Assembly (NCBI RefSeq): GCF_005405165.1
Contig: NZ_BJDN01000004.1
Coordinates: 91,875 to 155,874 of the forward strand
Direction of reading: 5' to 3'
Length of the DNA: 64,000 nucleotides
Source: Loigolactobacillus binensis
Lineage (GTDB): Bacteria > Bacillota > Bacilli > Lactobacillales > Lactobacillaceae
Part shown: positions 1 to 64,000 of the stretch, in pieces
Layout of the letters: every line of letters starts with the position of its first letter
Numbering within the stretch: the first letter of the stretch is position 1
Made by a program: the position numbers and the translations under genes
Notes under the pieces: model-generated
What the model was told of the DNA's origin: nothing
What the model saw: the letters and a program-made list of their open reading frames with translations, nothing else
Databases searched by the model: none

Positions 1-190
1 GGCGTAAATAAGTTTTAGCGTGGCGTAAGTCTGGTGCTAGGTTCATTAATTTTTTAGCAAATTTATTTTTTCTGATCGACGTTCACTTTTATGGTGTAGA
101 AGCTAAAACTTGTTTAAGGCACATGTAAGTTGGCTCAATTTTAGGGTTAGTCTAAAGAATTCTTTAAATTAAATTACTGTAAGGAAAATC

Positions 191-223
191 TTAGTGAAAA
201 GATTTATTTTTCTATGCTATACT
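191..223 (+). promoter_or_regulatory. Probable promoter of the rodZ-like gene
   Basis: An extended -10 (TGC then TATACT at 218-223) lies 45 bp before the start codon at 268. The -35 is poor (TTAGTG at 191-196, spacing too long), so the call rests on the extended -10. Nothing else is recognisable in bases 1-190, which are AT-rich and without an ORF. Confidence 0.5.
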
Positions 224-267
224 AAAATTGAAATTATTGATAAAGGGCTATAGGTGGAAAAGAATCA

Positions 268-1281
268 ATGAGTGAAATAGGACAAAAATTACGTGACGCG
301 CGGATCGACAAAGGTTACACCTTGGATGATCTGCAGCAGATCACTAAAATTCAGAAGCGGTATTTAATTGCAATTGAAGAAGGCAACTTTGAGGCGCTGC
401 CCGGTGATTTTTATGTGCGCGCCTTTGTCAAACAGTACGCGGATACAGTTGGTTTAGATAGTGAGCAACTGCTGAATGAGTTCAACGACACGATTCCGCA
501 ACCTCAGCCCCAAGAGTATATTGAGCCTGATGAAGAAGACAAAAAGACGGCTACCCGGACACGGACTAAAGATCATGATACAAGCTTTGCACGCTTCAGT
601 CGCTATTTGCCAACGATTATTATCGTTGCAGTAGTCGTGATCATCGTGGGCGTGATCTACGCTTTTGCCATCGGTAATCGTGAGCGTAACAAGAGTGTTA
701 TTCAGGACAGTTCATCCGTTACAGTTTCTTCTGTGTCTTCCAGTAAGAAGAAGGCAAGCAGCGCTAGCAGCAGTTCGCAAGCATCATCGTCTAGCACAGC
801 TAAAAAAGCTAGTTCGACTAAGAAAACTTCAACAAAACCAAAAATGACCGTTACTGCGGAAACGACAACCAGCGCTGCCTTTACTTATAGTAACGCGCCA
901 ACCGCTAATACTTTAGTGTTGCATGCTGGTGATACTAAAACTGCCTGGGTTTCCGTCACAGCTGGTGGTACACAGGTTTGGCAGGGAACTCTGACTAGTG
1001 CAGAACAGTCGATCAAAATTCCAACTGGAACCACTTCATTTACGATTCAAACCGGGAATGCTGAGAATACGAAGGCTAAAATGAACGGGAAAACCTTTAA
1101 CCTTGATCCCAACAATGTTGGTGGCTATGTGAAGACGATCACCGTCACAATGACTACTGCTGCGGCTGCTTCAAGTAGTAGTGCGACTAGTACTAGCAGT
1201 CAAGCGGCAACTACGGCTAGCAGTCAAACCACCGCAACTAGCAGCAGTCAAGCAGTTGCCCAAACAACAACGACTAACTAG
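268..1281 (+). CDS. rodZ: RodZ/YmfM-like cell-shape protein, HTH plus single membrane span
   Basis: Predicted membrane-anchored DNA-binding-like protein of the RodZ (YmfM) family, which in other bacteria links the MreB cytoskeleton to wall synthesis. Seen: an Xre-type helix-turn-helix at about residues 4-70 beginning MSEIGQKLRDARIDKGYTLD, an acidic linker, one hydrophobic span at about 115-135, a Ser/Lys-rich low-complexity stretch (about 146-190), a C-terminal folded domain like the RodZ extracellular domain (about 195-295) and a second Ser/Thr/Ala/Gln-rich tail (297-337). The two low-complexity stretches are longer than usual and may cross the wall. The gene precedes pgsA, as ymfM does in Bacillus and lactobacilli. 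Start chosen at ATG 268 with a GGTGG-type SD at about 252. Confidence 0.85.
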   Translation: MSEIGQKLRDARIDKGYTLDDLQQITKIQKRYLIAIEEGNFEALPGDFYVRAFVKQYADTVGLDSEQLLNEFNDTIPQPQPQEYIEPDEEDKKTATRTRTKDHDTSFARFSRYLPTIIIVAVVVIIVGVIYAFAIGNRERNKSVIQDSSSVTVSSVSSSKKKASSASSSSQASSSSTAKKASSTKKTSTKPKMTVTAETTTSAAFTYSNAPTANTLVLHAGDTKTAWVSVTAGGTQVWQGTLTSAEQSIKIPTGTTSFTIQTGNAENTKAKMNGKTFNLDPNNVGGYVKTITVTMTTAAAASSSSATSTSSQAATTASSQTTATSSSQAVAQTTTTN

Positions 1282-1291
1282 ACCGACATTT

Positions 1292-1649
1292 GGGCTAATA
1301 AACTGACCTAAAGAGTGGAGTAGAGCCATGTTTCAACTCGCGCACTACGCGGTAGTTGAATGGTCATCGTCCGGAACATCAGGAGTTTATTAGCGGTTTG
1401 GGCTAATAAACTGACCTAAAGAGTGGAGTAGAGCCATGTTTCAACTCGCGCACTACGCGGTAGTTGAATGGTCATCGTCCGGAACATCAGGAGTTTATTA
1501 GCGGTTTGGGCTAATAAACTGACCTAAAGAGTGGAGTAGAGCCATGTTTCAACTCGCGCACTACGCGGTAGTTGAATGGTCATCGTCCGGAACATCAGGA
1601 GTTTATTAGCGGTTTGGGCTAATAAACTGACCTAAAGAGTGGAGTAGAG
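1292..1649 (+). repeat. Tandem repeat, 108-bp unit, three full copies plus 34 bp
   Basis: Three identical 108-bp units (1292-1399, 1400-1507, 1508-1615) are followed by the first 34 bases of a fourth (1616-1649), which runs into the ribosome binding site of pgsA. At each unit junction lies a perfect 11-bp inverted repeat, AGTTTATTAGC / GCTAATAAACT, with a 7-base loop (1384-1412, 1492-1520, 1600-1628). No T-run follows, so these are not ordinary terminators. Exact identity of the copies suggests recent amplification or ongoing homogenisation; copy number may vary between strains and may be sensitive to assembly. Confidence 0.95.
1328..1609 (+). other. Three identical 21-codon micro-ORFs inside the tandem repeat
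   Basis: Each full repeat unit has an ATG (1328, 1436, 1544) 7 bases after GGAG and opens a 21-codon frame ending in TAG (stops at 1391, 1499, 1607). The peptide starts MFQLAHYAVVEW and ends SSSGTSGVY. The stop codon sits inside the junction hairpin, and the next GGAG follows that hairpin. The last, partial unit supplies the same GTGGAGTAGAG upstream of the pgsA start, so pgsA occupies the place of a fourth micro-ORF. Whether they are translated is unknown. They could be an accident of a 108-bp (36-codon) repeat or a leader that tunes pgsA translation. Confidence 0.35.
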
Positions 1650-1661
1650 GAGATTTAATTC

Positions 1662-2252
1662 ATGAACGTACCTAATCGATTAACCACCATTCGCATTTTT
1701 ATGATTCCCTTATTCATGATCGTTGTTCTTGTACCATGGAGTTGGGGAAGTGCAAATGTGGCTGGAACCGTGATTCCGTGGACCCAAATTATTGGTGCCT
1801 TGATTTTTGCGCTGGCTTCGATCACCGACTTTATTGATGGCAAAATTGCTCGTGGGCAACATTTAGTGACCAATTTTGGTAAGTTTGCTGATCCTTTGGC
1901 GGATAAAATGTTGGTCATGACCGCATTTATTATTTTAGTAGAAATGGGTAAGGCGCCAGCTTGGGTGATCGCCATCATCGTTTGTCGGGAACTAGCAGTA
2001 ACGGGATTACGCTTGTTACTTGCTGAAAGTAACGAACATGTTGTTTTAGCTGCGGCTATGCCAGGCAAAATCAAGACAACAACCCAAATGTTTGCGATTA
2101 TTTTCTTGTTCTTGAACAATGTATTTTTCAATAATTTACATTTTCCATTGGCGTTGATCTTACTTTATATTTGTCTTTTCTTTACCATTTATTCAGGGGT
2201 CGATTACTTCGTTCACAGTCGACATGTTTTTGCGGATTCATTTAAAAAATAG
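1662..2252 (+). CDS. pgsA: CDP-diacylglycerol--glycerol-3-phosphate 3-phosphatidyltransferase
   Basis: Makes phosphatidylglycerol-phosphate from CDP-diacylglycerol and glycerol-3-phosphate, the committed step to phosphatidylglycerol and cardiolipin, in the cytoplasmic membrane. The 196-residue length is normal. The CDP-alcohol phosphatidyltransferase signature is visible as DFIDGKIAR followed by G and FADPLADK, giving the conserved D-G-A-R-G-D-D pattern. Several hydrophobic spans surround it. Start ATG 1662 has AGAGGAG about 10 bases upstream; this SD lies at the end of the 108-bp repeat array. Gene order rodZ-pgsA-cinA-recA is the classic Firmicute arrangement. Confidence 0.95.
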   Translation: MNVPNRLTTIRIFMIPLFMIVVLVPWSWGSANVAGTVIPWTQIIGALIFALASITDFIDGKIARGQHLVTNFGKFADPLADKMLVMTAFIILVEMGKAPAWVIAIIVCRELAVTGLRLLLAESNEHVVLAAAMPGKIKTTTQMFAIIFLFLNNVFFNNLHFPLALILLYICLFFTIYSGVDYFVHSRHVFADSFKK

Positions 2253-2257
2253 ATTTT

Positions 2258-2288
2258 AAACGCGTACAGACTCTGTGCGTGTTTTTTT
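2258..2288 (+). terminator. Intrinsic terminator after pgsA
   Basis: AACGCGTACAG / CTGTGCGTGTT pair over 11 bp (two G-U) around a 3-base loop, followed by a run of seven T. Confidence 0.8.
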
Positions 2289-2356
2289 GGCTAAAAAAAG
2301 AGTAAGCTAAACTAGAATTGAAAAAATTGCGTATATTAAAGTTGGAGGCAAGAATA

Positions 2357-3604
2357 ATGCGAGCAGAGATTATTGCGGTCGGCACGGAGATTCTTTTAGG
2401 TGAAATTACGAATACTACGACGCCGTTTGTTGCCCGAGAATTAGCGGATTTGGGCATTGATGTTTATTATCAATCCGTTATTGGTGACAATGCTGAACGT
2501 TTAGAAGCAGCGATCAAGTTGGCGGATAGCCGGAGCGAATTGATCATTTTAACGGGTGGTTTAGGACCAACTAAGGATGATTTAACCAAGCAAACTTTGG
2601 CGGCCCATTTGAATGAAAAATTAGTGGTAGATGCACCAGCGATGGCGTACATTGAAGAATTCTTTGCCCGGTCTAAACGGCCAATGACAGAGAATAACCG
2701 CCTACAGGCAATGTTGCCAGCCAATAGTACACCGTTGAAGAATCCAGTGGGAATGGCTGTTGGGGCGCTTTATCAAGCACCGGCCCATACGTATATGCTA
2801 CTTCCGGGACCGCCTAGTGAGCTGGAAGCTATGTTTATTGATTCAGCCCGGCCAATTCTAGTGGCTAAGTTTAAGCAAGCCAGTGTTTTGGAATCACGCG
2901 TTCTACGGTTCCATGGTATTGGGGAGTCGGCATTGGTGACGCAGTTAGCTGATTTGATTGATTCACAAACTAACCCAACGATCGCGCCTTATGCGAAGAC
3001 TAACGAAGTTACCTTGCGCTTAACTGCTGAGGCTACTGATCAGGCCAATGCACAGCAACTTTTGATTGAACTTGAGGCCGAGGTACAGGCTCGGGTTGGC
3101 GCATATTTCTACGGATATGGTGAGCATAATTCGTTGGAGCAGGTGGTTGTCCAATTATTGAAACAGCGTAATTTAACGATCACGGCTGCTGAAAGTTTAA
3201 CCTCCGGGCTTTTTCAAAGTATGATAGCGAATGTGAGTGGGGCATCGACTGTATTTAATGGTGGTTTTGTTACTTATTCTTTGGCAGAAAAAGCACATTT
3301 ATTACAGATTGATGCTGCCCAACTGCATAAGTATGGCGTCGTTAGTCAAGAAACAGCACTTGCCATGGCGCGACAAGCTAAGCAAATAATGCAGACTGAT
3401 ATTGCAATTTCCTTTACTGGGGTCGCAGGGCCTGATACACTAGAAGGCCAACCTGCGGGAACCGTTTATATTGGAATTGCTTATCGTGATCAGGCCCCAA
3501 TTGCACGGAAGTTTAGCTTCTCTAAGTCACGTAATTCGGTTCGTCAGCAAAGTGCGTTAATGGGTTTTGACCTATTGTATCATCTGTTGGTAGTAGATAA
3601 ATAA
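2357..3604 (+). CDS. cinA: CinA, competence/damage-inducible protein
   Basis: CinA family protein of 415 residues. The N-terminal half is a MoCF/MoaB-like domain (MRAEIIAVGTEILLGE, then ILTGGLGPTKDDLT). The C-terminal half is the YfaY-type nicotinamide-nucleotide amidase-like domain (TAAESLTSGLFQS, then SFTGVAGPD). In other bacteria the family is linked to competence, pyridine nucleotide recycling or repair. Start set at ATG 2357, 8 bases after GGAGG. An in-frame TTG at 2318 would add residues MKKLRILKLEARI, which do not look like the family. It sits directly upstream of recA, the usual cinA-recA pairing, but recA has its own promoter here. Confidence 0.93.
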   Translation: MRAEIIAVGTEILLGEITNTTTPFVARELADLGIDVYYQSVIGDNAERLEAAIKLADSRSELIILTGGLGPTKDDLTKQTLAAHLNEKLVVDAPAMAYIEEFFARSKRPMTENNRLQAMLPANSTPLKNPVGMAVGALYQAPAHTYMLLPGPPSELEAMFIDSARPILVAKFKQASVLESRVLRFHGIGESALVTQLADLIDSQTNPTIAPYAKTNEVTLRLTAEATDQANAQQLLIELEAEVQARVGAYFYGYGEHNSLEQVVVQLLKQRNLTITAAESLTSGLFQSMIANVSGASTVFNGGFVTYSLAEKAHLLQIDAAQLHKYGVVSQETALAMARQAKQIMQTDIAISFTGVAGPDTLEGQPAGTVYIGIAYRDQAPIARKFSFSKSRNSVRQQSALMGFDLLYHLLVVDK

Positions 3605-3608
3605 GTGG

Positions 3609-3620
3609 GAACATTTGTTC
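3609..3620 (+). promoter_or_regulatory. LexA (DinR) SOS box upstream of recA
   Basis: GAACATTTGTTC is a perfect inverted GAAC-N4-GTTC, matching the Gram-positive SOS consensus. It lies just upstream of the recA -35 element. Confidence 0.85.
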
Positions 3621-3629
3621 ACTTTTTGC

Positions 3630-3658
3630 TTGCTTTTTGCCAATTGTTTCTGTATGAT
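3630..3658 (+). promoter_or_regulatory. recA promoter
   Basis: TTGCTT (3630-3635), 17-bp spacer, TATGAT (3653-3658). The SOS box ends 9 bp upstream. The leader to the TTG start at 3741 is about 75 bases. Confidence 0.7.
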
Positions 3659-3740
3659 TAGTTGTGAAGCGATTGAGTGTTCGCTTGATTGAAAACATCA
3701 AAAATGAAGATAATGAACGACAATTTAAGGAGGATCTCAC

Positions 3741-4856
3741 TTGGCTGATGAACGTAAAGCAGCGCTGGATAACGCGCTGAAAAAGATTGAAAAGAACTTT
3801 GGTAAAGGTTCAATTATGCGTCTTGGTGAGAAAGTCGATACACAAATTTCGACAGTTTCGACCGGCTCGTTGGCATTAGATGAAGCGTTAGGTGTTGGCG
3901 GTTACCCACGTGGCCGGATCATTGAAATCTACGGACCAGAAAGTTCCGGTAAAACAACGGTCGCGTTACACGCCGTTGCTGAAGTACAGAAACAAGGTGG
4001 AACGGCAGCCTATATTGATGCCGAAAATGCCATGGATCCACAATATGCTTCCAACTTAGGCGTTAATATTGACGATTTACTTCTATCCCAACCTGATACC
4101 GGCGAACAAGGACTGGAAATTGCGGATGCCTTAGTTTCTAGTGGGGCCATTGATATTGTTGTTGTTGATTCTGTGGCGGCCTTAGTTCCCCGGGCCGAAA
4201 TCGAAGGCGAAATCGGTGACTCACATGTGGGCTTACAAGCACGTTTGATGTCCCAGGCCTTACGTAAGCTTTCGGGTTCGATCAATAAAACAAAAACGAT
4301 TGCTATTTTTATTAATCAGATCCGAGAAAAAGTTGGGATCATGTTTGGTAATCCGGAAACTACTCCTGGTGGTCGTGCTTTGAAATTCTATGCAACTGTA
4401 CGTTTAGAAGTTCGCCGTTCGGAACAGATCAAGGAAGGTACGAATATCATTGGTAATCGGACCAAGATCAAGGTAGTTAAGAATAAGGTTGCGCCACCAT
4501 TTAAAGTTGCTTTAGTCGACATTATGTATGGTAAGGGCATCTCCCAAACTGGTGAATTAGTGGATATGGCCGTTGAAAAAGATATTGTGGATAAAAGTGG
4601 TTCTTGGTATTCTTATGGTAATGAGCGGATTGGTCAAGGCCGTGAAAATGCTAAAAGTTATGTGGCTGATCATCCTGAGGTCATGGCTGAGATCAAGCAA
4701 AAAGTCCGTGAAGCTTATGGTATTGCTGAACCGACGACTGATGAAAAAAAAGCTGATTCAAAGGCTGATAAAACTAAGACAAAAGATAAGACCAAAGCTA
4801 AAGATGCCGATAAAGATAAAACTAAGGTCAAAGATCCTAGTACATTGGACGTTTAA
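3741..4856 (+). CDS. recA: Recombinase RecA
   Basis: ATP-dependent strand-exchange protein for homologous recombination and SOS induction. Seen: Walker [10 protein letters not shown], the MAW-type motif region [16 protein letters not shown], Walker [11 protein letters not shown], and the loop [20 protein letters not shown]. Length is 371 residues. The start is TTG 3741 after AAGGAGG. The C-terminal 40 residues are an unusually regular Lys/Asp/Thr repeat ([17 protein letters not shown]) in place of a plain acidic tail. Regulated by LexA judging from the box at 3609-3620. Confidence 0.98.
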
Positions 4857-4876
4857 TTTTTGTTGTCATCAGACGG

Positions 4877-4918
4877 AAAGCATAAGCGAAAAACATTTTT
4901 TCACTTATGCTTTTTTTG
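4877..4918 (+). terminator. Intrinsic terminator after recA
   Basis: AAAGCATAAG pairs with CTTATGCTTT across a T-rich loop, followed by T7. Confidence 0.85.
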
Positions 4919-4946
4919 TTTGCCTGGGATTGTTAACCAATTAATG

Positions 4947-4975
4947 TTGACAGTCTCTGTCTGCAACTATAAAAT
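4947..4975 (+). promoter_or_regulatory. rny promoter
   Basis: Consensus TTGACA (4947-4952), 17-bp spacer, TAAAAT (4970-4975). A second AT-rich -10-like TATAAT at 5031-5036 lies in an inverted repeat ACGATTA/TAATCGT (5020-5039) just before the SD. Confidence 0.75.
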
Positions 4976-5063
4976 GAATAGTGTGTAAATAATCAAATAA
5001 TAAACATCTTAAAATTTATACGATTAATACTATAATCGTTTTTGATGATGCGGAGGTGAAGAT

Positions 5064-6626
5064 ATGAGTCTATTTATCACGATAATCCTCGCAGTCATCA
5101 TGTTAGTTGTCGGTTTAATCTTAGGCTATGCTGTGCGTAAGTCAATTCATGAAAAACAGTTGGCTATGGCACACAATACCGCTGATAGCATCATCGCTGG
5201 TGCAAAAAAAGAAGCTGAAACTCAGAAAAAAGAGGCGCTTTTAGAAGCAAAAGATGAAAATCATCGTTATCGGACTGAGATTGAAAATGAGTTAAAAGAG
5301 CGACGTGGCGAAGTTCAGAAACAAGAGAATCGCGTCTTACAACGTGAAGAAACACTTGACCGCAAGGATGATACGTTGGACAAAAAGGAACGACTCTTAG
5401 AAAAACGCGAAACAACGTTGGGTAGCAGACAACAACTCATTGATGAAAAGCAGAAGGAAGTATCCTCACTGATTGAGCAGCAACAAACCGAATTAGAGCG
5501 CGTTGCTGCGTTATCCCAGGAAGACGCCCGTAATATGATCATTGCTCAAACCAAGACTGATTTAGCCGAGGAACGGGCAGTGATGATCAAAGAAAGCGAA
5601 GCAGATGCTAAGGAAACAGCAGATCGTACCGCTAAAAGTTTGATTGCCTACGCAATTCAGCGTAGTGCTGCGGATTCAGTATCGGAAACGACAGTTTCTG
5701 TCGTTAACTTACCAAATGATGATATGAAAGGTCGCATTATTGGTCGCGAAGGTCGGAATATCCGGACTTTAGAAACCTTGACGGGGATCGATTTAATTAT
5801 CGACGATACACCAGAGGCCGTTATTCTAAGTGGCTTTGACCCTGTGCGCCGCGAAATTGCGCGCATGGCGTTGGAAAAACTGATTCAGGACGGTCGAATT
5901 CATCCAGCACGGATCGAAGAGATGGTGGAGAAGTCACGCAAAGAAATGGATGAACGGATCCGGCAAATTGGTGAACAAGCAATTTTTGATGTCGGTATTC
6001 ACAACATGCATCCTGATTTGATCAAAATCTTAGGTCGGCTTCATTTCAGAACCAGCTATGGTCAGAATGTGTTAAATCATTCGATCGAGGTCGCCAAACT
6101 TGTTGGCGCCTTGGCTGCGGAGTTAGGTGAGGATGTTACACTAGCAAAACGCGCAGGATTATTACACGATATTGGTAAAGCTTTGGATCATGAAGTGCAG
6201 GGATCACATGTTGAAATTGGTGTGGAAATTGCACGTAAATATCATGAAAACGAAGTCGTTGTAAATGCAATTGCATCACATCATGGTGACGTTGAACCAA
6301 CTTCCGTAATTGCTGTATTGGTAGCAGCAGGGGATGCGATCTCTGCTGCACGACCGGGAGCGCGTTCGGAGTCTTTAGAAAATTATATTCATCGTTTAGA
6401 GAAACTTGAAGCTATTACAAATGATTTCAAAGGGGTTAAAACCAGTTACGCTATTCAAGCAGGCCGTGAAGTTCGGGTCATGGTTAAACCTGAAGAAATC
6501 AATGATTTACAGGCGGTGACTTTGGCGCATGATATTCGGAAACGGATTGAAGATGAGTTAGAGTACCCAGGGCACATTAAAGTGACCGTCATTCGAGAAA
6601 CACGAACAGTTGAATATGCTAAATAA
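5064..6626 (+). CDS. rny: Ribonuclease Y
   Basis: Membrane-anchored endoribonuclease that starts mRNA turnover in Firmicutes. Length 520 residues, as usual. Seen: N-terminal transmembrane helix (about residues 4-24), a long charged coiled coil (about 30-200), a KH domain around [19 protein letters not shown], and an HD domain with [12 protein letters not shown]. Start ATG 5064 follows GCGGAGGTG. It is monocistronic, between its own consensus promoter and the structured element at 6633-6710. Confidence 0.97.
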
Positions 6627-6632
6627 TTGATT

Positions 6633-6710
6633 AAAACGGGACGCGGGGATCCCACTTCAATAATACCGAGTAGGTGTTTTGTGGTGGTCTTCGCCGTCCT
6701 GTTTTTATTT
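6633..6710 (+). terminator. Large structured element/terminator after rny
   Basis: Outer arms AAAACGGGACG (6633-6643) and CGTCCTGTTTT (6695-6705) pair over 11 bp (one G-U) and are followed by a T-tract. The 51-base interior is GC-rich and can form further pairs, for example GATCCCAC with GTGGTGGTC. It works on paper as a Rho-independent terminator, but the loop is unusually long and structured. Confidence 0.6.
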
Positions 6711-6738
6711 TTGAACTAATTTGTAGATTGGGTGAAAT

Positions 6739-6767
6739 TTGTATTTCCGGACACGGCTTTGTATAAT
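6739..6767 (+). promoter_or_regulatory. tagO promoter with palindrome over the -10
   Basis: TTGTAT (6739-6744), 17-bp spacer, TATAAT (6762-6767). The -10 is embedded in a perfect palindrome TTGTATAATACAA (6759-6771), a possible small operator. Confidence 0.75.
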
Positions 6768-6809
6768 ACAATAACATAGGGGAAACAGCTGAAAGAGAGT
6801 TAAAAAACT

Positions 6810-7883
6810 ATGTTTAGAATAATTGTCATGTTCTGCTTGACGATGGTCATCTCGGCGGTCGTAACACCGTTTATTCGCCGATTAGCCATTAAAATGGGTG
6901 CGATCGATAAACCAAATGCGCGGCGGATCAACAAGGCACCAATTCCTTCGATGGGTGGTTTAGGTATTTTTATTACCTTTACTTTCTCCACATTTGTGCT
7001 GTTACGGGCACAATTTCCGACGATGATGTTGTACAGTATTTTTCTTGGTGAATGTATTATTGTGATCACCGGGATCCTGGATGACATTCTGGAATTAAGC
7101 CCCAAGCAAAAAATGTTAGGCATCTTTTTAGCAGCGCTAGTTATTTATTATGTGGCGCACATTCGAATGACTAGTATTTCAATCCCATTTATTGGTCATT
7201 TTGAATTAGGCTGGTGGAGTTTGCCAATTACGATCATTTGGATTTTGGCCATCACCAACGCGGTTAATTTGATAGATGGCTTAGATGGTTTGGCAACTGG
7301 AGTCTCAATCATTGCTCTGTTTACTATGGGGATCATTGCCTGGTTTTTTTTGGCGGTACCAGAGGTCGATGTGCCAATCATGATTTTCGCTTTAGTGGCT
7401 ACCTTGATCGGCTTTTTACCCCATAATTTCCATCCCGCTAGTATTTTTCTTGGGGATACCGGATCGCTATTCATCGGCTTTATGATCGCGGTTTTTTCTT
7501 TAGAAGGTTTGAAAAATGTGACTTTTATATCAATTGTCATCCCCGTAATTATTTTAGGCGTTCCAATCACCGATACGGTTTTTGCGATTTTTCGGCGCTT
7601 ACTTAATCATAAGCCAATTTCCCAAGCAGATCGGCATCATTTACATCATCGCCTGTTAGCAATGGGTCTAAACCAACGCCAAGCAGTTTTTACGATTTAC
7701 GGTATTGCGCTGGTTTTCTCGATGATTGCGCTCTTGTTTCCGTTATCCACACGTTGGGGATCAATTTTGTTGATCATCGCATTGTTATTCGGTTTAGAGA
7801 TTTTTGTTGAAGAGATCGGTTTAGTCGGTAGTCACTGGCAACCATTATTAAAACTTATTCGCCGGCTTGTTAAACACCCCTGA
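6810..7883 (+). CDS. tagO: Undecaprenyl-phosphate GlcNAc-1-phosphate transferase (TagO/WecA type)
   Basis: Polytopic membrane enzyme that moves GlcNAc-1-phosphate from UDP-GlcNAc to undecaprenyl phosphate, starting wall teichoic acid or other wall polymers. Length 357 residues with about 10-11 hydrophobic spans. MraY/WecA family motifs are clear: NLIDGLDGLATG, FLGDTGSLFIGF, and the cytoplasmic His motif DRHHLHHRL. Start ATG 6810. It stands alone with its own promoter; no other teichoic acid genes are adjacent, so which polymer it primes cannot be told here. Confidence 0.92.
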   Translation: MFRIIVMFCLTMVISAVVTPFIRRLAIKMGAIDKPNARRINKAPIPSMGGLGIFITFTFSTFVLLRAQFPTMMLYSIFLGECIIVITGILDDILELSPKQKMLGIFLAALVIYYVAHIRMTSISIPFIGHFELGWWSLPITIIWILAITNAVNLIDGLDGLATGVSIIALFTMGIIAWFFLAVPEVDVPIMIFALVATLIGFLPHNFHPASIFLGDTGSLFIGFMIAVFSLEGLKNVTFISIVIPVIILGVPITDTVFAIFRRLLNHKPISQADRHHLHHRLLAMGLNQRQAVFTIYGIALVFSMIALLFPLSTRWGSILLIIALLFGLEIFVEEIGLVGSHWQPLLKLIRRLVKHP

Positions 7884-7905
7884 GTAGTGATCAGAGGTGT
7901 TTTTT
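7872..7905 (+). terminator. Terminator overlapping the tagO stop
   Basis: AACACCCCTGA / TCAGAGGTGTT stem followed by T6; the 5' arm includes the last codons of tagO. Confidence 0.75.
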
Positions 7906-7921
7906 GGTGTCTGGACAAGCT

Positions 7922-7956
7922 AAAAATGATCACGACGTATGCCGTAATCATTTTTT
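7922..7956 (-). terminator. Terminator of the yigZ-like gene (possibly bidirectional)
   Basis: AAAAATGAT / ATCATTTTT stem lies just beyond the stop codon of the minus-strand gene. The flanking A and T runs allow termination in both directions. Confidence 0.65.
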
Positions 7957-7960
7957 GGCG

Positions 7961-8596
7961 CTAACTTAAATCGGTTTCAAAATACTGCTGTGCGCCAAGT
8001 TTAAAGGTGGCCCGGCCACTTAATTGTTCGGTGATCGCGGCTTGAACATTTTCTAATTGACCGGTGGTGACCATGATTGTTAAGGTGACGTGTTCCAAGT
8101 ATTGTGTGTTTGTAATGACAAGCGCTTGTTGCGTCAAAAAGTGTTCTAAGCGATCAATTTGAGCATAATTAATAGTGACTAACAAAGCTTGCTGTAGGTG
8201 GCCTTCAACTAAGCCAACGGTTGTCAGAGCCTGGGTAACTGAGTTGCTATAGGCCCGAATCAGCCCGCCAGCACCTAATTTGGTACCGCCAAAATAACGG
8301 GTGGTCACTGCAACCACGTTTTTTAAATGCTGGCGGCGAAGTACCTCTAACATCGGGGAACCAGCAGTTCCGCTGGGTTCACCGTCATCATGGGCCTGTT
8401 GATGTTCATCCCGTTCACCGATAATATAGGCACTACAATTGTGATTAGCCTTATAGTGCTTTTTTTTGCAGGTGGTAATAAATTCTTGAGCGGCAGTTTC
8501 GTCCGTAACACGAGCTAACTGGCAAATAAACCGCGATTTTTTGATCACAAGTTCATGCTCACCAGCGGCTTTGATGGTGATGTAATGAGTTAACAA
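7961..8596 (-). CDS. yvyE: YigZ/YvyE (IMPACT) family protein
   Basis: Belongs to the YigZ/IMPACT N-terminal fold family, often adjacent to comFA in lactobacilli; biochemical role uncertain. Length 211 residues, normal. Seen: the family signature HDDGEPSGTAGSPMLEVL and TTRYFGGTKLGAGGLIRAYS, followed by the small C-terminal DUF1949-like domain (about 140-211). The start is TTG at 8594-8596, with only a weak SD. It is divergent from comFA, with 69 bp between the two start codons that presumably hold both promoters. Confidence 0.88.
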   Translation of the reverse strand: MLTHYITIKAAGEHELVIKKSRFICQLARVTDETAAQEFITTCKKKHYKANHNCSAYIIGERDEHQQAHDDGEPSGTAGSPMLEVLRRQHLKNVVAVTTRYFGGTKLGAGGLIRAYSNSVTQALTTVGLVEGHLQQALLVTINYAQIDRLEHFLTQQALVITNTQYLEHVTLTIMVTTGQLENVQAAITEQLSGRATFKLGAQQYFETDLS

Positions 8597-8665
8597 TTCT
8601 GATCACTTCTTTTATTTAAATTGATAAGCAAAAAATGATGATATTTTTGGCGTAGTTTATAAGTA

Positions 8666-10009
8666 ATGGGGGTGAAGAACATCGAAATAGCCGCTTTATA
8701 TGGGTGTCAACAAGTCGTTTCTGCAGCGGCGTTAACCAATATTAATAATAATATACCACACTGCCAGCAACGCCTAGCAATGCGGCAATTAAATACTAAG
8801 TGGCTGGTGTGTAATCGTTGTGGAAGTCGGCAACGCAAGCAGGAGGTTCAATTGGCGGATGGCCGTTATTATTGCCCGGATTGCTTATTGTTGGGGCGGG
8901 TGTGTGCAGACGATTATTTGGTCAGCCTAGCCGAACCTAATCTTTTTAAACCTAACTCGGCGCCTTTGACTTGGTCAGGAAAATTAACAACTGATCAGCA
9001 GGCTGCCGCTGCAGCGATTCGCCGTGGCTTTGCTCAACGACAAGATCAGCTTTTGTGGGCGGTTACTGGTGCTGGCAAAACGGAAATGCTTTTTCCTGGT
9101 ATCGCAACTGCTCTGGTACAGGGATTGCGGGTAGGTGTGGCCTCTCCACGTGTAGATGTTTGTTTAGAACTAATGCCGCGTCTACAGGTCGCCTTTGCTA
9201 CCACGCCGATCATGCTACTCCATGGACGCCAAACCGAAGCTTACCGTTATACGCAATTAGTTTTGTGCACGACCCACCAATTATTACGCTTTTATCGTGC
9301 GTTTGATGTGCTGATCATCGATGAAGTCGATGCTTTTCCTTATGCGCAAAATCCACAGTTAGCCTTTGCCACCCAACAAGCCGTTAAGGTCAGTGGTACC
9401 CGGCTATTTTTAACCGCTACGCCTAGTCGCCAATTATTACGCCAGACTAGAACCGGTCAGCTACAGTTAAGTTATTTACCGCGGCGCTATCACGGGCACG
9501 CTTTACCACAACCTCAAGTTCAATTGTGCTTTAAATGGCGCCAGCAGTTAAATAAGCAACGAATACCGCAGCAATTAGCCCACCGCATTGCCATAAAGGT
9601 GGAGCAACGGCAACGCTTTTTACTATTTGTACCGCGGATCGAGTTGCTCAAAGTTTTAGCACCACTGTTGCGGCACCAATTTCCAAGTTTGCATTTTGCA
9701 ACTGTCCATGCTGCCGATGCACAGCGTTTGGAAAAAGTTCAACAAATGCGGCAACAGCAACTGGATTGTTTAGTGACCACCACGATTTTAGAACGGGGAG
9801 TTACTTTTCCTGGTATTGACGTGTTGGTTTTAGGTGCGGATGATCAAGTTTTCTCCACTGCAGCCTTAGTACAAATGGCTGGTCGTGTTGGCCGTTCGGC
9901 CGCTTGTCCTACTGGCGAAGTCGTTTTTATTTGTGCTGGTTTAAGTCGTTCTGTACAGCAGGCCTGTCGGCAGATCAAACAGGTCAATCGGAAGGCAGGT
10001 TTCAAATGA
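8666..10009 (+). CDS. comFA: ComFA, DEAD-box helicase of competence
   Basis: ATP-dependent helicase/translocase that helps pull single-stranded DNA into the cell during transformation. Seen: an N-terminal four-Cys zinc motif (CNRCG and CPDC), Walker A AVTGAGKTEM, DEAD-type DEVD, motif III LTATPS, and a C-terminal helicase half ending in QMAGRVGRS. Length 447 residues is in the family range. The start at ATG 8666 is tentative because the GGGGTGAAG that looks like an SD lies after it. Its stop overlaps the comFC start by 4 bases (ATGA). Confidence 0.92.
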   Translation: MGVKNIEIAALYGCQQVVSAAALTNINNNIPHCQQRLAMRQLNTKWLVCNRCGSRQRKQEVQLADGRYYCPDCLLLGRVCADDYLVSLAEPNLFKPNSAPLTWSGKLTTDQQAAAAAIRRGFAQRQDQLLWAVTGAGKTEMLFPGIATALVQGLRVGVASPRVDVCLELMPRLQVAFATTPIMLLHGRQTEAYRYTQLVLCTTHQLLRFYRAFDVLIIDEVDAFPYAQNPQLAFATQQAVKVSGTRLFLTATPSRQLLRQTRTGQLQLSYLPRRYHGHALPQPQVQLCFKWRQQLNKQRIPQQLAHRIAIKVEQRQRFLLFVPRIELLKVLAPLLRHQFPSLHFATVHAADAQRLEKVQQMRQQQLDCLVTTTILERGVTFPGIDVLVLGADDQVFSTAALVQMAGRVGRSAACPTGEVVFICAGLSRSVQQACRQIKQVNRKAGFK

Positions 10010-10683
10010 ATTGTCTATTATGTCAACAACCATTTAGTCAAAATTTGACGTTAGCCGACTTATTGTATTGGCGGCCGCTACTTGTCGAACGAATCTGTGC
10101 ACATTGCCAACGGCGGCTACAAGTGATTACAACGGCTTGTCCAGAGTGTGGGCGCACTCAAACTAGCCCGCAACTGTGTCGTGACTGTCAACGTTGGTTA
10201 AAAAAGCAACCGCAGCAGTTGCACAATCAAGCTTTGTTTGTTTACAATGCGGTGTTGCAGGATTTTTTTAAACGTTATAAAAGTTTAGGTGATTATCGGT
10301 TGCATGCGGCGTTCACGGCGGACTGTCAGCGGTGGTTCAAGCACCATCCGGCCGATATTTACATTCCGATTCCAACGGATGCGGCCAGTTATGCTCGGCG
10401 AGGATTTAATCCAGTGGTGGGCCTATACGCGGATTGCGTTTCATTAACGCCGTGCTTAAAAAAGCAGCCACAGCCAGTTAAACAAGCACATAAAAGTCGT
10501 CAAGCACGGTTGCGTACGCCACAACTATTTACTTTTGTTGGGACTAAGACCACGTTACACAATAAAAAAGTTTTACTGTTGGATGATATCTACACAACTG
10601 GCCGAACCATGCGACACGCACAGGCTTGCTTGAAAACAGCCGTTCCAGATTGTCAATTGCAGACGTTTACTTTGGCGCGATAA
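10006..10683 (+). CDS. comFC: ComFC/ComF phosphoribosyltransferase-like competence protein
   Basis: Double-zinc-ribbon plus phosphoribosyltransferase-fold protein needed for DNA uptake in naturally competent Firmicutes. Seen: four CxxC-type pairs in the first 65 residues (CLLC, CAHC, CPEC, CRDC) and the PRPP-binding motif VLLLDDIYTTGRTM near the C terminus. Length 225 residues. Start set at ATG 10006, overlapping the comFA stop, so the two are translationally coupled. Intact comFA and comFC do not prove competence but show that this part of the machinery is not decayed. Confidence 0.92.
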   Translation: MNCLLCQQPFSQNLTLADLLYWRPLLVERICAHCQRRLQVITTACPECGRTQTSPQLCRDCQRWLKKQPQQLHNQALFVYNAVLQDFFKRYKSLGDYRLHAAFTADCQRWFKHHPADIYIPIPTDAASYARRGFNPVVGLYADCVSLTPCLKKQPQPVKQAHKSRQARLRTPQLFTFVGTKTTLHNKKVLLLDDIYTTGRTMRHAQACLKTAVPDCQLQTFTLAR

Positions 10684-10706
10684 ACGGAATCGAATCACTG
10701 TTTTGA

Positions 10707-10735
10707 TTGTCAATTAGACCGCTTTCTATTATAAT
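10707..10735 (+). promoter_or_regulatory. hpf promoter
   Basis: TTGTCA (10707-10712), 17-bp spacer, TATAAT (10730-10735), a near-consensus sigma-A promoter. The leader is about 145 bases and has a small hairpin TTTGCC-AGT-GGCAAA (10845-10859) just before the SD. Confidence 0.8.
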
Positions 10736-10885
10736 TAAGACATAAGCAAGGGAGCGAAGCAAATCTAATTGATCCGCTATCAAGTTCCTGAGTGCGTGGA
10801 TCTAGTTGTGGTGCTACACTGTAACTGATTTAGCTTCACCTATATTTGCCAGTGGCAAACTTGCAAGTGAAAGGGGAGAAGTTCT

Positions 10886-11443
10886 ATGCTTAATTATAAC
10901 GTCCGTGGAGAAAATATCGAGGTAACTGCAGCGATTCGGAGCTATGTCGAAAAACGGTTAGGTAAATTAGAGAAATACTTTACGAATACCGCTGAATCCA
11001 CTGCTCACGTCAACCTCAAGGTTTATCCCGACAAGACAGCGAAGGTCGAAGTTACTATTCCATTACCATACTTAACCTTACGTGCAGAAGAAACTTCACC
11101 AGATTTATATGCGAGCGTTGACCTCGTAACGGATAAGCTAGAACGCCAGATCCGTAAGTTCAAAACTAAAATCAATCGTAAGTCACGCGAAAAAGGATTC
11201 CGTGATTTTGATCTCACCGTACCGGCAACTGATACCGCTGATGATGCCAAGGAAGAGAAGTTGGATATTGTTCGGACTAAGCGCGTCAATTTGAAACCAA
11301 TGGACAGCGAAGAGGCTGTATTGCAAATGGACATGTTAGGCCATAACTTCTTTATTTTTGAAGATGCTGAAACAAACGGCACAAGCATTGTGTATAAACG
11401 GCGGGATGGTCGTTATGGATTGATTGAAACTGACGAACAATAA
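10886..11443 (+). CDS. hpf: Ribosome hibernation promoting factor, long form
   Basis: Long HPF, which joins 70S ribosomes into inactive 100S dimers in stationary phase. Length 185 residues. Seen: N-terminal YfiA/HPF domain (MLNYNVRGENIEVTAAIRSY to about residue 105) and the C-terminal dimerisation domain (KPMDSEEAVLQMDMLGHNFF to the end). Start ATG 10886 after AAAGGGGAG. It lies between comFC and secA, the usual Firmicute position, with its own strong promoter and terminator. Confidence 0.96.
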   Translation: MLNYNVRGENIEVTAAIRSYVEKRLGKLEKYFTNTAESTAHVNLKVYPDKTAKVEVTIPLPYLTLRAEETSPDLYASVDLVTDKLERQIRKFKTKINRKSREKGFRDFDLTVPATDTADDAKEEKLDIVRTKRVNLKPMDSEEAVLQMDMLGHNFFIFEDAETNGTSIVYKRRDGRYGLIETDEQ

Positions 11444-11458
11444 TCAAAGTCAGATCTA

Positions 11459-11496
11459 GGCTGGATTATCTTTAACGAGATAGTCCAGCTTTTTTA
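11459..11496 (+). terminator. Terminator after hpf
   Basis: GGCTGGATTATCT / AGATAGTCCAGCT stem (one G-U), 6-base loop, then T6. Confidence 0.9.
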
Positions 11497-11842
11497 ATGC
11501 AAACAAAAATAAGACTGGGTTTGTGATTAAAATTAAAGTGACTGCTGTTTACAGCTAATTTAGTGTTGATCTAGTTGAAAATAACGTTAAAAGCGGTTAA
11601 ATAATTACCTTTTTCGGCACGCTTAACTTCAATGTGTTAAAGTAGTTTGCAGAGATTTAAATTAATGCTAAACTTGAAGTATCGTTTTTTATTAATATGG
11701 GACGAAAAGTGAGTTTTTTACATTAAATACCTTGAACAGATCACTTTTCAGTGTACGTTAACTATTTTAGAAATTATTAATGAAGTTGAAATCACTTGGT
11801 TTCAACCTCTATTGTCGATGTTTGACGAGAAGGGAATTAGTC
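11497..11842 (+). promoter_or_regulatory. secA leader region with candidate promoter
   Basis: No gene seen in these 346 bases. Candidate promoter TTGCAG (11647-11652), 16-bp spacer, TGC-TAAACT (11669-11674). Downstream are two inverted repeats: AAAAGTGA / TCACTTTT (about 11705-11747) and GTTGAAA / TTTCAAC (about 11783-11804), the latter 40 bases before the secA start. An in-frame ATG at 11780 has no SD and is not taken as the start. Confidence 0.5.
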
Positions 11843-14209
11843 ATGGCAAATATTTTAAGAAACTGGGTCGAAAGCGATAAGCGTGAAGTTAAACGGATGG
11901 GCAAGATTGCCGATCAAGTTGAAGCGCTTGCTGATGAGATGGCGGCCCTTTCTGATGAAGAACTGCAGGCAAAAACGCCAGTATTCAAGGAACGTTTAGC
12001 TAAGGGTGAGACCTTAGATGATATTTTACCTGAGGCTTTTGCCGTTGCGCGGGAAGGGGCTAAACGCGTTTTAGGCCTTTATCCTTTCCGGGTGCAAATT
12101 ATTGGTGGGATCACGTTGCACGAAGGTAATATTGCTGAAATGCGTACTGGTGAAGGGAAAACCTTGACGGCAACGATGCCAGTTTATTTGAATGCTTTAG
12201 AAGGCAAAGGGGTTCACGTTGTCACTGTCAATGAGTACTTATCTAGTCGTGACGCTACCGAAATGGGCGAGCTTTATAACTGGTTAGGGTTATCGGTTGG
12301 GTTAAATCTAAATTCATTAAGTGCTGAAGAAAAGCGGGCGGCCTATCAAGCGGATATTACCTATTCAACTAATAGTGAACTGGGCTTTGATTATTTGCGG
12401 GATAACATGGTGGTTTACAAGGAGCAAATGTCACAGCGGCCATTAAATTATGCAATCGTCGATGAAGTTGATTCAATTTTGATCGATGAATCACGGACAC
12501 CGCTGATCATTTCTGGACAAGCAGAGAAGTCAACTGCGTTGTATATTCGGACGGATCGTTTTGTCAAAACCTTGAAGGAGGATGAAGACTATAAAATTGA
12601 TCTGCAAACGAAAACCATCAGTTTGACGGAACAAGGTATTCGCAAAGCTGAAGCTAATTTCGGTTTGGATAACTTGTATGACGCTGATAATATGGCGTTG
12701 ACCCATCATTTGGATCAGGCGTTACGGGCTAATTACATCATGTTATTGGATATTGATTATGTGGTTCAAGACGATAAAGTCATGATCGTTGATTCCTTTA
12801 CTGGTCGGGTTATGGAAGGGCGCCGTTATTCCGATGGTTTGCACCAGGCAATTGAGGCCAAAGAAGGCGTTGAGATCGAAGACGAATCGAAGACGATGGC
12901 CAACATTACGTATCAGAACTTTTTCCGGATGTATAACAAATTGGCCGGGATGACCGGGACTGCCAAGACGGAACAAGAAGAGTTCCGCGAAATTTACAAT
13001 ATGCAGGTTATTACGATTCCCACCAATCGGCCTATTGCCCGAATTGATCATCCTGATTTACTATACCCAACGTTACAAAGTAAATTTAAGGCGGTTGTGG
13101 CTGATATCAAGGCACGCCACGAAAAGGGGCAGCCAATGTTAGTCGGGACTGTCGCCGTTGAAACTTCTGAATTATTATCGAAGTTATTAGATCGGGAGCA
13201 TATTCCCCACATGGTTTTGAATGCTAAAAACCATTTTAAAGAAGCAGAGATTATTATGAACGCCGGTCAACGTGGTGGTGTGACGATTGCGACCAACATG
13301 GCTGGTCGGGGGACAGATATTAAATTAGGCCCTGGGGTCAAAGAAGTTGGCGGTTTATGCGTAATTGGGACTGAACGTCATGAATCACGACGGATCGATA
13401 ACCAGTTACGTGGTCGTGCTGGCCGGCAGGGGGATCCTGGTGAAACCCAATTTTACTTGTCATTGGAAGATACTTTGATGCGGCGCTTTGGTTCCGATCG
13501 GATCAAAGCATTATTAGATCGGATGAAAGTGGCTGATGATGATGCCGTGATCCAAAGTCGTATGATTACACGGCAAGTAGAATCAGCTCAGAAGCGGGTC
13601 GAAGGGAATAACTACGATACGCGTAAAAACACATTGCAGTATGATGATGTTATGCGTGAGCAGCGGGAAGTTATTTATTCTCAGCGGATGCAGGTTATCG
13701 ACAGTACGGAATCGTTGAAATATGTTTTATTGCCAATGTTTGAACGGACGATTAAACGAATCGTGGATTCACATACGCAAGGGGATCAAAAAGATTGGGA
13801 TCTTAAAGCAATCTATGATTTTGCCATTAATTCGATGGTACCGGAAACAACAATTTCAATTGAAAAAGACTTAGCCGGTAAATCTAGCCAACAGATCGTT
13901 GATTATCTGTTAAATCGGGCCAATAAAGTTTATGCGGAAAAGCAAAAACAACTGTATGATGAAGCCCAAATGCTTGAATTTGAAAAAGTGGTTATTTTAC
14001 GGGTGGTCGACTCTCATTGGACCGATCATATTGATACGATGGATCAAATTCGGCAATCAATTGGTTTACGTGGCTACGGGCAGTTAAACCCACTAGTTGA
14101 ATATCAATCCGAAGGTTATCGTTTGTTTGAAGAAATGATCGCGGACATTGATTTTGATGTGACGCGCTTATTCATGAAGGCTGAAATTCGCCAGAATATT
14201 CGCCGGTAA
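11843..14209 (+). CDS. secA: Preprotein translocase ATPase SecA
   Basis: Motor ATPase that drives Sec-dependent protein export through SecYEG. Length 788 residues from the chosen ATG 11843 ([17 protein letters not shown]), which has AGAAGGGA upstream; this is normal for lactobacilli. Seen: Walker A in [18 protein letters not shown]-like [14 protein letters not shown], helicase C part [14 protein letters not shown], and the helical scaffold region near [14 protein letters not shown]. The C-terminal zinc-binding tail found in some SecA proteins is absent. Confidence 0.97.
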
Positions 14210-14220
14210 AAATCATTAAA

Positions 14221-14256
14221 GAAGCGACGTCGTTTAAAAGCGCGTCGCTTTTTTAA
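14221..14256 (+). terminator. Terminator after secA
   Basis: AAGCGACG / CGTCGCTT stem followed by T5-6. Confidence 0.85.
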
Positions 14257-14406
14257 ACTAAGGACTAGATTAAATGCTACGGCACAAAGCAGTATGGTTA
14301 AGCCTAAATGCCGAGAGCCCTTAGATATGGTCGGCTAAATTTATTAAGGAATACTAATAAAAAGTCGCTTTAAAACACGCCTAAACAACAATCAGGAGGC
14401 AACATT

Positions 14407-15523
14407 ATGGAATTAAGTGAAGGTAAACATATTTTGGCCGAGGTAGCCGCTAAATTAGATCAATTTAGGGGGTCACTTTGACCTAGCTTCGTTGAAGGAT
14501 AATATTGCCGAAAACGAAGCCGAAATGGCGGAACCGGGTTTTTGGAATGATCAGGCTAAAGCACAAAAAGTGATCGATGCTACCAACGCCTTAAAGGCCA
14601 AATATGATTCATTTCAACAATTGCAACAACAATATGATGATTTGACTGTTTCCGCTGAGTTATTGGCCGAAGAAAATGATCCGCAAATTGCCGCTGAATT
14701 TGCCATCGGGATCGAAACGTTACAAAAACAAATGCAGCAGTATGAGTTAGGTTTATTACTCAATGGACCCTATGATAGTCATAATGCGATCCTAGAAATC
14801 CATCCCGGTGCTGGTGGCACTGAATCCCAAGATTGGGGTGAAATGTTATTACGGATGTACATGCGCTGGGCTGAACAGCATCAATTTACCGTGGAAACGG
14901 TGGATTATCAAGCTGGTGAGGAGGCCGGTATCAAAAGCGTCACTTTGTTGATCAAGGGTCATAATGCCTATGGGTATTTACGTTCCGAGCGGGGCGTACA
15001 TCGGTTAGTCCGGATCTCACCATTTGATGCTGCTGGCCGGCGGCATACTTCATTTGCCTCGGTTGATGTGATGCCTGAGCTTGATGATACTGTCAATGTA
15101 GAGATCAATAACGATGATCTGCGGGTCGATGTTTATCGGGCCAGCGGTGCTGGTGGCCAGCACGTTAATAAAACTTCATCGGCTGTGCGGATCACTCATT
15201 TGCCGACGGGGATCGTTGCTGCTAGTCAGGCAGAGCGTTCACAGTTACAAAACCGGCAAACGGCGATGAATATGTTGCGGGCTAAATTATACCAACGCGA
15301 ATTAGAAGAAAAAGAACGCCAGCGCGCCGAAATTCAGGGTGAACAGGCCGATATCGGTTGGGGTTCACAAATTCGTTCCTATGTTTTTCAGCCCTATACG
15401 ATGATCAAAGATCACCGAACTAATTATGAAACTGGTAATGGTCAGGCTGTTTTAGATGGCGATTTAGATCCATTTATTGATGCTTATCTTCAATTACAAT
15501 TAAAGGCGGACAATTCGCGCTAA
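14407..15523 (+). CDS. prfB: Peptide chain release factor 2 (programmed +1 frameshift)
   Basis: RF2, which ends translation at UGA and UAA. Translation begins at ATG 14407 (SD CAGGAGG), reads 24 codons to CTT (14476-14478), meets an in-frame TGA (14479-14481) and continues in +1 from GAC at 14480 to the stop at 15523. The product is about 371 residues. Seen: the peptidyl-hydrolysis motif GAGGQHVNK and the codon-recognition SPF (RISPFDAAG). The downstream frame alone would begin at a TTG without an SD, so the shifted gene is the right model. It lies after secA, as usual. Confidence 0.96.
14467..14482 (+). promoter_or_regulatory. prfB programmed frameshift site
   Basis: AGGGGG acts as an internal SD just ahead of CTT TGA C, the canonical RF2 autoregulatory +1 slippery site. 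When RF2 is scarce, the ribosome pauses at UGA and shifts. Confidence 0.95.
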
Positions 15524-15534
15524 GTTTATGCACC

Positions 15535-15576
15535 AAGGGTTGTGACATAAGTCATTTATGTTGCAACCCTTGTTTA
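15535..15576 (+). terminator. Terminator after prfB
   Basis: 15-bp stem AAGGGTTGTGACATA / TATGTTGCAACCCTT (two wobble pairs), 7-base loop, then GTTTATGTTT, a weak T-tract. Confidence 0.7.
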
Positions 15577-15699
15577 TGTTTCCGAATAATAGCGTTGAAA
15601 CAAGTTAAGCTAGCTTTCTCCGGCGATCTAAGTGGGCACTCAAAAGGCCAAATTACGCGCTGGCTCTTTAGCAACAGATTATGAATATTTTTTTGTGAT

Positions 15700-15714
15700 T
15701 AGGAATGCTATACT
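15700..15714 (+). promoter_or_regulatory. Candidate promoter for the PDZ protein/phoPR operon
   Basis: Extended -10 TGC-TATACT ending at 15714. No good -35 at the right distance. An imperfect inverted repeat CGTAA...TTACG follows in the leader (about 15734-15757). Confidence 0.45.
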
Positions 15715-15781
15715 GAAACTAAATAATAAACGTGCGTAAGGCAATTAATTTACGAACGTTATACTGAGAGGTTTTTACTGT

Positions 15782-16939
15782 ATGTTAATCGAGTTATTAA
15801 TTAGTTTAGTGGCCCAACCGCTGTTATGGTGTCTAGTTTTAGCCGGTTATTTAGTTAGCCGCCGGCGTATTCAGCGTGAACGGCAGACATTTCATATTGC
15901 CATTGATAGTCATTTAAATGAATTTAAGGCGTTTTTTATTTATGGCCTACCACTGGGGATCATTTTATCGGTGGTGACGCTTTTATTAAGTTTAAAGTTA
16001 GCTAGTGCTTGGTGGACACTTTACCAAATAATCGGTATTGTGTCAGCGGTACTGACCGTTAGTTTTGTTTGGCCAACGGCAATCGTTCTGGTGACCACCT
16101 TACTGGCAATTACTTTATTGCCAAATAGTTGGCGTTTAGCAGTGCCACTGTTTACAACTCAGGCGGCAACTAATCGTGTGATTGCGGCGGTTTTATTTCT
16201 ACTGCTGGCCGTTAGTGCGCTGGCAAGTGTGGGGTTACGGCAACGACTGGCACTTAAAAATCTGTCACCGCGGATTACTGAAAGCAATCGCGGTCGCCGA
16301 ACTGGCTATTTTCAGGCGCAACAACTAGCGTTAGTACCGTTGGCCTTTTTTGTACCAGGTTCTAAGTTGACTAGTGGTTTATTTGCTTGGTCAACGGTTC
16401 AAGTGGCCGGTAATCAATATCATCTAGTCGTATTACCGTTATTGATCGGTTTTTTATTAACGGTTCGGCAACAATTACCAGCAATGCAGATCAAGCGGCA
16501 AAACCGCTGGCAACTGGTGACCGGCCTAATTTATTTGCTTAGTGCAGTAATTGTTTACCTGCGGCCCACGTTGTTTTTGCCAGTGTTAGTGGTTGCTGCA
16601 GTTGTTGCCGTTGGTGGTTGGTTAGGCGCTCGCCAAAATCGTGGCTCAGTTCATTACACGGAGCCTTTTAACGGGGTTATGGTGTTAGGCATTCAACCAG
16701 CTACTCCCGCCGCTAAAATGGACCTAGTGGCCGGCGATATTATTTTGGAATGCAATAATTTGGCGGTTCGCGATGAAGATTCATTTTACGCTGCGCGGAT
16801 GACTGATCCAACGTATTGTCATTTACGCGTTAAAACGATGACTGGCGATATTAAAATTACTGAATCCGCGATTTTTGCCGATGCCCCCCATAATTTAGGC
16901 GTTATGACTTTCCCGCAACAAGTGGCCACTGAGCAATAA
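15782..16939 (+). CDS. Polytopic membrane protein with C-terminal PDZ domain (MinJ-like)
   Basis: Length 385 residues. Seen: about seven or eight hydrophobic spans over residues 1-275 and a PDZ domain at about 285-375 (GVMVLGIQPATPAAK, then GDIILECNN). The architecture matches the MinJ-type membrane PDZ proteins of Firmicutes, which help place the division site, but the match is by layout only. No protease active-site residues were recognised, so it is not an obvious SepM/HtrA-type protease. It ends 17 bp before phoP and is probably co-transcribed with phoP-phoR. ftsEX, often found between prfB and the pho/pst genes in lactobacilli, are not present here. Confidence 0.7.
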   Translation: MLIELLISLVAQPLLWCLVLAGYLVSRRRIQRERQTFHIAIDSHLNEFKAFFIYGLPLGIILSVVTLLLSLKLASAWWTLYQIIGIVSAVLTVSFVWPTAIVLVTTLLAITLLPNSWRLAVPLFTTQAATNRVIAAVLFLLLAVSALASVGLRQRLALKNLSPRITESNRGRRTGYFQAQQLALVPLAFFVPGSKLTSGLFAWSTVQVAGNQYHLVVLPLLIGFLLTVRQQLPAMQIKRQNRWQLVTGLIYLLSAVIVYLRPTLFLPVLVVAAVVAVGGWLGARQNRGSVHYTEPFNGVMVLGIQPATPAAKMDLVAGDIILECNNLAVRDEDSFYAARMTDPTYCHLRVKTMTGDIKITESAIFADAPHNLGVMTFPQQVATEQ

Positions 16940-16956
16940 TAAAGGAGTTAGGTTGG

Positions 16957-17658
16957 ATGAAGCGTGTACTGGTAGTCGATGATGAACCGTCAATTGTAAC
17001 CTTACTGGCCTATAATTTGAAAAAAGAACATTATCAGGTCACTACAGCAAACGATGGCGTTAAGGCCCTGAATTTAGCTTTGACGACGGCGTTTGATTTT
17101 ATTTTGTTGGATTTGATGTTACCGCAAATGGATGGTGTGGAAGTGACGCGTCGTTTGCGGCAGGAAAAGGTAACGACCCCGATCATCATGTTGACAGCAA
17201 AGGATGCCGAATTCGATAAAATCGTGGGCCTGGAAATTGGGGCCGATGATTACATGACGAAGCCGTTCAGTCCCCGGGAGGTAATCGCTCGAATGAAGGC
17301 GATTAGTCGACGTTTACAGCCGCTTGCGGGTACACCACCAGCAACGGTGATCAAAATTGGTACGCTACAAATTTTTCCTGCCGAGTATACGGCTTATCAG
17401 TCGGGACAGCTACTACAATTAACGCCACGAGAATATGCGCTGCTACTTTATTTTGCGCAACGGCAAAAACGTGTACTCAGTCGTGAACAATTATTAAACG
17501 GCGTTTGGGGTTATGATTATGTTGGTGAAACGCGAATGGTCGATATTCAGGTCAGTCATTTACGCGATAAAATTGAACTTGATCCAAAACGGCCCCAATA
17601 CTTGGTAACGGTGCGTGGTTTTGGTTATAAGCTGGAGGAACCGCATGAAAAGAATTAG
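16957..17658 (+). CDS. phoP: PhoP-type response regulator (OmpR/PhoB family)
   Basis: Two-component response regulator; from context it controls phosphate starvation genes. Length 233 residues. Seen: receiver domain with DDEPS near the N terminus, phospho-acceptor Asp52 in ILLDLMLPQMDG, Thr in IIMLTAKDA and Lys in YMTKPFSPRE, then a winged-helix DNA-binding domain (about 130-230, ending VRGFGYKLE). Start is at ATG 16957; AAAGGAG lies about 10 bases upstream. It overlaps phoR by 14 bases. Its likely target is the TTTACA array before pstS; the 11-bp TTTAAG repeats at 25-33 kb may bind it or a relative. Confidence 0.9.
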   Translation: MKRVLVVDDEPSIVTLLAYNLKKEHYQVTTANDGVKALNLALTTAFDFILLDLMLPQMDGVEVTRRLRQEKVTTPIIMLTAKDAEFDKIVGLEIGADDYMTKPFSPREVIARMKAISRRLQPLAGTPPATVIKIGTLQIFPAEYTAYQSGQLLQLTPREYALLLYFAQRQKRVLSREQLLNGVWGYDYVGETRMVDIQVSHLRDKIELDPKRPQYLVTVRGFGYKLEEPHEKN

Positions 17659-19372
17659 GCGGATCAGTTTATTACTTTTTGGGGTGATCACTGCTGGCTT
17701 GGTGGCGATCATTCTTTTTTTGAATCAGCGGTATATTACGGTGCAGCAAACTAGTTTGGCTCAGCAAGGACAATTATTTCAAACCCAAGTTTTGCCCCAA
17801 GTAACAACTAAACTGCCCCAAGCGGCCTTTCAGAAGTGGTCGCAGCAACAAAAGGTGCGGCTTGCGGTTTTTGATGCTCGTAATCAATTGATTTTTCCAG
17901 CGGCAGGTCCGCATGCTGATTTGATCGATAGTGTGAATGATTTTCAGAGTAAACTTGTTACCAATAAAAGTGAGCAGATTCGCATCAACGGACAGACACA
18001 AACCACTTTTTTGTTCCGGCATAAGCTGTGGACTTTTGTGTTATACACGCCACAACGCAATTTGTGGCAACCGTTTTGGCCCCAAGGCTTATTTTTATTG
18101 TTAGGTATTTTAGGGTTGAGTTGCTTAAGTGTGCTGATTTTTGTTGGTTACACACTTTGGGAGCGGCGATCATTACAACGCTTGCAGCAACAATTAGCGT
18201 TGGTTGGGTCAACACAAGCAACGCCGCCGGTTTTGTTGAAACCGACGGATCATTATTTTATTTTGGAGCGCGCGGTGACCCAAGTTGATCAGCAATTACA
18301 AGCACAAATGGCGTTGGCAGCAAATGAACAGAATAATTTTGAACGTTTTATTGATCATCTGACGATCGGCGTTTTGTTATTGGATGAAACGGGGAATGTG
18401 GTGGCCCACAATCCGGCTGCAGCCACGATGTTGATGCAAAAATTGAGTAAGCACCCACATTCTTACCTTAACGACGTACATCAATTTGCTTTAAGTCGGT
18501 TGATCAAGCACACCTTACAGGATAAAAAAAATCAGCACGCGACGATTAAATTAGTTCAGACGCAGGTGCGTTATTTGGATGTTAACTCCGTTTGGATGAA
18601 ATCGGCGAATGCGCACGCAACTTATCAAGTGGCCGTGTTGTTATACGATATTACGCCGGTTAAACAGATTCAGCAGATGCAACTGGATTTCGTCAGCAAT
18701 GTTAGCCATGAGTTGAAAACGCCGGTCACTTCGATCAGTGGTTTTACGGAAACTTTACTGGCTGGCGCCCAAGATGAACCGGAAACGCGGCAAGAATTTT
18801 TGGAGATCATTGCGGCGGAAAGCAAACGTTTGACAGCATTGATTCAAGATATTATCGCCTTGTCACGGGGACGACAGCAGCAAATACAGGTGACTACGGT
18901 TAATATTGCCCAAATGGTCCAAAATTTATTAGCACCGTTGCAGCAGCAAATCACTGCCAAGCAAGTGACCGTTCGCGTAGAAATTACGGCGGAGGCTCTA
19001 ATACAAACTGATCGGCGCAAATTAGAACAGATCATTAAAAATTTACTGATCAACGGCCTAGCATATAATCGGCAAGGTGGTCAGTTGACGATTGGGGCCC
19101 AACAAGTTGCTCAGCAATGGCGGCTTAGTTTTATTGATAATGGTTTAGGGATCGCTGCCGATGATCAGGAGCGAATTTTTGAGCGCTTTTATCGGGTGGA
19201 CAAAGCACGCAGTCATCACCAGGGGGGAACTGGATTAGGTCTAGCCATTGTTAAAGAATTAGTGACAACTTTAGGTGGACAAATAAGTTTGAAAAGTCAA
19301 TTAGGCGTTGGCAGCACGTTTACAGTAACCCTACCGGAAAAATTAAAGCATAGTGGTATTGAATCTATTTAG
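17645..19372 (+). CDS. phoR: PhoR-type sensor histidine kinase
   Basis: Membrane sensor kinase partner of PhoP. Length 575 residues from ATG 17645 (SD CTGGAGG), overlapping phoP by 14 bases. Seen: first membrane span at about 7-26, an extracellular stretch of about 110 residues, a second span at about 148-172, a PAS-like domain (about 235-330), the HisKA box NVSHELKTPVTS with His355, and ATPase motifs N (IIKNLLINGLAYN), G1 (DNGLGIAADD) and G2 (GGTGLGLAIVKEL). A terminator follows, so pst genes are transcribed separately from their own promoter. Confidence 0.9.
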   Translation: MKRIRRISLLLFGVITAGLVAIILFLNQRYITVQQTSLAQQGQLFQTQVLPQVTTKLPQAAFQKWSQQQKVRLAVFDARNQLIFPAAGPHADLIDSVNDFQSKLVTNKSEQIRINGQTQTTFLFRHKLWTFVLYTPQRNLWQPFWPQGLFLLLGILGLSCLSVLIFVGYTLWERRSLQRLQQQLALVGSTQATPPVLLKPTDHYFILERAVTQVDQQLQAQMALAANEQNNFERFIDHLTIGVLLLDETGNVVAHNPAAATMLMQKLSKHPHSYLNDVHQFALSRLIKHTLQDKKNQHATIKLVQTQVRYLDVNSVWMKSANAHATYQVAVLLYDITPVKQIQQMQLDFVSNVSHELKTPVTSISGFTETLLAGAQDEPETRQEFLEIIAAESKRLTALIQDIIALSRGRQQQIQVTTVNIAQMVQNLLAPLQQQITAKQVTVRVEITAEALIQTDRRKLEQIIKNLLINGLAYNRQGGQLTIGAQQVAQQWRLSFIDNGLGIAADDQERIFERFYRVDKARSHHQGGTGLGLAIVKELVTTLGGQISLKSQLGVGSTFTVTLPEKLKHSGIESI

Positions 19373-19385
19373 TAGGCAATGCCTT

Positions 19386-19434
19386 AAAAAATAATCAGCG
19401 GCCAGGACTTTTGTTCTGGCCGCTGATTATTTTT
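19386..19434 (+). terminator. Strong bidirectional terminator after phoR
   Basis: 19-bp perfect stem: AAAAATAATCAGCGGCCAG pairs with its complement at 19416-19434 across a 10-base loop, with A-run and T-run at the ends. Confidence 0.95.
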
Positions 19435-19641
19435 ACTGACCGTTACGCTAGAATGTAAATTCAAAACTGATTTTTGGCATATTTTCTATTTTTGCTCCGC
19501 CTAAATCCAAGCATCAATGAGGAATTTTTGGAGGTCCGCATGCTATTATTGGATTGAGCTCCTGACAATAGTGAGCGTATTTATTTTGAATTCGACTGTA
19601 AGCGTTTCATATAGAAGATCACTGCTTTTTATGACGGATAA
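19435..19641 (+). other. Non-coding stretch upstream of the pst promoter
   Basis: No gene. It holds a 5-codon ORF with a strong SD (GGAGG at 19530-19534, ATG 19540, stop 19555-19557, peptide MLLLD), perhaps a gene remnant or a leader from an upstream start. It also holds a cre-like TGTAAGCGTTTCAT (19597-19610) that departs from the CcpA consensus at its 3' end. Confidence 0.4.
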
Positions 19642-19695
19642 TTTACACTATTTTTACAAAAGAAGGCATTAGATTTTACGTTAGTCTTTTATGCT
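19642..19695 (+). promoter_or_regulatory. pst promoter with PhoP-box-like TTTACA repeats
   Basis: TTTACA at 19642 and 19653 (11 bp apart) and TTTACG at 19675 (22 bp further on, two helical turns) precede a -10 TATGCT at 19690-19695. There is no separate -35, as expected of an activator-dependent promoter. The layout fits a PhoP/PhoB-family regulator binding one face of the helix. Confidence 0.75.
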
Positions 19696-19726
19696 TAAAG
19701 GGAATTGAAATAATGGGGGTTTTGCT

Positions 19727-20590
19727 GTGAAGAAGCGTATCCTACTAATCGCCGTATTACTGCTAGGTTTATTGCCGTTAACGGCGTGTCAAAGTTCAGG
19801 CAATCATGGTGAATCGATCACTATTGTTGGTTCAACTGCATTACAACCTTTGGTGGAAGCAGCAGGTGAACAATATGGTAGTGAACATTTTGGTAAATTT
19901 ATTAACGTGCAGGGTGGTGGCTCGGGAACGGGCTTGAGTCAAATTCAAGAAGGGGCCGTTGCGATCGGTAATTCAGATGTTTACGCTGAGGAAAAAAGCG
20001 GGATTAATGAAAAAAAATTAGTTGATCACCGGGTAGCAGTGGTCGGCATTACGCCGGTCATCAATAAACAAGTCAAAGTCAAGAACTTAAGCTTTGCCCA
20101 ATTAAAGGCAATTTTCACCGGTCAAGTAACTAATTGGCGAGAAGTTGGGGGCCCCAATTTACCAATCGTCATTGTTAATCGCTCACAAGGTAGTGGCACA
20201 CGGGTTACTTTTGAAAAATGGGTCCTTCGCGGGGCCCCAGCAAAACAAGCACAAGAGCAGGAATCTACGGGGATGGTACGCCAGATCGTGGCAACAACAC
20301 CAGGTGCGATCAGCTATATGGCCTTCTCTTACGTGGATAAAACGATCGCCACGGTTAACGTTGCGGGCGTAGCGCCTACCGTTAAAAATGTGACGACCAA
20401 TCGTTGGCAAATTTGGTCCTATGAGCACATGTATACTAAAGGACAACCTAAAGGATTGACTAAAGATTTTATTGCTTATATTTTTAGCAATAAAATTCAG
20501 GAAAAAATGTTGCCTAAGCTAGGTTATATTCCGGTGAGCCGGATGCAGATCCAACGTGATCTGAACGGTAAAGTGACGCCAGTTAATTAG
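19727..20590 (+). CDS. pstS: Phosphate ABC transporter substrate-binding lipoprotein
   Basis: High-affinity phosphate-binding protein. Length 287 residues, GTG start at 19727. Seen: signal peptide with lipobox LTAC (Cys21), then the PstS core: VGSTALQPLVEAAGEQY, GGGSGTGLSQI and NRSQGSGTRVTFEKW, whose Ser/Thr/Arg residues hold phosphate in the family. First gene of pstS-C-A-B-B-phoU behind the PhoP-box-like promoter. A stem-loop between pstS and pstC probably protects or limits the transcript. Confidence 0.95.
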   Translation: MKKRILLIAVLLLGLLPLTACQSSGNHGESITIVGSTALQPLVEAAGEQYGSEHFGKFINVQGGGSGTGLSQIQEGAVAIGNSDVYAEEKSGINEKKLVDHRVAVVGITPVINKQVKVKNLSFAQLKAIFTGQVTNWREVGGPNLPIVIVNRSQGSGTRVTFEKWVLRGAPAKQAQEQESTGMVRQIVATTPGAISYMAFSYVDKTIATVNVAGVAPTVKNVTTNRWQIWSYEHMYTKGQPKGLTKDFIAYIFSNKIQEKMLPKLGYIPVSRMQIQRDLNGKVTPVN

Positions 20591-20612
20591 TTGAAGCCAG
20601 CCTTCTTGCGGC

Positions 20613-20658
20613 CAAAAAGGTGTTTGGCAGACGTATTGTCTGTAGGCCGCATCAAGAA
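20613..20658 (+). other. Stem-loop between pstS and pstC
   Basis: TGCGGCC / GGCCGCA flanked by TTCT / AGAA, with an inner CAGAC-GTATT-GTCTG hairpin. No T-run follows. Likely an mRNA stability or differential-expression element giving more PstS than permease. Confidence 0.5.
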
Positions 20659-20696
20659 ACTAGTATTAATTATGGGAGATAAAGGAGGTTGCGCAC

Positions 20697-21620
20697 ATGG
20701 ATCCAATTCGGGAAAGTCTATTGAAAAAGTCCCATCAAGCTAAGTTAGAACGTCGCGGGCGGCTACTTGGTTTATTTTGTATCAGTTTGATCGTCGTTGT
20801 TGTTGCTGCTATTTTTTACTTTGTGGCGTCACGGGGGTTAGCAACTTTTTATCATGACAAAATTAATTTATGGGATTTTTTGACTAAACAAGCCTGGAAT
20901 CCGGGCACTAAAGATAGCCATGGGATTCCTGAAGTTGGGGCACTTCCAATGATCGTGGGTTCTTTTTTGGTCACGATCTTCGCTGCATTGGTGGCAACGC
21001 CATTTGCAATTGGGGCGGCCATTTTTATGACTGAAATTTCACCACGACGGGGAATGCAGATTCTAAAGCCGGTAACGGAACTATTAGTCGGAATTCCTTC
21101 CGTGGTTTATGGGTTCATTGGTTTGACGGTGGTGGTGCCTGTTATCCGTTATTTATTTGGCGGGACAGGTTTCGGAATCCTGGCCGGAACTTTTGTCTTG
21201 TTCGTCATGATCCTACCAACCGTGACCTCTATGAGTGTTGATGCTTTGCGGGCTGTACCACGGCACTATCGGGAAGCGTCACTGGCTTTAGGTGCAACGC
21301 GCTGGCAAACTATTTATAAAGTAGTGCTGCGCAGTTCTTTGCCAGGGTTACTGACGGCAATTGTTTTCGGGATGGCCCGGGCCTTTGGCGAAGCTTTAGC
21401 GGTTCAGATGGTGATCGGTAATGCTGCCTTATTGCCACACAATCTGGTTTCGCCAGCATCCACATTGACAAGTATTTTAACAATGGGGATCGGTAATACG
21501 ATCATGGGTTCACTTGAAAATAATGCGTTGTGGTCGTTGGCCTTGATCTTACTGTTGATGTCGCTGGTCTTTAATCTACTGATCCGCTTGATCGGTCGGA
21601 AAGGAGCGCTGAAGCCATGA
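20697..21620 (+). CDS. pstC: Phosphate ABC transporter permease PstC
   Basis: One of the two membrane subunits of the Pst importer. Length 307 residues with about six hydrophobic spans. Seen: PALIGNMENT-style PstC features EVGALPMIVGSFLVT, GIPSVVYGFIGL and the EAA loop REASLALGATRWQTIYKVVL that contacts PstB. Start ATG 20697 has a strong SD (AAAGGAGG). The stop overlaps the pstA start by 4 bases. Confidence 0.95.
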   Translation: MDPIRESLLKKSHQAKLERRGRLLGLFCISLIVVVVAAIFYFVASRGLATFYHDKINLWDFLTKQAWNPGTKDSHGIPEVGALPMIVGSFLVTIFAALVATPFAIGAAIFMTEISPRRGMQILKPVTELLVGIPSVVYGFIGLTVVVPVIRYLFGGTGFGILAGTFVLFVMILPTVTSMSVDALRAVPRHYREASLALGATRWQTIYKVVLRSSLPGLLTAIVFGMARAFGEALAVQMVIGNAALLPHNLVSPASTLTSILTMGIGNTIMGSLENNALWSLALILLLMSLVFNLLIRLIGRKGALKP

Positions 21621-22516
21621 AGGTAAAGCGACAAGATAAAGTAGCAACGGTCATTTTATATTTGATCGCAGGTACCATTATTTTAGTATTAGCCTCATTA
21701 TTAGCCTTTATTTTGATTCAAGGTTTGCCTCACGTTACGTGGCATTTCCTAACGACGCCAGCGCGTTCTTTTGAGGCCGGCGGCGGGATCGGTATTCAGT
21801 TATTTAATTCCTTTTATTTATTGGTGTTAGCGATGGTGATCTCAGTGCCGTTGTCCTTAGGTGCCGGCATTTATTTATCGGAATATGCCAAGAAGAATTG
21901 GTTGACGTCATTGATTCGAACCGCAATCGAAATTCTCAGTTCCTTGCCTTCAGTGGTGGTTGGTTTATTCGGTTTCTTGATTTTCGTGATTCAATTCAAA
22001 TTTGGTTTCTCGATTTTATCTGGAGCGTTGGTGCTGACGGTGTTTAATTTACCGTTGTTAACGAGAAACGTCGAAGAATCCTTGGCTAGTATTTCTAGTA
22101 TGCAACGCGAAGCGGGTCTAGCCTTAGGGTTGTCGCGCTGGGAAACAGTTACCCGGATCATTGTTCCTGAAGCATTACCGGGAATTACTACGGGCATGAT
22201 TCTAGGTGCCGGTCGTGTTTTCGGCGAAGCAGCCGCGTTAATCTATACTGCTGGCCAAAGCGCGCCGGCGTTAGATTTCACCAATTGGAATCCGTTCTAT
22301 ATTGCCAGTCCGTTGAACCCGCTGCGTCCTGCAGAAACTTTGGCGGTGCATATTTGGAAGATCAATTCTGAAGGGATCATGCCGGATGCGGTGGCAGTGT
22401 CGGCCGGCGCGTCCGCTGTGTTGATCATTGCGGTCTTAGTTTTTAATTTAAGTGCACGCTGGTTTGGCCAGCATTTATATCAAAAAATGACCGGTTCCGG
22501 TAAGAAGGGGGCTTAA
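21617..22516 (+). CDS. pstA: Phosphate ABC transporter permease PstA
   Basis: Second membrane subunit. Length 299 residues, about six hydrophobic spans. Seen: GIGIQLFNSFYLLVLAM, SLPSVVVGLFGFLIF and the EAA loop REAGLALGLSRWETVTRII, then ALPGITTGMILGAGRVFGE. ATG 21617 overlaps the pstC stop (ATGA); pstB follows after 1 base. Confidence 0.95.
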   Translation: MKVKRQDKVATVILYLIAGTIILVLASLLAFILIQGLPHVTWHFLTTPARSFEAGGGIGIQLFNSFYLLVLAMVISVPLSLGAGIYLSEYAKKNWLTSLIRTAIEILSSLPSVVVGLFGFLIFVIQFKFGFSILSGALVLTVFNLPLLTRNVEESLASISSMQREAGLALGLSRWETVTRIIVPEALPGITTGMILGAGRVFGEAAALIYTAGQSAPALDFTNWNPFYIASPLNPLRPAETLAVHIWKINSEGIMPDAVAVSAGASAVLIIAVLVFNLSARWFGQHLYQKMTGSGKKGA

Positions 22517-22517
22517 C

Positions 22518-23327
22518 ATGAAAACCTATGATTTAACCAAAACGGCAATTAAAACTTTTATTCCAGCTGAGCAAGAAATTGCACTGAGTACTGAAGATCT
22601 TCACGTTTTTTATGGCCTTCATGAGCAGATCAAAGGCGTCTCATTACAGTTTCCCCGGTATAAAATTTCTGCGGTTATCGGCTCTTCCGGTTCAGGTAAA
22701 TCAACTTATTTACGCTCATTAAATCGAATGAATGATGAGATCCAAACAGCGCGGGTCACCGGCAAAATTATGTATCGTGGTCTGGATATCAACCAAAATA
22801 ATATTGATGTTTTTGAAATGCGAAAACACATTGGCATGGTTTTTCAGCGGCCCAATCCTTTTGCTAAATCGATTTATGATAATATCGTTTTTGCTCCCCA
22901 ACGTCACGGAATAAAAAATAAACAGGTTTTGGATGAGTTGGTTGAAACTACCTTGCAACAAGCCGGTTTATGGAATGAAGTTAAGGATACTTTGCATAAA
23001 AGCGCGCTAGCTTTGTCTGGTGGCCAACAACAACGCTTGTGTATTGCCCGTGCGATCGCGTTGAAGCCGGATATTCTGTTATTGGATGAACCGGCTAGTG
23101 CGTTGGATCCGATCTCCACCAGTGTAGTCGAGGATACTTTAGCGCAATTAAAAGCACAGTACACGATTATTATTGTGACGCATAATATGCAGCAAGCTGC
23201 GCGCGTTAGTGATTATACAGCCTTTTTTCACCAAGGGGTTGCGTTGGAATATGCGGAAACAAACCAGATTTTTACCCAGCCGGCCATTCAGGCTACTGAC
23301 GACTATGTATCAGGACATTTTGGTTGA
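22518..23327 (+). CDS. pstB: Phosphate ABC transporter ATPase PstB (copy 1)
   Basis: ATPase subunit of the Pst importer. Length 269 residues. Seen: Walker [20 protein letters not shown], signature [14 protein letters not shown], Walker B ILLLDEPASALDP, and switch His in [10 protein letters not shown]. It has an N-terminal extension of about 20 residues compared with copy 2. Two adjacent pstB genes are common in lactobacilli and streptococci. Start ATG 22518 follows AGAAGGGGG. Confidence 0.94.
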   Translation: MKTYDLTKTAIKTFIPAEQEIALSTEDLHVFYGLHEQIKGVSLQFPRYKISAVIGSSGSGKSTYLRSLNRMNDEIQTARVTGKIMYRGLDINQNNIDVFEMRKHIGMVFQRPNPFAKSIYDNIVFAPQRHGIKNKQVLDELVETTLQQAGLWNEVKDTLHKSALALSGGQQQRLCIARAIALKPDILLLDEPASALDPISTSVVEDTLAQLKAQYTIIIVTHNMQQAARVSDYTAFFHQGVALEYAETNQIFTQPAIQATDDYVSGHFG

Positions 23328-23363
23328 TAACGTTTGGCTTGGTTGAGAAAAGGAGTAGCAGCG

Positions 23364-24122
23364 ATGGCAGAAAAAATTATTACCAGTCAGGATGTTCACC
23401 TTTATTATGGGGAACATGAAGCTTTGAAAGGGATTGACCTTGATTTTACGGCCCACGAAATTACCGCATTGATCGGGCCTTCTGGTTCCGGCAAATCGAC
23501 TTATTTGCGTTTACTGAATCGTATGAATGATCTGCTCCCCAATATTCGGATCACCGGGGATATTCGGCTGCATGGACAAGATATTTATGCACCGGAAACC
23601 GACGTGGTCCAATTACGCAAGGAAGTCGGCATGGTATTTCAACAGCCGAATCCCTTTCCGTTTTCGATTTATGAAAATGTGATCTATGGGTTACGCTTAG
23701 CTGGTGAGAAAAATAAAACGGTATTGGATGAGGCAGTGGAAAGCAGTCTGCAAGCTGCTGCAGTTTGGGAGGAAACCAAGGATGTGCTTCATCAAAGTGC
23801 ATTGTCTTTATCTGGCGGACAGCAACAACGGGTTTGTATTGCCCGTGTTTTAGCGGTTAAACCAGCCGTAATTTTGTTAGATGAACCGACCAGTGCATTG
23901 GATCCAATTTCCAGTAGTAAAATCGAACAGATGCTGGTAAATTTAAAGAATGATTACACGATCATTATGGTCACGCACAACATGCAGCAGGCTGCCCGGT
24001 CATCAGATCGCACTGCCTTTTTTCTCGATGGGCAGTTAATTGAGTTTAATGCGACGGCTAAGTTTTTTACAGCACCGGCGCATAAGGAAAGTGAAGATTA
24101 TATTTCCGGTCGTTTTGGTTAA
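23364..24122 (+). CDS. pstB: Phosphate ABC transporter ATPase PstB (copy 2)
   Basis: Second PstB, 252 residues from ATG 23364 (SD AAAGGAG). An in-frame TTG at 23334 would add ten unlikely residues. Seen: Walker [20 protein letters not shown], signature [14 protein letters not shown], Walker [14 protein letters not shown], switch [10 protein letters not shown]. It is clearly similar to copy 1 and likely a tandem duplication, but diverged enough that both have been kept for long. The pair could form heterodimers or serve different conditions. Confidence 0.94.
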
Positions 24123-24174
24123 TATTGTTTAGGCCGTGACGATCATAAATTTAGTTTAAAGAGGGGGTAACGCC

Positions 24175-24849
24175 ATGCGCGAAATATTTAGTGAAGAACT
24201 GAAGAATTTGCACGTCCGCTTCTCCGAAATGGGGATGTTAGTCAACGAAGCCGTCTACAATTCGGTGAAGGCCTTTGTCAATCACGATCGGGAACTAGCG
24301 CTAGAAGTGATACAAAATGATGAGGCCATCAATGAGCGCGAAGTTGATATTGAAAAGCGCAGTTTCGAAATGATCGCCTTGCAGCAGCCAGTGACTAGTG
24401 ATCTGCGGCGAATCGTAACGATCATGAAAGCGAGTAGCGACTTAGAACGAATGGGCGATCACGCCGTCAGTATTGCCAAGTCAACGATTCGAGTCAAAGG
24501 CAAGACCCGGGTTCCTGAAATTGAAGAAGATATTGCTAATATGGCGGATATTGTAAAGCAAATGGTGGAAGCAGTGCTGAAGGCTTATGTGCAGAAAAAT
24601 GATCAACAGGCCCGTAAAATTGCCCAGCAGGATCAGCAAGTTAACGCGGCTTTTCAAACGATTTATGATAAATGTATTGCTGAAATGCAACGTGATCCAC
24701 AAACGGTGATCGGCAGTACCGATTATTTATTAGTGGGCACCTATCTAGAACGTGTTGGCGATTACGTTACCAATATTTGTGAGTGGATCGTTTATTTAAA
24801 CACAAATAAGTTGATTGAATTAAATACAAATAATCAAGAAAAGATGTAA
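24175..24849 (+). CDS. phoU: PhoU, phosphate signalling regulator
   Basis: Negative regulator that couples Pst transport to PhoR signalling. Length 224 residues. Seen: two PhoU repeats of three helices, each with the metal-binding pattern (DLRRIVTIMKASSDLERMGDHA and its second-half partner DYLLVGTYLERVGDYVTNICEW). Start ATG 24175 with AGAGGGGG upstream. Last gene of the pst operon. Confidence 0.95.
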   Translation: MREIFSEELKNLHVRFSEMGMLVNEAVYNSVKAFVNHDRELALEVIQNDEAINEREVDIEKRSFEMIALQQPVTSDLRRIVTIMKASSDLERMGDHAVSIAKSTIRVKGKTRVPEIEEDIANMADIVKQMVEAVLKAYVQKNDQQARKIAQQDQQVNAAFQTIYDKCIAEMQRDPQTVIGSTDYLLVGTYLERVGDYVTNICEWIVYLNTNKLIELNTNNQEKM

Positions 24850-24889
24850 GGTGTACCTTTAGTAAATTTTAAATTAATAGCTAACAAAT

Positions 24890-24937
24890 AAAACGTCGGT
24901 GAACAATAGGCCATTGCCTACTGCTTTCACCGGCGTT
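24890..24937 (+). terminator. Terminator after phoU
   Basis: AAAACGTCGGTGAA / TTCACCGGCGTTTT, 14 bp with one wobble, followed by T. Confidence 0.85.
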
Positions 24938-25085
24938 TTGTAGTTGCTAAAGGTGGCCTGCCTCGAATTATGCCACCTTAAAGGTTGATAACTCATTGAA
25001 TAACTTAGATCGTCACTGTTAGCAGTGGCTACTTATTAGATTTAGCCCACCATTTTTGCAGGTCGGATTTCAGTACCTTTTAGAC
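24938..25085 (+). other. Non-coding stretch before the first importer promoter
   Basis: No gene seen. It contains a hairpin AAGGTGGC / GCCACCTT (about 24949-24980) without a T-run. No TPP, SAM or other riboswitch signature was recognised. Confidence 0.4.
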
Positions 25086-25129
25086 TAAGTTGTCGTTTTA
25101 AGTTGGATTTAAGTTAATGCCAGTACAAT
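25086..25129 (+). promoter_or_regulatory. Promoter and tandem TTTAAG operator of importer operon 1
   Basis: TAAGTT at 25086, 25099 and 25110. The last two are TTTAAG hexamers 11 bp apart (25097-25102 and 25108-25113), and a -10 TACAAT (25124-25129) starts 10 bp after the second. The block TTTTAAGTTGGRTTTAAGTT also occurs at 33073 before importer operon 2, and the same layout lies on the minus strand at 32906-32938. Confidence 0.7.
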
Positions 25130-25175
25130 TCACTTTATCAGTTAGAACTTGTTTATAGATGAGGAGTGAACCGTT

Positions 25176-25994
25176 ATGCAAAGTGAATTAACGCTACCAA
25201 CTAAAGCACATAAAAGCAAGAAGAATAAACCATTTAAGCTACCACCTCGCGTGAAAAAGATGGCATGGTTAACTTTATCCGTTACGGTTGCGGTAGGTGT
25301 CTGGTGGTTGTTGTCCGTGATTCCCAGCACCGCGCAAAGCTTTCCCAATCCAGTCAGTGTGGCGCAAGCCATCGGGACAATGGTTGGCCGCGGTGTTTTG
25401 CTCAGCGATATTGGTTCTAGCCTGTTCTCCGTTGCTTGGGGCTTTATCTTTGGTTTTGTGCTTGCCTTACCCACAGCCATTTTGATGGCATGGTACAAAC
25501 CACTAGAAAATATTATTGGTCCGTGGATTCAATTTATTCGTAGTATTCCGCCGCTGGCTTACGTTCCTTTGGTCGTTGTATCCGCAGGGATCGGGGCTAA
25601 GGCACAGATTATTGTGATCTGTATTGCAACATTCTTAGTCATGACGGTCACGATTTATCAAGGAGTTGTTAATATCGATCCGACTTTGATCAAGGCTGCG
25701 CGCGTTTTAGGTGCTCGTGATCGGGATATTTTTATTCATGTGATCGTTCCGGCAGCTACACCCTATATCATTACGGCAGTGCGTTTAGGTGCGACTACGG
25801 CTTTAACCACGTTGATCGCCGCCGAATCTACTGGTGCCGAAGCTGGTCTAGGAATGCGGATCCAATCACTGAGCCAAACCTTTGATGTGGCACCTATGAT
25901 GCTTTATATCATTATCATCGGGATCATCGGCATTACGTTAGATAAATTCATTCGTCTTTTTGAAAGGAAGGTCACCAAATGGCAGGACAAATAA
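25176..25994 (+). CDS. SsuC/TauC-type ABC importer permease
   Basis: Membrane subunit of a nitrate/sulfonate/taurine-class importer. Length 272 residues: a Lys-rich cytoplasmic N terminus (about 1-30), then about six spans. Seen: SIPPLAYVPLVVVSAGIGAKAQI and the EAA loop KAARVLGARDRDIFIHVIVPAATP, typical of SsuC, TauC and ThiX-like permeases. Start ATG 25176 with GAGGAG. Its 3' end overlaps the ATPase gene by 16 bases. The substrate cannot be read from the permease; the class takes sulfonates, nitrate or pyrimidines. Confidence 0.85.
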   Translation: MQSELTLPTKAHKSKKNKPFKLPPRVKKMAWLTLSVTVAVGVWWLLSVIPSTAQSFPNPVSVAQAIGTMVGRGVLLSDIGSSLFSVAWGFIFGFVLALPTAILMAWYKPLENIIGPWIQFIRSIPPLAYVPLVVVSAGIGAKAQIIVICIATFLVMTVTIYQGVVNIDPTLIKAARVLGARDRDIFIHVIVPAATPYIITAVRLGATTALTTLIAAESTGAEAGLGMRIQSLSQTFDVAPMMLYIIIIGIIGITLDKFIRLFERKVTKWQDK

Positions 25995-26752
25995 AATTAG
26001 CAATTCAGCATATTTCTAAAACTTATCAATCTGAGCGCGGTGAAACAACCGCGCTGGCAGATATTAATTTAAGTATTGATGAAAATGAATTTGTCACGGT
26101 GATCGGGCCTTCTGGTTGTGGTAAATCAACCTTATTAAATATTATTGCGGGTTTGGAGACCGCATCCAGTGGTCAAATTATTTGTGATGATCAGCCGGTC
26201 AAAGGTACTGGTAGTGAACGGGGCGTTGTCTTTCAGCAATACGCGCTGTTTCCGTGGTTGACGGTTCGCCAAAATGTCGCTTTTGGTTTAAAAATGCGTA
26301 AGGATAAGTCCGTAGCTGGACAGGCACGAATCGACCGTTATATTAAAATGGTTGGTTTAAGTGAGTTTGCCGGCAGTTATCCGAAGGAATTATCTGGGGG
26401 GATGCGCCAACGAGTGGCCATTGCCCGAGCGTATGCTGCTGATCCGGCAGTTTTATTAATGGATGAGCCTTTTGGCGCCTTAGATGCACAAACCCGGGGA
26501 CAATTGCAAGAAGAGCTACTGCAAACTTGGGAAAAAGAACAGAAAACCTGTTTCTTTATTACCCATGATGTTGATGAAGCTATTTTATTAGGGCAACGGA
26601 TCGTGATCATGGATTCACATCCGGGTACCGTCAAGGAAGTTGTTCCGGTGAATTTGCCGTATCCACGTAATCAGGAAACCCGCTTAAGTGAGGACTTTTT
26701 GGCCATAAAAAAACACGTTTGGGCGCAAGTTTATCACGCAACCGCAGTTTAG
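25979..26752 (+). CDS. SsuB/TauB-type ABC importer ATPase
   Basis: ATP-binding subunit of importer 1. Length 257 residues. Seen: Walker A GPSGCGKSTLL, Q-loop VVFQQYALFPWLTV, signature LSGGMRQRVAIARA, Walker B VLLMDEPFGALD, switch FITHDVDEA. These fit the NitT/TauT class. Start ATG 25979 with GAAAGGAAG, overlapping the permease gene, so expression is coupled. The binding-protein gene follows after 18 bases. Confidence 0.88.
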   Translation: MAGQIKLAIQHISKTYQSERGETTALADINLSIDENEFVTVIGPSGCGKSTLLNIIAGLETASSGQIICDDQPVKGTGSERGVVFQQYALFPWLTVRQNVAFGLKMRKDKSVAGQARIDRYIKMVGLSEFAGSYPKELSGGMRQRVAIARAYAADPAVLLMDEPFGALDAQTRGQLQEELLQTWEKEQKTCFFITHDVDEAILLGQRIVIMDSHPGTVKEVVPVNLPYPRNQETRLSEDFLAIKKHVWAQVYHATAV

Positions 26753-26770
26753 TTAAGGAGATGATCAGCC

Positions 26771-27796
26771 ATGAAGAAAAAGTTTTGGGGCCTATTGACC
26801 CTGTTATCGTTATTAGCCCTGTTGTTGACCACGCTAGGTGGCACTGGTAACACTAAGGCAGCAAGTAAAACGGAAACGATCAAAATTGGTTATATGAATT
26901 CAGTTAATAGTGTTGGTTTAGTCGCGATCGCCAAGGAGGCCGGCTATTTTAAGGCCCAAGGGTTGAACGTTAAATTAGTTGAATTTTCTGATGGTCCTTC
27001 GATCATCGCCGCCATGAAATCTGGCAGTGTCGATATTGGTGAAATTGGGCCTGGTGCGCATACACAAGTGGCCCAAGGCAACGCTAAAATCGTGATGTTT
27101 GACGGCCTGAGTACTTCGGACAAAATTATTGCCAATAAAAAATCTGGCATTACGTCGATCAAAGATTTAAAAGGCAAAAAAGTGGCTGTTGTTGCGGGAA
27201 CTACCAGCCAAGTCATTTTGGATGCAGCTTTGAAAAAAGCGGGGATGACTGAAAGTGACGTTAAGGTGGTCAGCATGAGCGTTAATTCGATCGTTAATGC
27301 GATGGTCTCTGGAAAAATTGATGCCGCTGCGACTTGGGCACCAGGAACAACTAAAATCAAAGAAAAACTTGGTAGCAATGCGATCACGTTAGCTAAGGAT
27401 AGTGATTTTACAAGTTCAATGCCTTTTACTTGCTCATGGATCGTCACGCCAAGTTACGCTAAGAAAAATAAAGCAACCATCCTGAAGTTTGATAAAGCCA
27501 TGTTACAAGCAATGAATTATCGTAAAAATGGTGGCAAAAATGCGGCCAAATGGATCGCTCAGCAATTGGGCCTTAGTGTCAGTGATGTGAAAAAACAGAT
27601 CACCAGCACGGAAAAGATTTATTCAGCGAAACAAGTAGTTGAATTGATCAATAACGGCGAATTGTTTAAATATTATACGAAGCAACAAAAAAACTTTATT
27701 AAGTTAGGACTTTTAAAGGACAACGGCAAACTGAAAACGGCCAAGAATTACGTTATGACCGATATGATCAAGAAAGCTGCCGCCGCGATCGAATAA
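26771..27796 (+). CDS. TauA/SsuA-like (NMT1-type) substrate-binding protein
   Basis: Extracellular binding protein of importer 1, 341 residues. Seen: signal sequence (about 1-31) without a lipobox cysteine, then the two-lobed NitT/TauT core: TIKIGYMNSVNSVGLVAIA, AGYFKAQGLNV, FSDGPSIIAAMKSGSVDIG and IKDLKGKKVAVVAGTTSQ. Lack of lipobox is unusual for a Gram-positive binding protein; the signal peptide may remain as an uncleaved anchor. Start ATG 26771 with AAGGAG. A terminator follows. Confidence 0.85.
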   Translation: MKKKFWGLLTLLSLLALLLTTLGGTGNTKAASKTETIKIGYMNSVNSVGLVAIAKEAGYFKAQGLNVKLVEFSDGPSIIAAMKSGSVDIGEIGPGAHTQVAQGNAKIVMFDGLSTSDKIIANKKSGITSIKDLKGKKVAVVAGTTSQVILDAALKKAGMTESDVKVVSMSVNSIVNAMVSGKIDAAATWAPGTTKIKEKLGSNAITLAKDSDFTSSMPFTCSWIVTPSYAKKNKATILKFDKAMLQAMNYRKNGGKNAAKWIAQQLGLSVSDVKKQITSTEKIYSAKQVVELINNGELFKYYTKQQKNFIKLGLLKDNGKLKTAKNYVMTDMIKKAAAAIE

Positions 27797-27809
27797 TGGT
27801 TCGATCAAT

Positions 27810-27842
27810 AAAAGGCTATCCAATTGACGGATAGTCTTTTAT
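27810..27842 (+). terminator. Terminator after importer operon 1
   Basis: AAAGGCTATCC / GGATAGTCTTT stem (one wobble), 7-base loop, then T-rich. It separates the importer from the isomerase-aldolase genes. Confidence 0.8.
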
Positions 27843-27894
27843 TTGAATCAGATGTGGTTTCTAAAATAATTAATTAAATGAGGAGTGTTTATTT

Positions 27895-29226
27895 ATGGCT
27901 AATTTATTGTATATTCCCGTTGAACGGCGGTTATTTGATGCCGCCGCTGCTGATAATATTTATACGCAAATGTTGAAAGTTTTACAGCCTTATCACGTGA
28001 CGGTACCGGAACATAATTTAGGAACGCCAGAAGAAATGGGTAATTTTATGACCCGAGTTAATCAGCAACACTTTGATGGCATCATTTTTCATAATACATC
28101 ATTTACTGGTGCTGAGTTTATTGAACAGATCGCTGATTATTTTCCCACAACACCGATTTTACTGATCGCTTCTCGGGAGCCAAGTATCGGTGGCTGGCTG
28201 CGCCTAAATGGGGCCACTGGTTTGATCAGTACCGCGAATTCCTTGATGCGGCGTCACCATCCGTACAGTTATATTTACGGTGATCCAGATGAAACCAAGG
28301 TGCAATACAAGGTCAAAGATTTTTGTCAAAGTGTCAGTTTAAAGGCCAAATTAGCGCAGTTGAAAATTGGGGTAGTTGGTACTTACCCAGTTGGTTTTGC
28401 ATTTGCCGGCGCGAATGAAGCTGCTTTAAAACGGACGTTTGGTACAGAACTGCTACATTACGAAGTGGATACAGCCTTTGCAGACGCCACGGCCTTACCA
28501 GAAACGGCTTATGCTGGCGAATTGGCCTATGCGCAAGCACACATGCGACACCTTGATCCTGAGCTGCCAGAAACCATTAAGTACGTGAAATTTGTGGCCT
28601 TAATGCGGCAATGGCGCCAGCGGGATGGCTTTAATGCCTTGGCCTCTCGTTGTTGGCCAGATTTCTTTGATAAATATGCCGCCGCACCCGGTGCGGTGTG
28701 GTCACAATTATGTGATGAAGGGCTACCGACCGCAATGGAATGTGATATTCATGGGGCTTTGGCCATGTATATTTTACAACAAATGGCCGGAACAGATACG
28801 CCGGTTTATTTAGGTGATATTTCTAGTTTTGAGCCAAGCGACAATACGATCTCTGTTTGGCATGATTATGGTCCCTTTGCGCTGGCCAATCCCAAATATG
28901 GCGTTGAAACCAGCGTCCATCCGAATCGAAAAATGCTGGTCAGTCCGCAGTTTGTTTTGAAGCCTGGCCGAGTGACCTTGCTGCGGGTACACGTTAATGC
29001 GGCTGGTGCTTACGAATTAGTTACTTTAGGGGGCACGGCCCAGGACGCGCCGGCACAATTTGACGGCGTTTCGGGGCGTATTAGGTTGGATACCCCAGTG
29101 GCAAAAGTGTTTGATGATATTGTCCGTAATGGCTACGAACAACATTATGCGTTGGTTTATGGTGACTTCACAGCGACAGTTGCACAATTAGGTGCACTTT
29201 TACAATTACCGATCCATACTTATTAG
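27895..29226 (+). CDS. L-fucose/L-arabinose isomerase-fold protein, putative (sulfo)sugar isomerase
   Basis: Length 443 residues, no signal peptide, so cytosolic. The fold is recognised from the FucI/AraA-like pattern: an N-terminal Rossmann-like half with FDGIIFHNTSFTGAE and AKLQIGVVG-type strands, then TAMECDIHGALAMYILQQM and YLGDISSFEPSDNTISVWHD, which supply the acidic and His metal ligands in this superfamily. It is not a close match to classical FucI, and no fuculokinase or FucA is nearby. With the aldolase 12 bp downstream and a PFK-like kinase and aldehyde dehydrogenase adjacent, I infer an aldose-ketose isomerase for an unusual hexose. Sulfoquinovose is the leading guess. Start ATG 27895 with GAGGAG. 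Confidence 0.65.
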   Translation: MANLLYIPVERRLFDAAAADNIYTQMLKVLQPYHVTVPEHNLGTPEEMGNFMTRVNQQHFDGIIFHNTSFTGAEFIEQIADYFPTTPILLIASREPSIGGWLRLNGATGLISTANSLMRRHHPYSYIYGDPDETKVQYKVKDFCQSVSLKAKLAQLKIGVVGTYPVGFAFAGANEAALKRTFGTELLHYEVDTAFADATALPETAYAGELAYAQAHMRHLDPELPETIKYVKFVALMRQWRQRDGFNALASRCWPDFFDKYAAAPGAVWSQLCDEGLPTAMECDIHGALAMYILQQMAGTDTPVYLGDISSFEPSDNTISVWHDYGPFALANPKYGVETSVHPNRKMLVSPQFVLKPGRVTLLRVHVNAAGAYELVTLGGTAQDAPAQFDGVSGRIRLDTPVAKVFDDIVRNGYEQHYALVYGDFTATVAQLGALLQLPIHTY

Positions 29227-29238
29227 GAGGGGAACCAG

Positions 29239-30102
29239 ATGACCTTAGTAACAACTAAAGAATTAACGCAGTCCGCCCAACGTGGACAATATGCGGTCGG
29301 TGCTTTCAATGTCACTAATATTGCGATGGCGCGTGGTGTTGTTGCGGCTGCAGAGGCCAATTGTTCGCCAGTAATCTTACAGATCGGTGAAAAACAATTG
29401 ACTAATTACGTGCCCTTGGACTTAATGGGAACCGTAATGCTGACTTTGGCACGGCAGGCCAAGGTACCTATCGCTGTGCATTTGGATCACGGTTTCAGTT
29501 ATGAAGTAATCATTCAAGCCTTGAAATTAGGTTTTAGTTCCGTTATGATCGACGCTTCGCAAACTGATTTTGCTACCAATATTGCCCAAACTAAAGCAGT
29601 CGTTCAAGTGGCACATGCGTTAGGGGTATCAGTGGAGGCTGAATTAGGACCAATGAACCGAGAAGGTGGTGGTACAACGGTTGACTATCGCCAGTTAGCA
29701 CAAACCTACACGGATCCCCAAGCGGCTGAGCGCTTTGTGGCCGCTACCGGCACCGATCTCCTGGCGATCGCTTACGGCACCGTACATGGTATTTATTCGC
29801 AAACACCACATTTAAGTTTTGACCGCTTACAGCAAATTGCGCAATTGGTCAGTGTTCCATTAGTTGTTCATGGCGGCTCAGGTTTAGCTGATCAAGATTA
29901 TCGGCGATCAATTGCCAATGGAATCTGTAAAATTAATTACTATTCTAATCTAGCTTATACAGTTGCTAACACGGTTAAGCAGAAATTACAACAAACAACA
30001 ACCCAGGTTTTTATTTCGGATGTTGATAATTGGACGCAGCAATTAGTTCAAGCCGAAGTCAGCGCAAAATTACAGATTTTTGGTTCGGCCGGGCAAGCTT
30101 GA
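29239..30102 (+). CDS. Class II fructose-bisphosphate aldolase-family protein
   Basis: Zinc-dependent class II aldolase of the FbaA/GatY/KbaY family, 287 residues. Seen: metal ligands in AVHLDHG, the catalytic/metal region EAELGPMNREGG, TDLLAIAYGTVHGIY and VHGGSGL. The family cleaves ketose-1-phosphates or ketose-1,6-bisphosphates to DHAP plus an aldehyde. Start ATG 29239 with GGAGGGG, 12 bp after the isomerase gene, so the two are co-transcribed. The pairing suggests a dedicated role (for example 6-sulfofructose-1-phosphate to DHAP and sulfolactaldehyde) rather than the housekeeping aldolase; this is inference. Confidence 0.85.
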   Translation: MTLVTTKELTQSAQRGQYAVGAFNVTNIAMARGVVAAAEANCSPVILQIGEKQLTNYVPLDLMGTVMLTLARQAKVPIAVHLDHGFSYEVIIQALKLGFSSVMIDASQTDFATNIAQTKAVVQVAHALGVSVEAELGPMNREGGGTTVDYRQLAQTYTDPQAAERFVAATGTDLLAIAYGTVHGIYSQTPHLSFDRLQQIAQLVSVPLVVHGGSGLADQDYRRSIANGICKINYYSNLAYTVANTVKQKLQQTTTQVFISDVDNWTQQLVQAEVSAKLQIFGSAGQA

Positions 30103-30132
30103 TTTAGTGATAATTACATTTACCAGGGAATT

Positions 30133-30175
30133 AAAAGGCCCACCGTTAAAGTTAATTTAGCGGCGGGCCTTTTTG
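30133..30175 (+). terminator. Bidirectional terminator between aldolase and PFK-like genes
   Basis: An 18-base arm starting AAAAGGCCCACCG pairs with TTTAGCGGCGGGCCTTTT (one mismatch, one wobble), with T-run and A-run, between convergent genes. Confidence 0.88.
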
Positions 30176-30219
30176 CTACCTTAATTAAGTTCGGGACAGC
30201 CATACATAGCTAGTAAACT

Positions 30220-31368
30220 TTAAGTAAAGTTCACGATCGTTGGCAGCGGGGTGTCGGCCAAACGGTTACTTAGCCAGTCAATATATTCGGCGGTGACGCC
30301 ATTACCAGCTTGATTGATAAATTCGGCCGGCAATTGGCGTGTGTGCTGGGCAACAGTCGTTAGTGGGATCAAGGGGTATTGCGCCTGTTCCGCTGTACTA
30401 ATACCGACCATTTGATCAGTTGCACCTGCACAAACGGCCGCAACGGCACGTTGGCCGGCGTTACTGGCCTCGGTGCGATCGCGCAAGCTCTGTTGGGTGA
30501 TGCTAGCGCGGCCAGCTAAACCAGGTTTTTCACTACGCGCTTTAATGCCTAGTTCTTTTACTACTTGTTCGGCTAGATAACTACCAACTTCGCCAAAATA
30601 AACGGCGCGGCCGGCTTGAAAACGAGCAGGCACGATTGGCTGTCCGGAAGCCTGCTTTAGGCCTTCCGCGACGACAACGATCACTTCATGTTTTTGGGCG
30701 TAGATTCGTTGCACATCTTGGAGAAATTGTTGCAGGGAAAAAGGTCGTTCGGGAACGTAAATCAGATCAGGAGCTAGCCGACCGCCTGGCTGATCGGCTA
30801 AGGCCGCTGCCGCTGCTAACCAACCAGCATCGCGACCCATTAATTCAATAATACAAACATGAATCGGTAAGCTGACGACGTCGGCAGCAATTTCGCGCAC
30901 TGTTTGGCGAACATAATTTGCGGCACTGAGAAAGCCAGGCGCGTGATCAAGACCATTTAAATCGTTGTCGATGGTTTTGGGAATGCCGATCACTTTAATA
31001 GTGGTCGCAGCGGCCTGACAAGCTTGTGCTAAATGATGACAGGTAGTCATCGTGCCGTTCCCGCCAGTCAGCAACACATAATCAATCGCCTGTTTTTCAA
31101 GTTGAATGACTAGATCGGCGTAATCTTTGGCTGTCAACGGTGTGCGTGAGGAGCCGATCGCACTTCCAGGTGAGTGTAATAGCGCCGCAATTTCTTGTGG
31201 CGAACGGTTACTAAGCTCAATAAAATCGGCGGTCACTAAGCCAGCGATGCCGTTACGAGCCCCTAAAACCTGCAAATGCTGTGCTTGGCCCGCCTTGATC
31301 ACGCCGTATAACGAACTATTTAAAACGGCGGTCGGGCCGCCACCGTGGATCACTAACAAACGTTGCAT
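30220..31368 (-). CDS. 6-phosphofructokinase-family kinase (PFKA superfamily)
   Basis: Length 382 residues. Seen: HGGGPTAVLNSSLYG at the N terminus, GARNGIAGL, nucleotide-site TGGNGTM, catalytic PKTIDNDL, substrate-binding MGRDAGW and VVVAEGLK. The Gly in GGNGTM (ATP-type) together with Lys in PKTIDND (pyrophosphate-type) mixes the markers of the two PFK classes, so the phosphate donor is open. It is longer than housekeeping PfkA (about 320). It is transcribed with the aldehyde dehydrogenase upstream (gap 104 bp) from the promoter at 32906-32938. Start ATG with GGAGG. By context it could phosphorylate 6-sulfofructose or another ketose for the neighbouring aldolase. Confidence 0.85.
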   Translation of the reverse strand: MQRLLVIHGGGPTAVLNSSLYGVIKAGQAQHLQVLGARNGIAGLVTADFIELSNRSPQEIAALLHSPGSAIGSSRTPLTAKDYADLVIQLEKQAIDYVLLTGGNGTMTTCHHLAQACQAAATTIKVIGIPKTIDNDLNGLDHAPGFLSAANYVRQTVREIAADVVSLPIHVCIIELMGRDAGWLAAAAALADQPGGRLAPDLIYVPERPFSLQQFLQDVQRIYAQKHEVIVVVAEGLKQASGQPIVPARFQAGRAVYFGEVGSYLAEQVVKELGIKARSEKPGLAGRASITQQSLRDRTEASNAGQRAVAAVCAGATDQMVGISTAEQAQYPLIPLTTVAQHTRQLPAEFINQAGNGVTAEYIDWLSNRLADTPLPTIVNFT

Positions 31369-31472
31369 GGTAAAGCCTCCTCATCCAGACTATAGCCTGA
31401 AATTTTTGTGGTTAATATTTTTTAATGTTATTACGGTTAAAATTCAGTTCGCCGTATTTTTAGCTCCTTATT

Positions 31473-32849
31473 TTAGTAAGCAATAACTTTCTGGTTGGCA
31501 AATTCAAATAATGCCTGTTCACTCATTTCGCGGCCGTAACCAGAGTTTTTGACGCCGCCAAATGGTAATTCGGGTTGCGCAACGGCCTGCTGATTAATAA
31601 AAATTTGGCCGGTTTCCAGCTGGGCGGCTATTGCTTGTGCATGTTTAGTGGCGCCGAAAACGGTGCCTGCTAACCCGTATTGTGAGTGGTTGGCCAGTGC
31701 AATTGCCGCTTGGTCAGAAGCCACAATGTGTAATTGGCCCACAGGTCCAAATAGTTCTTGATCAAAGATCGGGTTTGTGGCAGTGATGTCGCCTAATAAA
31801 ACTGGTTTGAAAAAATAACCGGGTTGATCAGGTACGAGGCCACCTGGGACTAAAACGGTGGCCCCGTGTGCAATGGCCAAATCAACTTGAACTTGGATTC
31901 GTTGTTGAACGGTCTGCGAGGCCAAGGGTGCTAATGTGGTCGTTTCATCCCGTGGATCGCCGATTTTTTGCTGGGCAAAGGCAGCTTTAACGGCGGCCGT
32001 AAAAGCAGGGGCAACTGCTTGGTGGACGATGAAACGCTTAGCGGATACACAAACTTGGCCGGCATTGCGTAGGCGTGAGCCGACTGCTGCAGCGGCGGCA
32101 GCTGGTACATCTGCATCAGCTAACACGATAAAAGCATCATTGCCACCTAACTCTAACGTTGATTTCGTTAGTGCTTGTGCGGCCTCACTGGCAACTGCCC
32201 GACCAGCACGCGTTGAGCCGGTTAAGGCTACCCCTTGGACTCGTTGATCAGCGATCACTGTGGCGGCCTGTTCGTCCGTTAAAAATAAGTTTTGTAAAGC
32301 GGCAGGCTCGATCCCGGCAGCCTGAACCATTTCAGTGAACAATAAGGCACAATCCGCAACACTGGAAGCGTGTTTGAGAATAACTGGGTTACCTAAAATA
32401 AAATTAGGCGCAAAAACCCGCATAACTTGTGTATAGGGGAAATTCCACGGTTCGATGGCTAGTACAATACCGGTGGGCTCGTAACTAATTTGAGCTTGCT
32501 CGACACCTTGATATTGGCGAATATGCGGTTGTAAGGCCGCAGCACCATGATCGGCATAGTAGTTAGCAACCCCGATGCTGCCATTGATTTCGGCGCGACT
32601 TTCTCGTAGTAACTTGCCCATATTAGCCGTTGCCGTAGTGGCCAAGCGAGTTGCATTCTGTTCAAAAATCGTGGCCAAACGCTGTAATTGGCGCGTGCGA
32701 GCCTGGACGCCAGCAAAGCCTAATTGCTGAGTCGTTTGGTAATAAGCATTACCGACAGCTAAAGCCTTATTGATCGTTGCGGTGGTTGCTGTTGTATACG
32801 TAGCAATGATTTCTTCAGTATAAGGATCAATCGTTTGATAATTTGCCAT
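31473..32849 (-). CDS. NAD(P)-dependent aldehyde dehydrogenase (GabD-like)
   Basis: Length 458 residues from ATG at 32847-32849, with GGAGGAAT upstream; longer in-frame starts lack an SD. Seen: AIEPWNFPY, ALTGSTRAGRAVAS (cofactor), catalytic Glu in LELGGND and catalytic Cys in AGQVCVSAKR, and the C-terminal ELPFGGVKNSGYGRE. This is the succinate-semialdehyde dehydrogenase subgroup, which also contains sulfolactaldehyde and lactaldehyde dehydrogenases. As first gene of the minus-strand operon with the PFK-like kinase, it may oxidise the aldehyde released by the class II aldolase. Confidence 0.88.
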   Translation of the reverse strand: MANYQTIDPYTEEIIATYTTATTATINKALAVGNAYYQTTQQLGFAGVQARTRQLQRLATIFEQNATRLATTATANMGKLLRESRAEINGSIGVANYYADHGAAALQPHIRQYQGVEQAQISYEPTGIVLAIEPWNFPYTQVMRVFAPNFILGNPVILKHASSVADCALLFTEMVQAAGIEPAALQNLFLTDEQAATVIADQRVQGVALTGSTRAGRAVASEAAQALTKSTLELGGNDAFIVLADADVPAAAAAAVGSRLRNAGQVCVSAKRFIVHQAVAPAFTAAVKAAFAQQKIGDPRDETTTLAPLASQTVQQRIQVQVDLAIAHGATVLVPGGLVPDQPGYFFKPVLLGDITATNPIFDQELFGPVGQLHIVASDQAAIALANHSQYGLAGTVFGATKHAQAIAAQLETGQIFINQQAVAQPELPFGGVKNSGYGREMSEQALFEFANQKVIAY

Positions 32850-32905
32850 AATGTATTCCTCCATAATAGTGTCGGCCAAAAATTCGGCTAGCTTTAATAC
32901 CAAAC

Positions 32906-32938
32906 AGTATACAAAGGCTACCTCAAACCAACCTTAAA
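32906..32938 (-). promoter_or_regulatory. Promoter and tandem TTTAAG-like operator of the dehydrogenase-kinase operon
   Basis: Read on the minus strand: TTTAAG (32938-32933), then 11 bp on TTTGAG (32927-32922), a 10-bp gap, and -10 TATACT (32911-32906). The geometry is identical to the promoters at 25097-25129 and 33074-33106. Confidence 0.65.
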
Positions 32939-33073
32939 ATAGTTTTAGAGATCTGACCGGCAACTATTTAATGGCAACAGGGCGAAAAAAGTAAGTTGGA
33001 TTGGTGCGACGTATTATGACTTAGATTTTCATATTTAATGAACTAAAAAATCTGGTGTAAAAAAATAATTACT

Positions 33074-33106
33074 TTTAAGTTGGGTTTAAGTTTATCCAGC
33101 TATGCT
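33074..33106 (+). promoter_or_regulatory. Promoter and tandem TTTAAG operator of importer operon 2
   Basis: TTTAAG at 33074-33079 and 33085-33090 (11 bp apart), 10-bp gap, -10 TATGCT (33101-33106). It shares the block TTTTAAGTTGGRTTTAAGTT with the operon 1 promoter. A further TAAGTTGGATT lies at 32992-33002. Confidence 0.7.
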
Positions 33107-33138
33107 TATTTTCAATTAATCAATGGAGATGAGTAAAA

Positions 33139-33954
33139 ATGGAAAACGTAGCGGCATTTGGTGCAACGCGTCCCCATAAACGACAACACTTAACTTGGCA
33201 AAAATTTTTACCGTGGCTGATCCCCGTTATGCTAGTCGGTTTCTGGCAGCTAGCGGTCAGCGCAAATTGGATCAGCAGTAGCTTATTACCGTCACCGCTC
33301 GCCGTTATTCAAGATGGGATCGCACTTTGGCAAACAGGTGAATTACCTAAAAATATCAGTATCAGTCTTTATCGTGCGACTGCCGGTTTTGTCATCGGCG
33401 GCAGTATTGGTTTCTTACTTGGTTTAGTCAACGGACTTTCTAAAGTTACCCGAGCACTATTCGATTCTTCGATTCAAATGTTGCGCAATATTCCGCATTT
33501 ATCGTTGATCCCAGTGGTGATCATTGCCTTAGGTATCGGTGAGACCGCGAAAATTTCGTTGGTCGCCGTTGGGGTGATGTTCCCGATCTACATTAATACG
33601 TTCCACGGTATTACTAGTATTGATCCAGAATTATTAGAAATGGGGCATGCGTATGGATTATCCAAACGGGCTCTGTTAACAAAAATTGTTTTTCCTGGCG
33701 CTTTGCCGACGATTTTAGTGGGTGTTCGCTACGCTTTAGGTGTGATGTGGACCACTTTGATTGTGGCCGAAACGATTTCTTCTAGCTCTGGTATTGGTTA
33801 TATGGCAACTAATGCGCAAGAATTCATGAATATGGATACCGTGTTATTATGTATCGTCATTTATGCCTTATTAGGTAAATTCTCTGATTTAGTGGCTAAG
33901 GCGCTGGAAAATATTTGCTTAGACTGGCAGAAAGCGGGGCGCATTGAACAATGA
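33139..33954 (+). CDS. SsuC-type ABC importer permease (operon 2)
   Basis: Membrane subunit of the second NitT/TauT-class importer. Length 271 residues, about six spans. Seen: LLPSPLAVIQDGIALWQTGELPKNI-type opening region, RNIPHLSLIPVVIIALGIGE and the EAA loop EMGHAYGLSKRALLTKIVFP, typical of SsuC. Start ATG 33139 after a GGAGATGAG SD. Its stop overlaps the ATPase start by 4 bases. Confidence 0.87.
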   Translation: MENVAAFGATRPHKRQHLTWQKFLPWLIPVMLVGFWQLAVSANWISSSLLPSPLAVIQDGIALWQTGELPKNISISLYRATAGFVIGGSIGFLLGLVNGLSKVTRALFDSSIQMLRNIPHLSLIPVVIIALGIGETAKISLVAVGVMFPIYINTFHGITSIDPELLEMGHAYGLSKRALLTKIVFPGALPTILVGVRYALGVMWTTLIVAETISSSSGIGYMATNAQEFMNMDTVLLCIVIYALLGKFSDLVAKALENICLDWQKAGRIEQ

Positions 33955-34673
33955 TCAAACCATTATTAACCCTAGAGCAAGTTGGTAAGAATTATGGAAC
34001 TAAAGTGGCCTTACACAACGTTAATTTTAATATTTACCCCGGCGAGTTCATGGCCTTAGTCGGGATGAGTGGCGGTGGCAAAAGTACGATTCTTCGCTTG
34101 ATCGCTCAGCTAGAACAACCAACCGCCGGGCAGATTCAATTTAATGATCCAGCGACAACGATGCGAGTCATGTTTCAAAATGATCGCCTTTTACCATGGA
34201 TGACTAATTTAGAAAATGTTTCCTTTAAAAGTAGTGATAAACAGGAACAACAACGTGCGCTGGCCATGTTAAATGAAGTTGGGTTGGCCGATTTTGCGGC
34301 TAGTTATCCCGGCCAGTTATCTGGTGGGCAAAAGCAACGTTTGGCGTTAGCGCGAGCATTAATGGCCAAGCCACAATTACTGTTGTTAGACGAACCATTA
34401 GGTGCCTTAGACGCATTGACGCGACGTAAAATGCAGGACTTTATTGCCGCGATCTGTGCCAAGCAACACTTAACGACTTTGTTGATCACACATGATGTAA
34501 CGGAAGCTGCTCGAATGGCGGACCGGATATTGGTTGTTAAAAATGGAACTAATGTTTATGAAGCAGATGGTGCTAAAAATCAAGATGAAGCAACGATCGC
34601 AACCGTGGCAGAAGAAGTTCTTAACGTGATTTTACACGCGCCGGCAACTGCGGCTAGTGTTGAGGGGAGATGA
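33951..34673 (+). CDS. SsuB-type ABC importer ATPase (operon 2)
   Basis: ATPase subunit of importer 2, 240 residues. Seen: Walker A GMSGGGKSTILR, Q-loop RVMFQNDRLLPWM, signature LSGGQKQRLALARA, Walker B LLLLDEPLGALD, switch LITHDVTEAARMADR, all of the SsuB type. It overlaps the permease gene upstream and the acyltransferase gene downstream by 4 bases each, so the five genes of this operon are translated as one coupled set. Confidence 0.9.
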   Translation: MIKPLLTLEQVGKNYGTKVALHNVNFNIYPGEFMALVGMSGGGKSTILRLIAQLEQPTAGQIQFNDPATTMRVMFQNDRLLPWMTNLENVSFKSSDKQEQQRALAMLNEVGLADFAASYPGQLSGGQKQRLALARALMAKPQLLLLDEPLGALDALTRRKMQDFIAAICAKQHLTTLLITHDVTEAARMADRILVVKNGTNVYEADGAKNQDEATIATVAEEVLNVILHAPATAASVEGR

Positions 34674-35899
34674 CAACACTGACGAATACCCAAGTAACAG
34701 CTAAGAAGAAACGCCCTTACTTATATGAAGTTGATTTTATGCGGATCTTCTTTATTTTCGGGGTGTTATTAAACCATACGACTACAACGTTTGCGGCCCA
34801 AATGACCAACGCAACTGGTTGGCCCCATCTGCTTTTACTCAGTACGCATTTACTGATCCATTTCACCCGGATGGGCTTCATGTTTATGACGGGGTTAGTT
34901 TTAACTTTAAATTATTATCACCGTGACAATTGGCCAAGCTTTTTTAAAAAGCGTTTTGCTGGTTCTGGTTGGCCGTATTTATTATGGAATTTGGTTTTAA
35001 TGACTTTGGCCACCTTAGTCAGTGTACCTGGTTTTTCTTGGACTAATTTTGGGTCCACTTATCTAGATGCGTTGCTCCACGGGGATCAATTCTATATGTA
35101 TTATATTTTAGTCACTTTACAATTGTATCTTTTGTTTCCATTCATCGTTAAATTATTTAAGCGGTGGACTAAAGGCCACAATAAAATTCTGTTGATCAGT
35201 TTTTTAATTCAATTAGGATTGATGTTTGCCATTAAATATGGACTGCCACACATTGATGATAGTCATTGGCTTTGGTGGTTCCGTGCGTATGGTGTTAATG
35301 TCTTCACTTATCAATTTTATTTTATTTTTGGTGCGTATACGTCCTTACATTATCAAGAAGTCAATGCGTTTATCCAACGCCACATTAAGGCAATCGCTAC
35401 AGTGACGATCACTTTAGGTGTGGGGACCGTTGCCTACTATGCTTGGAACCGTGGCGTTCTTGGCCTATCCCACACGGCCGCCGTTTCGCCACATCAGCCT
35501 TACATGTTGATTTATGACAGTATGATGATCATCTTTGTCTTTTGGATCGGTAAGGCCTACGCTTACTGGCGGCAACATGGCATTTGGCCTTGGTTTGAAA
35601 AATTTGTTCGGAATGGTGCCAAAGTATCTTTTGGCATCTATTTAGACCAAATGATCGGCTTAACTATTTTAAGTTGGTTGTTAAGCTTCGTCAGTGTTCC
35701 TGATTGGGTATTTTTAATTTTGATCCCAGTCGGTTATCTATTGGTTGTCGCGATCTCCTTTGGTATTGCGTGGTTCTGTTATCGCGTACCGCCATTTGGT
35801 ATTATGATCGGTCGCCCGCAAGTGCATTTGTTTAAAAAGAGAGGAATGGTGCTTCATGACCAAACTAACAAATCTATTATCACAACAACTCAAAAATAA
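34670..35899 (+). CDS. Membrane acyltransferase, acyltransferase-3 family
   Basis: Integral membrane protein of 409 residues with about ten spans. The N-terminal motif YEVDFMRIFFIFGVLLNHTT carries the Arg and His typical of acyltransferase-3 (OafA/NolL-like) proteins, which move acyl groups to sugars, lipids or peptides on or across the membrane. ATG 34670 overlaps the ATPase stop, and its own 3' end overlaps the next gene by 44 bases. Its place inside an importer operon, beside an acyl-activating enzyme, is unusual. Acceptor and donor are unknown; acylation of the imported compound or of an envelope glycan are both possible. Confidence 0.8.
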   Translation: MTTLTNTQVTAKKKRPYLYEVDFMRIFFIFGVLLNHTTTTFAAQMTNATGWPHLLLLSTHLLIHFTRMGFMFMTGLVLTLNYYHRDNWPSFFKKRFAGSGWPYLLWNLVLMTLATLVSVPGFSWTNFGSTYLDALLHGDQFYMYYILVTLQLYLLFPFIVKLFKRWTKGHNKILLISFLIQLGLMFAIKYGLPHIDDSHWLWWFRAYGVNVFTYQFYFIFGAYTSLHYQEVNAFIQRHIKAIATVTITLGVGTVAYYAWNRGVLGLSHTAAVSPHQPYMLIYDSMMIIFVFWIGKAYAYWRQHGIWPWFEKFVRNGAKVSFGIYLDQMIGLTILSWLLSFVSVPDWVFLILIPVGYLLVVAISFGIAWFCYRVPPFGIMIGRPQVHLFKKRGMVLHDQTNKSIITTTQK

Positions 35900-37388
35900 T
35901 TTAGATCAGCCTGTCATTAAAGATGAAAACTTAGGAATTTGGTTCACTGGTTTAGATCTACAAGATGACGTTCATCAGTTACGTAATGCTTTTGTGGCCA
36001 ACAAGTTAGGGTATGGTGATCAAATTCTAGTCTGTCTACCTAATTCCGCTGTTTTCCCAGTGATCAATCAGGCAGCCTGGGAATTAGGAATCATTGTTCA
36101 TCCAATTTCACCAACAACCCCGATCGCGGAATTACGGGCCGATTGGCGAGCACGGCACTACGCGGGAATTTTACTTGCACCGGCTTTAGCGGTGGCTTTA
36201 GCGGGAGCTCCGTTTGTGGCTAATGACCTACATTTGCACACGGTAGCCGAATTGCCGTTTTTAGTCGATCGCCAGCAAATCGCGGGCCGTCTTACTACCA
36301 GCACCTATTTGCCGCAAGAAGATGATCTCGGCTTGATCCTAAATACGTCTGGGACCACCGGCAAGCCTAAGCGTGTCGGGCTGACCCACGCCATGTTGGT
36401 CAACGCAGCGCAGAATGATATTGTCAGCAATCATATGACTGCCGCTGATGTAGCGATGATCACCATGCCGATGTTTCACATCAACGCGCAAGTAATGTCC
36501 ACGTTATCCACGCGCTTAGCTGGCGGAAAGATTCTGGTTACACCGAAATTCAGTGCCAGCCGGTTCTGGCAGCAGGTCAAAGATAACGGCGTCACGTGGG
36601 TGTCGGTCGTTCCTACGATCATAACGTTCTTGTTGTTAAATGATAATGCCAATCGAGTTTATCGGGAAAATGCGGAAGATATTCATTTACGTTACGTCCG
36701 CTCATCATCTTTTGCTTTACCAGAAGATAAATTGCGCGCTTTTCAGGATAATTTCAACACCTTAGTGATCGAAGGCTACGGCATGACCGAAGCCGCTAGT
36801 CAATGTACGATCAATCCTTTTGATGCACCTAAGATTGGTTCAGCGGGTAAAGCTTTCGGAACCGAACTCAGTATTTTAGTGGATGGCGTGATCACCACCG
36901 AAGCTAATGTGCTCGGTGAAATTGTCATCAAAGGCGACCATGTGATCACGCAGTATATGGATCCTAACCCGGATTCCTTTAAAGATGGGTGGTTCCTGAC
37001 TGGTGATCTTGGCTATCTAGATGAGGAGGGCTATTTATTTGTTAAGGGTCGTAGCAAGGAAATTATCAGTCGTGGCGGTGAAAAAGTTGCGCCAGCAGCG
37101 GTGGAAAACGTGTTAAATGAACTGGCTTTTATCGAACAACTTTCGGTGATTGGTATGCCTGATGAGCTGTATGGTGAAGAAGTAACTGCCGTGGTGATCA
37201 GTACGACACCCGGTTTACATGAAGCCGACCAGCGCCAACAAATTTTGGATTATGCACAAGATCATTTGGCCAAATATGAATCCCCAACGCGGGTCGAATT
37301 TGTCCGTGAATTTCCGCGCAATATGACCGGTAAGGTTTTACGGCCGCAATTACGGGAACAACTATTAACAGCAGGTGTGGCTAGATGA
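35856..37388 (+). CDS. AMP-forming acyl-CoA synthetase/ligase
   Basis: Adenylate-forming enzyme, 510 residues. Seen: P-loop NTSGTTGKPKRVGLTH, the A5 motif EGYGMTEAASQ, FLTGDLGYLDEEGYLFVKGRSKEII and the C-terminal catalytic Lys in NMTGKVLRPQL. The order and text resemble the short-chain/oxalate-CoA-ligase (Pcs60/AAE3) branch more than long-chain FadD, but the acid substrate cannot be read by eye. Start ATG 35856 lies inside the acyltransferase gene (44-base overlap) and its stop overlaps the next gene by 4 bases. A role linked to the imported substrate or to acyl supply for the acyltransferase is inferred. Confidence 0.85.
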   Translation: MTKLTNLLSQQLKNNLDQPVIKDENLGIWFTGLDLQDDVHQLRNAFVANKLGYGDQILVCLPNSAVFPVINQAAWELGIIVHPISPTTPIAELRADWRARHYAGILLAPALAVALAGAPFVANDLHLHTVAELPFLVDRQQIAGRLTTSTYLPQEDDLGLILNTSGTTGKPKRVGLTHAMLVNAAQNDIVSNHMTAADVAMITMPMFHINAQVMSTLSTRLAGGKILVTPKFSASRFWQQVKDNGVTWVSVVPTIITFLLLNDNANRVYRENAEDIHLRYVRSSSFALPEDKLRAFQDNFNTLVIEGYGMTEAASQCTINPFDAPKIGSAGKAFGTELSILVDGVITTEANVLGEIVIKGDHVITQYMDPNPDSFKDGWFLTGDLGYLDEEGYLFVKGRSKEIISRGGEKVAPAAVENVLNELAFIEQLSVIGMPDELYGEEVTAVVISTTPGLHEADQRQQILDYAQDHLAKYESPTRVEFVREFPRNMTGKVLRPQLREQLLTAGVAR

Positions 37389-38350
37389 AAAAGCACCGTT
37401 GGAAGCTAGGCTTATTATTAATTGCGTTGATCGCGTGGCTCGGTGTTGCCTTTTATGGCTATCGCCAGACGGACTCCAGCCACAGTAACTTAACGACAGT
37501 GACCATTGGCTATCAAAAAGGTGATCCAGTGGACATTTCACAACAACGCGGCGAATTGGCCAAAAAAATGAAGGCAAAAGGTTATAAAGTTGTTTTTAAG
37601 GAATTTTCTGACGGTACGGCGCTGATCACTGCCTTGAAATCAGGTAATATCAACTACGCCCGACTTGGTGATACACCGCCAGTCACGGCGCAGGCCAGCG
37701 GAATGAATTTGGTTTATGTTGCTGCCGGTGCCTCCAAAGAAAATGGTTCTGGTATTTTGGTTAAAAAAGGCGCCAGTATCAACAGCTTAAAGGATCTAAA
37801 AGGAAAACGGATCGCTTATACTAAAGGAACTTCCGCGCAGTTTTTGATCCTCCAGGCTTTGAAAAAAGCTGGCCTAACAACTGACGATGTGACGTTGGTT
37901 AATATGGATCAATCGGCGGCCAGCGTGGCCTTTGCAAAGGGTAAAGTTGACGCGTGGGTTACTTGGGATCCGTTCACTGCTACGGCGGAAGTCGAGCAAA
38001 ACGCTAAATTATTAGTTGATGGCACTGGCCTGTCGAAGAATCGTGATTTTGTGGTTTCCACCAGCAGCTATGCCAAGGCTCATACCGCAGTCAGTAAATA
38101 TTTAGTTAGTTATTTGGCGGACGATATGCAATGGGCAACTAAGCATCAGAATAAATTGATCACGATGATGAGCAAGTCACTACATCTATCAAAAACGGTG
38201 ATCAAAAAGCAAGTTGGTCGCCGAACCTTCTCCATGGGAAAAGTCACCAATTCAATCGTGAAGGAACAACAAAAAATTGCTGACGTTTTCTATAATGCTG
38301 GTTTGATCGATAAAAAGATCAAAGTTAAGGATGCGTTAGTCGATCAATAG
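37385..38350 (+). CDS. SsuA-like sulfonate-type substrate-binding protein (operon 2)
   Basis: Binding protein of importer 2, 321 residues. Seen: an N-terminal hydrophobic segment (about 8-24) with no lipobox, so probably membrane-anchored, then VTIGYQKGD, the hallmark opening of aliphatic-sulfonate-binding SsuA, FSDGTALITALKSGNINYARLGDTPP, and SLKDLKGKRIAYTKGTSAQF. The resemblance to SsuA is stronger than for the operon 1 protein. It is the last gene of the coupled five-gene operon; a terminator follows. Confidence 0.87.
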   Translation: MKKHRWKLGLLLIALIAWLGVAFYGYRQTDSSHSNLTTVTIGYQKGDPVDISQQRGELAKKMKAKGYKVVFKEFSDGTALITALKSGNINYARLGDTPPVTAQASGMNLVYVAAGASKENGSGILVKKGASINSLKDLKGKRIAYTKGTSAQFLILQALKKAGLTTDDVTLVNMDQSAASVAFAKGKVDAWVTWDPFTATAEVEQNAKLLVDGTGLSKNRDFVVSTSSYAKAHTAVSKYLVSYLADDMQWATKHQNKLITMMSKSLHLSKTVIKKQVGRRTFSMGKVTNSIVKEQQKIADVFYNAGLIDKKIKVKDALVDQ

Positions 38351-38355
38351 AATTA

Positions 38356-38391
38356 AAGGGGTATTTGCATTTAGCAAATACTCTTTTTTTA
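38356..38391 (+). terminator. Terminator after importer operon 2
   Basis: GGTATTTGC / GCAAATACTC stem with a short loop, followed by T7. Confidence 0.85.
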
Positions 38392-38573
38392 TAAAAATTG
38401 ATGGGGAGCACAACAAAAAAATAAATGAAGGTGGCCTACTTTTTAGCGGGATTAAAAATCGCTGATTTGATCGATAAGAAAGCACGGTCAGGAGTATGTT
38501 ACTCGTGTTCTAGTCTGGAGAAGGACTATACTAGAAAGGAGAATTTGCGTGAAAAAGGCTGGCGACTAGGTAT

Positions 38574-38888
38574 TTGCAACTTGATGGTCATCAGAAATTG
38601 TTAGGTGGTTTCTATAAAATTCATAATTGGTATCATGATTCGCCGTTTATTCGCTTAAACTTTTTAACGGAAGAAGTTGGTGAATTATCACAAGCCATGC
38701 GCGCGATCGAAATTGGTCGTGATCATCCAGGTGAAAAAAATAAACAGGAAGCCTTAGTGTATAATCTAAAAGAAGAGTTGGCAGATGTTTTGGAGCAAGT
38801 TTTAATTAGCGGTAGTAAATTTAATATTGATCCTGACGTATTGCTGGAACAAAGTGAGAATAAATTAAGGCAAAGATGCCATCAATAA
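38574..38888 (+). CDS. MazG-like nucleotide pyrophosphohydrolase, N terminus uncertain
   Basis: Small all-alpha MazG-type protein, about 104 residues, of a family that hydrolyses nucleoside triphosphates. Seen: metal-binding helices LTEEVGELSQAMRAIEIG and LKEELADVLEQVL. The listed TTG start (38574) has no SD. A good SD (AAAGGAG, 38535-38541) points to GTG 38549, but that frame ends after six codons. Removing one A from the A5 run at 38552-38556 would join GTG 38549 to this frame and give MKRLATRYLQLDGHQ. So either a 1-bp indel (sequencing or real) broke the start, or the gene uses the poor TTG. A -10 TATACT lies at 38527-38532. Confidence 0.65.
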   Translation: MQLDGHQKLLGGFYKIHNWYHDSPFIRLNFLTEEVGELSQAMRAIEIGRDHPGEKNKQEALVYNLKEELADVLEQVLISGSKFNIDPDVLLEQSENKLRQRCHQ

Positions 38889-39093
38889 AACATGACCATA
38901 AAGTTATTTATGATCACAGTGCTCTAGTCGGTCATGTAGTTCCACCAAATAGCTGAGCGGAAAATCCAACTTAGGTCCTATGCATTTTTGTGCGCAGCAC
39001 GCCATAATAGAGTCATGGCAAAAGAAGTCGTTATTGCCCTTAAACTTTGAATTTAAATAATGCTTTGCTTTATAGCCCAAGGAGGACATTAAC

Positions 39094-40548
39094 ATGAATG
39101 AACGCGAAAGAATTCTCGATTTAGTCAAACAAGGCGTCATCTCAACTGAAGAGGCGTTAATGTTATTAGAAAATTTAGCGCAAGATAAAAGTACAGCTGA
39201 ACAAAAGACAACTACTGAACAAAAAACACCGCCAACTGAGTCGGCCGAAACAACAACCGATAATACGCAGGCGCTGGATGAACTTCAGGACCAATTAAAG
39301 GCGGTTGAAGCGCAATTAAAGGACGCTCAACATGACTTAAAAGGCCAACAAGAACATTTACAGGTGTTGGATACCATGGAAGACCTGGAAACCTTATCGG
39401 CCGATAAATTAGCGGAACGCGATCAAACCAAGGAAGCTATCGGTAAAGCAGAAAGTCAGATCGCTATTTTAAATGATGAAAAGGCTGGACTACAAAAACA
39501 ACTTGCCGCATTGCATAAAGCACAACGGGATCACTATAAAGAACGGTTAGCTAATAAATTAAACTTAGGTGATGATTGGAAAGATAATGCCACCGATACT
39601 TTAAACCAAGTAGGTGAAAAGGTTGGTGATGCTAGTACCCAGTTAGGTAAATTCATTAAAAACACTGCGCAGACGATCATGGAAAACGTGGATTGGAAAG
39701 AAGTGAACATCCGCGTCCCTGGTATCGCAACGACTAAGTTTGATCATGACTTTATTTATGAAACCGCCAGTGCTACGATTTTAGACGTTAAAGTGGCCAA
39801 TGGTGATGTTAATTTTAAAACTTGGGACAGTCCCGATATTAAAGTTAGCGCCCACGTGAAATTGTTTGGTAAAATGGAATCAGATAGTCCGTTGGAAAAC
39901 TTCCTACAACGTAGTGAGTTAGCTAACACTGCCGATACGTTAACGTTTAAAGTACCAAACAAACGGATCCAAGCTGATTTAACGTTTTATTTACCAGAAC
40001 GAACCTACGACCACACAACGATCAAGTTATTGAATGGCAATGTGACTTTAGAGGGCTTTGAAGGTGACGACTTATTTATTAAGAGTACCAACGGTCAGCT
40101 GACTTTCAATAGTGTCAATGCCTCAATGCTTGAAGTTGAAGGAATTAACGGTAATATTAAAGTAAACGGTGGTCGTTTGATCGACGCCTTGGTCAACACG
40201 GTCAATGGTGAAGTTCGTTTTGTTAGTAACGTGGAATCAGCGGAATTGACCACGGTCAATGGCGATGTTAAAGCGACGATCACCGAAAATACGCTGACTA
40301 AATTAGTGGCGAGCTCGGTTAACGGTAGCGTCAAGGTTGCGGTGCCAACGGCTTTAGCATTAGCAGGTAAAAGTAAGACGCGCTTTGGTGCGATCAAAAC
40401 CCGACTTAGTAATGTGGAAGTACTAAATGAACGTCATAACACGGGTAATTCGGTTTATGATTTTGAACGGGATCTAGGGGATACGCCGGCAAAGCTAGAA
40501 TTAAGTACGACTTCTGGTAATATTTTGTTAAAAGATACCCAAGAATAA
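39094..40548 (+). CDS. liaX: LiaX-like (YvlB family) envelope-stress protein
   Basis: Length 484 residues, no signal peptide. Seen: N-terminal SHOCT-like helix pair (MNERERILDLVKQGVISTEE, about 1-30), a coiled coil rich in Gln/Lys/Glu (about 60-150), then a long beta-repeat domain of the DUF4097 (adhesin-like) type (about 210-484) with repeated NGDV/NGEV/NGSV turns. Enterococcal LiaX has this build and senses daptomycin and antimicrobial peptides in the LiaFSR system; liaY (PspC) and liaZ (holin-like) follow it there as here. Start ATG 39094 with AAGGAGG. No liaFSR genes lie in the window. Confidence 0.8.
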   Translation: MNERERILDLVKQGVISTEEALMLLENLAQDKSTAEQKTTTEQKTPPTESAETTTDNTQALDELQDQLKAVEAQLKDAQHDLKGQQEHLQVLDTMEDLETLSADKLAERDQTKEAIGKAESQIAILNDEKAGLQKQLAALHKAQRDHYKERLANKLNLGDDWKDNATDTLNQVGEKVGDASTQLGKFIKNTAQTIMENVDWKEVNIRVPGIATTKFDHDFIYETASATILDVKVANGDVNFKTWDSPDIKVSAHVKLFGKMESDSPLENFLQRSELANTADTLTFKVPNKRIQADLTFYLPERTYDHTTIKLLNGNVTLEGFEGDDLFIKSTNGQLTFNSVNASMLEVEGINGNIKVNGGRLIDALVNTVNGEVRFVSNVESAELTTVNGDVKATITENTLTKLVASSVNGSVKVAVPTALALAGKSKTRFGAIKTRLSNVEVLNERHNTGNSVYDFERDLGDTPAKLELSTTSGNILLKDTQE

Positions 40549-40609
40549 ATGCGCTGGGGACCGCTTGTCCAGGTAAGTCAGCGCAATTCATCTGTGAGGA
40601 GCGATCAAA

Positions 40610-40873
40610 ATGGCAGAAAAACGTTTATATAAATCAGAACAGCACGTTATTAGTGGGGTGCTTGGTGGCATTGCTGAGTATTTCAATATTGACCCGACGT
40701 GGGTACGCGTCATTTATGCTGTTGTAACTTTCTTTACCGTCGGCTTTCCCGGAATCGTATTATACGTCCTTTTGACTTTGGTGATTCCAAGCCGACCGCA
40801 ACACCCAGACTATCAAGCGCAAGATAGTACTGAGCAACAAAGTACTGATGATAGTGATTGGAGTGATTTCTAA
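40610..40873 (+). CDS. liaY: LiaY-like PspC-domain membrane protein
   Basis: Length 87 residues. Seen: PspC domain KRLYKSEQHVISGVLGGIAEYF followed by one membrane span (about 32-62), and a hydrophilic acidic tail ending DDSDWSDF. PspC proteins take part in membrane-stress signalling. Start ATG 40610 with GAGGAG. Its stop and the next start overlap as TAATG. The last residues DWSDF recur at the end of the next gene product. Confidence 0.85.
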   Translation: MAEKRLYKSEQHVISGVLGGIAEYFNIDPTWVRVIYAVVTFFTVGFPGIVLYVLLTLVIPSRPQHPDYQAQDSTEQQSTDDSDWSDF

Positions 40874-41157
40874 TGCCGTTTCTATTTTTTCTTTTTCTAA
40901 GTCCGTTACTGATTCTGTTAGCCGTGGTGCTACTATTTACATTACGAATATTGGCGGTACCGTTACTGATTTTGTTTTTCATTTTAATGATTACGCGGCG
41001 ACGTCATCACTATGGTCGGAGTCAATGGACGCAGCAGCAACAGTGGCAACGTTATGGTCGAACTGAGTATCGCCAACATCACCATGAACAACGCCAGCGG
41101 CAGCGTAAAAATGCTCGTGACGTTAAGGTTCAAGATGATGATTGGAGTGACTTCTAA
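40873..41157 (+). CDS. Small membrane protein with basic/Gln-His tail, extra member of the lia operon
   Basis: Length 94 residues; no family recognised. Seen: two hydrophobic spans in the first 42 residues, then a strongly basic region rich in Arg, Gln and His (RRRHHYGRSQWTQQQQWQ and so on), and a C terminus ending VQDDDWSDF. The tail matches the LiaY end (DSDWSDF). There is no SD; ATG 40873 overlaps the liaY stop by one base, and its own stop overlaps the liaZ start the same way, so translation depends on its neighbours. It is absent from the liaX-liaY-liaZ order I know from enterococci. Confidence 0.75.
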   Translation: MPFLFFLFLSPLLILLAVVLLFTLRILAVPLLILFFILMITRRRHHYGRSQWTQQQQWQRYGRTEYRQHHHEQRQRQRKNARDVKVQDDDWSDF

Positions 41158-41504
41158 TGGGTTTTTGGAAACGTGTCTTAGTTAATGCGTTGATTTTCTT
41201 AGCGCTGGCTGGTTTCTTTCCCCATTTGATCTATGTTTCCAGCATTTGGATGGCCCTAGGCGCAAGTTTAGTGTTGGGTGTACTAAATGCTTTGATCAAA
41301 CCAGTTTTGCTGATTTTATCGTTACCGATCACGATTTTGACCTTAGGTTTGTTCAGTGTAGTGATCAATGCCATTATGTTGCAGCTGACCGCTTGGTTTG
41401 TTGGTAGCGGCTTTGCCTTTAGTGGTTTTGGTGCTTCGATTCTAACTGCAGTTATCATTTCGTTGGTCAATGCGATCGTCAGTGATCGTTTTGCCCGTGA
41501 TTAA
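41157..41504 (+). CDS. liaZ: LiaZ/YvlD-like phage-holin-4 superfamily membrane protein
   Basis: Length 115 residues with four hydrophobic spans. Seen: the YvlD/holin-4 pattern WMALGASLVLGVLNALIKPV and ILSLPITILTLGLFSVVINA. Despite the family name it is a chromosomal stress protein, not a prophage remnant. ATG 41157 overlaps the upstream stop (TAATG). Last gene of the operon, followed by a strong terminator. Confidence 0.88.
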   Translation: MGFWKRVLVNALIFLALAGFFPHLIYVSSIWMALGASLVLGVLNALIKPVLLILSLPITILTLGLFSVVINAIMLQLTAWFVGSGFAFSGFGASILTAVIISLVNAIVSDRFARD

Positions 41505-41507
41505 ATC

Positions 41508-41546
41508 AAAAAAACGTTGCCGAAATTATCCGGTAACGTTTTTTTG
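41508..41546 (+). terminator. Terminator after liaZ
   Basis: AAAAAACGTTGCCG / CGGTAACGTTTTTT, 14 bp with one wobble, followed by T. Confidence 0.92.
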
Positions 41547-41549
41547 TGC

Positions 41550-41596
41550 TTGTTAATAGTGTTTTATTATTTTATAATGTATGTACATTATAAAAT
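41550..41596 (+). promoter_or_regulatory. marR-MFS promoter covered by a 28-bp palindromic operator
   Basis: TTGTTA (41550-41555), 17-bp spacer, TATAAT (41573-41578). A perfect palindrome, arms ATTTTATAATGTA and TACATTATAAAAT around TG, spans 41569-41596 and covers the -10 and start point. It is the obvious binding site for the MarR protein encoded next. Confidence 0.88.
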
Positions 41597-41607
41597 GGAG
41601 ATGGACT

Positions 41608-42054
41608 ATGAGTATTCAACAACCAACCTTTATGCAAAATTGTTTGTATTTTACGGCCAATCATTTGCAACGTGAACTGGAGCAACTAGCTGCTAAAAGC
41701 TTTGCCAGCACAAAAATGGCCCCAGCCTATACCTATTTAACTTTGATGATCGAGGCTAATCCTGGCATTACGATGACTGAATTGGCATTAGCATTTGATT
41801 ATGAACAATCAACGTTATCACGCTTATTGCAGAAATTAGGTGGACAAAAATGGCTGCGTAAGCAACGGCAGGGTCATCAAACGCAACTTTATTTAACGAC
41901 AACGGCCAATACGATTTTGCCGACGATGCACCGCGCGTTAAATGATTTTCGTCAACGATCTGATCAATTAATGGGTGGTCGATCCCAAAAATTGGCTGTA
42001 GCTCACGCGATGGCTCGGGCAACGCAACAGGCTAAGGCGGTGGCCTATGAGTAA
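41608..42054 (+). CDS. MarR-family transcriptional regulator
   Basis: Winged-helix regulator, 148 residues from ATG 41608 (SD TGGAGATGG); a longer in-frame start at 41581 lies inside the palindrome and downstream -10 region and is rejected. Seen: helix-turn-helix ITMTELALAFDYEQSTLSRLLQKL and wing KWLRKQRQGHQTQLYLTTTAN. It very likely represses its own operon through the palindrome at 41569-41596. Overlaps the MFS gene by 8 bases; the ligand may be the MFS substrate. Confidence 0.88.
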   Translation: MSIQQPTFMQNCLYFTANHLQRELEQLAAKSFASTKMAPAYTYLTLMIEANPGITMTELALAFDYEQSTLSRLLQKLGGQKWLRKQRQGHQTQLYLTTTANTILPTMHRALNDFRQRSDQLMGGRSQKLAVAHAMARATQQAKAVAYE

Positions 42055-43294
42055 ACGCCGTTGGTACGGGTTAACTTTATTTATTGGGTTTTTAGTGTTA
42101 TTAATTTCTGCTAGTGTGCGGGCATTACCGGCAACTTTCGTGCTACCTTGGCAGCAAAGCTTTAATTGGAGTCGCGGTGCAGAATCGGCGGTGATCGCTA
42201 TTGGCACACTACTATTTGGGTTGATCGGTCCTTTTTCGGCAGCCTTTTTGCAGCGTTATGGTGCTCGCAAAGTCGGCAGTGTTGCTTTACTGATCTTGGT
42301 GATTGTAACGGCCATATTGCCATTCATGCATCAATTGTGGCAAGCGGCATTACTGGTGGGCCTATTGTCAGGAACTATGACGGGGATGATCGCTGATGTT
42401 TTTGGTATTTATATTGCTAACAATTGGTTCAAGAAAAATCACGGTTTAGTGCTGGGCTTATTTACAGCTAGTTCTTCAGTTGGGCAGCTGGTGGTTTTAC
42501 CGATTTTCACAACCTTGATCGCTCACCATGGTTGGCGGTATACGGCGCTGGTTGTGGCAGGCGGTGTTTTCTTAGTTTGGTTGGCCAATCTACTGTTGAT
42601 GCGTGATTATCCGCAACAAGTTGGACTACCGATCTTAGGTAAAACGCAGCTAACTACACCAAGCTATCCGGCACTTGATCTGCGTAGTGTACTTATGCAA
42701 CCGTTGCAAGCTTTACGTTTGGCGCTTAAAAGTAAGGTCTTCTGGCTATTGGCATTGCCATTTTTTGTTTGTGGTGCGTCAACGTCTGGTTTGATCGGTG
42801 TTCATTTTATTGCGGCGGGCCACGATTATGGGCTAAATGCGATTCATTCAGCCAATATTTTAGCGGTGATGGGGGTGTTTGATATCTGCGGATCGTTGTT
42901 AGCTGGTTGGTTGACGGAAAAAATTGATTCGCGGCTGATTTTAGCAGTTACATATGGGTTACGTGGGATTGCCTTATTCTTACTACCACTGGCCTTTCAC
43001 CAAGGCGGGTTGGTGCTGATCCTGTACGCAATTTTATTTGGTCTCAGTTGGAACGCCACCGTTTCACCGACGATCAAATTGATCAGTGCCAATTTTGGTT
43101 TACACCGTTCTGGTATTTTATTTGGTTGGGTCTTTGTTGGTCATCAAATTGGTGGCGCCTTGATGGCTTACATTAGTGGCGCCGTTCATGACAGTGTTCA
43201 TAGTTATGTGATGGCCTTTTTTATGGCTGGATTTATGTGCCTGATTGCTACTTTATTAGTGATCGTGGTGCCACAACCAGATTTAAAGAAATAA
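42047..43294 (+). CDS. Major facilitator superfamily transporter
   Basis: Length 415 residues, twelve predicted spans in two halves. Seen: FLQRYGARKVGS (the loop 2-3 MFS motif A position) and GWLTEKIDSRLIL in the second half, and a conserved-looking RGAESAVIAIGTLLFGLIGP stretch as in oxalate/formate antiporter-like MFS proteins. Co-transcribed with the MarR regulator. Substrate unknown; drug efflux or organic acid exchange are both possible. Confidence 0.85.
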   Translation: MSKRRWYGLTLFIGFLVLLISASVRALPATFVLPWQQSFNWSRGAESAVIAIGTLLFGLIGPFSAAFLQRYGARKVGSVALLILVIVTAILPFMHQLWQAALLVGLLSGTMTGMIADVFGIYIANNWFKKNHGLVLGLFTASSSVGQLVVLPIFTTLIAHHGWRYTALVVAGGVFLVWLANLLLMRDYPQQVGLPILGKTQLTTPSYPALDLRSVLMQPLQALRLALKSKVFWLLALPFFVCGASTSGLIGVHFIAAGHDYGLNAIHSANILAVMGVFDICGSLLAGWLTEKIDSRLILAVTYGLRGIALFLLPLAFHQGGLVLILYAILFGLSWNATVSPTIKLISANFGLHRSGILFGWVFVGHQIGGALMAYISGAVHDSVHSYVMAFFMAGFMCLIATLLVIVVPQPDLKK

Positions 43295-43300
43295 TGAATT

Positions 43301-43342
43301 GTCATTGGCGCGGCCTAAACAGGCAGCACAATGACTTTTTTT
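43301..43342 (+). terminator. Terminator after the MFS gene
   Basis: GTCATTG / CAATGAC outer stem with partial inner pairing, followed by T8. Confidence 0.75.
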
Positions 43343-43553
43343 GTTAGTTACGAATGTAACAGTTTATGAAAATGACCTTTTCACAAGAATGAGTGCGCTA
43401 TCGTACGCTAAATGTTAAAATATAAATCAGAAGTATAAAAAGTGTTACGGCTTGTATCACCGGCAATAAAAATCTAGTAATTACTAAAACAGCAGCTAAA
43501 ATTATTGGCGACCAGGTAGTTGGTCGCTGTTATTGAGATAGGAGTTAAATCAA

Positions 43554-44570
43554 ATGGTGCAAAGTGTCAAAGTAAGTGAGTTGGTGACTCGTGCTAATTT
43601 AGAAGTTTATGCTGGCGCAGAGTTTTTAAAAAAACGGCAGATCACCGTCAGTGATATCTCACGACCGGGGCTGGAATTAACCGGTTATTTTAATTATTAT
43701 CCGCATGATCGAATCCAGTTGTTTGGCCGAACGGAGATCTCTTTTGCCAAAAAGATGATGCCGGAAGAACGGTTAATGATTTTCCGAAAAATGTGTGGCG
43801 TGGACACACCAGCTTTTATTGTCTCACGTTCTTTACCGGTACCAGCAGAAATGTTGCAGGCCGCCAAGGAAGCTGGCATCCCCGTGCTGGGTTCCAAGCT
43901 AGCAACCACACGACTTTCTAGCTTGATGACTGATTATTTAGAAGGACGCTTAGCTGAACGCCGCTCGTTACATGGTGTTTTAGTCGACATTTATGGAATT
44001 GGTGTGCTGATCACTGGTGATTCTGGTGTGGGCAAAAGTGAAACTGCGTTGGAGTTAGTTAAACGGGGGCACCGGTTGATCGCTGATGATCGGGTAGAGG
44101 TTTACGAACAGGATGAACAAACTTTGATTGGCGAAGCGCCAGCAATTTTACGACATTTATTGGAAATTCGGGGCATCGGCATTATTGATGTGATGAATTT
44201 ATTTGGCGCTGGGGCTGTGCGCAGTGATACGCCAATTCAGGTGGTTATGCACTTGGAAACTTGGACGGCTGACAAGAATTTTGATCGTTTAGGTAATGGT
44301 GAAGAGACTATGCAGATTTTTGATGTTACTTTACCGAAAATTACGATCCCAGTTAAAATCGGTCGTAATTTGGCGATCATTATTGAAGTGGCGGCAATGA
44401 ATTATCGGGCTAAAACGATGGGGTACGATGCGACCAAAACTTTTGAGTCCAATTTAAATCAATTGATCCAACAGAATACACTAGAGGATGAGGCCGATGA
44501 GGCTAATAAGGCAAATGATGCCTTGCCTAATTCACCAACTAAACCAGATAAGGATGGTGGCCAAGCTTGA
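43554..44570 (+). CDS. hprK: HPr kinase/phosphorylase
   Basis: Phosphorylates HPr on Ser46 in response to glycolytic intermediates and is central to carbon catabolite repression. Length 338 residues, with a C-terminal extension rich in Glu/Asp/Asn. Seen: P-loop [27 protein letters not shown], and the signature [21 protein letters not shown]. Start ATG 43554 with AGGAG. The leader has a GCGACCA / TGGTCGC hairpin (43508-43527) just before the SD. Overlaps lgt by 4 bases. Confidence 0.97.
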
Positions 44571-45424
44571 TAATAGCAGCATTAAATCCAATTGCGCTGC
44601 GCTTGGGTCCGCTAGAAATTCACTGGTATGGGGTGATCATTGCTACCGGAGTTGTTTTAGCGGTGGTTTTAGCCATGCGCGAAGCAGAGCGGCGCTTGGT
44701 TTCTACTGATGATCTATTCGATATGATCTTATGGGCGTTACCGTTTGCCTTGATCGGGGCACGAACCTATTACGTGTTGTTTGAGTGGCCGTATTACGCA
44801 GCTCATCCTGGAGAGATCATCGCTATTTGGCATGGTGGCATGGCTATTTATGGCAGTTTGATCGCTGCGGCAGTTGTGGTGCTGATTTTTTGTCGTAAAC
44901 GGCAGTTACCGGTTTGGTTGGTGCTGGATATTGCTGCGCCAACAGTTTTGCTGGGCCAAGGGATTGGTCGCTGGGGTAACTTTATGAATCAAGAGGCCTT
45001 TGGTGCCAAAACAACACTTAGCTTTTTGCAAGGACTGCATTTACCTGATTTTATTATTCAGCAAATGTATATTAGCGGGGCTTATCGGCAACCAACATTT
45101 TTATATGAATCGTTGTGGGATCTTTTAGGCGTGATTTTATTATTGAGTCTGCGCCACCGCAAACACTGGTTTAAACAAGGAGAAGTTTTCTTAGGCTACG
45201 TTACCTGGTATGCTTTTGGTCGCTTTTTCATCGAAGGAATGCGTACAGATAGTTTGATGTTGTTTGGCGGTTTGCGGGTATCACAGTTGTTATCGGCAGT
45301 TTTATTTGTTGGTGCGTTGATTCTCTGGTTCGGCCGTCGTTATTACCAACCGTTGCTAGCTGATTACTTAAGTGGCAACCAGTTGACCTCTGCCGCACGG
45401 GCACAAAAAGATAATGCACATTAA
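44567..45424 (+). CDS. lgt: Prolipoprotein diacylglyceryl transferase
   Basis: Adds diacylglycerol to the lipobox Cys of prolipoproteins such as the PstS encoded here. Length 285 residues, about seven spans. Seen: the Lgt signature [17 protein letters not shown] and the N-terminal [32 protein letters not shown] near the C terminus. The start is TTG 44567, overlapping the hprK stop; hprK-lgt is the usual Firmicute pair. Confidence 0.96.
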
Positions 45425-45507
45425 GTTAATCATAGACACCCAGTTCAATTTGGATGACCGCATTAATGGCACAGTAATTTTATAGATGAAAAGGAAGATT
45501 TATTATA

Positions 45508-46521
45508 ATGAAGAAAATTGCAGTCTTAGGTGCTGGCTCTTGGGGCACTGTTTTGGCAAATTTATTGGTGAAAAATGGCCATCAAGTCACTTTATGGACG
45601 CACCGGGCTGACCAGGCCACAGAAATCATGACCCAACAAACTAATCACCGTTATTTGGCGGATTTCAAGTTAGACCCACGGCTTGTTGCTACTGCAGATC
45701 TAGCAGCCGCTTTAGCTGATGTGGAAGTGATTCTTTTCGTGATCCCGACTAATGCCACACGCCAAGTTGCACGAAAGGTGGTTACTGTTTTGCAACGCTC
45801 ACAGCGCCAACCGATCATTATTCACGCCAGCAAAGGCTTAGAACAACAATCACATAAACGGCTGTCCGTTGTGTTGGCCGAAGAAATTCCCGCCGCTATG
45901 CGGCAAGCAATCGTTGTACTTTCTGGTCCTAGTCATGCCGAGGATGTTGCAGCTGGTGATATTACCTCCTTGACTGCGGCCTCCAGTGATTTAGCAGCTG
46001 CCGAAACTGTACAGCAGTTGTTCATGAATGATTATTTCCGGGTTTACACGAACACGGATGTTGTTGGCGTTGAAATGGGTGCCGCCTTGAAAAATGTGAT
46101 TGCGATCGGTGCCGGTGCGTTACATGGTCTAGGCTATGGCGATAATACTAAAGCCGCGTTAATGACCCGCGGACTTGCAGAAATTAGTCGGCTTGGAGTA
46201 GCCTTTGGTGCACAACCGCTGACTTTCATCGGTTTATCTGGTGTTGGTGATCTGATCGTGACTTGTACCAGTGTCCATTCACGTAACTGGCGGGCCGGTA
46301 ATCAATTAGGCCAAGGGGAATCTTTAGAGGCCGTTTTGAAAAATATGGGTATGGTCGTTGAAGGTGTTGCTACCACTAAAGCAGCATATGAATTAGCGCA
46401 ACAGCAACAAGTGGATATGCCAATCACCACCGCAATTTATCATGTGCTCTATGAAAATAAAGATATTGGTACCGAAATTGCGACGTTAATGAAGCGGGCT
46501 GGTAAAATGGAATTGGCGTAA
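45508..46521 (+). CDS. gpsA: NAD(P)H-dependent glycerol-3-phosphate dehydrogenase
   Basis: Reduces DHAP to sn-glycerol-3-phosphate for phospholipid synthesis. Length 337 residues. Seen: N-terminal cofactor motif [27 protein letters not shown] with the catalytic-region Lys in [21 protein letters not shown], and C-terminal [16 protein letters not shown]. Start ATG 45508 with AAAAGGAAG. Gene order hprK-lgt-gpsA is conserved in lactobacilli. Confidence 0.97.
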
Positions 46522-46574
46522 GTGGTTTGATGATAATTAAATGAGAACTTTTTAAATTAACAAATTTGCTTTTA

Positions 46575-46583
46575 TGCTATAAT
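46575..46583 (+). promoter_or_regulatory. Candidate promoter of the TPR gene
   Basis: Extended -10 TGC-TATAAT ending at 46583, 50 bp before the start; -35 weak. Confidence 0.5.
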
Positions 46584-46632
46584 CAATGTGCTTTCAAAGA
46601 TTGATTGAATTCAAAGGAGGAAACAAACCGCC

Positions 46633-47040
46633 ATGGGTGAAGTTATTTCATTTCTACCATCGTGTGAATTTTATTTTAATTTAGGCATGACTGCCTTTTC
46701 CAAAAGCAATTACAAAAAGGCCATCACTTACTTAGAGCGTGCACAAACCTTAGCACACACCGATGATGATTATGTCTTTGCTAATTGTCAGTTAGCCATC
46801 TGCCTACAATACGATAATCGCTATAACGAAGCAATTCAGCGGCTAGAAAAACTGGATTTACACTATGGTGAACATCACCCAGAGATTCAGTATTTCTTGG
46901 CAAATTGCTATGCCTTTATGAATGAGTTTAATCAAAGTTTACAGTACGTTAAAACTTATTTAGCCAGTGGTCAACAAGAATTTAAACATGAAGCGACGGA
47001 TCTATTATCGCAATTACACCACGAACAAGGAAATTTCTAA
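46633..47040 (+). CDS. Small tetratricopeptide-repeat protein
   Basis: Length 135 residues built of about three TPR units (FNLGMTAFSKSNYKKAITYLERA, ANCQLAICLQYDNRYNEAIQRLEKL, QYFLANCYAFMNEFNQSLQYV-type), with no enzyme domain. TPR proteins next to trxB occur in Bacillus (YvcD) and lactobacilli but are usually longer, so this may be a shortened version. Start ATG 46633 with AAAGGAGG. Partner unknown. Confidence 0.75.
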   Translation: MGEVISFLPSCEFYFNLGMTAFSKSNYKKAITYLERAQTLAHTDDDYVFANCQLAICLQYDNRYNEAIQRLEKLDLHYGEHHPEIQYFLANCYAFMNEFNQSLQYVKTYLASGQQEFKHEATDLLSQLHHEQGNF

Positions 47041-47121
47041 CTAAAAGTAAGCAAAATGTTAGACTTTCCTAAAAGCGCAGCGTAAGATGGAAACATAAAC
47101 TTGTGAGATGGAGGAATGAGC

Positions 47122-48075
47122 ATGACAAAACAGGCAGATGTTGTTGTGATCGGTGCCGGTCCTGGTGGCTTGACAGCCGCACTCTACGCGTCACGATCTA
47201 ACCTTTCCGTAATTATTATTGACCGGGGAATTTATGGGGGCCAATTAAATAATACGGCGGAGATTGAAAATTATCCTGGGTTTAAGTCAATTTTAGGTCC
47301 TGATTTGGCGCAGAATATGTACGAAAGTGCAACCCAATTTGGCGCTGAATACGCTTATGGCAACGTGACGAGTGTAGAAGATCAAGGCCAGTTTAAGTTA
47401 GTTCATACCGATGATGGTGACTTTAAAGCCAAGGCCGTTGTCATTGCTACTGGTGCCGACCATCGTAAGTTGGGAATTCCTGGCGAAGAGGATTATAGTG
47501 GCCGTGGTGTTTCCTACTGTGCTGTTTGTGACGGCGCTTTCTTTAAGAATCGTGAAGTTGCCGTGATCGGTGGTGGCGATTCGGCTGTTGAGGAGGGGCT
47601 TTATCTCGCTCAATTAGCTTCAAAAGTTACGATCATTCATCGGCGTGACCAATTACGGGCACAAAAGATTATTCAACAACGCGCTTTTGCTAATCCAAAA
47701 GTTGATTTTGTTTGGAACGCTAATACTCAAGAAATTATGGGTGATGGCCAGAAGGTAACCGGTGTTCGTTATACTGACAAAGTATCCGGTGAGGAACATA
47801 TTTTACCTGCCAGTGGGGCTTTCATCTACGTTGGAATTGATGCGTTGACGACTGGTTTCCAGGATTTAAATATTTTGGATGAAAAAGGCTGGGTCGTTAC
47901 TGATGAACACATGCGCACGGCGACTCCTGGTATTTTTGCACTTGGGGATGTGCGTCAAAAAGATTTGCGGCAGATCACTACTGCTGTTGGCGATGGTGGT
48001 ATCGCTGGTCAAGAGGTCTTCAATTATATTCAGTCATTAGGGGATAAAGTTGATCAGCAGGTTTCCGCAAAATAA
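47122..48075 (+). CDS. trxB: Thioredoxin-disulfide reductase
   Basis: FAD/NADPH flavoenzyme that reduces thioredoxin. Length 317 residues from ATG 47122; GGAGG ends 7 bases before it, while the earlier ATG 47116 is too close to the SD. Seen: FAD motif VVVIGAGPGGLTAALYASR, redox-active CAVC in SYCAVCDGAFF, NADPH motif VAVIGGGDSAVEEGLYL, and C-terminal FALGDVRQKDLRQ. A strong terminator follows. Confidence 0.97.
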   Translation: MTKQADVVVIGAGPGGLTAALYASRSNLSVIIIDRGIYGGQLNNTAEIENYPGFKSILGPDLAQNMYESATQFGAEYAYGNVTSVEDQGQFKLVHTDDGDFKAKAVVIATGADHRKLGIPGEEDYSGRGVSYCAVCDGAFFKNREVAVIGGGDSAVEEGLYLAQLASKVTIIHRRDQLRAQKIIQQRAFANPKVDFVWNANTQEIMGDGQKVTGVRYTDKVSGEEHILPASGAFIYVGIDALTTGFQDLNILDEKGWVVTDEHMRTATPGIFALGDVRQKDLRQITTAVGDGGIAGQEVFNYIQSLGDKVDQQVSAK

Positions 48076-48100
48076 GTTGAATCATTCTTCATTAAATGAG

Positions 48101-48139
48101 CAGCACCAATAAAAGTCGACTTTTGTTGGTGCTGTTTTT
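48101..48139 (+). terminator. Terminator after trxB
   Basis: CAGCACCAA / TTGGTGCTG outer stem with inner AAAAGTCGACTTTT, then T5. Confidence 0.9.
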
Positions 48140-48462
48140 GTATCTTTAATTAAGATCGGCCTTGTCCAATAAGCATTAACTATTTAACAGTAGCATGCTG
48201 ACCGCTAACTTGTCGTAGGTAAAATTTGGTCAGTGCTCAATGGATTAGGTGGTGCCACCCTAATTTTTTTGACCTAAGCCGTTATTTTGAAAATCAGGTT
48301 GGAAACTGCTGTACAATAGCCATTGTGCATTTCACAAAAGCAAATTTGGACTAGACCAATAATCGGTATATGAAAATTAGATTAGGCCTGACCAAGTAAG
48401 TTTAGTGAAGCGCTCCCGTTTGTAGTATACTGTTGATGAATAACTACGAGGAGATGAAGCAA
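48140..48462 (+). other. Leader/intergenic region before phosphoglucomutase
   Basis: No gene seen. At 48245-48270 TTAGGTGG-TG-CCACCCTAA is followed by T7, a second terminator-like hairpin not attached to any obvious gene. A -10 TATACT lies at 48426-48431 (TTAGTG at 48402-48407 as a weak -35, 18 bp spacer) with a transcription start expected near 48438. Confidence 0.5.
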
Positions 48463-50187
48463 TTGGCATGGCAAGATACTTATCAAACTTGGGTAGCATA
48501 TCCTGGGTTAGATGCTGATTTGAAGGAAGAATTAACGGCAACAACGGATCAAGGACAATTAGAAGACGCTTTTTATGCGCCGATGGAATTTGGTACTGCC
48601 GGTATGCGCGGTATTATGGGTCCTGGGATCAACCGGATGAACATTTATACAGTGCGGCAAGCAACTGAAGGCTTGGCGCGTTTAATGGATACATTAGATG
48701 AAGCAACGAAAAAGCAGGGGGTCGCTATTAGTTTTGACTCCCGCTATAATTCTGAATTATTTGCGCACGAAGCCGCTCGTGTTTTAGGCGCACACCAAAT
48801 TCCGAGTTACGTTTTTGACGGTTTGCGACCAACACCAGAATTATCCTTTGCTGTTCGTCATTTGAAGACTTACGCTGGAATCATGTTGACGGCAAGTCAT
48901 AATCCTAAGCAATATAATGGTTACAAGATCTATGGTCCTGATGGTGGACAAATGCCGCCTAAAGAAGCAGATTTGATCACAAGTTATGTGCGGAAGGTCG
49001 CTGATTTATTCGCAATTGATGTGGCCGACGAGCATGCTTTGCGGACGGCTAAATTGATGACTTTGATCGGCGAGGATGTGGATGAGGCCTATCTGACTAA
49101 CATTAAAAAAGTGACGATCAACCAAAAATTAGTCGATGAAATTGGTCCTAAGCTAAAGCTAGTTTACTCACCGCTGCATGGTACCGGGAAAATGTTAGGC
49201 TCGCAAGCATTACATAATGCTGGTTTTACACAGTTTAAGTTAGTTGCCCAACAAGCCATTGCTGATCCGGAATTTCCGACGGTGGCATTTCCTAACCCAG
49301 AATTTCCAGAAGCGTTTGATATGGCGATCGCATTAGGTAAAGAAGAAAATGCGGATATTTTAGTTGCAACCGATCCTGATGCTGATCGTTTGGGAACCGC
49401 CGTTCGCCAGCCAAATGGCGAATATCGTTTATTAAACGGTAACCAAATTGCGGCTTTAATGTTGGATTATATTTTACGGGCTAATCAAACGGCAGGAACT
49501 TTGCCGGCTAATGCAGTAGCCATCAAATCAATTGTGTCTACGGAACTAGCGACGCAAATTGCGCACCATTATCATGTTGAAATGCTCAATGTTTTAACGG
49601 GCTTTAAATTTATTGGTGAAAAAATCAAGCAGTATGAAGTAGACCATAGCCATACTTATATGTACGGCTTTGAGGAGAGTTATGGATCGTTGATCAATCC
49701 TTTTGTTCGTGATAAGGATGCGATTCAAGGTCTATTATTGTTGGCTGAAATTGCGGCTTACTATCAAAAACAAGGTAAGACTTTGTATGATGGTTTGCAG
49801 GATTTATTTAAAGCTTATGGTTATTATGCTGAAAAGACCATTTCACAAACCTTTGATGGCGTTAGTGGTGCTGATAAAATGACCAAATTAATGACTAAGT
49901 TCCGGGAAGAACAACCAGTAGCGTTTAATGACGTTAAAATTACTGCAGTGGAAGATTTTGCCCAACAAACTAAGACTTACGCTGATGGGCATCAAGAAAA
50001 GATGACATTGCCAACTTCTAATGTTTTGAAGTATTTGTTGGCAGATGAAACTTGGATCGCGATCCGACCATCTGGTACTGAACCTAAGATTAAGTTCTAT
50101 GTTGGTACGATCGGGGATAGTGAGGCTAATGCTGCCACTAAATTAGCTGCTTTTGAAAAAGCATTAACTGAATTTGCTGCTGAATAA
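48463..50187 (+). CDS. pgcA: Phosphoglucomutase/phosphomannomutase (alpha-PGM)
   Basis: Interconverts glucose-1-phosphate and glucose-6-phosphate, feeding UDP-glucose for wall polymers and glycolipids. Length 574 residues. Seen: phospho-Ser loop MLTASHNPKQYNGYK, metal loop ATDPDADRLG, sugar loop GFEESYG and phosphate loop IRPSGTEPKIKF. Start placed at TTG 48463 (AWQDTYQTW), 9 bases after GAGGAG. The upstream in-frame TTG 48433 and ATG 48436 fall at or before the predicted transcription start, and ATG 48454 abuts the SD. Confidence 0.93.
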   Translation: MAWQDTYQTWVAYPGLDADLKEELTATTDQGQLEDAFYAPMEFGTAGMRGIMGPGINRMNIYTVRQATEGLARLMDTLDEATKKQGVAISFDSRYNSELFAHEAARVLGAHQIPSYVFDGLRPTPELSFAVRHLKTYAGIMLTASHNPKQYNGYKIYGPDGGQMPPKEADLITSYVRKVADLFAIDVADEHALRTAKLMTLIGEDVDEAYLTNIKKVTINQKLVDEIGPKLKLVYSPLHGTGKMLGSQALHNAGFTQFKLVAQQAIADPEFPTVAFPNPEFPEAFDMAIALGKEENADILVATDPDADRLGTAVRQPNGEYRLLNGNQIAALMLDYILRANQTAGTLPANAVAIKSIVSTELATQIAHHYHVEMLNVLTGFKFIGEKIKQYEVDHSHTYMYGFEESYGSLINPFVRDKDAIQGLLLLAEIAAYYQKQGKTLYDGLQDLFKAYGYYAEKTISQTFDGVSGADKMTKLMTKFREEQPVAFNDVKITAVEDFAQQTKTYADGHQEKMTLPTSNVLKYLLADETWIAIRPSGTEPKIKFYVGTIGDSEANAATKLAAFEKALTEFAAE

Positions 50188-50195
50188 GTGTTTAG

Positions 50196-50225
50196 AAGCT
50201 CAGTCTTAATTGGCTGAGCTTTTTA
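50196..50225 (+). terminator. Terminator after pgcA
   Basis: AAGCTCAG / CTGAGCTT stem, then T5. Confidence 0.85.
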
Positions 50226-50303
50226 TGAAGCAAAGAACTTGTCAGCTTAAGCAAATATCGGTAAAATAGTAACAATTTAAATCAAAATAGGTAGGTGACC
50301 AGC

Positions 50304-50939
50304 ATGGGAATGCATCAATATTTACAAAGTTTAAGCAATTTAGAAACGATCCACCGCGCACCAGGTTATTTTAAATATGAAGAGCATTCAGTTGCGGCAC
50401 ACTCCTTTAAGGTGACCCAGATTGCACAGATGTTAGGCGATATTGAAGAGAATGCCGGTCAAACCGTGAATTGGCGTGCGTTATACGAAAAGGCGTTAAA
50501 TCACGATTATACCGAACGCTTTATCGGTGATATTAAAACGCCGGTTAAATATGCGACACCGACTTTACGGCAAATGTTGGCGGATGTTGACGCAAATTTA
50601 ACGGAAACGTTTATTCAAAACGAACTACCAACCGAGTTTCAGGCGGCGTATCGGCGGCGATTAAGTGAAGGCAAAGACGATACACTGGAAGGACGAATCT
50701 TATCGGTTGCTGATAAGGTCGATTTACTTTATGAATCCTTTGGTGAGATCCAAAAAGGAAATCCAGAACCCGTTTTTACAGAAATTTATCGGGAAAGTTT
50801 ACAGACGATTGTTGATTTTGTTGATATGGCCAGCGTTCAATATTTCTTTAAAGAAATTCTGCCTGATTTGTTGGCAGAAAACTTCACTAATCAGGATGAA
50901 TTGCGGCAGATCACCCAGCAGATCACTGCTGGTAAATAG
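50304..50939 (+). CDS. YfbR-like HD-domain hydrolase (5'-deoxynucleotidase type)
   Basis: Length 211 residues from ATG 50304 (SD AGGTAGGTG). Seen: HD-domain metal ligands in EEHSVAAHSFKV and the HD pair in ALNHDYTERFIGDI, and a later Asp in ILSVADKVDLL. YfbR-like enzymes remove phosphate from deoxynucleoside monophosphates. The gene lies just upstream of the uvrBA SOS region but is not clearly part of it. Confidence 0.82.
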   Translation: MGMHQYLQSLSNLETIHRAPGYFKYEEHSVAAHSFKVTQIAQMLGDIEENAGQTVNWRALYEKALNHDYTERFIGDIKTPVKYATPTLRQMLADVDANLTETFIQNELPTEFQAAYRRRLSEGKDDTLEGRILSVADKVDLLYESFGEIQKGNPEPVFTEIYRESLQTIVDFVDMASVQYFFKEILPDLLAENFTNQDELRQITQQITAGK

Positions 50940-51000
50940 GGGTTCTAACGGCTTGTTGGCGCGAAAAGAATAAAATAAGTTTTGCTGAACAACATAGTAG

Positions 51001-51026
51001 CGAAAATATGTTCGCTATGCTAAAAT
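51001..51026 (+). promoter_or_regulatory. LexA box and promoter of uvrBA
   Basis: CGAAAATATGTTCG (51001-51014) matches the SOS consensus CGAACATATGTTCG except one base. A -10-like TATGCT/TAAAAT (51016-51026) follows directly, so LexA would block the promoter. The -35 is unclear (TTGCTG at 50982 is too far). Confidence 0.75.
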
Positions 51027-51047
51027 TGAACCAGTAAATTGACAAGT

Positions 51048-51075
51048 AAGGTTGGGAGTTGCTTCCAACCTTTTT
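51048..51075 (+). terminator. Terminator-like hairpin inside the uvrB leader
   Basis: AAGGTTGG / CCAACCTT, 9-base loop, T5, between the SOS promoter and the uvrB start. It may end upstream read-through or act as an attenuator. Confidence 0.6.
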
Positions 51076-51127
51076 CGTTTGGTGCGTATTTGCACAGTAA
51101 ATTAGAGTTTGAGTGGGAGGTTATTCT

Positions 51128-53134
51128 GTGATTCAACGTGAAGCACATCGTGATTTTGAATTAGTTTCGCCTTATCAGCCTGCTGGTGATCAACCGACAG
51201 CGATCGCACAATTGACCAAGGGTATCAAAGATGGTACCAAGGCACAGATTTTGCTTGGTGCAACGGGGACCGGGAAAACTTTCACGATGAGTGAAGTTAT
51301 TAAAAATGTTAATAAACCAACATTAGTTTTAGCACACAATAAAACCTTAGCCGGGCAACTTTATGGTGAATTTAAACAATTTTTCCCGCATAATGCAGTG
51401 GAATACTTTGTTAGTTACTATGACTATTATCAGCCAGAGGCTTATGTGCCTTCCAGTGATACTTATATTGAAAAAGATTCTAGTATTAATGATGAAATCG
51501 ATAAATTACGGCATTCGGCGACCAGCTCGTTATTAGAGCGTGATGATGTGATCGTAGTGGCTTCAGTTTCGAGTATTTTTGGTTTAGGTGATCCTAAAGA
51601 ATATGCTGATCATGTGCTGTCGATTCGTGTTGGTCAAGAATTGGAGCGCAATGAATTATTACGCCAACTAGTCAGTATTCAATTTGAACGCAACGATATT
51701 GATTTTCAGCGGGGCCGTTTTCGGGTACGTGGTGATGTGATCGAGATCTTTCCAGCTTCCCGGGATGAACGTGCGTTACGCATCGAGTTTTTTGGCGATG
51801 AAATTGATCGTATTCGCGAAGTCGATGCTTTGACAGGTGAAGTTATTGGTGATCGCGATCACGTCGCCATTTTTCCGGCAACACATTTTATGACCAATGA
51901 TGCACAAATGGAACACGCAATTGATGGTATTGCCGCTGAATTAAAAACGCGCTTGGCTGAATTAAACGATCAGCATAAGTTGTTGGAAGCACAACGTTTG
52001 GAACAACGGACTAATTATGATATTGAAATGATGCGGGAAATGGGCTATACCTCAGGCATTGAAAACTACTCGCGGCATATGGACGGTCGTAAACCAGGGG
52101 AACCGCCGTACACATTGATCGACTTTTTCCCGAAAGATTTTCTGATCATGGTCGATGAATCGCATGTGACAATGCCCCAAGTTCGCGGAATGTATAATGG
52201 TGATCGAGCCCGCAAACAAATGTTAGTTGATTACGGTTTTCGTTTGCCGAGTGCGTTGGATAATCGGCCGTTGACCATAAAAGAATTTGAACAGCACGTC
52301 AATCAGATTGTTTATGTTTCTGCAACGCCTGGCCCTTATGAATATGAACAAACCGATCAGGTAGCCGAGCAGATCATTCGGCCGACAGGATTGTTGGATC
52401 CTAAAATTGAAGTGCGGCCGATCATGGGTCAGATCGATGATCTAGTCGGTGAGATCAACTTACGAATTGAGCGCCACGAACGAACTTTTATCACAACGTT
52501 GACTAAAAAAATGGCCGAAGATTTAACCGACTATTTGAAAGAGTTGGGTATTAAAGTCCGTTATTTGCATAGTGATATTAAAACTTTGGAACGGACGCAA
52601 ATTATTCGTGATCTCCGTTTAGGTAAATTTGACGTATTAGTTGGGATCAATTTATTGCGTGAAGGGATCGATGTGCCGGAAGTATCGTTGATCGCTATTT
52701 TGGATGCGGATAAGGAAGGTTTCTTGCGCAGTGAGCGTTCATTGATCCAAACAATTGGGCGGGCATCCCGCAATGTTGACGGAACAGTTATTATGTACGC
52801 CGATAATATTACTGATTCGATGAAAGGTGCGATTGATGAAACTGCGCGGCGGCGGTCAATTCAGGAAGCCTATAATGAAAAGCATCACATCACACCGACA
52901 ACGATCAAAAAAGAAATTCGTGATCTGATCTCACCAGTTAAATCAGTACCAGTGGACGAACACAACGGCGAGGCCATTGCTGAAACCGACTTTAATGACA
53001 TGTCGAAAAAGGAACAAAAAGCCATGATTGGACGGTTAGAAGAGCAGATGCGTACAGCAGCCAAGAATTTGGAGTTTGAGCAGGCGGCGACATTGCGCGA
53101 TACGATTTTAGAATTAAAAGCAGAAATTGAATAG
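51128..53134 (+). CDS. uvrB: Excinuclease ABC subunit B
   Basis: Damage-verifying helicase of nucleotide excision repair. Length 668 residues from GTG 51128 ([20 protein letters not shown]), 7 bases after GGGAGG; the GTG at 51113 overlaps the SD. Seen: Walker [14 protein letters not shown], beta-hairpin [20 protein letters not shown], helicase motifs IYVDESHV-type [11 protein letters not shown] and [14 protein letters not shown], and the C-terminal UVR domain ([20 protein letters not shown]). SOS-regulated by the box at 51001. Confidence 0.97.
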
Positions 53135-53195
53135 TGGTACGTGGGGCCTAATTGTTCTATTTTAGGCGCCACATCCTAGTAGGAGGAAATAACTT

Positions 53196-56051
53196 TTGGC
53201 AAACGATAAAATTGTGATTCATGGGGCGCGGGCCCACAATTTAAAAGATATTGATGTGACCATTCCCCGGGACAAATTAGTCGTCGTCACCGGTTTATCA
53301 GGTTCTGGCAAAAGCTCATTGGCGTTTGATACGTTATATGCTGAAGGCCAGCGCCGTTATGTGGAAAGCTTATCGGCCTATGCACGCCAGTTTTTAGGTC
53401 AAATGGATAAGCCAGATGTAGATTCCATTGATGGGTTAAGCCCAGCTATTTCCATTGATCAAAAAACGACATCCAAGAATCCGCGCTCAACGGTAGGAAC
53501 GGTCACTGAGATTAATGACTATTTACGTTTGTTGTGGGCGCGGGTTGGCCACCCGATCTGTCCCAACGATGGCACCGAGATCAGTAGTCAAACGGTGGAA
53601 CAAATGGTTAATCGTGTCCTCGCTTTGCCTGAAGGTACGCGGCTACAGATCATGTCGCCGATCATTCGCGGTAAAAAAGGTCAGCACAAAAAAGTTTTGC
53701 AACGCATTCAAAAAGAAGGTTATGTCCGTGTTCGGATCGATGACGAAATTCAGGACGTTGGCGATGATATTGAACTGGATAAGAATAAGAAACATGATAT
53801 TGATATTGTAATTGATCGGATTATTGTTAAGGCTAGTGCCCGATCGCGACTATTTGACTCGTTTGAATCAGCGTTACGCCTATCTGCAGGGTATGCCACC
53901 GCAGACATTATTGGTGGTGACCCCATTTTGTTTTCTGAACACTATGCCTGTCCTTACTGTGGTTTTACGATCGGCGAACTAGAACCACGTTTATTTTCGT
54001 TTAACGCACCATTTGGGGCTTGTTCTGAATGTGATGGTTTAGGGATGAAGTTGGAAGTCGATACTGATTTAGTCGTTCCTGATCCGAGTATGACTTTACG
54101 TGCCGGCGCATTAGCACCGTGGAATCCAATTTCATCACAATATTACCCACAGTTACTAGAACAAGCGGCCACGGCTTTTGATATTGATCTGGATACACCG
54201 TTTAAAAAGTTAAGCGCTGAGCAGCAACAGACGATCCTTTACGGCGCCGGCGACCAAACCTTTCATTTTCATTACGAAAATGACTTTGGTGGGATTCGTG
54301 ATGTTGACGCTACATTTGAAGGAGTCGTCAACAATGTGGCCCGCCGTTATCGGGAAACTAACAGTGATTTCACCCGGACGCAGATGCGGCAATATATGAC
54401 TGAATTGACTTGCCCAGTTTGTCATGGCTATCGTTTGAATCCACAGGCTTTGGCGGTTAAAGTCAATGGTGAACATATTGCGGAAGTTTCTGATTATGCG
54501 ATCAATGACTCTCTAGCATTCTTCAAGCACTTAAAATTGACGGAAAAAGAAAACACGATTGCTAAACCAATTCTGAAAGAAGTGACTGATCGGTTAACCT
54601 TCTTGAAAAATGTTGGGTTAGACTATTTGAATTTAAGCCGTTCTGCGGGTACTTTATCTGGTGGTGAGGCGCAGCGGATTCGTTTGGCGACGCAAATCGG
54701 CTCCAACTTATCCGGCGTGCTGTATATTTTGGACGAACCATCCATTGGCTTGCATCAACGGGACAACGATCGTTTGATCACGTCGTTGAAGTCAATGCGT
54801 GATCTCGGTAATACATTGATCGTGGTCGAACATGATGAAGATACCATGCGTGCTGCCGATTATTTGATCGACATCGGGCCGGGTGCTGGTGAAAATGGCG
54901 GCCGGGTAATGGCTGCCGGTACGCCGGCGGAGGTAGAGGCCAATCCACATTCATTAACTGGTCAATATTTAGCTGGAGAAAAATACATTCCACTACCAGA
55001 AAAGCGGCGCAAAGGTAATGGTAAGAAAATTCGCATTACTGGTGCCAGTGAACATAACTTAAAGAACATTACGGTGGATTTTCCATTGGGCAAGTTTATT
55101 GTTGTCACTGGGGTTTCCGGTTCAGGCAAATCAACACTGGTCAACAGTATTCTGAAGCGTGTCTTAGCACAAAAGCTCAATCGCAATAAACAAAAGCCTG
55201 GTCAGTATAAATCGGTTGCTGGTGTTAAAAATATTGATAAAATTGTCGACATTGATCAAAGTCCGATCGGGCGGACGCCGCGCAGTAATCCGGCGACCTA
55301 TACCAGTGTCTTCGACGATATTCGTGATTTATTTGCACAAACAAATGAGGCCAAGATTCATGGCTACAAAAAGAACCGTTTCAGCTTCAACGTTAAAGGC
55401 GGACGCTGTGAGGCCTGTAAAGGGGACGGCATCATCAAGATTGAAATGAATTTCTTGCCGGACGTCTATGTCCCGTGTGAGGTTTGTCATGGTACTCGGT
55501 ATAATTCCGAAACATTGGCGGTGCTGTACAAAGGCTATAGTATTGCTGACGTTTTAAACATGACGGTGATGCAAGCTTTGAAATTGTTTGAACCGATTCC
55601 GAAAATTCGGCGTAAATTGCAAACGATCGTGGATGTTGGCTTAGGTTACGTCACACTAGGTCAATCTGCTACCACTTTATCAGGTGGTGAGGCACAACGA
55701 ATGAAGTTAGCTTCCGAGCTTCATCGGCGCCAAACCGGTAAAACGTTCTATATTTTAGATGAACCGACTACGGGCTTGCATACTGACGATATCAATCGTT
55801 TGTTGACGGTTTTGCATCGCTTAGTCGATGCTGGCAACACGGTTTTGATCATCGAGCATAATTTAGATGTGATCAAAACGGCTGATTATTTGATCGATCT
55901 AGGACCAGAAGGTGGCGCCGGTGGTGGTGAAGTTTTAGCAACTGGCACGCCTGAAAAAATTGCAGCGACGCTTAACAGTTATACTGGCCAATATTTAAAG
56001 CCCGTTTTAGAGCGGGATAGCAAACGGCCGCGGTTTGAACAAAATCAATAA
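53196..56051 (+). CDS. uvrA: Excinuclease ABC subunit A
   Basis: DNA-damage sensor ATPase of nucleotide excision repair. Length 951 residues, TTG start 53196 after AGGAGG. Seen: two ABC modules with Walker [17 protein letters not shown] and [14 protein letters not shown], signatures [12 protein letters not shown] and [12 protein letters not shown], and zinc fingers CPYC...CSEC and CEAC...CEVC. It follows uvrB by 61 bp and is transcribed with it. Confidence 0.98.
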
Positions 56052-56058
56052 AAATGAG

Positions 56059-56086
56059 AGTGAGCTGAACTTAAGCTCACTTTTTT
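56059..56086 (+). terminator. Terminator after uvrA
   Basis: AGTGAGCT / AGCTCACT, 7-base loop, then T6. Confidence 0.9.
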
Positions 56087-56116
56087 ATTACACAAAATCG
56101 GTCTAATATACAGCTA

Positions 56117-56188
56117 TATACGAATATTTAACTTGTTTATGAATAAATATCAAAAAATGTTGCATTTTTTTTGTTGATGCGTTATGAT
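56117..56188 (+). promoter_or_regulatory. argGH promoter with two ARG-box-like sites
   Basis: TTGCAT (56160-56165), 17-bp spacer, TATGAT (56183-56188). Just upstream TTATGAATAAATATCAAA (56137-56154) closely matches the ArgR operator form TGAATAAATATTCA, and TATACGAATATTTAAC (56117-56132) gives a second, weaker site. Confidence 0.72.
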
Positions 56189-56258
56189 GAATCCATTGAA
56201 TGATTAAAGAAAATTAATTAAGTTTAATAATAATTAAAACGTGTAAGGAGTGGCTTAA

Positions 56259-57479
56259 ATGGCAAAAGAGAAAATTATTTTAGCGTATTCTGGTGGCTTG
56301 GATACTTCAGTGGCAATTCCGTGGTTGATCGAAAAAGGGTACGACGTGGTCGCAACTTGTATCAATGTTGGTGAAGTTGGCAAGGATATGGACTTCATTA
56401 AGTCGAAGGCCTTGAAAATTGGGGCAGTTGCTTCTTACACTTTAGATTGTCGTGAAGAATTCGCCCAGGATTACGTTACCGTTGCCCTGCAAGGTCATAC
56501 CTTGTATGAAGGCGAGTACCCGTTGGTTTCCGCCTTGTCGCGGCCATTGATCGCTAAGAAATTAGTTGAAGTGGCGAAACAAGAAGGCGCCACCGCCATC
56601 GCCCATGGTTGTACTGGTAAAGGGAACGATCAAGTTCGGTTTGAAGTGGCGATTCGCGCTTTAGCACCAGAAATGAAGATCGAAGCTCCAGTTCGGGACT
56701 GGAAATGGTCCCGTGAAGAAGAAATCAACTATGCCAAGGAACATGATATTCCGGTACCAATCAAATTAGGCAGTCCTTACTCCATCGACCAAAACCTTTG
56801 GGGTCGGGCCAACGAAGCCGGCGTCTTGGAAGATCCTTGGGTCACGCCACCAGCAGACGCTTACGATTTGACTAATGCTATCGAGGACACACCGGATGAA
56901 GCCGATAAAGTCGAGATCGAATTTAAACAAGGCGTGCCGGTTGCCTTAAACGGCGAAAAATTAGGCCTAGTTGATTTGATCGCTAAATTAGATAAAATTG
57001 CCGGCAAACACGGTATTGGCCGGATCGATCATATTGAAAATCGGTTAGTCGGCATTAAGTCACGGGAAGTTTACGAAGCCCCAGCTGCCGAAGTTTTGAT
57101 CAAGGCGCATAAAGCTTTGGAAGATCTGACCTTTGAACGTGATTTGGCCCATTTCAAACCAACCATTGAATTGCAATTGACCAACACCATTTATAACGGC
57201 CTTTGGTTCTCACCATTGTTCAGTTCCTTGTTGGCGTTCTTGAAGACGTCGCAACAAGTGGTTACCGGTACGATCCGGGTCAAGTTGTTTAAAGGCAACG
57301 CTACCGTTGAAGGCCGGAAGTCACCATATTCCTTGTACGACAAGAATTTGGCTACTTACACGTCGTCAGATACATTTGATCATGTTTCCGCCGTTGGCTT
57401 CATCAAGCTTTGGGGCCTACCAACACAGGTTTACACTCAAGTGCAGGACAAAGTGAACGCAGATCAGGCAAAGGAGTAA
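56259..57479 (+). CDS. argG: Argininosuccinate synthase
   Basis: Joins citrulline and aspartate with ATP to give argininosuccinate. Length 406 residues. Seen: P-loop-like [32 protein letters not shown], and [17 protein letters not shown]. Start ATG 56259 with AAGGAG. Base composition looks richer in GC (for example 33 of 60 at 56581-56640) than neighbours, with many GCC/ACC/GGC codons. It forms an operon with argH, 3 bp apart, probably controlled by ArgR. Confidence 0.98.
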
Positions 57480-57482
57480 TTT

Positions 57483-58865
57483 ATGGCAGAAAATCATCAA
57501 TTATGGGGCGGCCGTTTTACCGCAGAGCCAAGCGAATATGTACAAAGCTTCGGCGCATCGATCCATTTTGATCAAAAAATGGCGGCTGAGGATCTGCACG
57601 GCTCATTAGCACACGTTGCGATGCTGAAGCACACCGGCATTTTAAAGGGCGACGAAGCCGATCAGATCACGGCGGGCCTGCACACGCTGCAGCACAAATT
57701 AGCGGCTGGCGAATTGCATTTCACCATTGAAAATGAAGATATTCATTTAAATCTGGAAAGCTTATTGACTGCCGAGATCGGCCCCGTGGCTGGTAAATTA
57801 CACACTGCCCGCAGTCGGAATGATCAAGTGGCGACGGACATGCATTTGTACCTGAAAAATCAGTTGCACACGATTTTGGACTTGATTGTTAAGTTACAAA
57901 AAGTTGTGGTAGATAAGGCCGATCAGCACGTGGAAACGCTGATGCCTGGCTACACCCACATGCAGCACGCCCAACCGATCTCTTACGCCCATTATTTAAT
58001 GGCCTACTACGAAATGTTGCAGCGGGACTACGACCGCTTTGAATTTAATTTAAAGCATACCGATCGTTCTCCACTGGGTGCGGCTGCCTTAGCTGGCACG
58101 ACTTTCCCGATTGATCGCGAATACAGTGCCGCGCAATTAGGTTTTACTGATGTCTACCAAAATAGTTTGGATGCGGTCAGTGATCGTGACTTTATTCTGG
58201 AGTTTCTCAGCAACTGTGCCCAATTGATGATGCACCTTTCCCGTTTCTGCGAAGAGATCATTTTGTGGGATACCCAAGAATTCCAGTATGTGGAATTATC
58301 CGACACGTACTCCACCGGTAGTTCGATCATGCCGCAGAAAAAGAATCCGGACATGGCCGAATTGATCCGCGGCAAAACTGGCCGGGTCTACGGTGACCTA
58401 ATGGGCTTGTTGACGGTGATGAAAGGCTTGCCGCTGGCGTATAACAAGGATTTCCAAGAAGACAAAGAAGGCATGTTCGATGCGGTTGATACCGTCGAAC
58501 AATCGTTGACGGTTTTCCGGGGAATGCTGGCTACGTTGACGGTGAAAACTGACAATCTGGCCCACGCCACTAGTCACGATTTCTCCAACGCCACTGAGTT
58601 AGCTGATTATTTAGCCAGCAAAGGCTTACCGTTCCGTCAGGCGCACGAATTAGTCGGCGAGTTAGTTTTGAAATGCATTCAAGAACATAAATACTTGAAG
58701 GACGTTTCGCTAGCTGACTATCAGGCGTTGTCGCCATTGATCGCCGCGGATGTTTACCAGGCACTAGATCCGCGTACAGCAGTGGCCCGGCGCAATTCGT
58801 TGGGTGGCACTGGCTTTGATCAGATCAAAAAACAAATCGCTGCCGCTAAGGCACATTTACAATGA
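57483..58865 (+). CDS. argH: Argininosuccinate lyase
   Basis: Splits argininosuccinate into arginine and fumarate. Length 460 residues. Seen: [22 protein letters not shown]-type [14 protein letters not shown], and the fumarase-superfamily signature [16 protein letters not shown]. No SD separate from the argG end region; GGAGTAATTTATG serves both. With argG it makes the last two steps to arginine; no other arg genes are in the window. GC looks high (34 of 60 at 57661-57720). Confidence 0.98.
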
Positions 58866-58870
58866 TGACT

Positions 58871-58906
58871 AAAACTTTGCCGTGCAAAAACGGTAAAGTT
58901 TTTTTT
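58871..58906 (+). terminator. Terminator after argH
   Basis: AAAACTTTGCCG / CGGTAAAGTTTT (one wobble), 8-base loop, then T8. Confidence 0.92.
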
Positions 58907-59080
58907 ATGTCCAATATAATTAGTACGGCTAGTGGCTACTTTTTGTGTGCTCAAATTTTTTCGTTCTCAGTCCGTTATTTCTAAACGCTTTCTCATCTGA
59001 ATCAACTATAATAAAAGTAGTAAATTGGATAGGGAAATATTGGTTGGTGCTGCTACTAAAACGTTGGGAGGCGTTGCGGT

Positions 59081-59467
59081 ATGAAGAATCAAGCAAAGTT
59101 ATTAAGTGTCGGTTCATGGCTTTTAGGTTGTGCCGCGATTATGTTGATAACAGCTAACGCGGGCACGCCGGAGTTGGTGCTATTTAATGGGATAGGTATG
59201 TGGATTGCCGTAGGTATTTATACGGTGTTGTATGTTTTGCCCTTACTTGGCGGTATGATCAAAATGGACTACGGGTATTATCTTTTAACGGGTTGGTTAG
59301 CAATTAGTTTATTGTTGTTTGTATTGGCAGTGATACCGGCATTATTTAGTGGTGGTACGATTGGTGTAAGCATTGGTCTAGCTATTGTGGCACTATTAGG
59401 GATCATTGATTTGTTGACTTGGTTGCCGCTGGCATTGATACCGCAACGGCCATTACAAAAAAATTAA
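59081..59467 (+). CDS. Small four-span membrane protein, function unknown
   Basis: Length 128 residues; no family recognised. Seen: four hydrophobic stretches (about 8-26, 31-55, 63-88, 95-120) and short polar ends; no catalytic or binding motif. Start ATG 59081 with GGGAGGCG. A -10 TATAAT lies at 59007-59012. Monocistronic, between the argH and its own terminators; the neighbours give no clue. Confidence 0.7.
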   Translation: MKNQAKLLSVGSWLLGCAAIMLITANAGTPELVLFNGIGMWIAVGIYTVLYVLPLLGGMIKMDYGYYLLTGWLAISLLLFVLAVIPALFSGGTIGVSIGLAIVALLGIIDLLTWLPLALIPQRPLQKN

Positions 59468-59479
59468 ATTGTTGTGCGG

Positions 59480-59516
59480 AAGCTGTGACGTCGGTAATGG
59501 ATGGCGCGGCTTTTTA
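59480..59516 (+). terminator. Terminator after the small membrane protein
   Basis: AAGCTGTG / CGCGGCTT stem with wobble pairs, then T5. Confidence 0.65.
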
Positions 59517-59646
59517 TTTGTTCCTAAACAGATCCATTTAAGTCGAAGACTAGCAATGATACACCCGGTATGTTACACTTGTTCAGATGTGTTTAATGAG
59601 ACACTAGGTGGCGTTGCCATTAAAGCGCTGCGAAAGGATGTTAAAA

Positions 59647-60531
59647 ATGGTAGATACGTTAAATTTAGTGGTGATCACTGGGATGAGTGGTGCTGGTAAA
59701 ACAGTCGCTATGCAAAGTTTTGAAGATCTCGGCTATTTTTGTGTAGATAATATGCCGCCCAGCTTGTTACCAAAGTTTTGGGAATTAGTGAAGGAATCCG
59801 GTAAAGTGACCAAAATTGCTTTAGTTATTGATCTGCGTTCCCGGGCTTTTTATGACCAAATGGACGAAATGTTGGCTAATTTGGATAACACTAATTTTGT
59901 GACTACGAAAATTCTTTTCTTAGATGCTTCCAATGAAGAATTAGTTTCTCGCTATAAAGAAACACGGCGTGCCCATCCATTAGCGATGGAAGGCCGTTTG
60001 TTAGACGGAATCGTTAAGGAGCGGCGTCTATTATCGGAAATTAAAAATCGTTCCCAATTGATCGTGGATACATCTAATTTAACGCCACGACAATTGCGGG
60101 AAGAAATTTTTGATAATTTTAAATCGGCGGAAACACAGACCTTTCATGTGGAAGTTATGTCGTTTGGTTTTAAATATGGCGTGCCGATCGATGCAGACAT
60201 TGTAATGGACGTGCGTTTCTTACCGAATCCCTACTATGTACCAGAATTTAAGAAATTAACTGGTTTGAACCAAGCCGTTTATGATTATGTAATGCAGCAG
60301 CCGGCCACAGAAGACTTTTACGAACGTTTCAGCAGCATGCTGCACGTGATCATGCCGGGTTATGAAAAAGAAGGTAAAACGAGTCTAACGATTGCAATCG
60401 GCTGCACCGGCGGGCAACATCGTTCGGTGGCGATCGCCGAGCGTTTAGGGAAGGATCTTGGTCAACATTATCCGGTCGAAACTAGTCATCGTGATATGAA
60501 TAAGCGAAAGGAAACGGTGAACCGCTCATGA
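59647..60531 (+). CDS. rapZ: RapZ/YvcJ-family nucleotide-binding protein
   Basis: P-loop protein of the RapZ family (RNase adapter in enterobacteria; YvcJ, linked to competence, in Bacillus). Length 294 residues from ATG 59647 (SD AAAGGA); a longer in-frame start at 59608 lacks an SD. Seen: Walker [33 protein letters not shown] and the C-terminal [16 protein letters not shown]. It overlaps yvcK by 4 bases. Confidence 0.95.
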
Positions 60532-61529
60532 CAAGATCCCCACGTAATTATCGACGCCCTAAAATGGTGGTGATCGGTGGGGGAACTGGGTTACCCGTTA
60601 TCCTCAGAAGTCTACACAAACAAAATGCAGATATCACGGCGATCGTAACGGTGGCCGATGACGGTGGCTCGTCTGGTGCTATTCGCAATTATGTGAACGT
60701 TGTACCACCTGGTGATATTCGGAATGTTTTAGTTGCGTTATCTAACTTACCACAACTTTATTTGGATATTTTCCAGTATCGCTTTAATAGTGATGATTCA
60801 TTTCTCGGCGGCCACGCTATCGGTAATTTGATCATTGCTGCGTTGTCGGAAATGCGTTCTGGTATTTTTGATGCCGTTCAAGAATTGTCGAGTATGATGC
60901 GTATCGACGGCCATGTTTATCCGGCCAGTGATGATCCCTTGGTTTTGAATGCACATTTTAGTGACGGCACAGAAATTGCCGGTGAAGCAGAAATTACGGC
61001 TGCTGGTAAAAGCATTGATCGAGTTTGGGTGACCCCGGCTGATCCGACACACGCCGAACCCCAAGCGGTTCAAGCGGTGATTGCTGCAATTATGGATGCC
61101 GACACAGTTGTACTAGGTCCCGGCAGCTTATTTACAAGTATTTTGCCTAATTTAATGATCAGCAATGTCGGGCAGGCGGTTCGACAGACTAAGGCCGACG
61201 TGACCTATGTTTGTAATATTATGACGCAAAAAGGTGAAACGGAGCATTTTACTGATGCCGATCATGTGCGTGTTTTGGCACATCACTTAGGGGGTCAATT
61301 TGTTAACACGGTATTGGTCAACACGGAACCAGTGCCACCAGATTATTTGGATCACCAAAAGTATGACGAATACTTAGTGCAAGTTGAGCATGATTTTAAG
61401 GGTTTACGCGGCTTAGGCTGCCGAGTGATTTCTGATAACTTTTTATCATTGCACGATCGTGGTGTCTTTCACGATGGTGATAAGGTCGCCCAAGAACTGC
61501 TGAATCTAGCCTTTCAACCACACGATTAA
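60528..61529 (+). CDS. yvcK: YvcK/gluconeogenesis factor (YvcK/CofD-like)
   Basis: CofD-like UDP-sugar-binding protein needed for growth on gluconeogenic carbon and for wall homeostasis in Bacillus. Length 333 residues. Seen: [44 protein letters not shown], and [20 protein letters not shown] 60528 overlaps rapZ (ATGA). Confidence 0.95.
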
Positions 61530-61549
61530 CAAGAAAGTAGGTGGCCGCT

Positions 61550-62497
61550 TTGGGTTCATATGCTAGTGAAGTAAAAAAAGAACTCACTACGCTGGAGGTT
61601 CACCGCGAACATGCGCGGGCTGAATTAGAGGCGTTGATCCGAATGAACGGTTCGCTAAGCATCGCCAATCATCAATTTATTCTAAATGTACAGACAGAAA
61701 ATCCGGCGATCGCTCGCCGAATCTACGCACTTTTACGGGATAACTACGCAATCGAAGCTGAATTGTTAGTGCGCCGTAAAATGAAGTTGAAGAAAAATAA
61801 TTTATATATTGTACGTTTGAAACAAGGTAGTACTGTAGTACTCAATGATCTGCACATATTGGCGGGAACCTCAACCTTGTCAACATTACCATCAGCAGAG
61901 GTCAAAGCTTCGGATCAAAAGGTACGTTCTTATTTGCGGGGAGCTTTTCTGGCCGGCGGCTCGGTCAATAATCCTGAAACTAGTCGCTATCACTTAGAAA
62001 TCTACTCATTGTACGAAGAGCACAATCAACAAGTTGCCGCGATGATCAATCAATTTGGCTTAAACGCCCGCGTTACTGAACGTCGGGGAGGCTATATTGT
62101 TTATCTCAAGGAGGGCGAAAAGATCGCAGATTTTTTGCAATTGATCGGGGCAACCAGTGCTATGCTTAAGTTTGAGGATATTCGGATTGTGCGCGACATG
62201 CGTAATTCAGTTAATCGATTGGTTAATTGTGAAACTGCAAATTTAAATAAAACAATCGACGCTGCCACCCATCAAGTGGAAAATATTAGATTTATTCAGC
62301 AGATCGTCGGGTTAGATAGCTTGCCCCAAAAATTGCAGGAAATCGCAATTTTACGGTTAGCTAATCCGGATATCACGTTGAAAGAATTAGGTGAATTGGT
62401 TCCCAGTGGCGCGATCTCTAAATCAGGGATCAACCACCGACTGCGAAAACTAATGCAGATCGCCGATAATTTACGTGCTGGTAAAGTGACTTCATGA
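61550..62497 (+). CDS. whiA: WhiA, DNA-binding protein with LAGLIDADG-like domain
   Basis: WhiA family (YvcL in Bacillus), linked to cell division and nucleoid organisation. Length 315 residues from TTG 61550 ([13 protein letters not shown]), 7 bases after AGGTGG; GTG 61541 overlaps that SD. Seen: N-terminal [14 protein letters not shown], the homing-endonuclease-like core with [22 protein letters not shown], and a C-terminal HTH ([20 protein letters not shown]). Third gene of rapZ-yvcK-whiA. Confidence 0.95.
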
Positions 62498-62537
62498 ATG
62501 AAGAACAACCAATTCAGTTTAAAATCAGTAGGTACTG

Positions 62538-62572
62538 AAAAAAGCCGCGGGAACATTTTCTCGCGGCTTTTT
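62538..62572 (+). terminator. Terminator after whiA, likely bidirectional
   Basis: AAAAAGCCGCG / CGCGGCTTTTT stem between convergent genes. Confidence 0.92.
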
Positions 62573-62611
62573 AGTATGGCTTCAGTTAAATGGCGTTATA
62601 AGATTAGAACT

Positions 62612-63124
62612 TTAAATCAGCTTGGTCAGTTCCGCCGGTGTGATTTTTTCGTCAAAAATAGCGGCACCAATAATGATAGTGGGAACAAATTGAATATTGG
62701 CAGCCTGTGTTTCCTTTAAAACTAGGTCAATCATAGTTTGATTAGGCTGCTTAGGTAAAGCCAGTTGCCGTTCGATGTAGTCATCAATTTCGGAATGACT
62801 TAGGTTTTCACCCCAGTCTTTTTGATGGGCGAAGAGAAATTTTATTGCCGCATAAGCCTTTTCTGGTTGCGCGTAAGGAATGTGGTGTTGGGCCACGTTT
62901 CCTTTTTGCAATTTTTCTTTAGGCTTATCAAAGAATTTAAAAAATCGTTTGACCCGACCGTTTTGGACAGCAGGTTCTAAAAGTGGCGCGGCCTTTTCAA
63001 ACCATTGTTTACAGTAAGGACAACGGAGGTTAATAAATTCAATAACCGTAATTGGGGCGTTGTTAGCACCGATTACTAGGCCACGTTGGCTGATTTTAGC
63101 GGGATTGATCTGACTTGTCTCCAT
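62612..63124 (-). CDS. Cytoplasmic DsbA-like thioredoxin-fold protein
   Basis: Length 170 residues, no signal peptide. Seen: redox motif CPYC in INLRCPYCKQWFEKA and cis-Pro region QFVPTIIIGA. Resembles the DsbA-family oxidoreductases/YjbH- or thioredoxin_4-like proteins; target unknown. Start ATG 63122-63124 with GGAGGT. Lies downstream of clpP on the same strand, separated by a terminator. Confidence 0.82.
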   Translation of the reverse strand: METSQINPAKISQRGLVIGANNAPITVIEFINLRCPYCKQWFEKAAPLLEPAVQNGRVKRFFKFFDKPKEKLQKGNVAQHHIPYAQPEKAYAAIKFLFAHQKDWGENLSHSEIDDYIERQLALPKQPNQTMIDLVLKETQAANIQFVPTIIIGAAIFDEKITPAELTKLI

Positions 63125-63136
63125 TTTAGCACCTCC

Positions 63137-63169
63137 AAAAATACCCTACCGGCTAAGGCCAGTAGGGTA
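63137..63169 (-). terminator. Terminator after clpP
   Basis: On the minus strand TACCCTACT / GGTAGGGTA stem followed by T5. Confidence 0.8.
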
Positions 63170-63178
63170 AAAGTGAAT

Positions 63179-63760
63179 TTATTTTTGGTTAACCATGATT
63201 TTGTCGATCAAACCATAATCCAACGCTTCCTGCGCAGTTAAATAATGATCACGATCAGTATCTTTTTGAATGGTAGCCAGATCCTGGCCAGAAGCTTCAG
63301 CCAAGATCTTGTTCAAACGATTCCGTGTTTTCAAAATTTCCCGTGCTGCGATCTCAATTTCAGTTTGCTGACCTTGGGCACCACCTAATGGTTGATGGAT
63401 TAAGACCGTTGAATTTGGCAAAGCAAAACGCTTGCCCTTAGTACCAGCCGTAAGTAAAACGCTGGCCATAGAAGCAGCCATGCCCATTGCGATCGTTTGA
63501 ACATCAGCTTTAATGAAGTTCATGGTATCGTAAATAGCTAAGCCGGCTGAAACAGAGCCACCAGGAGAGTTGATGTAAATTGAAACATCCTTTTCTGAAT
63601 CCTGCGCATCCAAGAAGAGTAATTGGGCAATGATCGAGTTGGCCATTTGGTCGTTTACTTCACCAGATAACATGATGATACGGTCTTTTAACAGACGTGA
63701 ATAAATATCGTAAGCACGTTCGCCCCGTGAAGATTGTTCAATGACTGTAGGAACTAACAT
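63179..63760 (-). CDS. clpP: ATP-dependent Clp protease proteolytic subunit
   Basis: Serine protease core that works with ClpX/ClpC/ClpE in protein quality control. Length 193 residues. Catalytic triad visible: Ser97 (GMAASMAS), His122 (LIHQPLGG) and Asp171 (DRDHYLT). Start ATG 63758-63760 with AGGAGG. Upstream on the minus strand are a -35 TTGACC inside a CtsR box and a CIRCE-like inverted repeat, so heat-shock control is expected. Confidence 0.98.
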
Positions 63761-63796
63761 AGTGTGACCTCCTAAAGTTTCAAGTTTAAATTAATT

Positions 63797-63851
63797 TTAG
63801 CACTCAATTAAGTGTAATGCTAGTTTAGTCTATTGGTCAAAAAAGGTCAAA
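63797..63851 (-). promoter_or_regulatory. clpP control region: CtsR box and CIRCE-like element
   Basis: CtsR box: GGTCAAA-AAA-GGTCAAA at 63835-63851 (plus-strand reading), exact to the heptad direct-repeat consensus. Minus-strand -35 TTGACC overlaps it, with TACACT as -10 (18 bp). CIRCE-like: TTAGCACTC (63797-63805, 9 of 9) N9 TAATGCTAG (63815-63823, 6 of 9). Confidence 0.8.
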
Positions 63852-63986
63852 TAATTAGTTGCTAAAATTTCTAATTAATTAATCTGTGGACTTGATTAGG
63901 CGTAAGCACCCAATAACAGACCGACTATAAATAGCGTATCGGCCGCGGTATGATAGCCTCATCATAAGAAATGGTGAGGTGTTTTT

Positions 63987-64000
63987 ATGCTCAATAAACC
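63987..64000 (+). CDS. Start of a gene cut by the window edge
   Basis: ATG 63987 follows GGTGAGGTG; only four codons (MLNK) are visible. A -10-like TATGAT lies at 63949-63954. No product can be named. Confidence 0.35.

Follow-up and report, generated by a model that had tools for sequence, protein, structure and literature searches.

A predicted EMP-type sulfoquinovose degradation island in Loigolactobacillus binensis

Class II sulfofructose-phosphate aldolases and the transaldolase route of Firmicutes have reportedly been treated in earlier papers. The sulfo-EMP2 pathway of Bacillus urumqiensis and Megamonas rupellensis (SqvD, SqiK, and SqiA) uses the chain considered here, with a PF02952-type isomerase, a PF00365 kinase, and a PF01116 aldolase, and its aerobic members carry out an oxidation to sulfolactate (PMC9594981), as we predict for the present locus. 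The sulfo-EMP variant of Arthrobacter AK01 and AK04 is described as having no sulfoquinovosidase candidate, with ABC transporters, a GabD-type dehydrogenase, and sulfolactate output (PMC8873060). In lactobacilli, a transaldolase homologue is present in all 20 sulfo-TAL loci considered (L003-L016, L073, L075-L079), most of which also have a GH31 protein and a GPH-type transporter.

Gene content and extent of the island

The DNA analyzed (the window) is a 64,000-nucleotide stretch of L. binensis contig NZ_BJDN01000004.1 (positions 91,875 to 155,874). A preliminary description had placed in it an isomerase, a PFK-superfamily kinase, a class II aldolase, and a GabD-like aldehyde dehydrogenase, flanked by two SsuABC-class importers. 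All of these genes are intact ORFs of the families named, including two permease/ATPase/SsuA-type importer sets (Table 1). The dehydrogenase ORF was listed as 31473-32903; an ATG at 32849, preceded by GGAGG, gives a protein of 458 aa, the same length as the Loigolactobacillus jiayinensis orthologue.

Table 1. Features of the region (window coordinates) and their predicted roles.
Feature	Position	Strand	Basis or remark
Tandem repeat TTTAAG-N5-TTTAAG (exact 25097-25113), TACAAT 10 nt downstream	25095..25118	+	predicted activator box
Importer 1 permease, PF00528, NitT/TauT/SsuC class	25176..25994	+	family profiles
Importer 1 ATPase	25979..26752	+	family profiles
Importer 1 substrate-binding protein, SsuA/TauA-like, predicted sulfosugar binder	26771..27796	+	
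Predicted sulfoquinovose isomerase, SftI/SqvD homologue	27895..29226	+	
Class II aldolase PF01116, predicted sulfofructose-1-phosphate aldolase	29239..30102	+	
PFK-superfamily kinase PF00365, predicted ATP-dependent sulfofructose kinase	30220..31368	-	
Aldehyde dehydrogenase PF00171, predicted sulfolactaldehyde dehydrogenase	31473..32849	-	458 aa from ATG
Degenerate tandem repeat, TATACT 10 nt downstream	32917..32940	-	precedes dehydrogenase and kinase
Tandem repeat TTTAAG-N5-TTTAAG (exact 33074-33090), TATGCT 10 nt downstream	33072..33095	+	precedes importer 2
Neighbouring operon, importer 2 (SsuC, SsuB, SsuA types)	33139..38350	+	backbone operon
Acyltransferase in importer 2 operon	34670-35899	+	
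AMP-ligase in importer 2 operon	35856-37388	+	

Synteny with L. jiayinensis (L002) extends over all 12 genes, at 73-90% identity, and in a Lacticaseibacillus genome (G276) the isomerase and aldolase are adjacent with the importer 1 binding protein beside them. Therefore, the grouping of these genes is more than chance. G276 has homologues of the isomerase, aldolase, importer, and dehydrogenase and no kinase of the window type, its only match being a housekeeping-type PFK at 31% identity, which counts against the full route. The layout consists of three transcription units, the kinase being convergent to the aldolase and belonging to a separate operon.

As judged by comparison among genomes, the island proper is the segment of about 25.1-32.9 kb, and importer 1 belongs to it, whereas the importer 2 operon (33.1-38.4 kb) lies outside. 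The importer 1 binding protein was found in 4 of 46 genomes, all with the island or its remains, and three of the four also have the isomerase and the window-type aldolase. Importer 2 was favoured at first as a pathway component, since the ligase of its operon adjoins the isomerase in two sulfo-TAL loci (L076 and L077) and lies near it, together with the acyltransferase, in another (L007). This candidate was rejected: the ligase occurs in 33 of the 46 genomes at E 1e-80, including isomerase-negative ones, and the relative G123 has the importer 2 operon directly beside phoU without the island, so that importer 2 appears to be an older neighbour. Thus, both flanking importers exist as proposed, but only the first can be counted as an island component. 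The best PDB matches of the importer 2 operon ligase are oxalate-CoA ligases. Genes of a two-component pair and a pst/phoU operon lie next to the region as well.

Searching the window by tblastn with lactobacillus sulfoquinovosidase, transaldolase, SqvB, and GPH-type transporter sequences gave no match at E 1e-3; neither a sulfoquinovosidase (YihQ) nor a mutarotase (SqvB) was thus found in the cluster, in agreement with the earlier remark that the window has no GH31 sulfoquinovosidase. The only GH31 protein found in the genome covers 34% of the yihQ query, with 27% identity. Of the 56 window proteins, 52 were scanned, and none of them belongs to the TauE/SafE family; the scan used Pfam except for the ligase and the importer 2 binding protein, for which it used NCBIfam. 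The missing YihQ, SqvB, and TauE/SafE proteins count against the predicted route. An Rfam scan of 24.7-38.6 kb gave nothing at gathering scores.

Relationships of the four enzymes

The isomerase is predicted to be a sulfoquinovose isomerase, as a full-length homologue of SftI/SqvD. Its sole NCBIfam match is sulfoquinovose isomerase SftI (NF048012; residues 2-443), with 378.9 bits, below the curated cut-off of 700 bits. For comparison, this model gives 412.8 bits for the isomerase of a complete lactobacillus sulfo-TAL operon and 820 bits, above the cut-off, for that of a Bacilli isomerase-kinase-aldolase cluster (L085). The isomerase is 54-58% identical to those of sulfo-TAL operons in Paucilactobacillus, Secundilactobacillus, Ligilactobacillus, and Liquorilactobacillus, and its relatives in 20 other lactobacillus loci are members of such operons. 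In one of these operons (L003), the GH31 protein exceeds the cut-off of PRK10426, which we take to be the YihQ model (922 versus 553 bits). The candidate Glu, Asp, and His metal ligands of the FucI/AraA fold are kept, and E282, D308, and H417 are invariant across 55 homologues. A fold search gave clear matches to AraA and FucI only, so the structural comparison put forward as a refutation in the preliminary description does not discriminate, and no sequence match was found among PDB sequences.

In both the window and L. jiayinensis, a PF00365 kinase and a PF01116 aldolase stand beside the isomerase, which is the sulfo-EMP2 layout. A PF00596-type aldolase had been sought first and is not the identity of the island aldolase. 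In phylogenetic trees, the window kinase falls in an 18-row clade (100/100) and the window aldolase in a 17-row clade (100/99), with all seven kinases and all seven aldolases of the Bacilli isomerase clusters outside; in these trees the Bacilli enzymes stand in for the characterized SqiK and SqiA (the latter presumably PDB 8q57), whose own sequences are absent, and most other rows were drawn from the best matches of the window enzymes. Identity to the Bacilli cluster enzymes is only 29-40% for both proteins. With these stand-ins, orthology to SqiK and SqiA was not found. Based on the trees, the kinase and aldolase look separately recruited, from other superfamily branches than the Bacilli sulfo-EMP2 enzymes.

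The window aldolase belongs to a six-row clade (100/100) with those of L. jiayinensis, G276 (L072), P0186, P0201, and a decayed locus in G147. The isomerase adjoins the aldolase in the first two and is apparently on the same contig in P0186 and P0201, while the sister aldolases have FGGY kinases and a different transporter as neighbours. As for the kinase, a distinct PfkA-like gene is also present in the genome, so the island kinase is additional and not the housekeeping PFK. Its NCBIfam name, pyrophosphate-dependent kinase, was rejected, since the window protein shows the motif GGNGT in place of the GGGDS of the PPi enzymes 3k2q and 3hno; we assume that Gly at this place denotes ATP use.

A ten-row set with 99/98 support unites the dehydrogenase with counterparts from lactobacillus sulfo-TAL operons (seven rows, six of them distinct), which are the only comparators in that set and are themselves uncharacterized. 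All 16 dehydrogenases from elsewhere in the sampled genomes, including two from the same genome, lie outside it. Three Levilactobacillus sulfo-TAL dehydrogenases are also outside, within a wider 14-row set that contains one dehydrogenase from elsewhere. This grouping makes sulfolactate the predicted product and points to a C3 sulfonate aldehyde after the aldolase step. The dehydrogenase carries Arg at the places corresponding to Arg171/Arg289, as well as the Trp-Asn-Phe oxyanion tripeptide. The two Arg positions were proposed as sulfonate binders in RlGabD, but human SSADH is described with Arg at equivalent places (PMC10599462), so the pair is not discriminating. Sulfolactate output has been tied to aerobes, a fermenter being expected to reduce to DHPS (PMC9594981, PMC12890257); this link counts against sulfolactate as the product in a fermenter.

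A shared promoter repeat

All three transcription units have a tandem repeat followed after 10 nt by a -10 box, and at two of them the repeat is exact. The first, preceding importer 1, isomerase, and aldolase, is kept in L. jiayinensis and G147 (L108); the degenerate one is the third-best site in the window (18.8 bits), with a similar upstream repeat in L. jiayinensis; and that of importer 2 is kept in L. jiayinensis, G123, and G191. The site matrix derives from six Loigolactobacillus sites, so that the two exact sites score high by construction; their rarity rests on the count of exact repeats in the window (2 observed versus 0.015 expected; 9 versus 2.2 in a looser search).

Sites of at least 10 bits, a threshold set after the test over all 40 sulfo genes was known, precede 8 of 19 sulfo-TAL operons, each represented by one hand-chosen operon-first gene with L073 omitted. 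The corresponding figure for other upstream regions is 3 of 130 (p 2e-6 by Fisher test). The counts were 9/19 versus 6/130 at 8 bits, 5 versus 1 at 12 bits, and 4 versus 0 at 14 bits. A rank test over the 19 loci gave 4e-5, a value reached by none of 300 column-permuted matrices, and when all 40 sulfo genes regarded as transcription-unit-first were included, the Mann-Whitney test gave only p 0.06. These p-values are optimistic because congeneric species are not independent: four of the five loci from Secundilactobacillus and four of the six from Levilactobacillus account for all eight sites, with none in the eight other loci, and that of L011 is narrowly below the threshold at 9.7 bits. In G276, no site at L072 or L157 exceeds 13 bits. 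Read by eye, TANNNT follows 10 nt downstream at 15 of 18 listed sites (9 of 12 among those outside the matrix), and it is missing at L078, the sole Levilactobacillus site listed.

The box is not specific to sulfosugar genes, since it precedes importer 2 in G123 and G191 without an adjacent island. No CcpA cre consensus was found in the window. A Pho box was also considered and rejected, as the region before pstS has, by eye, a different repeat, TTTACA. Streptococcal CiaR promoters likewise combine TTTAAG-N5-TTTAAG with a -10 box located 10 nt downstream; the source of this description reports CiaRH only from streptococci (PMC3091779). The OmpR-type regulator in the window differs from CiaR in its recognition helix, as compared by eye.

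Proposed pathway and comparison with known systems

We consider it likely that the island encodes a complete EMP-type sulfoglycolytic route from sulfoquinovose, probably to sulfolactate. Free sulfoquinovose would be taken up by importer 1 and converted by the isomerase, in line with its family, to 6-deoxy-6-sulfofructose; the kinase, with ATP as the donor suggested by its GGNG motif, would form sulfofructose-1-phosphate, which the aldolase may split into DHAP, entering glycolysis, and sulfolactaldehyde. The dehydrogenase, judging by its clade, would oxidize the latter to sulfolactate, leaving through a putative exporter. The genes, families, conserved linkage, clade membership, and shared promoter architecture are read directly from the DNA, and the substrate and activities are predicted from them. 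The sulfosugar reading of the preliminary description is largely supported, among other things by the SftI match and the dehydrogenase grouping.

A sulfofucose-type sugar is an unlikely substrate in place of sulfoquinovose, because the isomerase is kin to operons encoding the PRK10426-type GH31, which points to sulfoquinovose. The dehydrogenase would suit either sugar, indicating only a C3 sulfonate aldehyde, and the position of the aldolase outside the SqiA-type clade is in keeping with another substrate; an EMP-like route via sulfotagatose has been considered for sulfofucose, and the account states that it was not found operating in that organism (PMC12421959). It is quite unlikely that the substrate of the locus is an uncommon ketose or aldose lacking a sulfonate group, with the sulfonate-type annotations reflecting only family resemblance. 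The missed SftI cut-off and the sister relationship to FGGY-kinase-linked aldolases would fit such a sugar, and NitT/TauT-type binding proteins accept many small anions; against it stand the kinship of both isomerase and dehydrogenase with sulfo-TAL operons, the promoter architecture shared with some of these operons, and the restricted occurrence of the importer 1 binding protein. Very improbable is a main role in sulfur or sulfonate scavenging, with both importers carrying small sulfonates and the sugar enzymes as a side function. Both binding proteins match the SsuA and TauA models, and that of importer 1 also matches solved taurine- and sulfonate-binding proteins, but none of the 12 genes encodes a desulfonating enzyme, and importer 1 tracks the isomerase and aldolase rather than the far commoner ligase of the importer 2 operon.

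Lactobacilli are the dominant bacteria of silage and of fermented plant foods, environments rich in sulfolipid. If the sulfoquinovose route is true, a common group of food bacteria would join the plant-sulfur and sulfosugar cycle, and kinases and aldolases would have been recruited repeatedly for one reaction chain. A fermenter oxidizing sulfolactaldehyde would also have to dispose of extra NADH, which poses a redox puzzle. A literature search, whose wording missed genus names such as Secundilactobacillus, found no report on sulfoquinovose breakdown by lactobacilli; a Ligilactobacillus variant enriched with sulfoquinovose was judged an unlikely degrader (PMC12330013).

Compared with sulfo-EMP2, the island differs in the clades of its kinase and aldolase, in its SsuABC-class importer, and in the lack of YihQ and SqvB in the window. 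Four dehydrogenases from Bacilli isomerase-kinase-aldolase clusters have His/Asn (L085 and L086) or Arg/Arg (L090 and L094) at the paired positions, and all four are only 25-28% identical to the Arg/Arg type of the island. The Arthrobacter variant shares the features given above with the island, but its YihS, YihV, and YihT homologues belong to different families (PMC8873060). With the lactobacillus sulfo-TAL operons, the island shares a homologous isomerase (38-58% identity), a dehydrogenase of the same group, and the promoter box of most Secundilactobacillus and Levilactobacillus loci, while having a kinase, an aldolase, and an ABC importer instead of the transaldolase, GH31, and GPH-type transporter. 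We regard as evenly balanced the case for a third, independently assembled sulfo-EMP pathway, in which Loigolactobacillus would combine an isomerase and dehydrogenase shared with these operons, a freshly recruited kinase and aldolase, an Ssu/Tau-class ABC importer, and a CiaR-type activator shared with the sulfo-TAL operons of other genera.

Extent and conservation of the island

Between phoU and position 33139, the plus strand encodes importer 1 (permease, ATPase, binding protein), then the isomerase and aldolase; the kinase and aldehyde dehydrogenase follow on the minus strand. The preliminary description placed the isomerase, kinase, aldolase and dehydrogenase between two importers; all are present, and their order is kept in L. 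jiayinensis, where the gene order of all 12 genes, importer 2 included, is conserved at 73–90% identity. In another Loigolactobacillus (G123), the importer-2 operon directly follows phoU; G033, G068 and G097 lack both the importer-2 operon and the island at this place, the next gene after phoU being a homologue of the window gene at 39094. Therefore, the island proper spans approximately 25.1–32.9 kb; the extent proposed earlier (25176..38350) holds from importer 1 to the dehydrogenase, and importer 2 drops out as an island gene because of its position beside phoU in G123.

A decayed copy in genome G147 (L108:1-4217) retains the kinase and aldolase with a fragmented ATPase, the binding protein and isomerase being missing from between aldolase and ATPase. 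In G276 (Lacticaseibacillus), one contig unites the aldolase, isomerase and binding protein, another carries the permease, ATPase, a PGI-like gene and the dehydrogenase (67% identity), adjoining an importer-2 operon, and the window-type kinase is absent. The PGI-like protein, a 55-bit match to PF00342 encoded in line with the importer-1 and dehydrogenase homologues, might be another sugar isomerase, belonging to a related pathway.

Features of the window and of related loci
Feature	Position	Remark
OmpR-type regulator	window 16957-17658	
phoU	window 24175-24849	left neighbour of island
NitT/TauT-type operon (importer 2)	window 33139-38350	right neighbour of island
Membrane acyltransferase and AMP-ligase	window 34670-37388	inside SsuABC-type (importer 2) operon
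Sole MFS protein among the 52 scanned	window 42047-43294	homologue in G123
PGI-like protein	L157:4697-6040	G276
Kinase-relative cluster	L112:7788-17555	G195
Sulfo-TAL operons	L003-L016, L073, L075-L079	Pauci-, Secundi-, Ligi-, Liquori-, Levilactobacillus, another Loigolactobacillus (G123)

Isomerase, kinase and aldolase

The sole NCBIfam match of the isomerase is SftI, at 378.9 bits over the whole length and short of the cut-off of 700; its AlphaFold model (mean pLDDT 95.5) has the AraA/FucI fold. Matches at E 1e-3 were found in 42 of the 397 sampled Lactobacillaceae genomes, 21 of them at 2.3e-97 or better (identity 39–100%); the other 21 reached only 2e-9 to 2e-17 (identity 21–26%, frames of 463–508 residues) and are therefore more distant isomerases. 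A transaldolase homologue accompanies the isomerase gene in all 20 distinct loci (window, L. jiayinensis and G276 not counted), which also carry, to varying completeness, a GH31 enzyme (that of L003 passes PRK10426), a dehydrogenase, a GPH-type transporter and an SqvB-like protein, with broken genes in L009, L012 and L016. Isomerase–kinase–aldolase tandems of sulfo-EMP2 type occurred at L085, L086, L089, L090, L091 and L094 among 398 sampled genomes of the class, and the L085 isomerase passes the SftI cut-off.

The window kinase, like that of L085, matches PRK14072 (372 bits for the window kinase). It has the motifs GGNGT and PKTIDND, the former common to sulfo-EMP2-cluster kinases, whereas two PPi enzymes have GGGDS instead. 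In an alignment through the PfkA of the same genome, His and Leu occupy the positions in the window kinase that correspond to Arg162 and His249 of E. coli PfkA. The sulfo-EMP2 kinases also lack this Arg and His, a feature compatible with, and no proof of, a substrate without a 6-phosphate.

In the kinase tree, the window enzyme groups with Companilactobacillus and other PFKs, and all seven sulfo-EMP2-type kinases stand apart (100/100); as most other rows came from the window kinase's best 120 of 7642 matches, the tree shows only that this enzyme has closer relatives than the sulfo-EMP2 kinases. The window aldolase, found at E 1e-80 in 8/397 genomes, belongs to a six-row clade (100/100) with L. 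jiayinensis, G147, G276, P0186 and P0201, whose sister rows adjoin FGGY kinases, and all seven sulfo-EMP2-type aldolases fall outside its grouping. Based on these clade placements, the kinase and aldolase look to have been recruited separately from known sulfo-EMP2.

The window-type kinase was found at E 1e-60 in 4/397 genomes, including G195 (Companilactobacillus), which is not among the genomes with an isomerase match (E 1e-3, 397 genomes). There, the kinase relative (54%) is clustered with genes for a GPH transporter (54% identity to its sulfo-TAL counterpart), two TauE/SafE-family proteins, an aldose epimerase, a class II aldolase, and TIM-like and lactate-racemase-like proteins, possibly a further sulfosugar pathway.

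Dehydrogenase and transport

In a tree of 29 rows, the window dehydrogenase groups with those of L. jiayinensis and G276 (100/100), then with seven sulfo-TAL-operon rows (six distinct; ten-row set, 99/98), and a 14-row set (100/98) adds three Levilactobacillus sulfo-TAL rows and one from elsewhere in G329. Outside this set lie the remaining 15 rows, all taken from elsewhere in the sampled genomes, two of them from the window's own genome. The published Bacillus His/Asn signature is present in L083, L085, L086 and L088, and Arg/Arg in the window enzyme, nine aligned lactobacillus sulfo-TAL enzymes, L090 and L094. Since 19 of the 20 sulfo-TAL loci (all except L073) carry the dehydrogenase, oxidation to sulfolactate looks like a lactobacillus habit. 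This would be unexpected, as passages in two reviews tie the oxidative (sulfolactate) branch to aerobes (PMC9594981, PMC12890257).

At E 1e-30, the importer-1 binding protein was found in four of 46 genomes (the window's own, L. jiayinensis, G276 and, as a 58% relative, G147) and the 18 sulfo-TAL genomes in that set gave no match; importer 1 may therefore stand in place of the GPH transporter. Relatives of the binding protein with known structures include proteins that bind taurine and aliphatic sulfonates. The AMP-ligase of the importer-2 operon is related to oxalate-CoA ligases and is widespread in lactobacilli (33/46 genomes). The MFS protein is assigned to the backbone owing to its homologue in G123. 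Among 52 of the 56 non-overlapping predicted window proteins (50 scanned with Pfam, the ligase and importer-2 binding protein with NCBIfam only, and four pst/phoU-operon proteins outside the scans), no TauE/SafE-family protein or GH31 was found, the latter in agreement with the preliminary description. The substrate may be a free sugar.

Promoters and comparison with known systems

An alignment of upstream sequences from the window and L. jiayinensis revealed the tandem repeat TTTAAG-N5-TTTAAG, whose exact form occurs twice in the window (expected 0.015), before importer 1 and importer 2, and whose third-best site precedes the dehydrogenase–kinase unit. At all three, a -10 box (TACAAT, TATGCT, TATACT) lies 10 nt from the second TTTAAG-like half. 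With a matrix built from Loigolactobacillus sites only, sites of at least 10 bits preceded 8/19 sulfo-TAL operons versus 3/130 other upstream regions (Fisher 2e-6), where the threshold is post hoc, same-genus species are non-independent, p-values are optimistic, and the first, 40-gene version gave a weaker p of 0.06; the rank-test value was reached by 0/300 permuted matrices. Further good repeats, each followed after 10 nt by a -10 box and with no clear nearby gene, occur at L012:12819, L012:13942 and L005:12273; by analogy with CiaR, they could possibly be small RNA promoters.

The window promoters share the repeat and -10 layout of CiaR promoters as described in PMC3091779, and the recognition helix of the window's OmpR-type regulator, compared by eye, is unlike that of CiaR. 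The observed genes, families, linkage, clades and promoter architecture describe what is likely a sulfoglycolysis island of new make, for which every reaction, the substrate, importer cargo, ATP use and end product are predicted. The island would work like sulfo-EMP2, but the descent of its kinase and aldolase differs, and it is therefore not classed as a member of that route.
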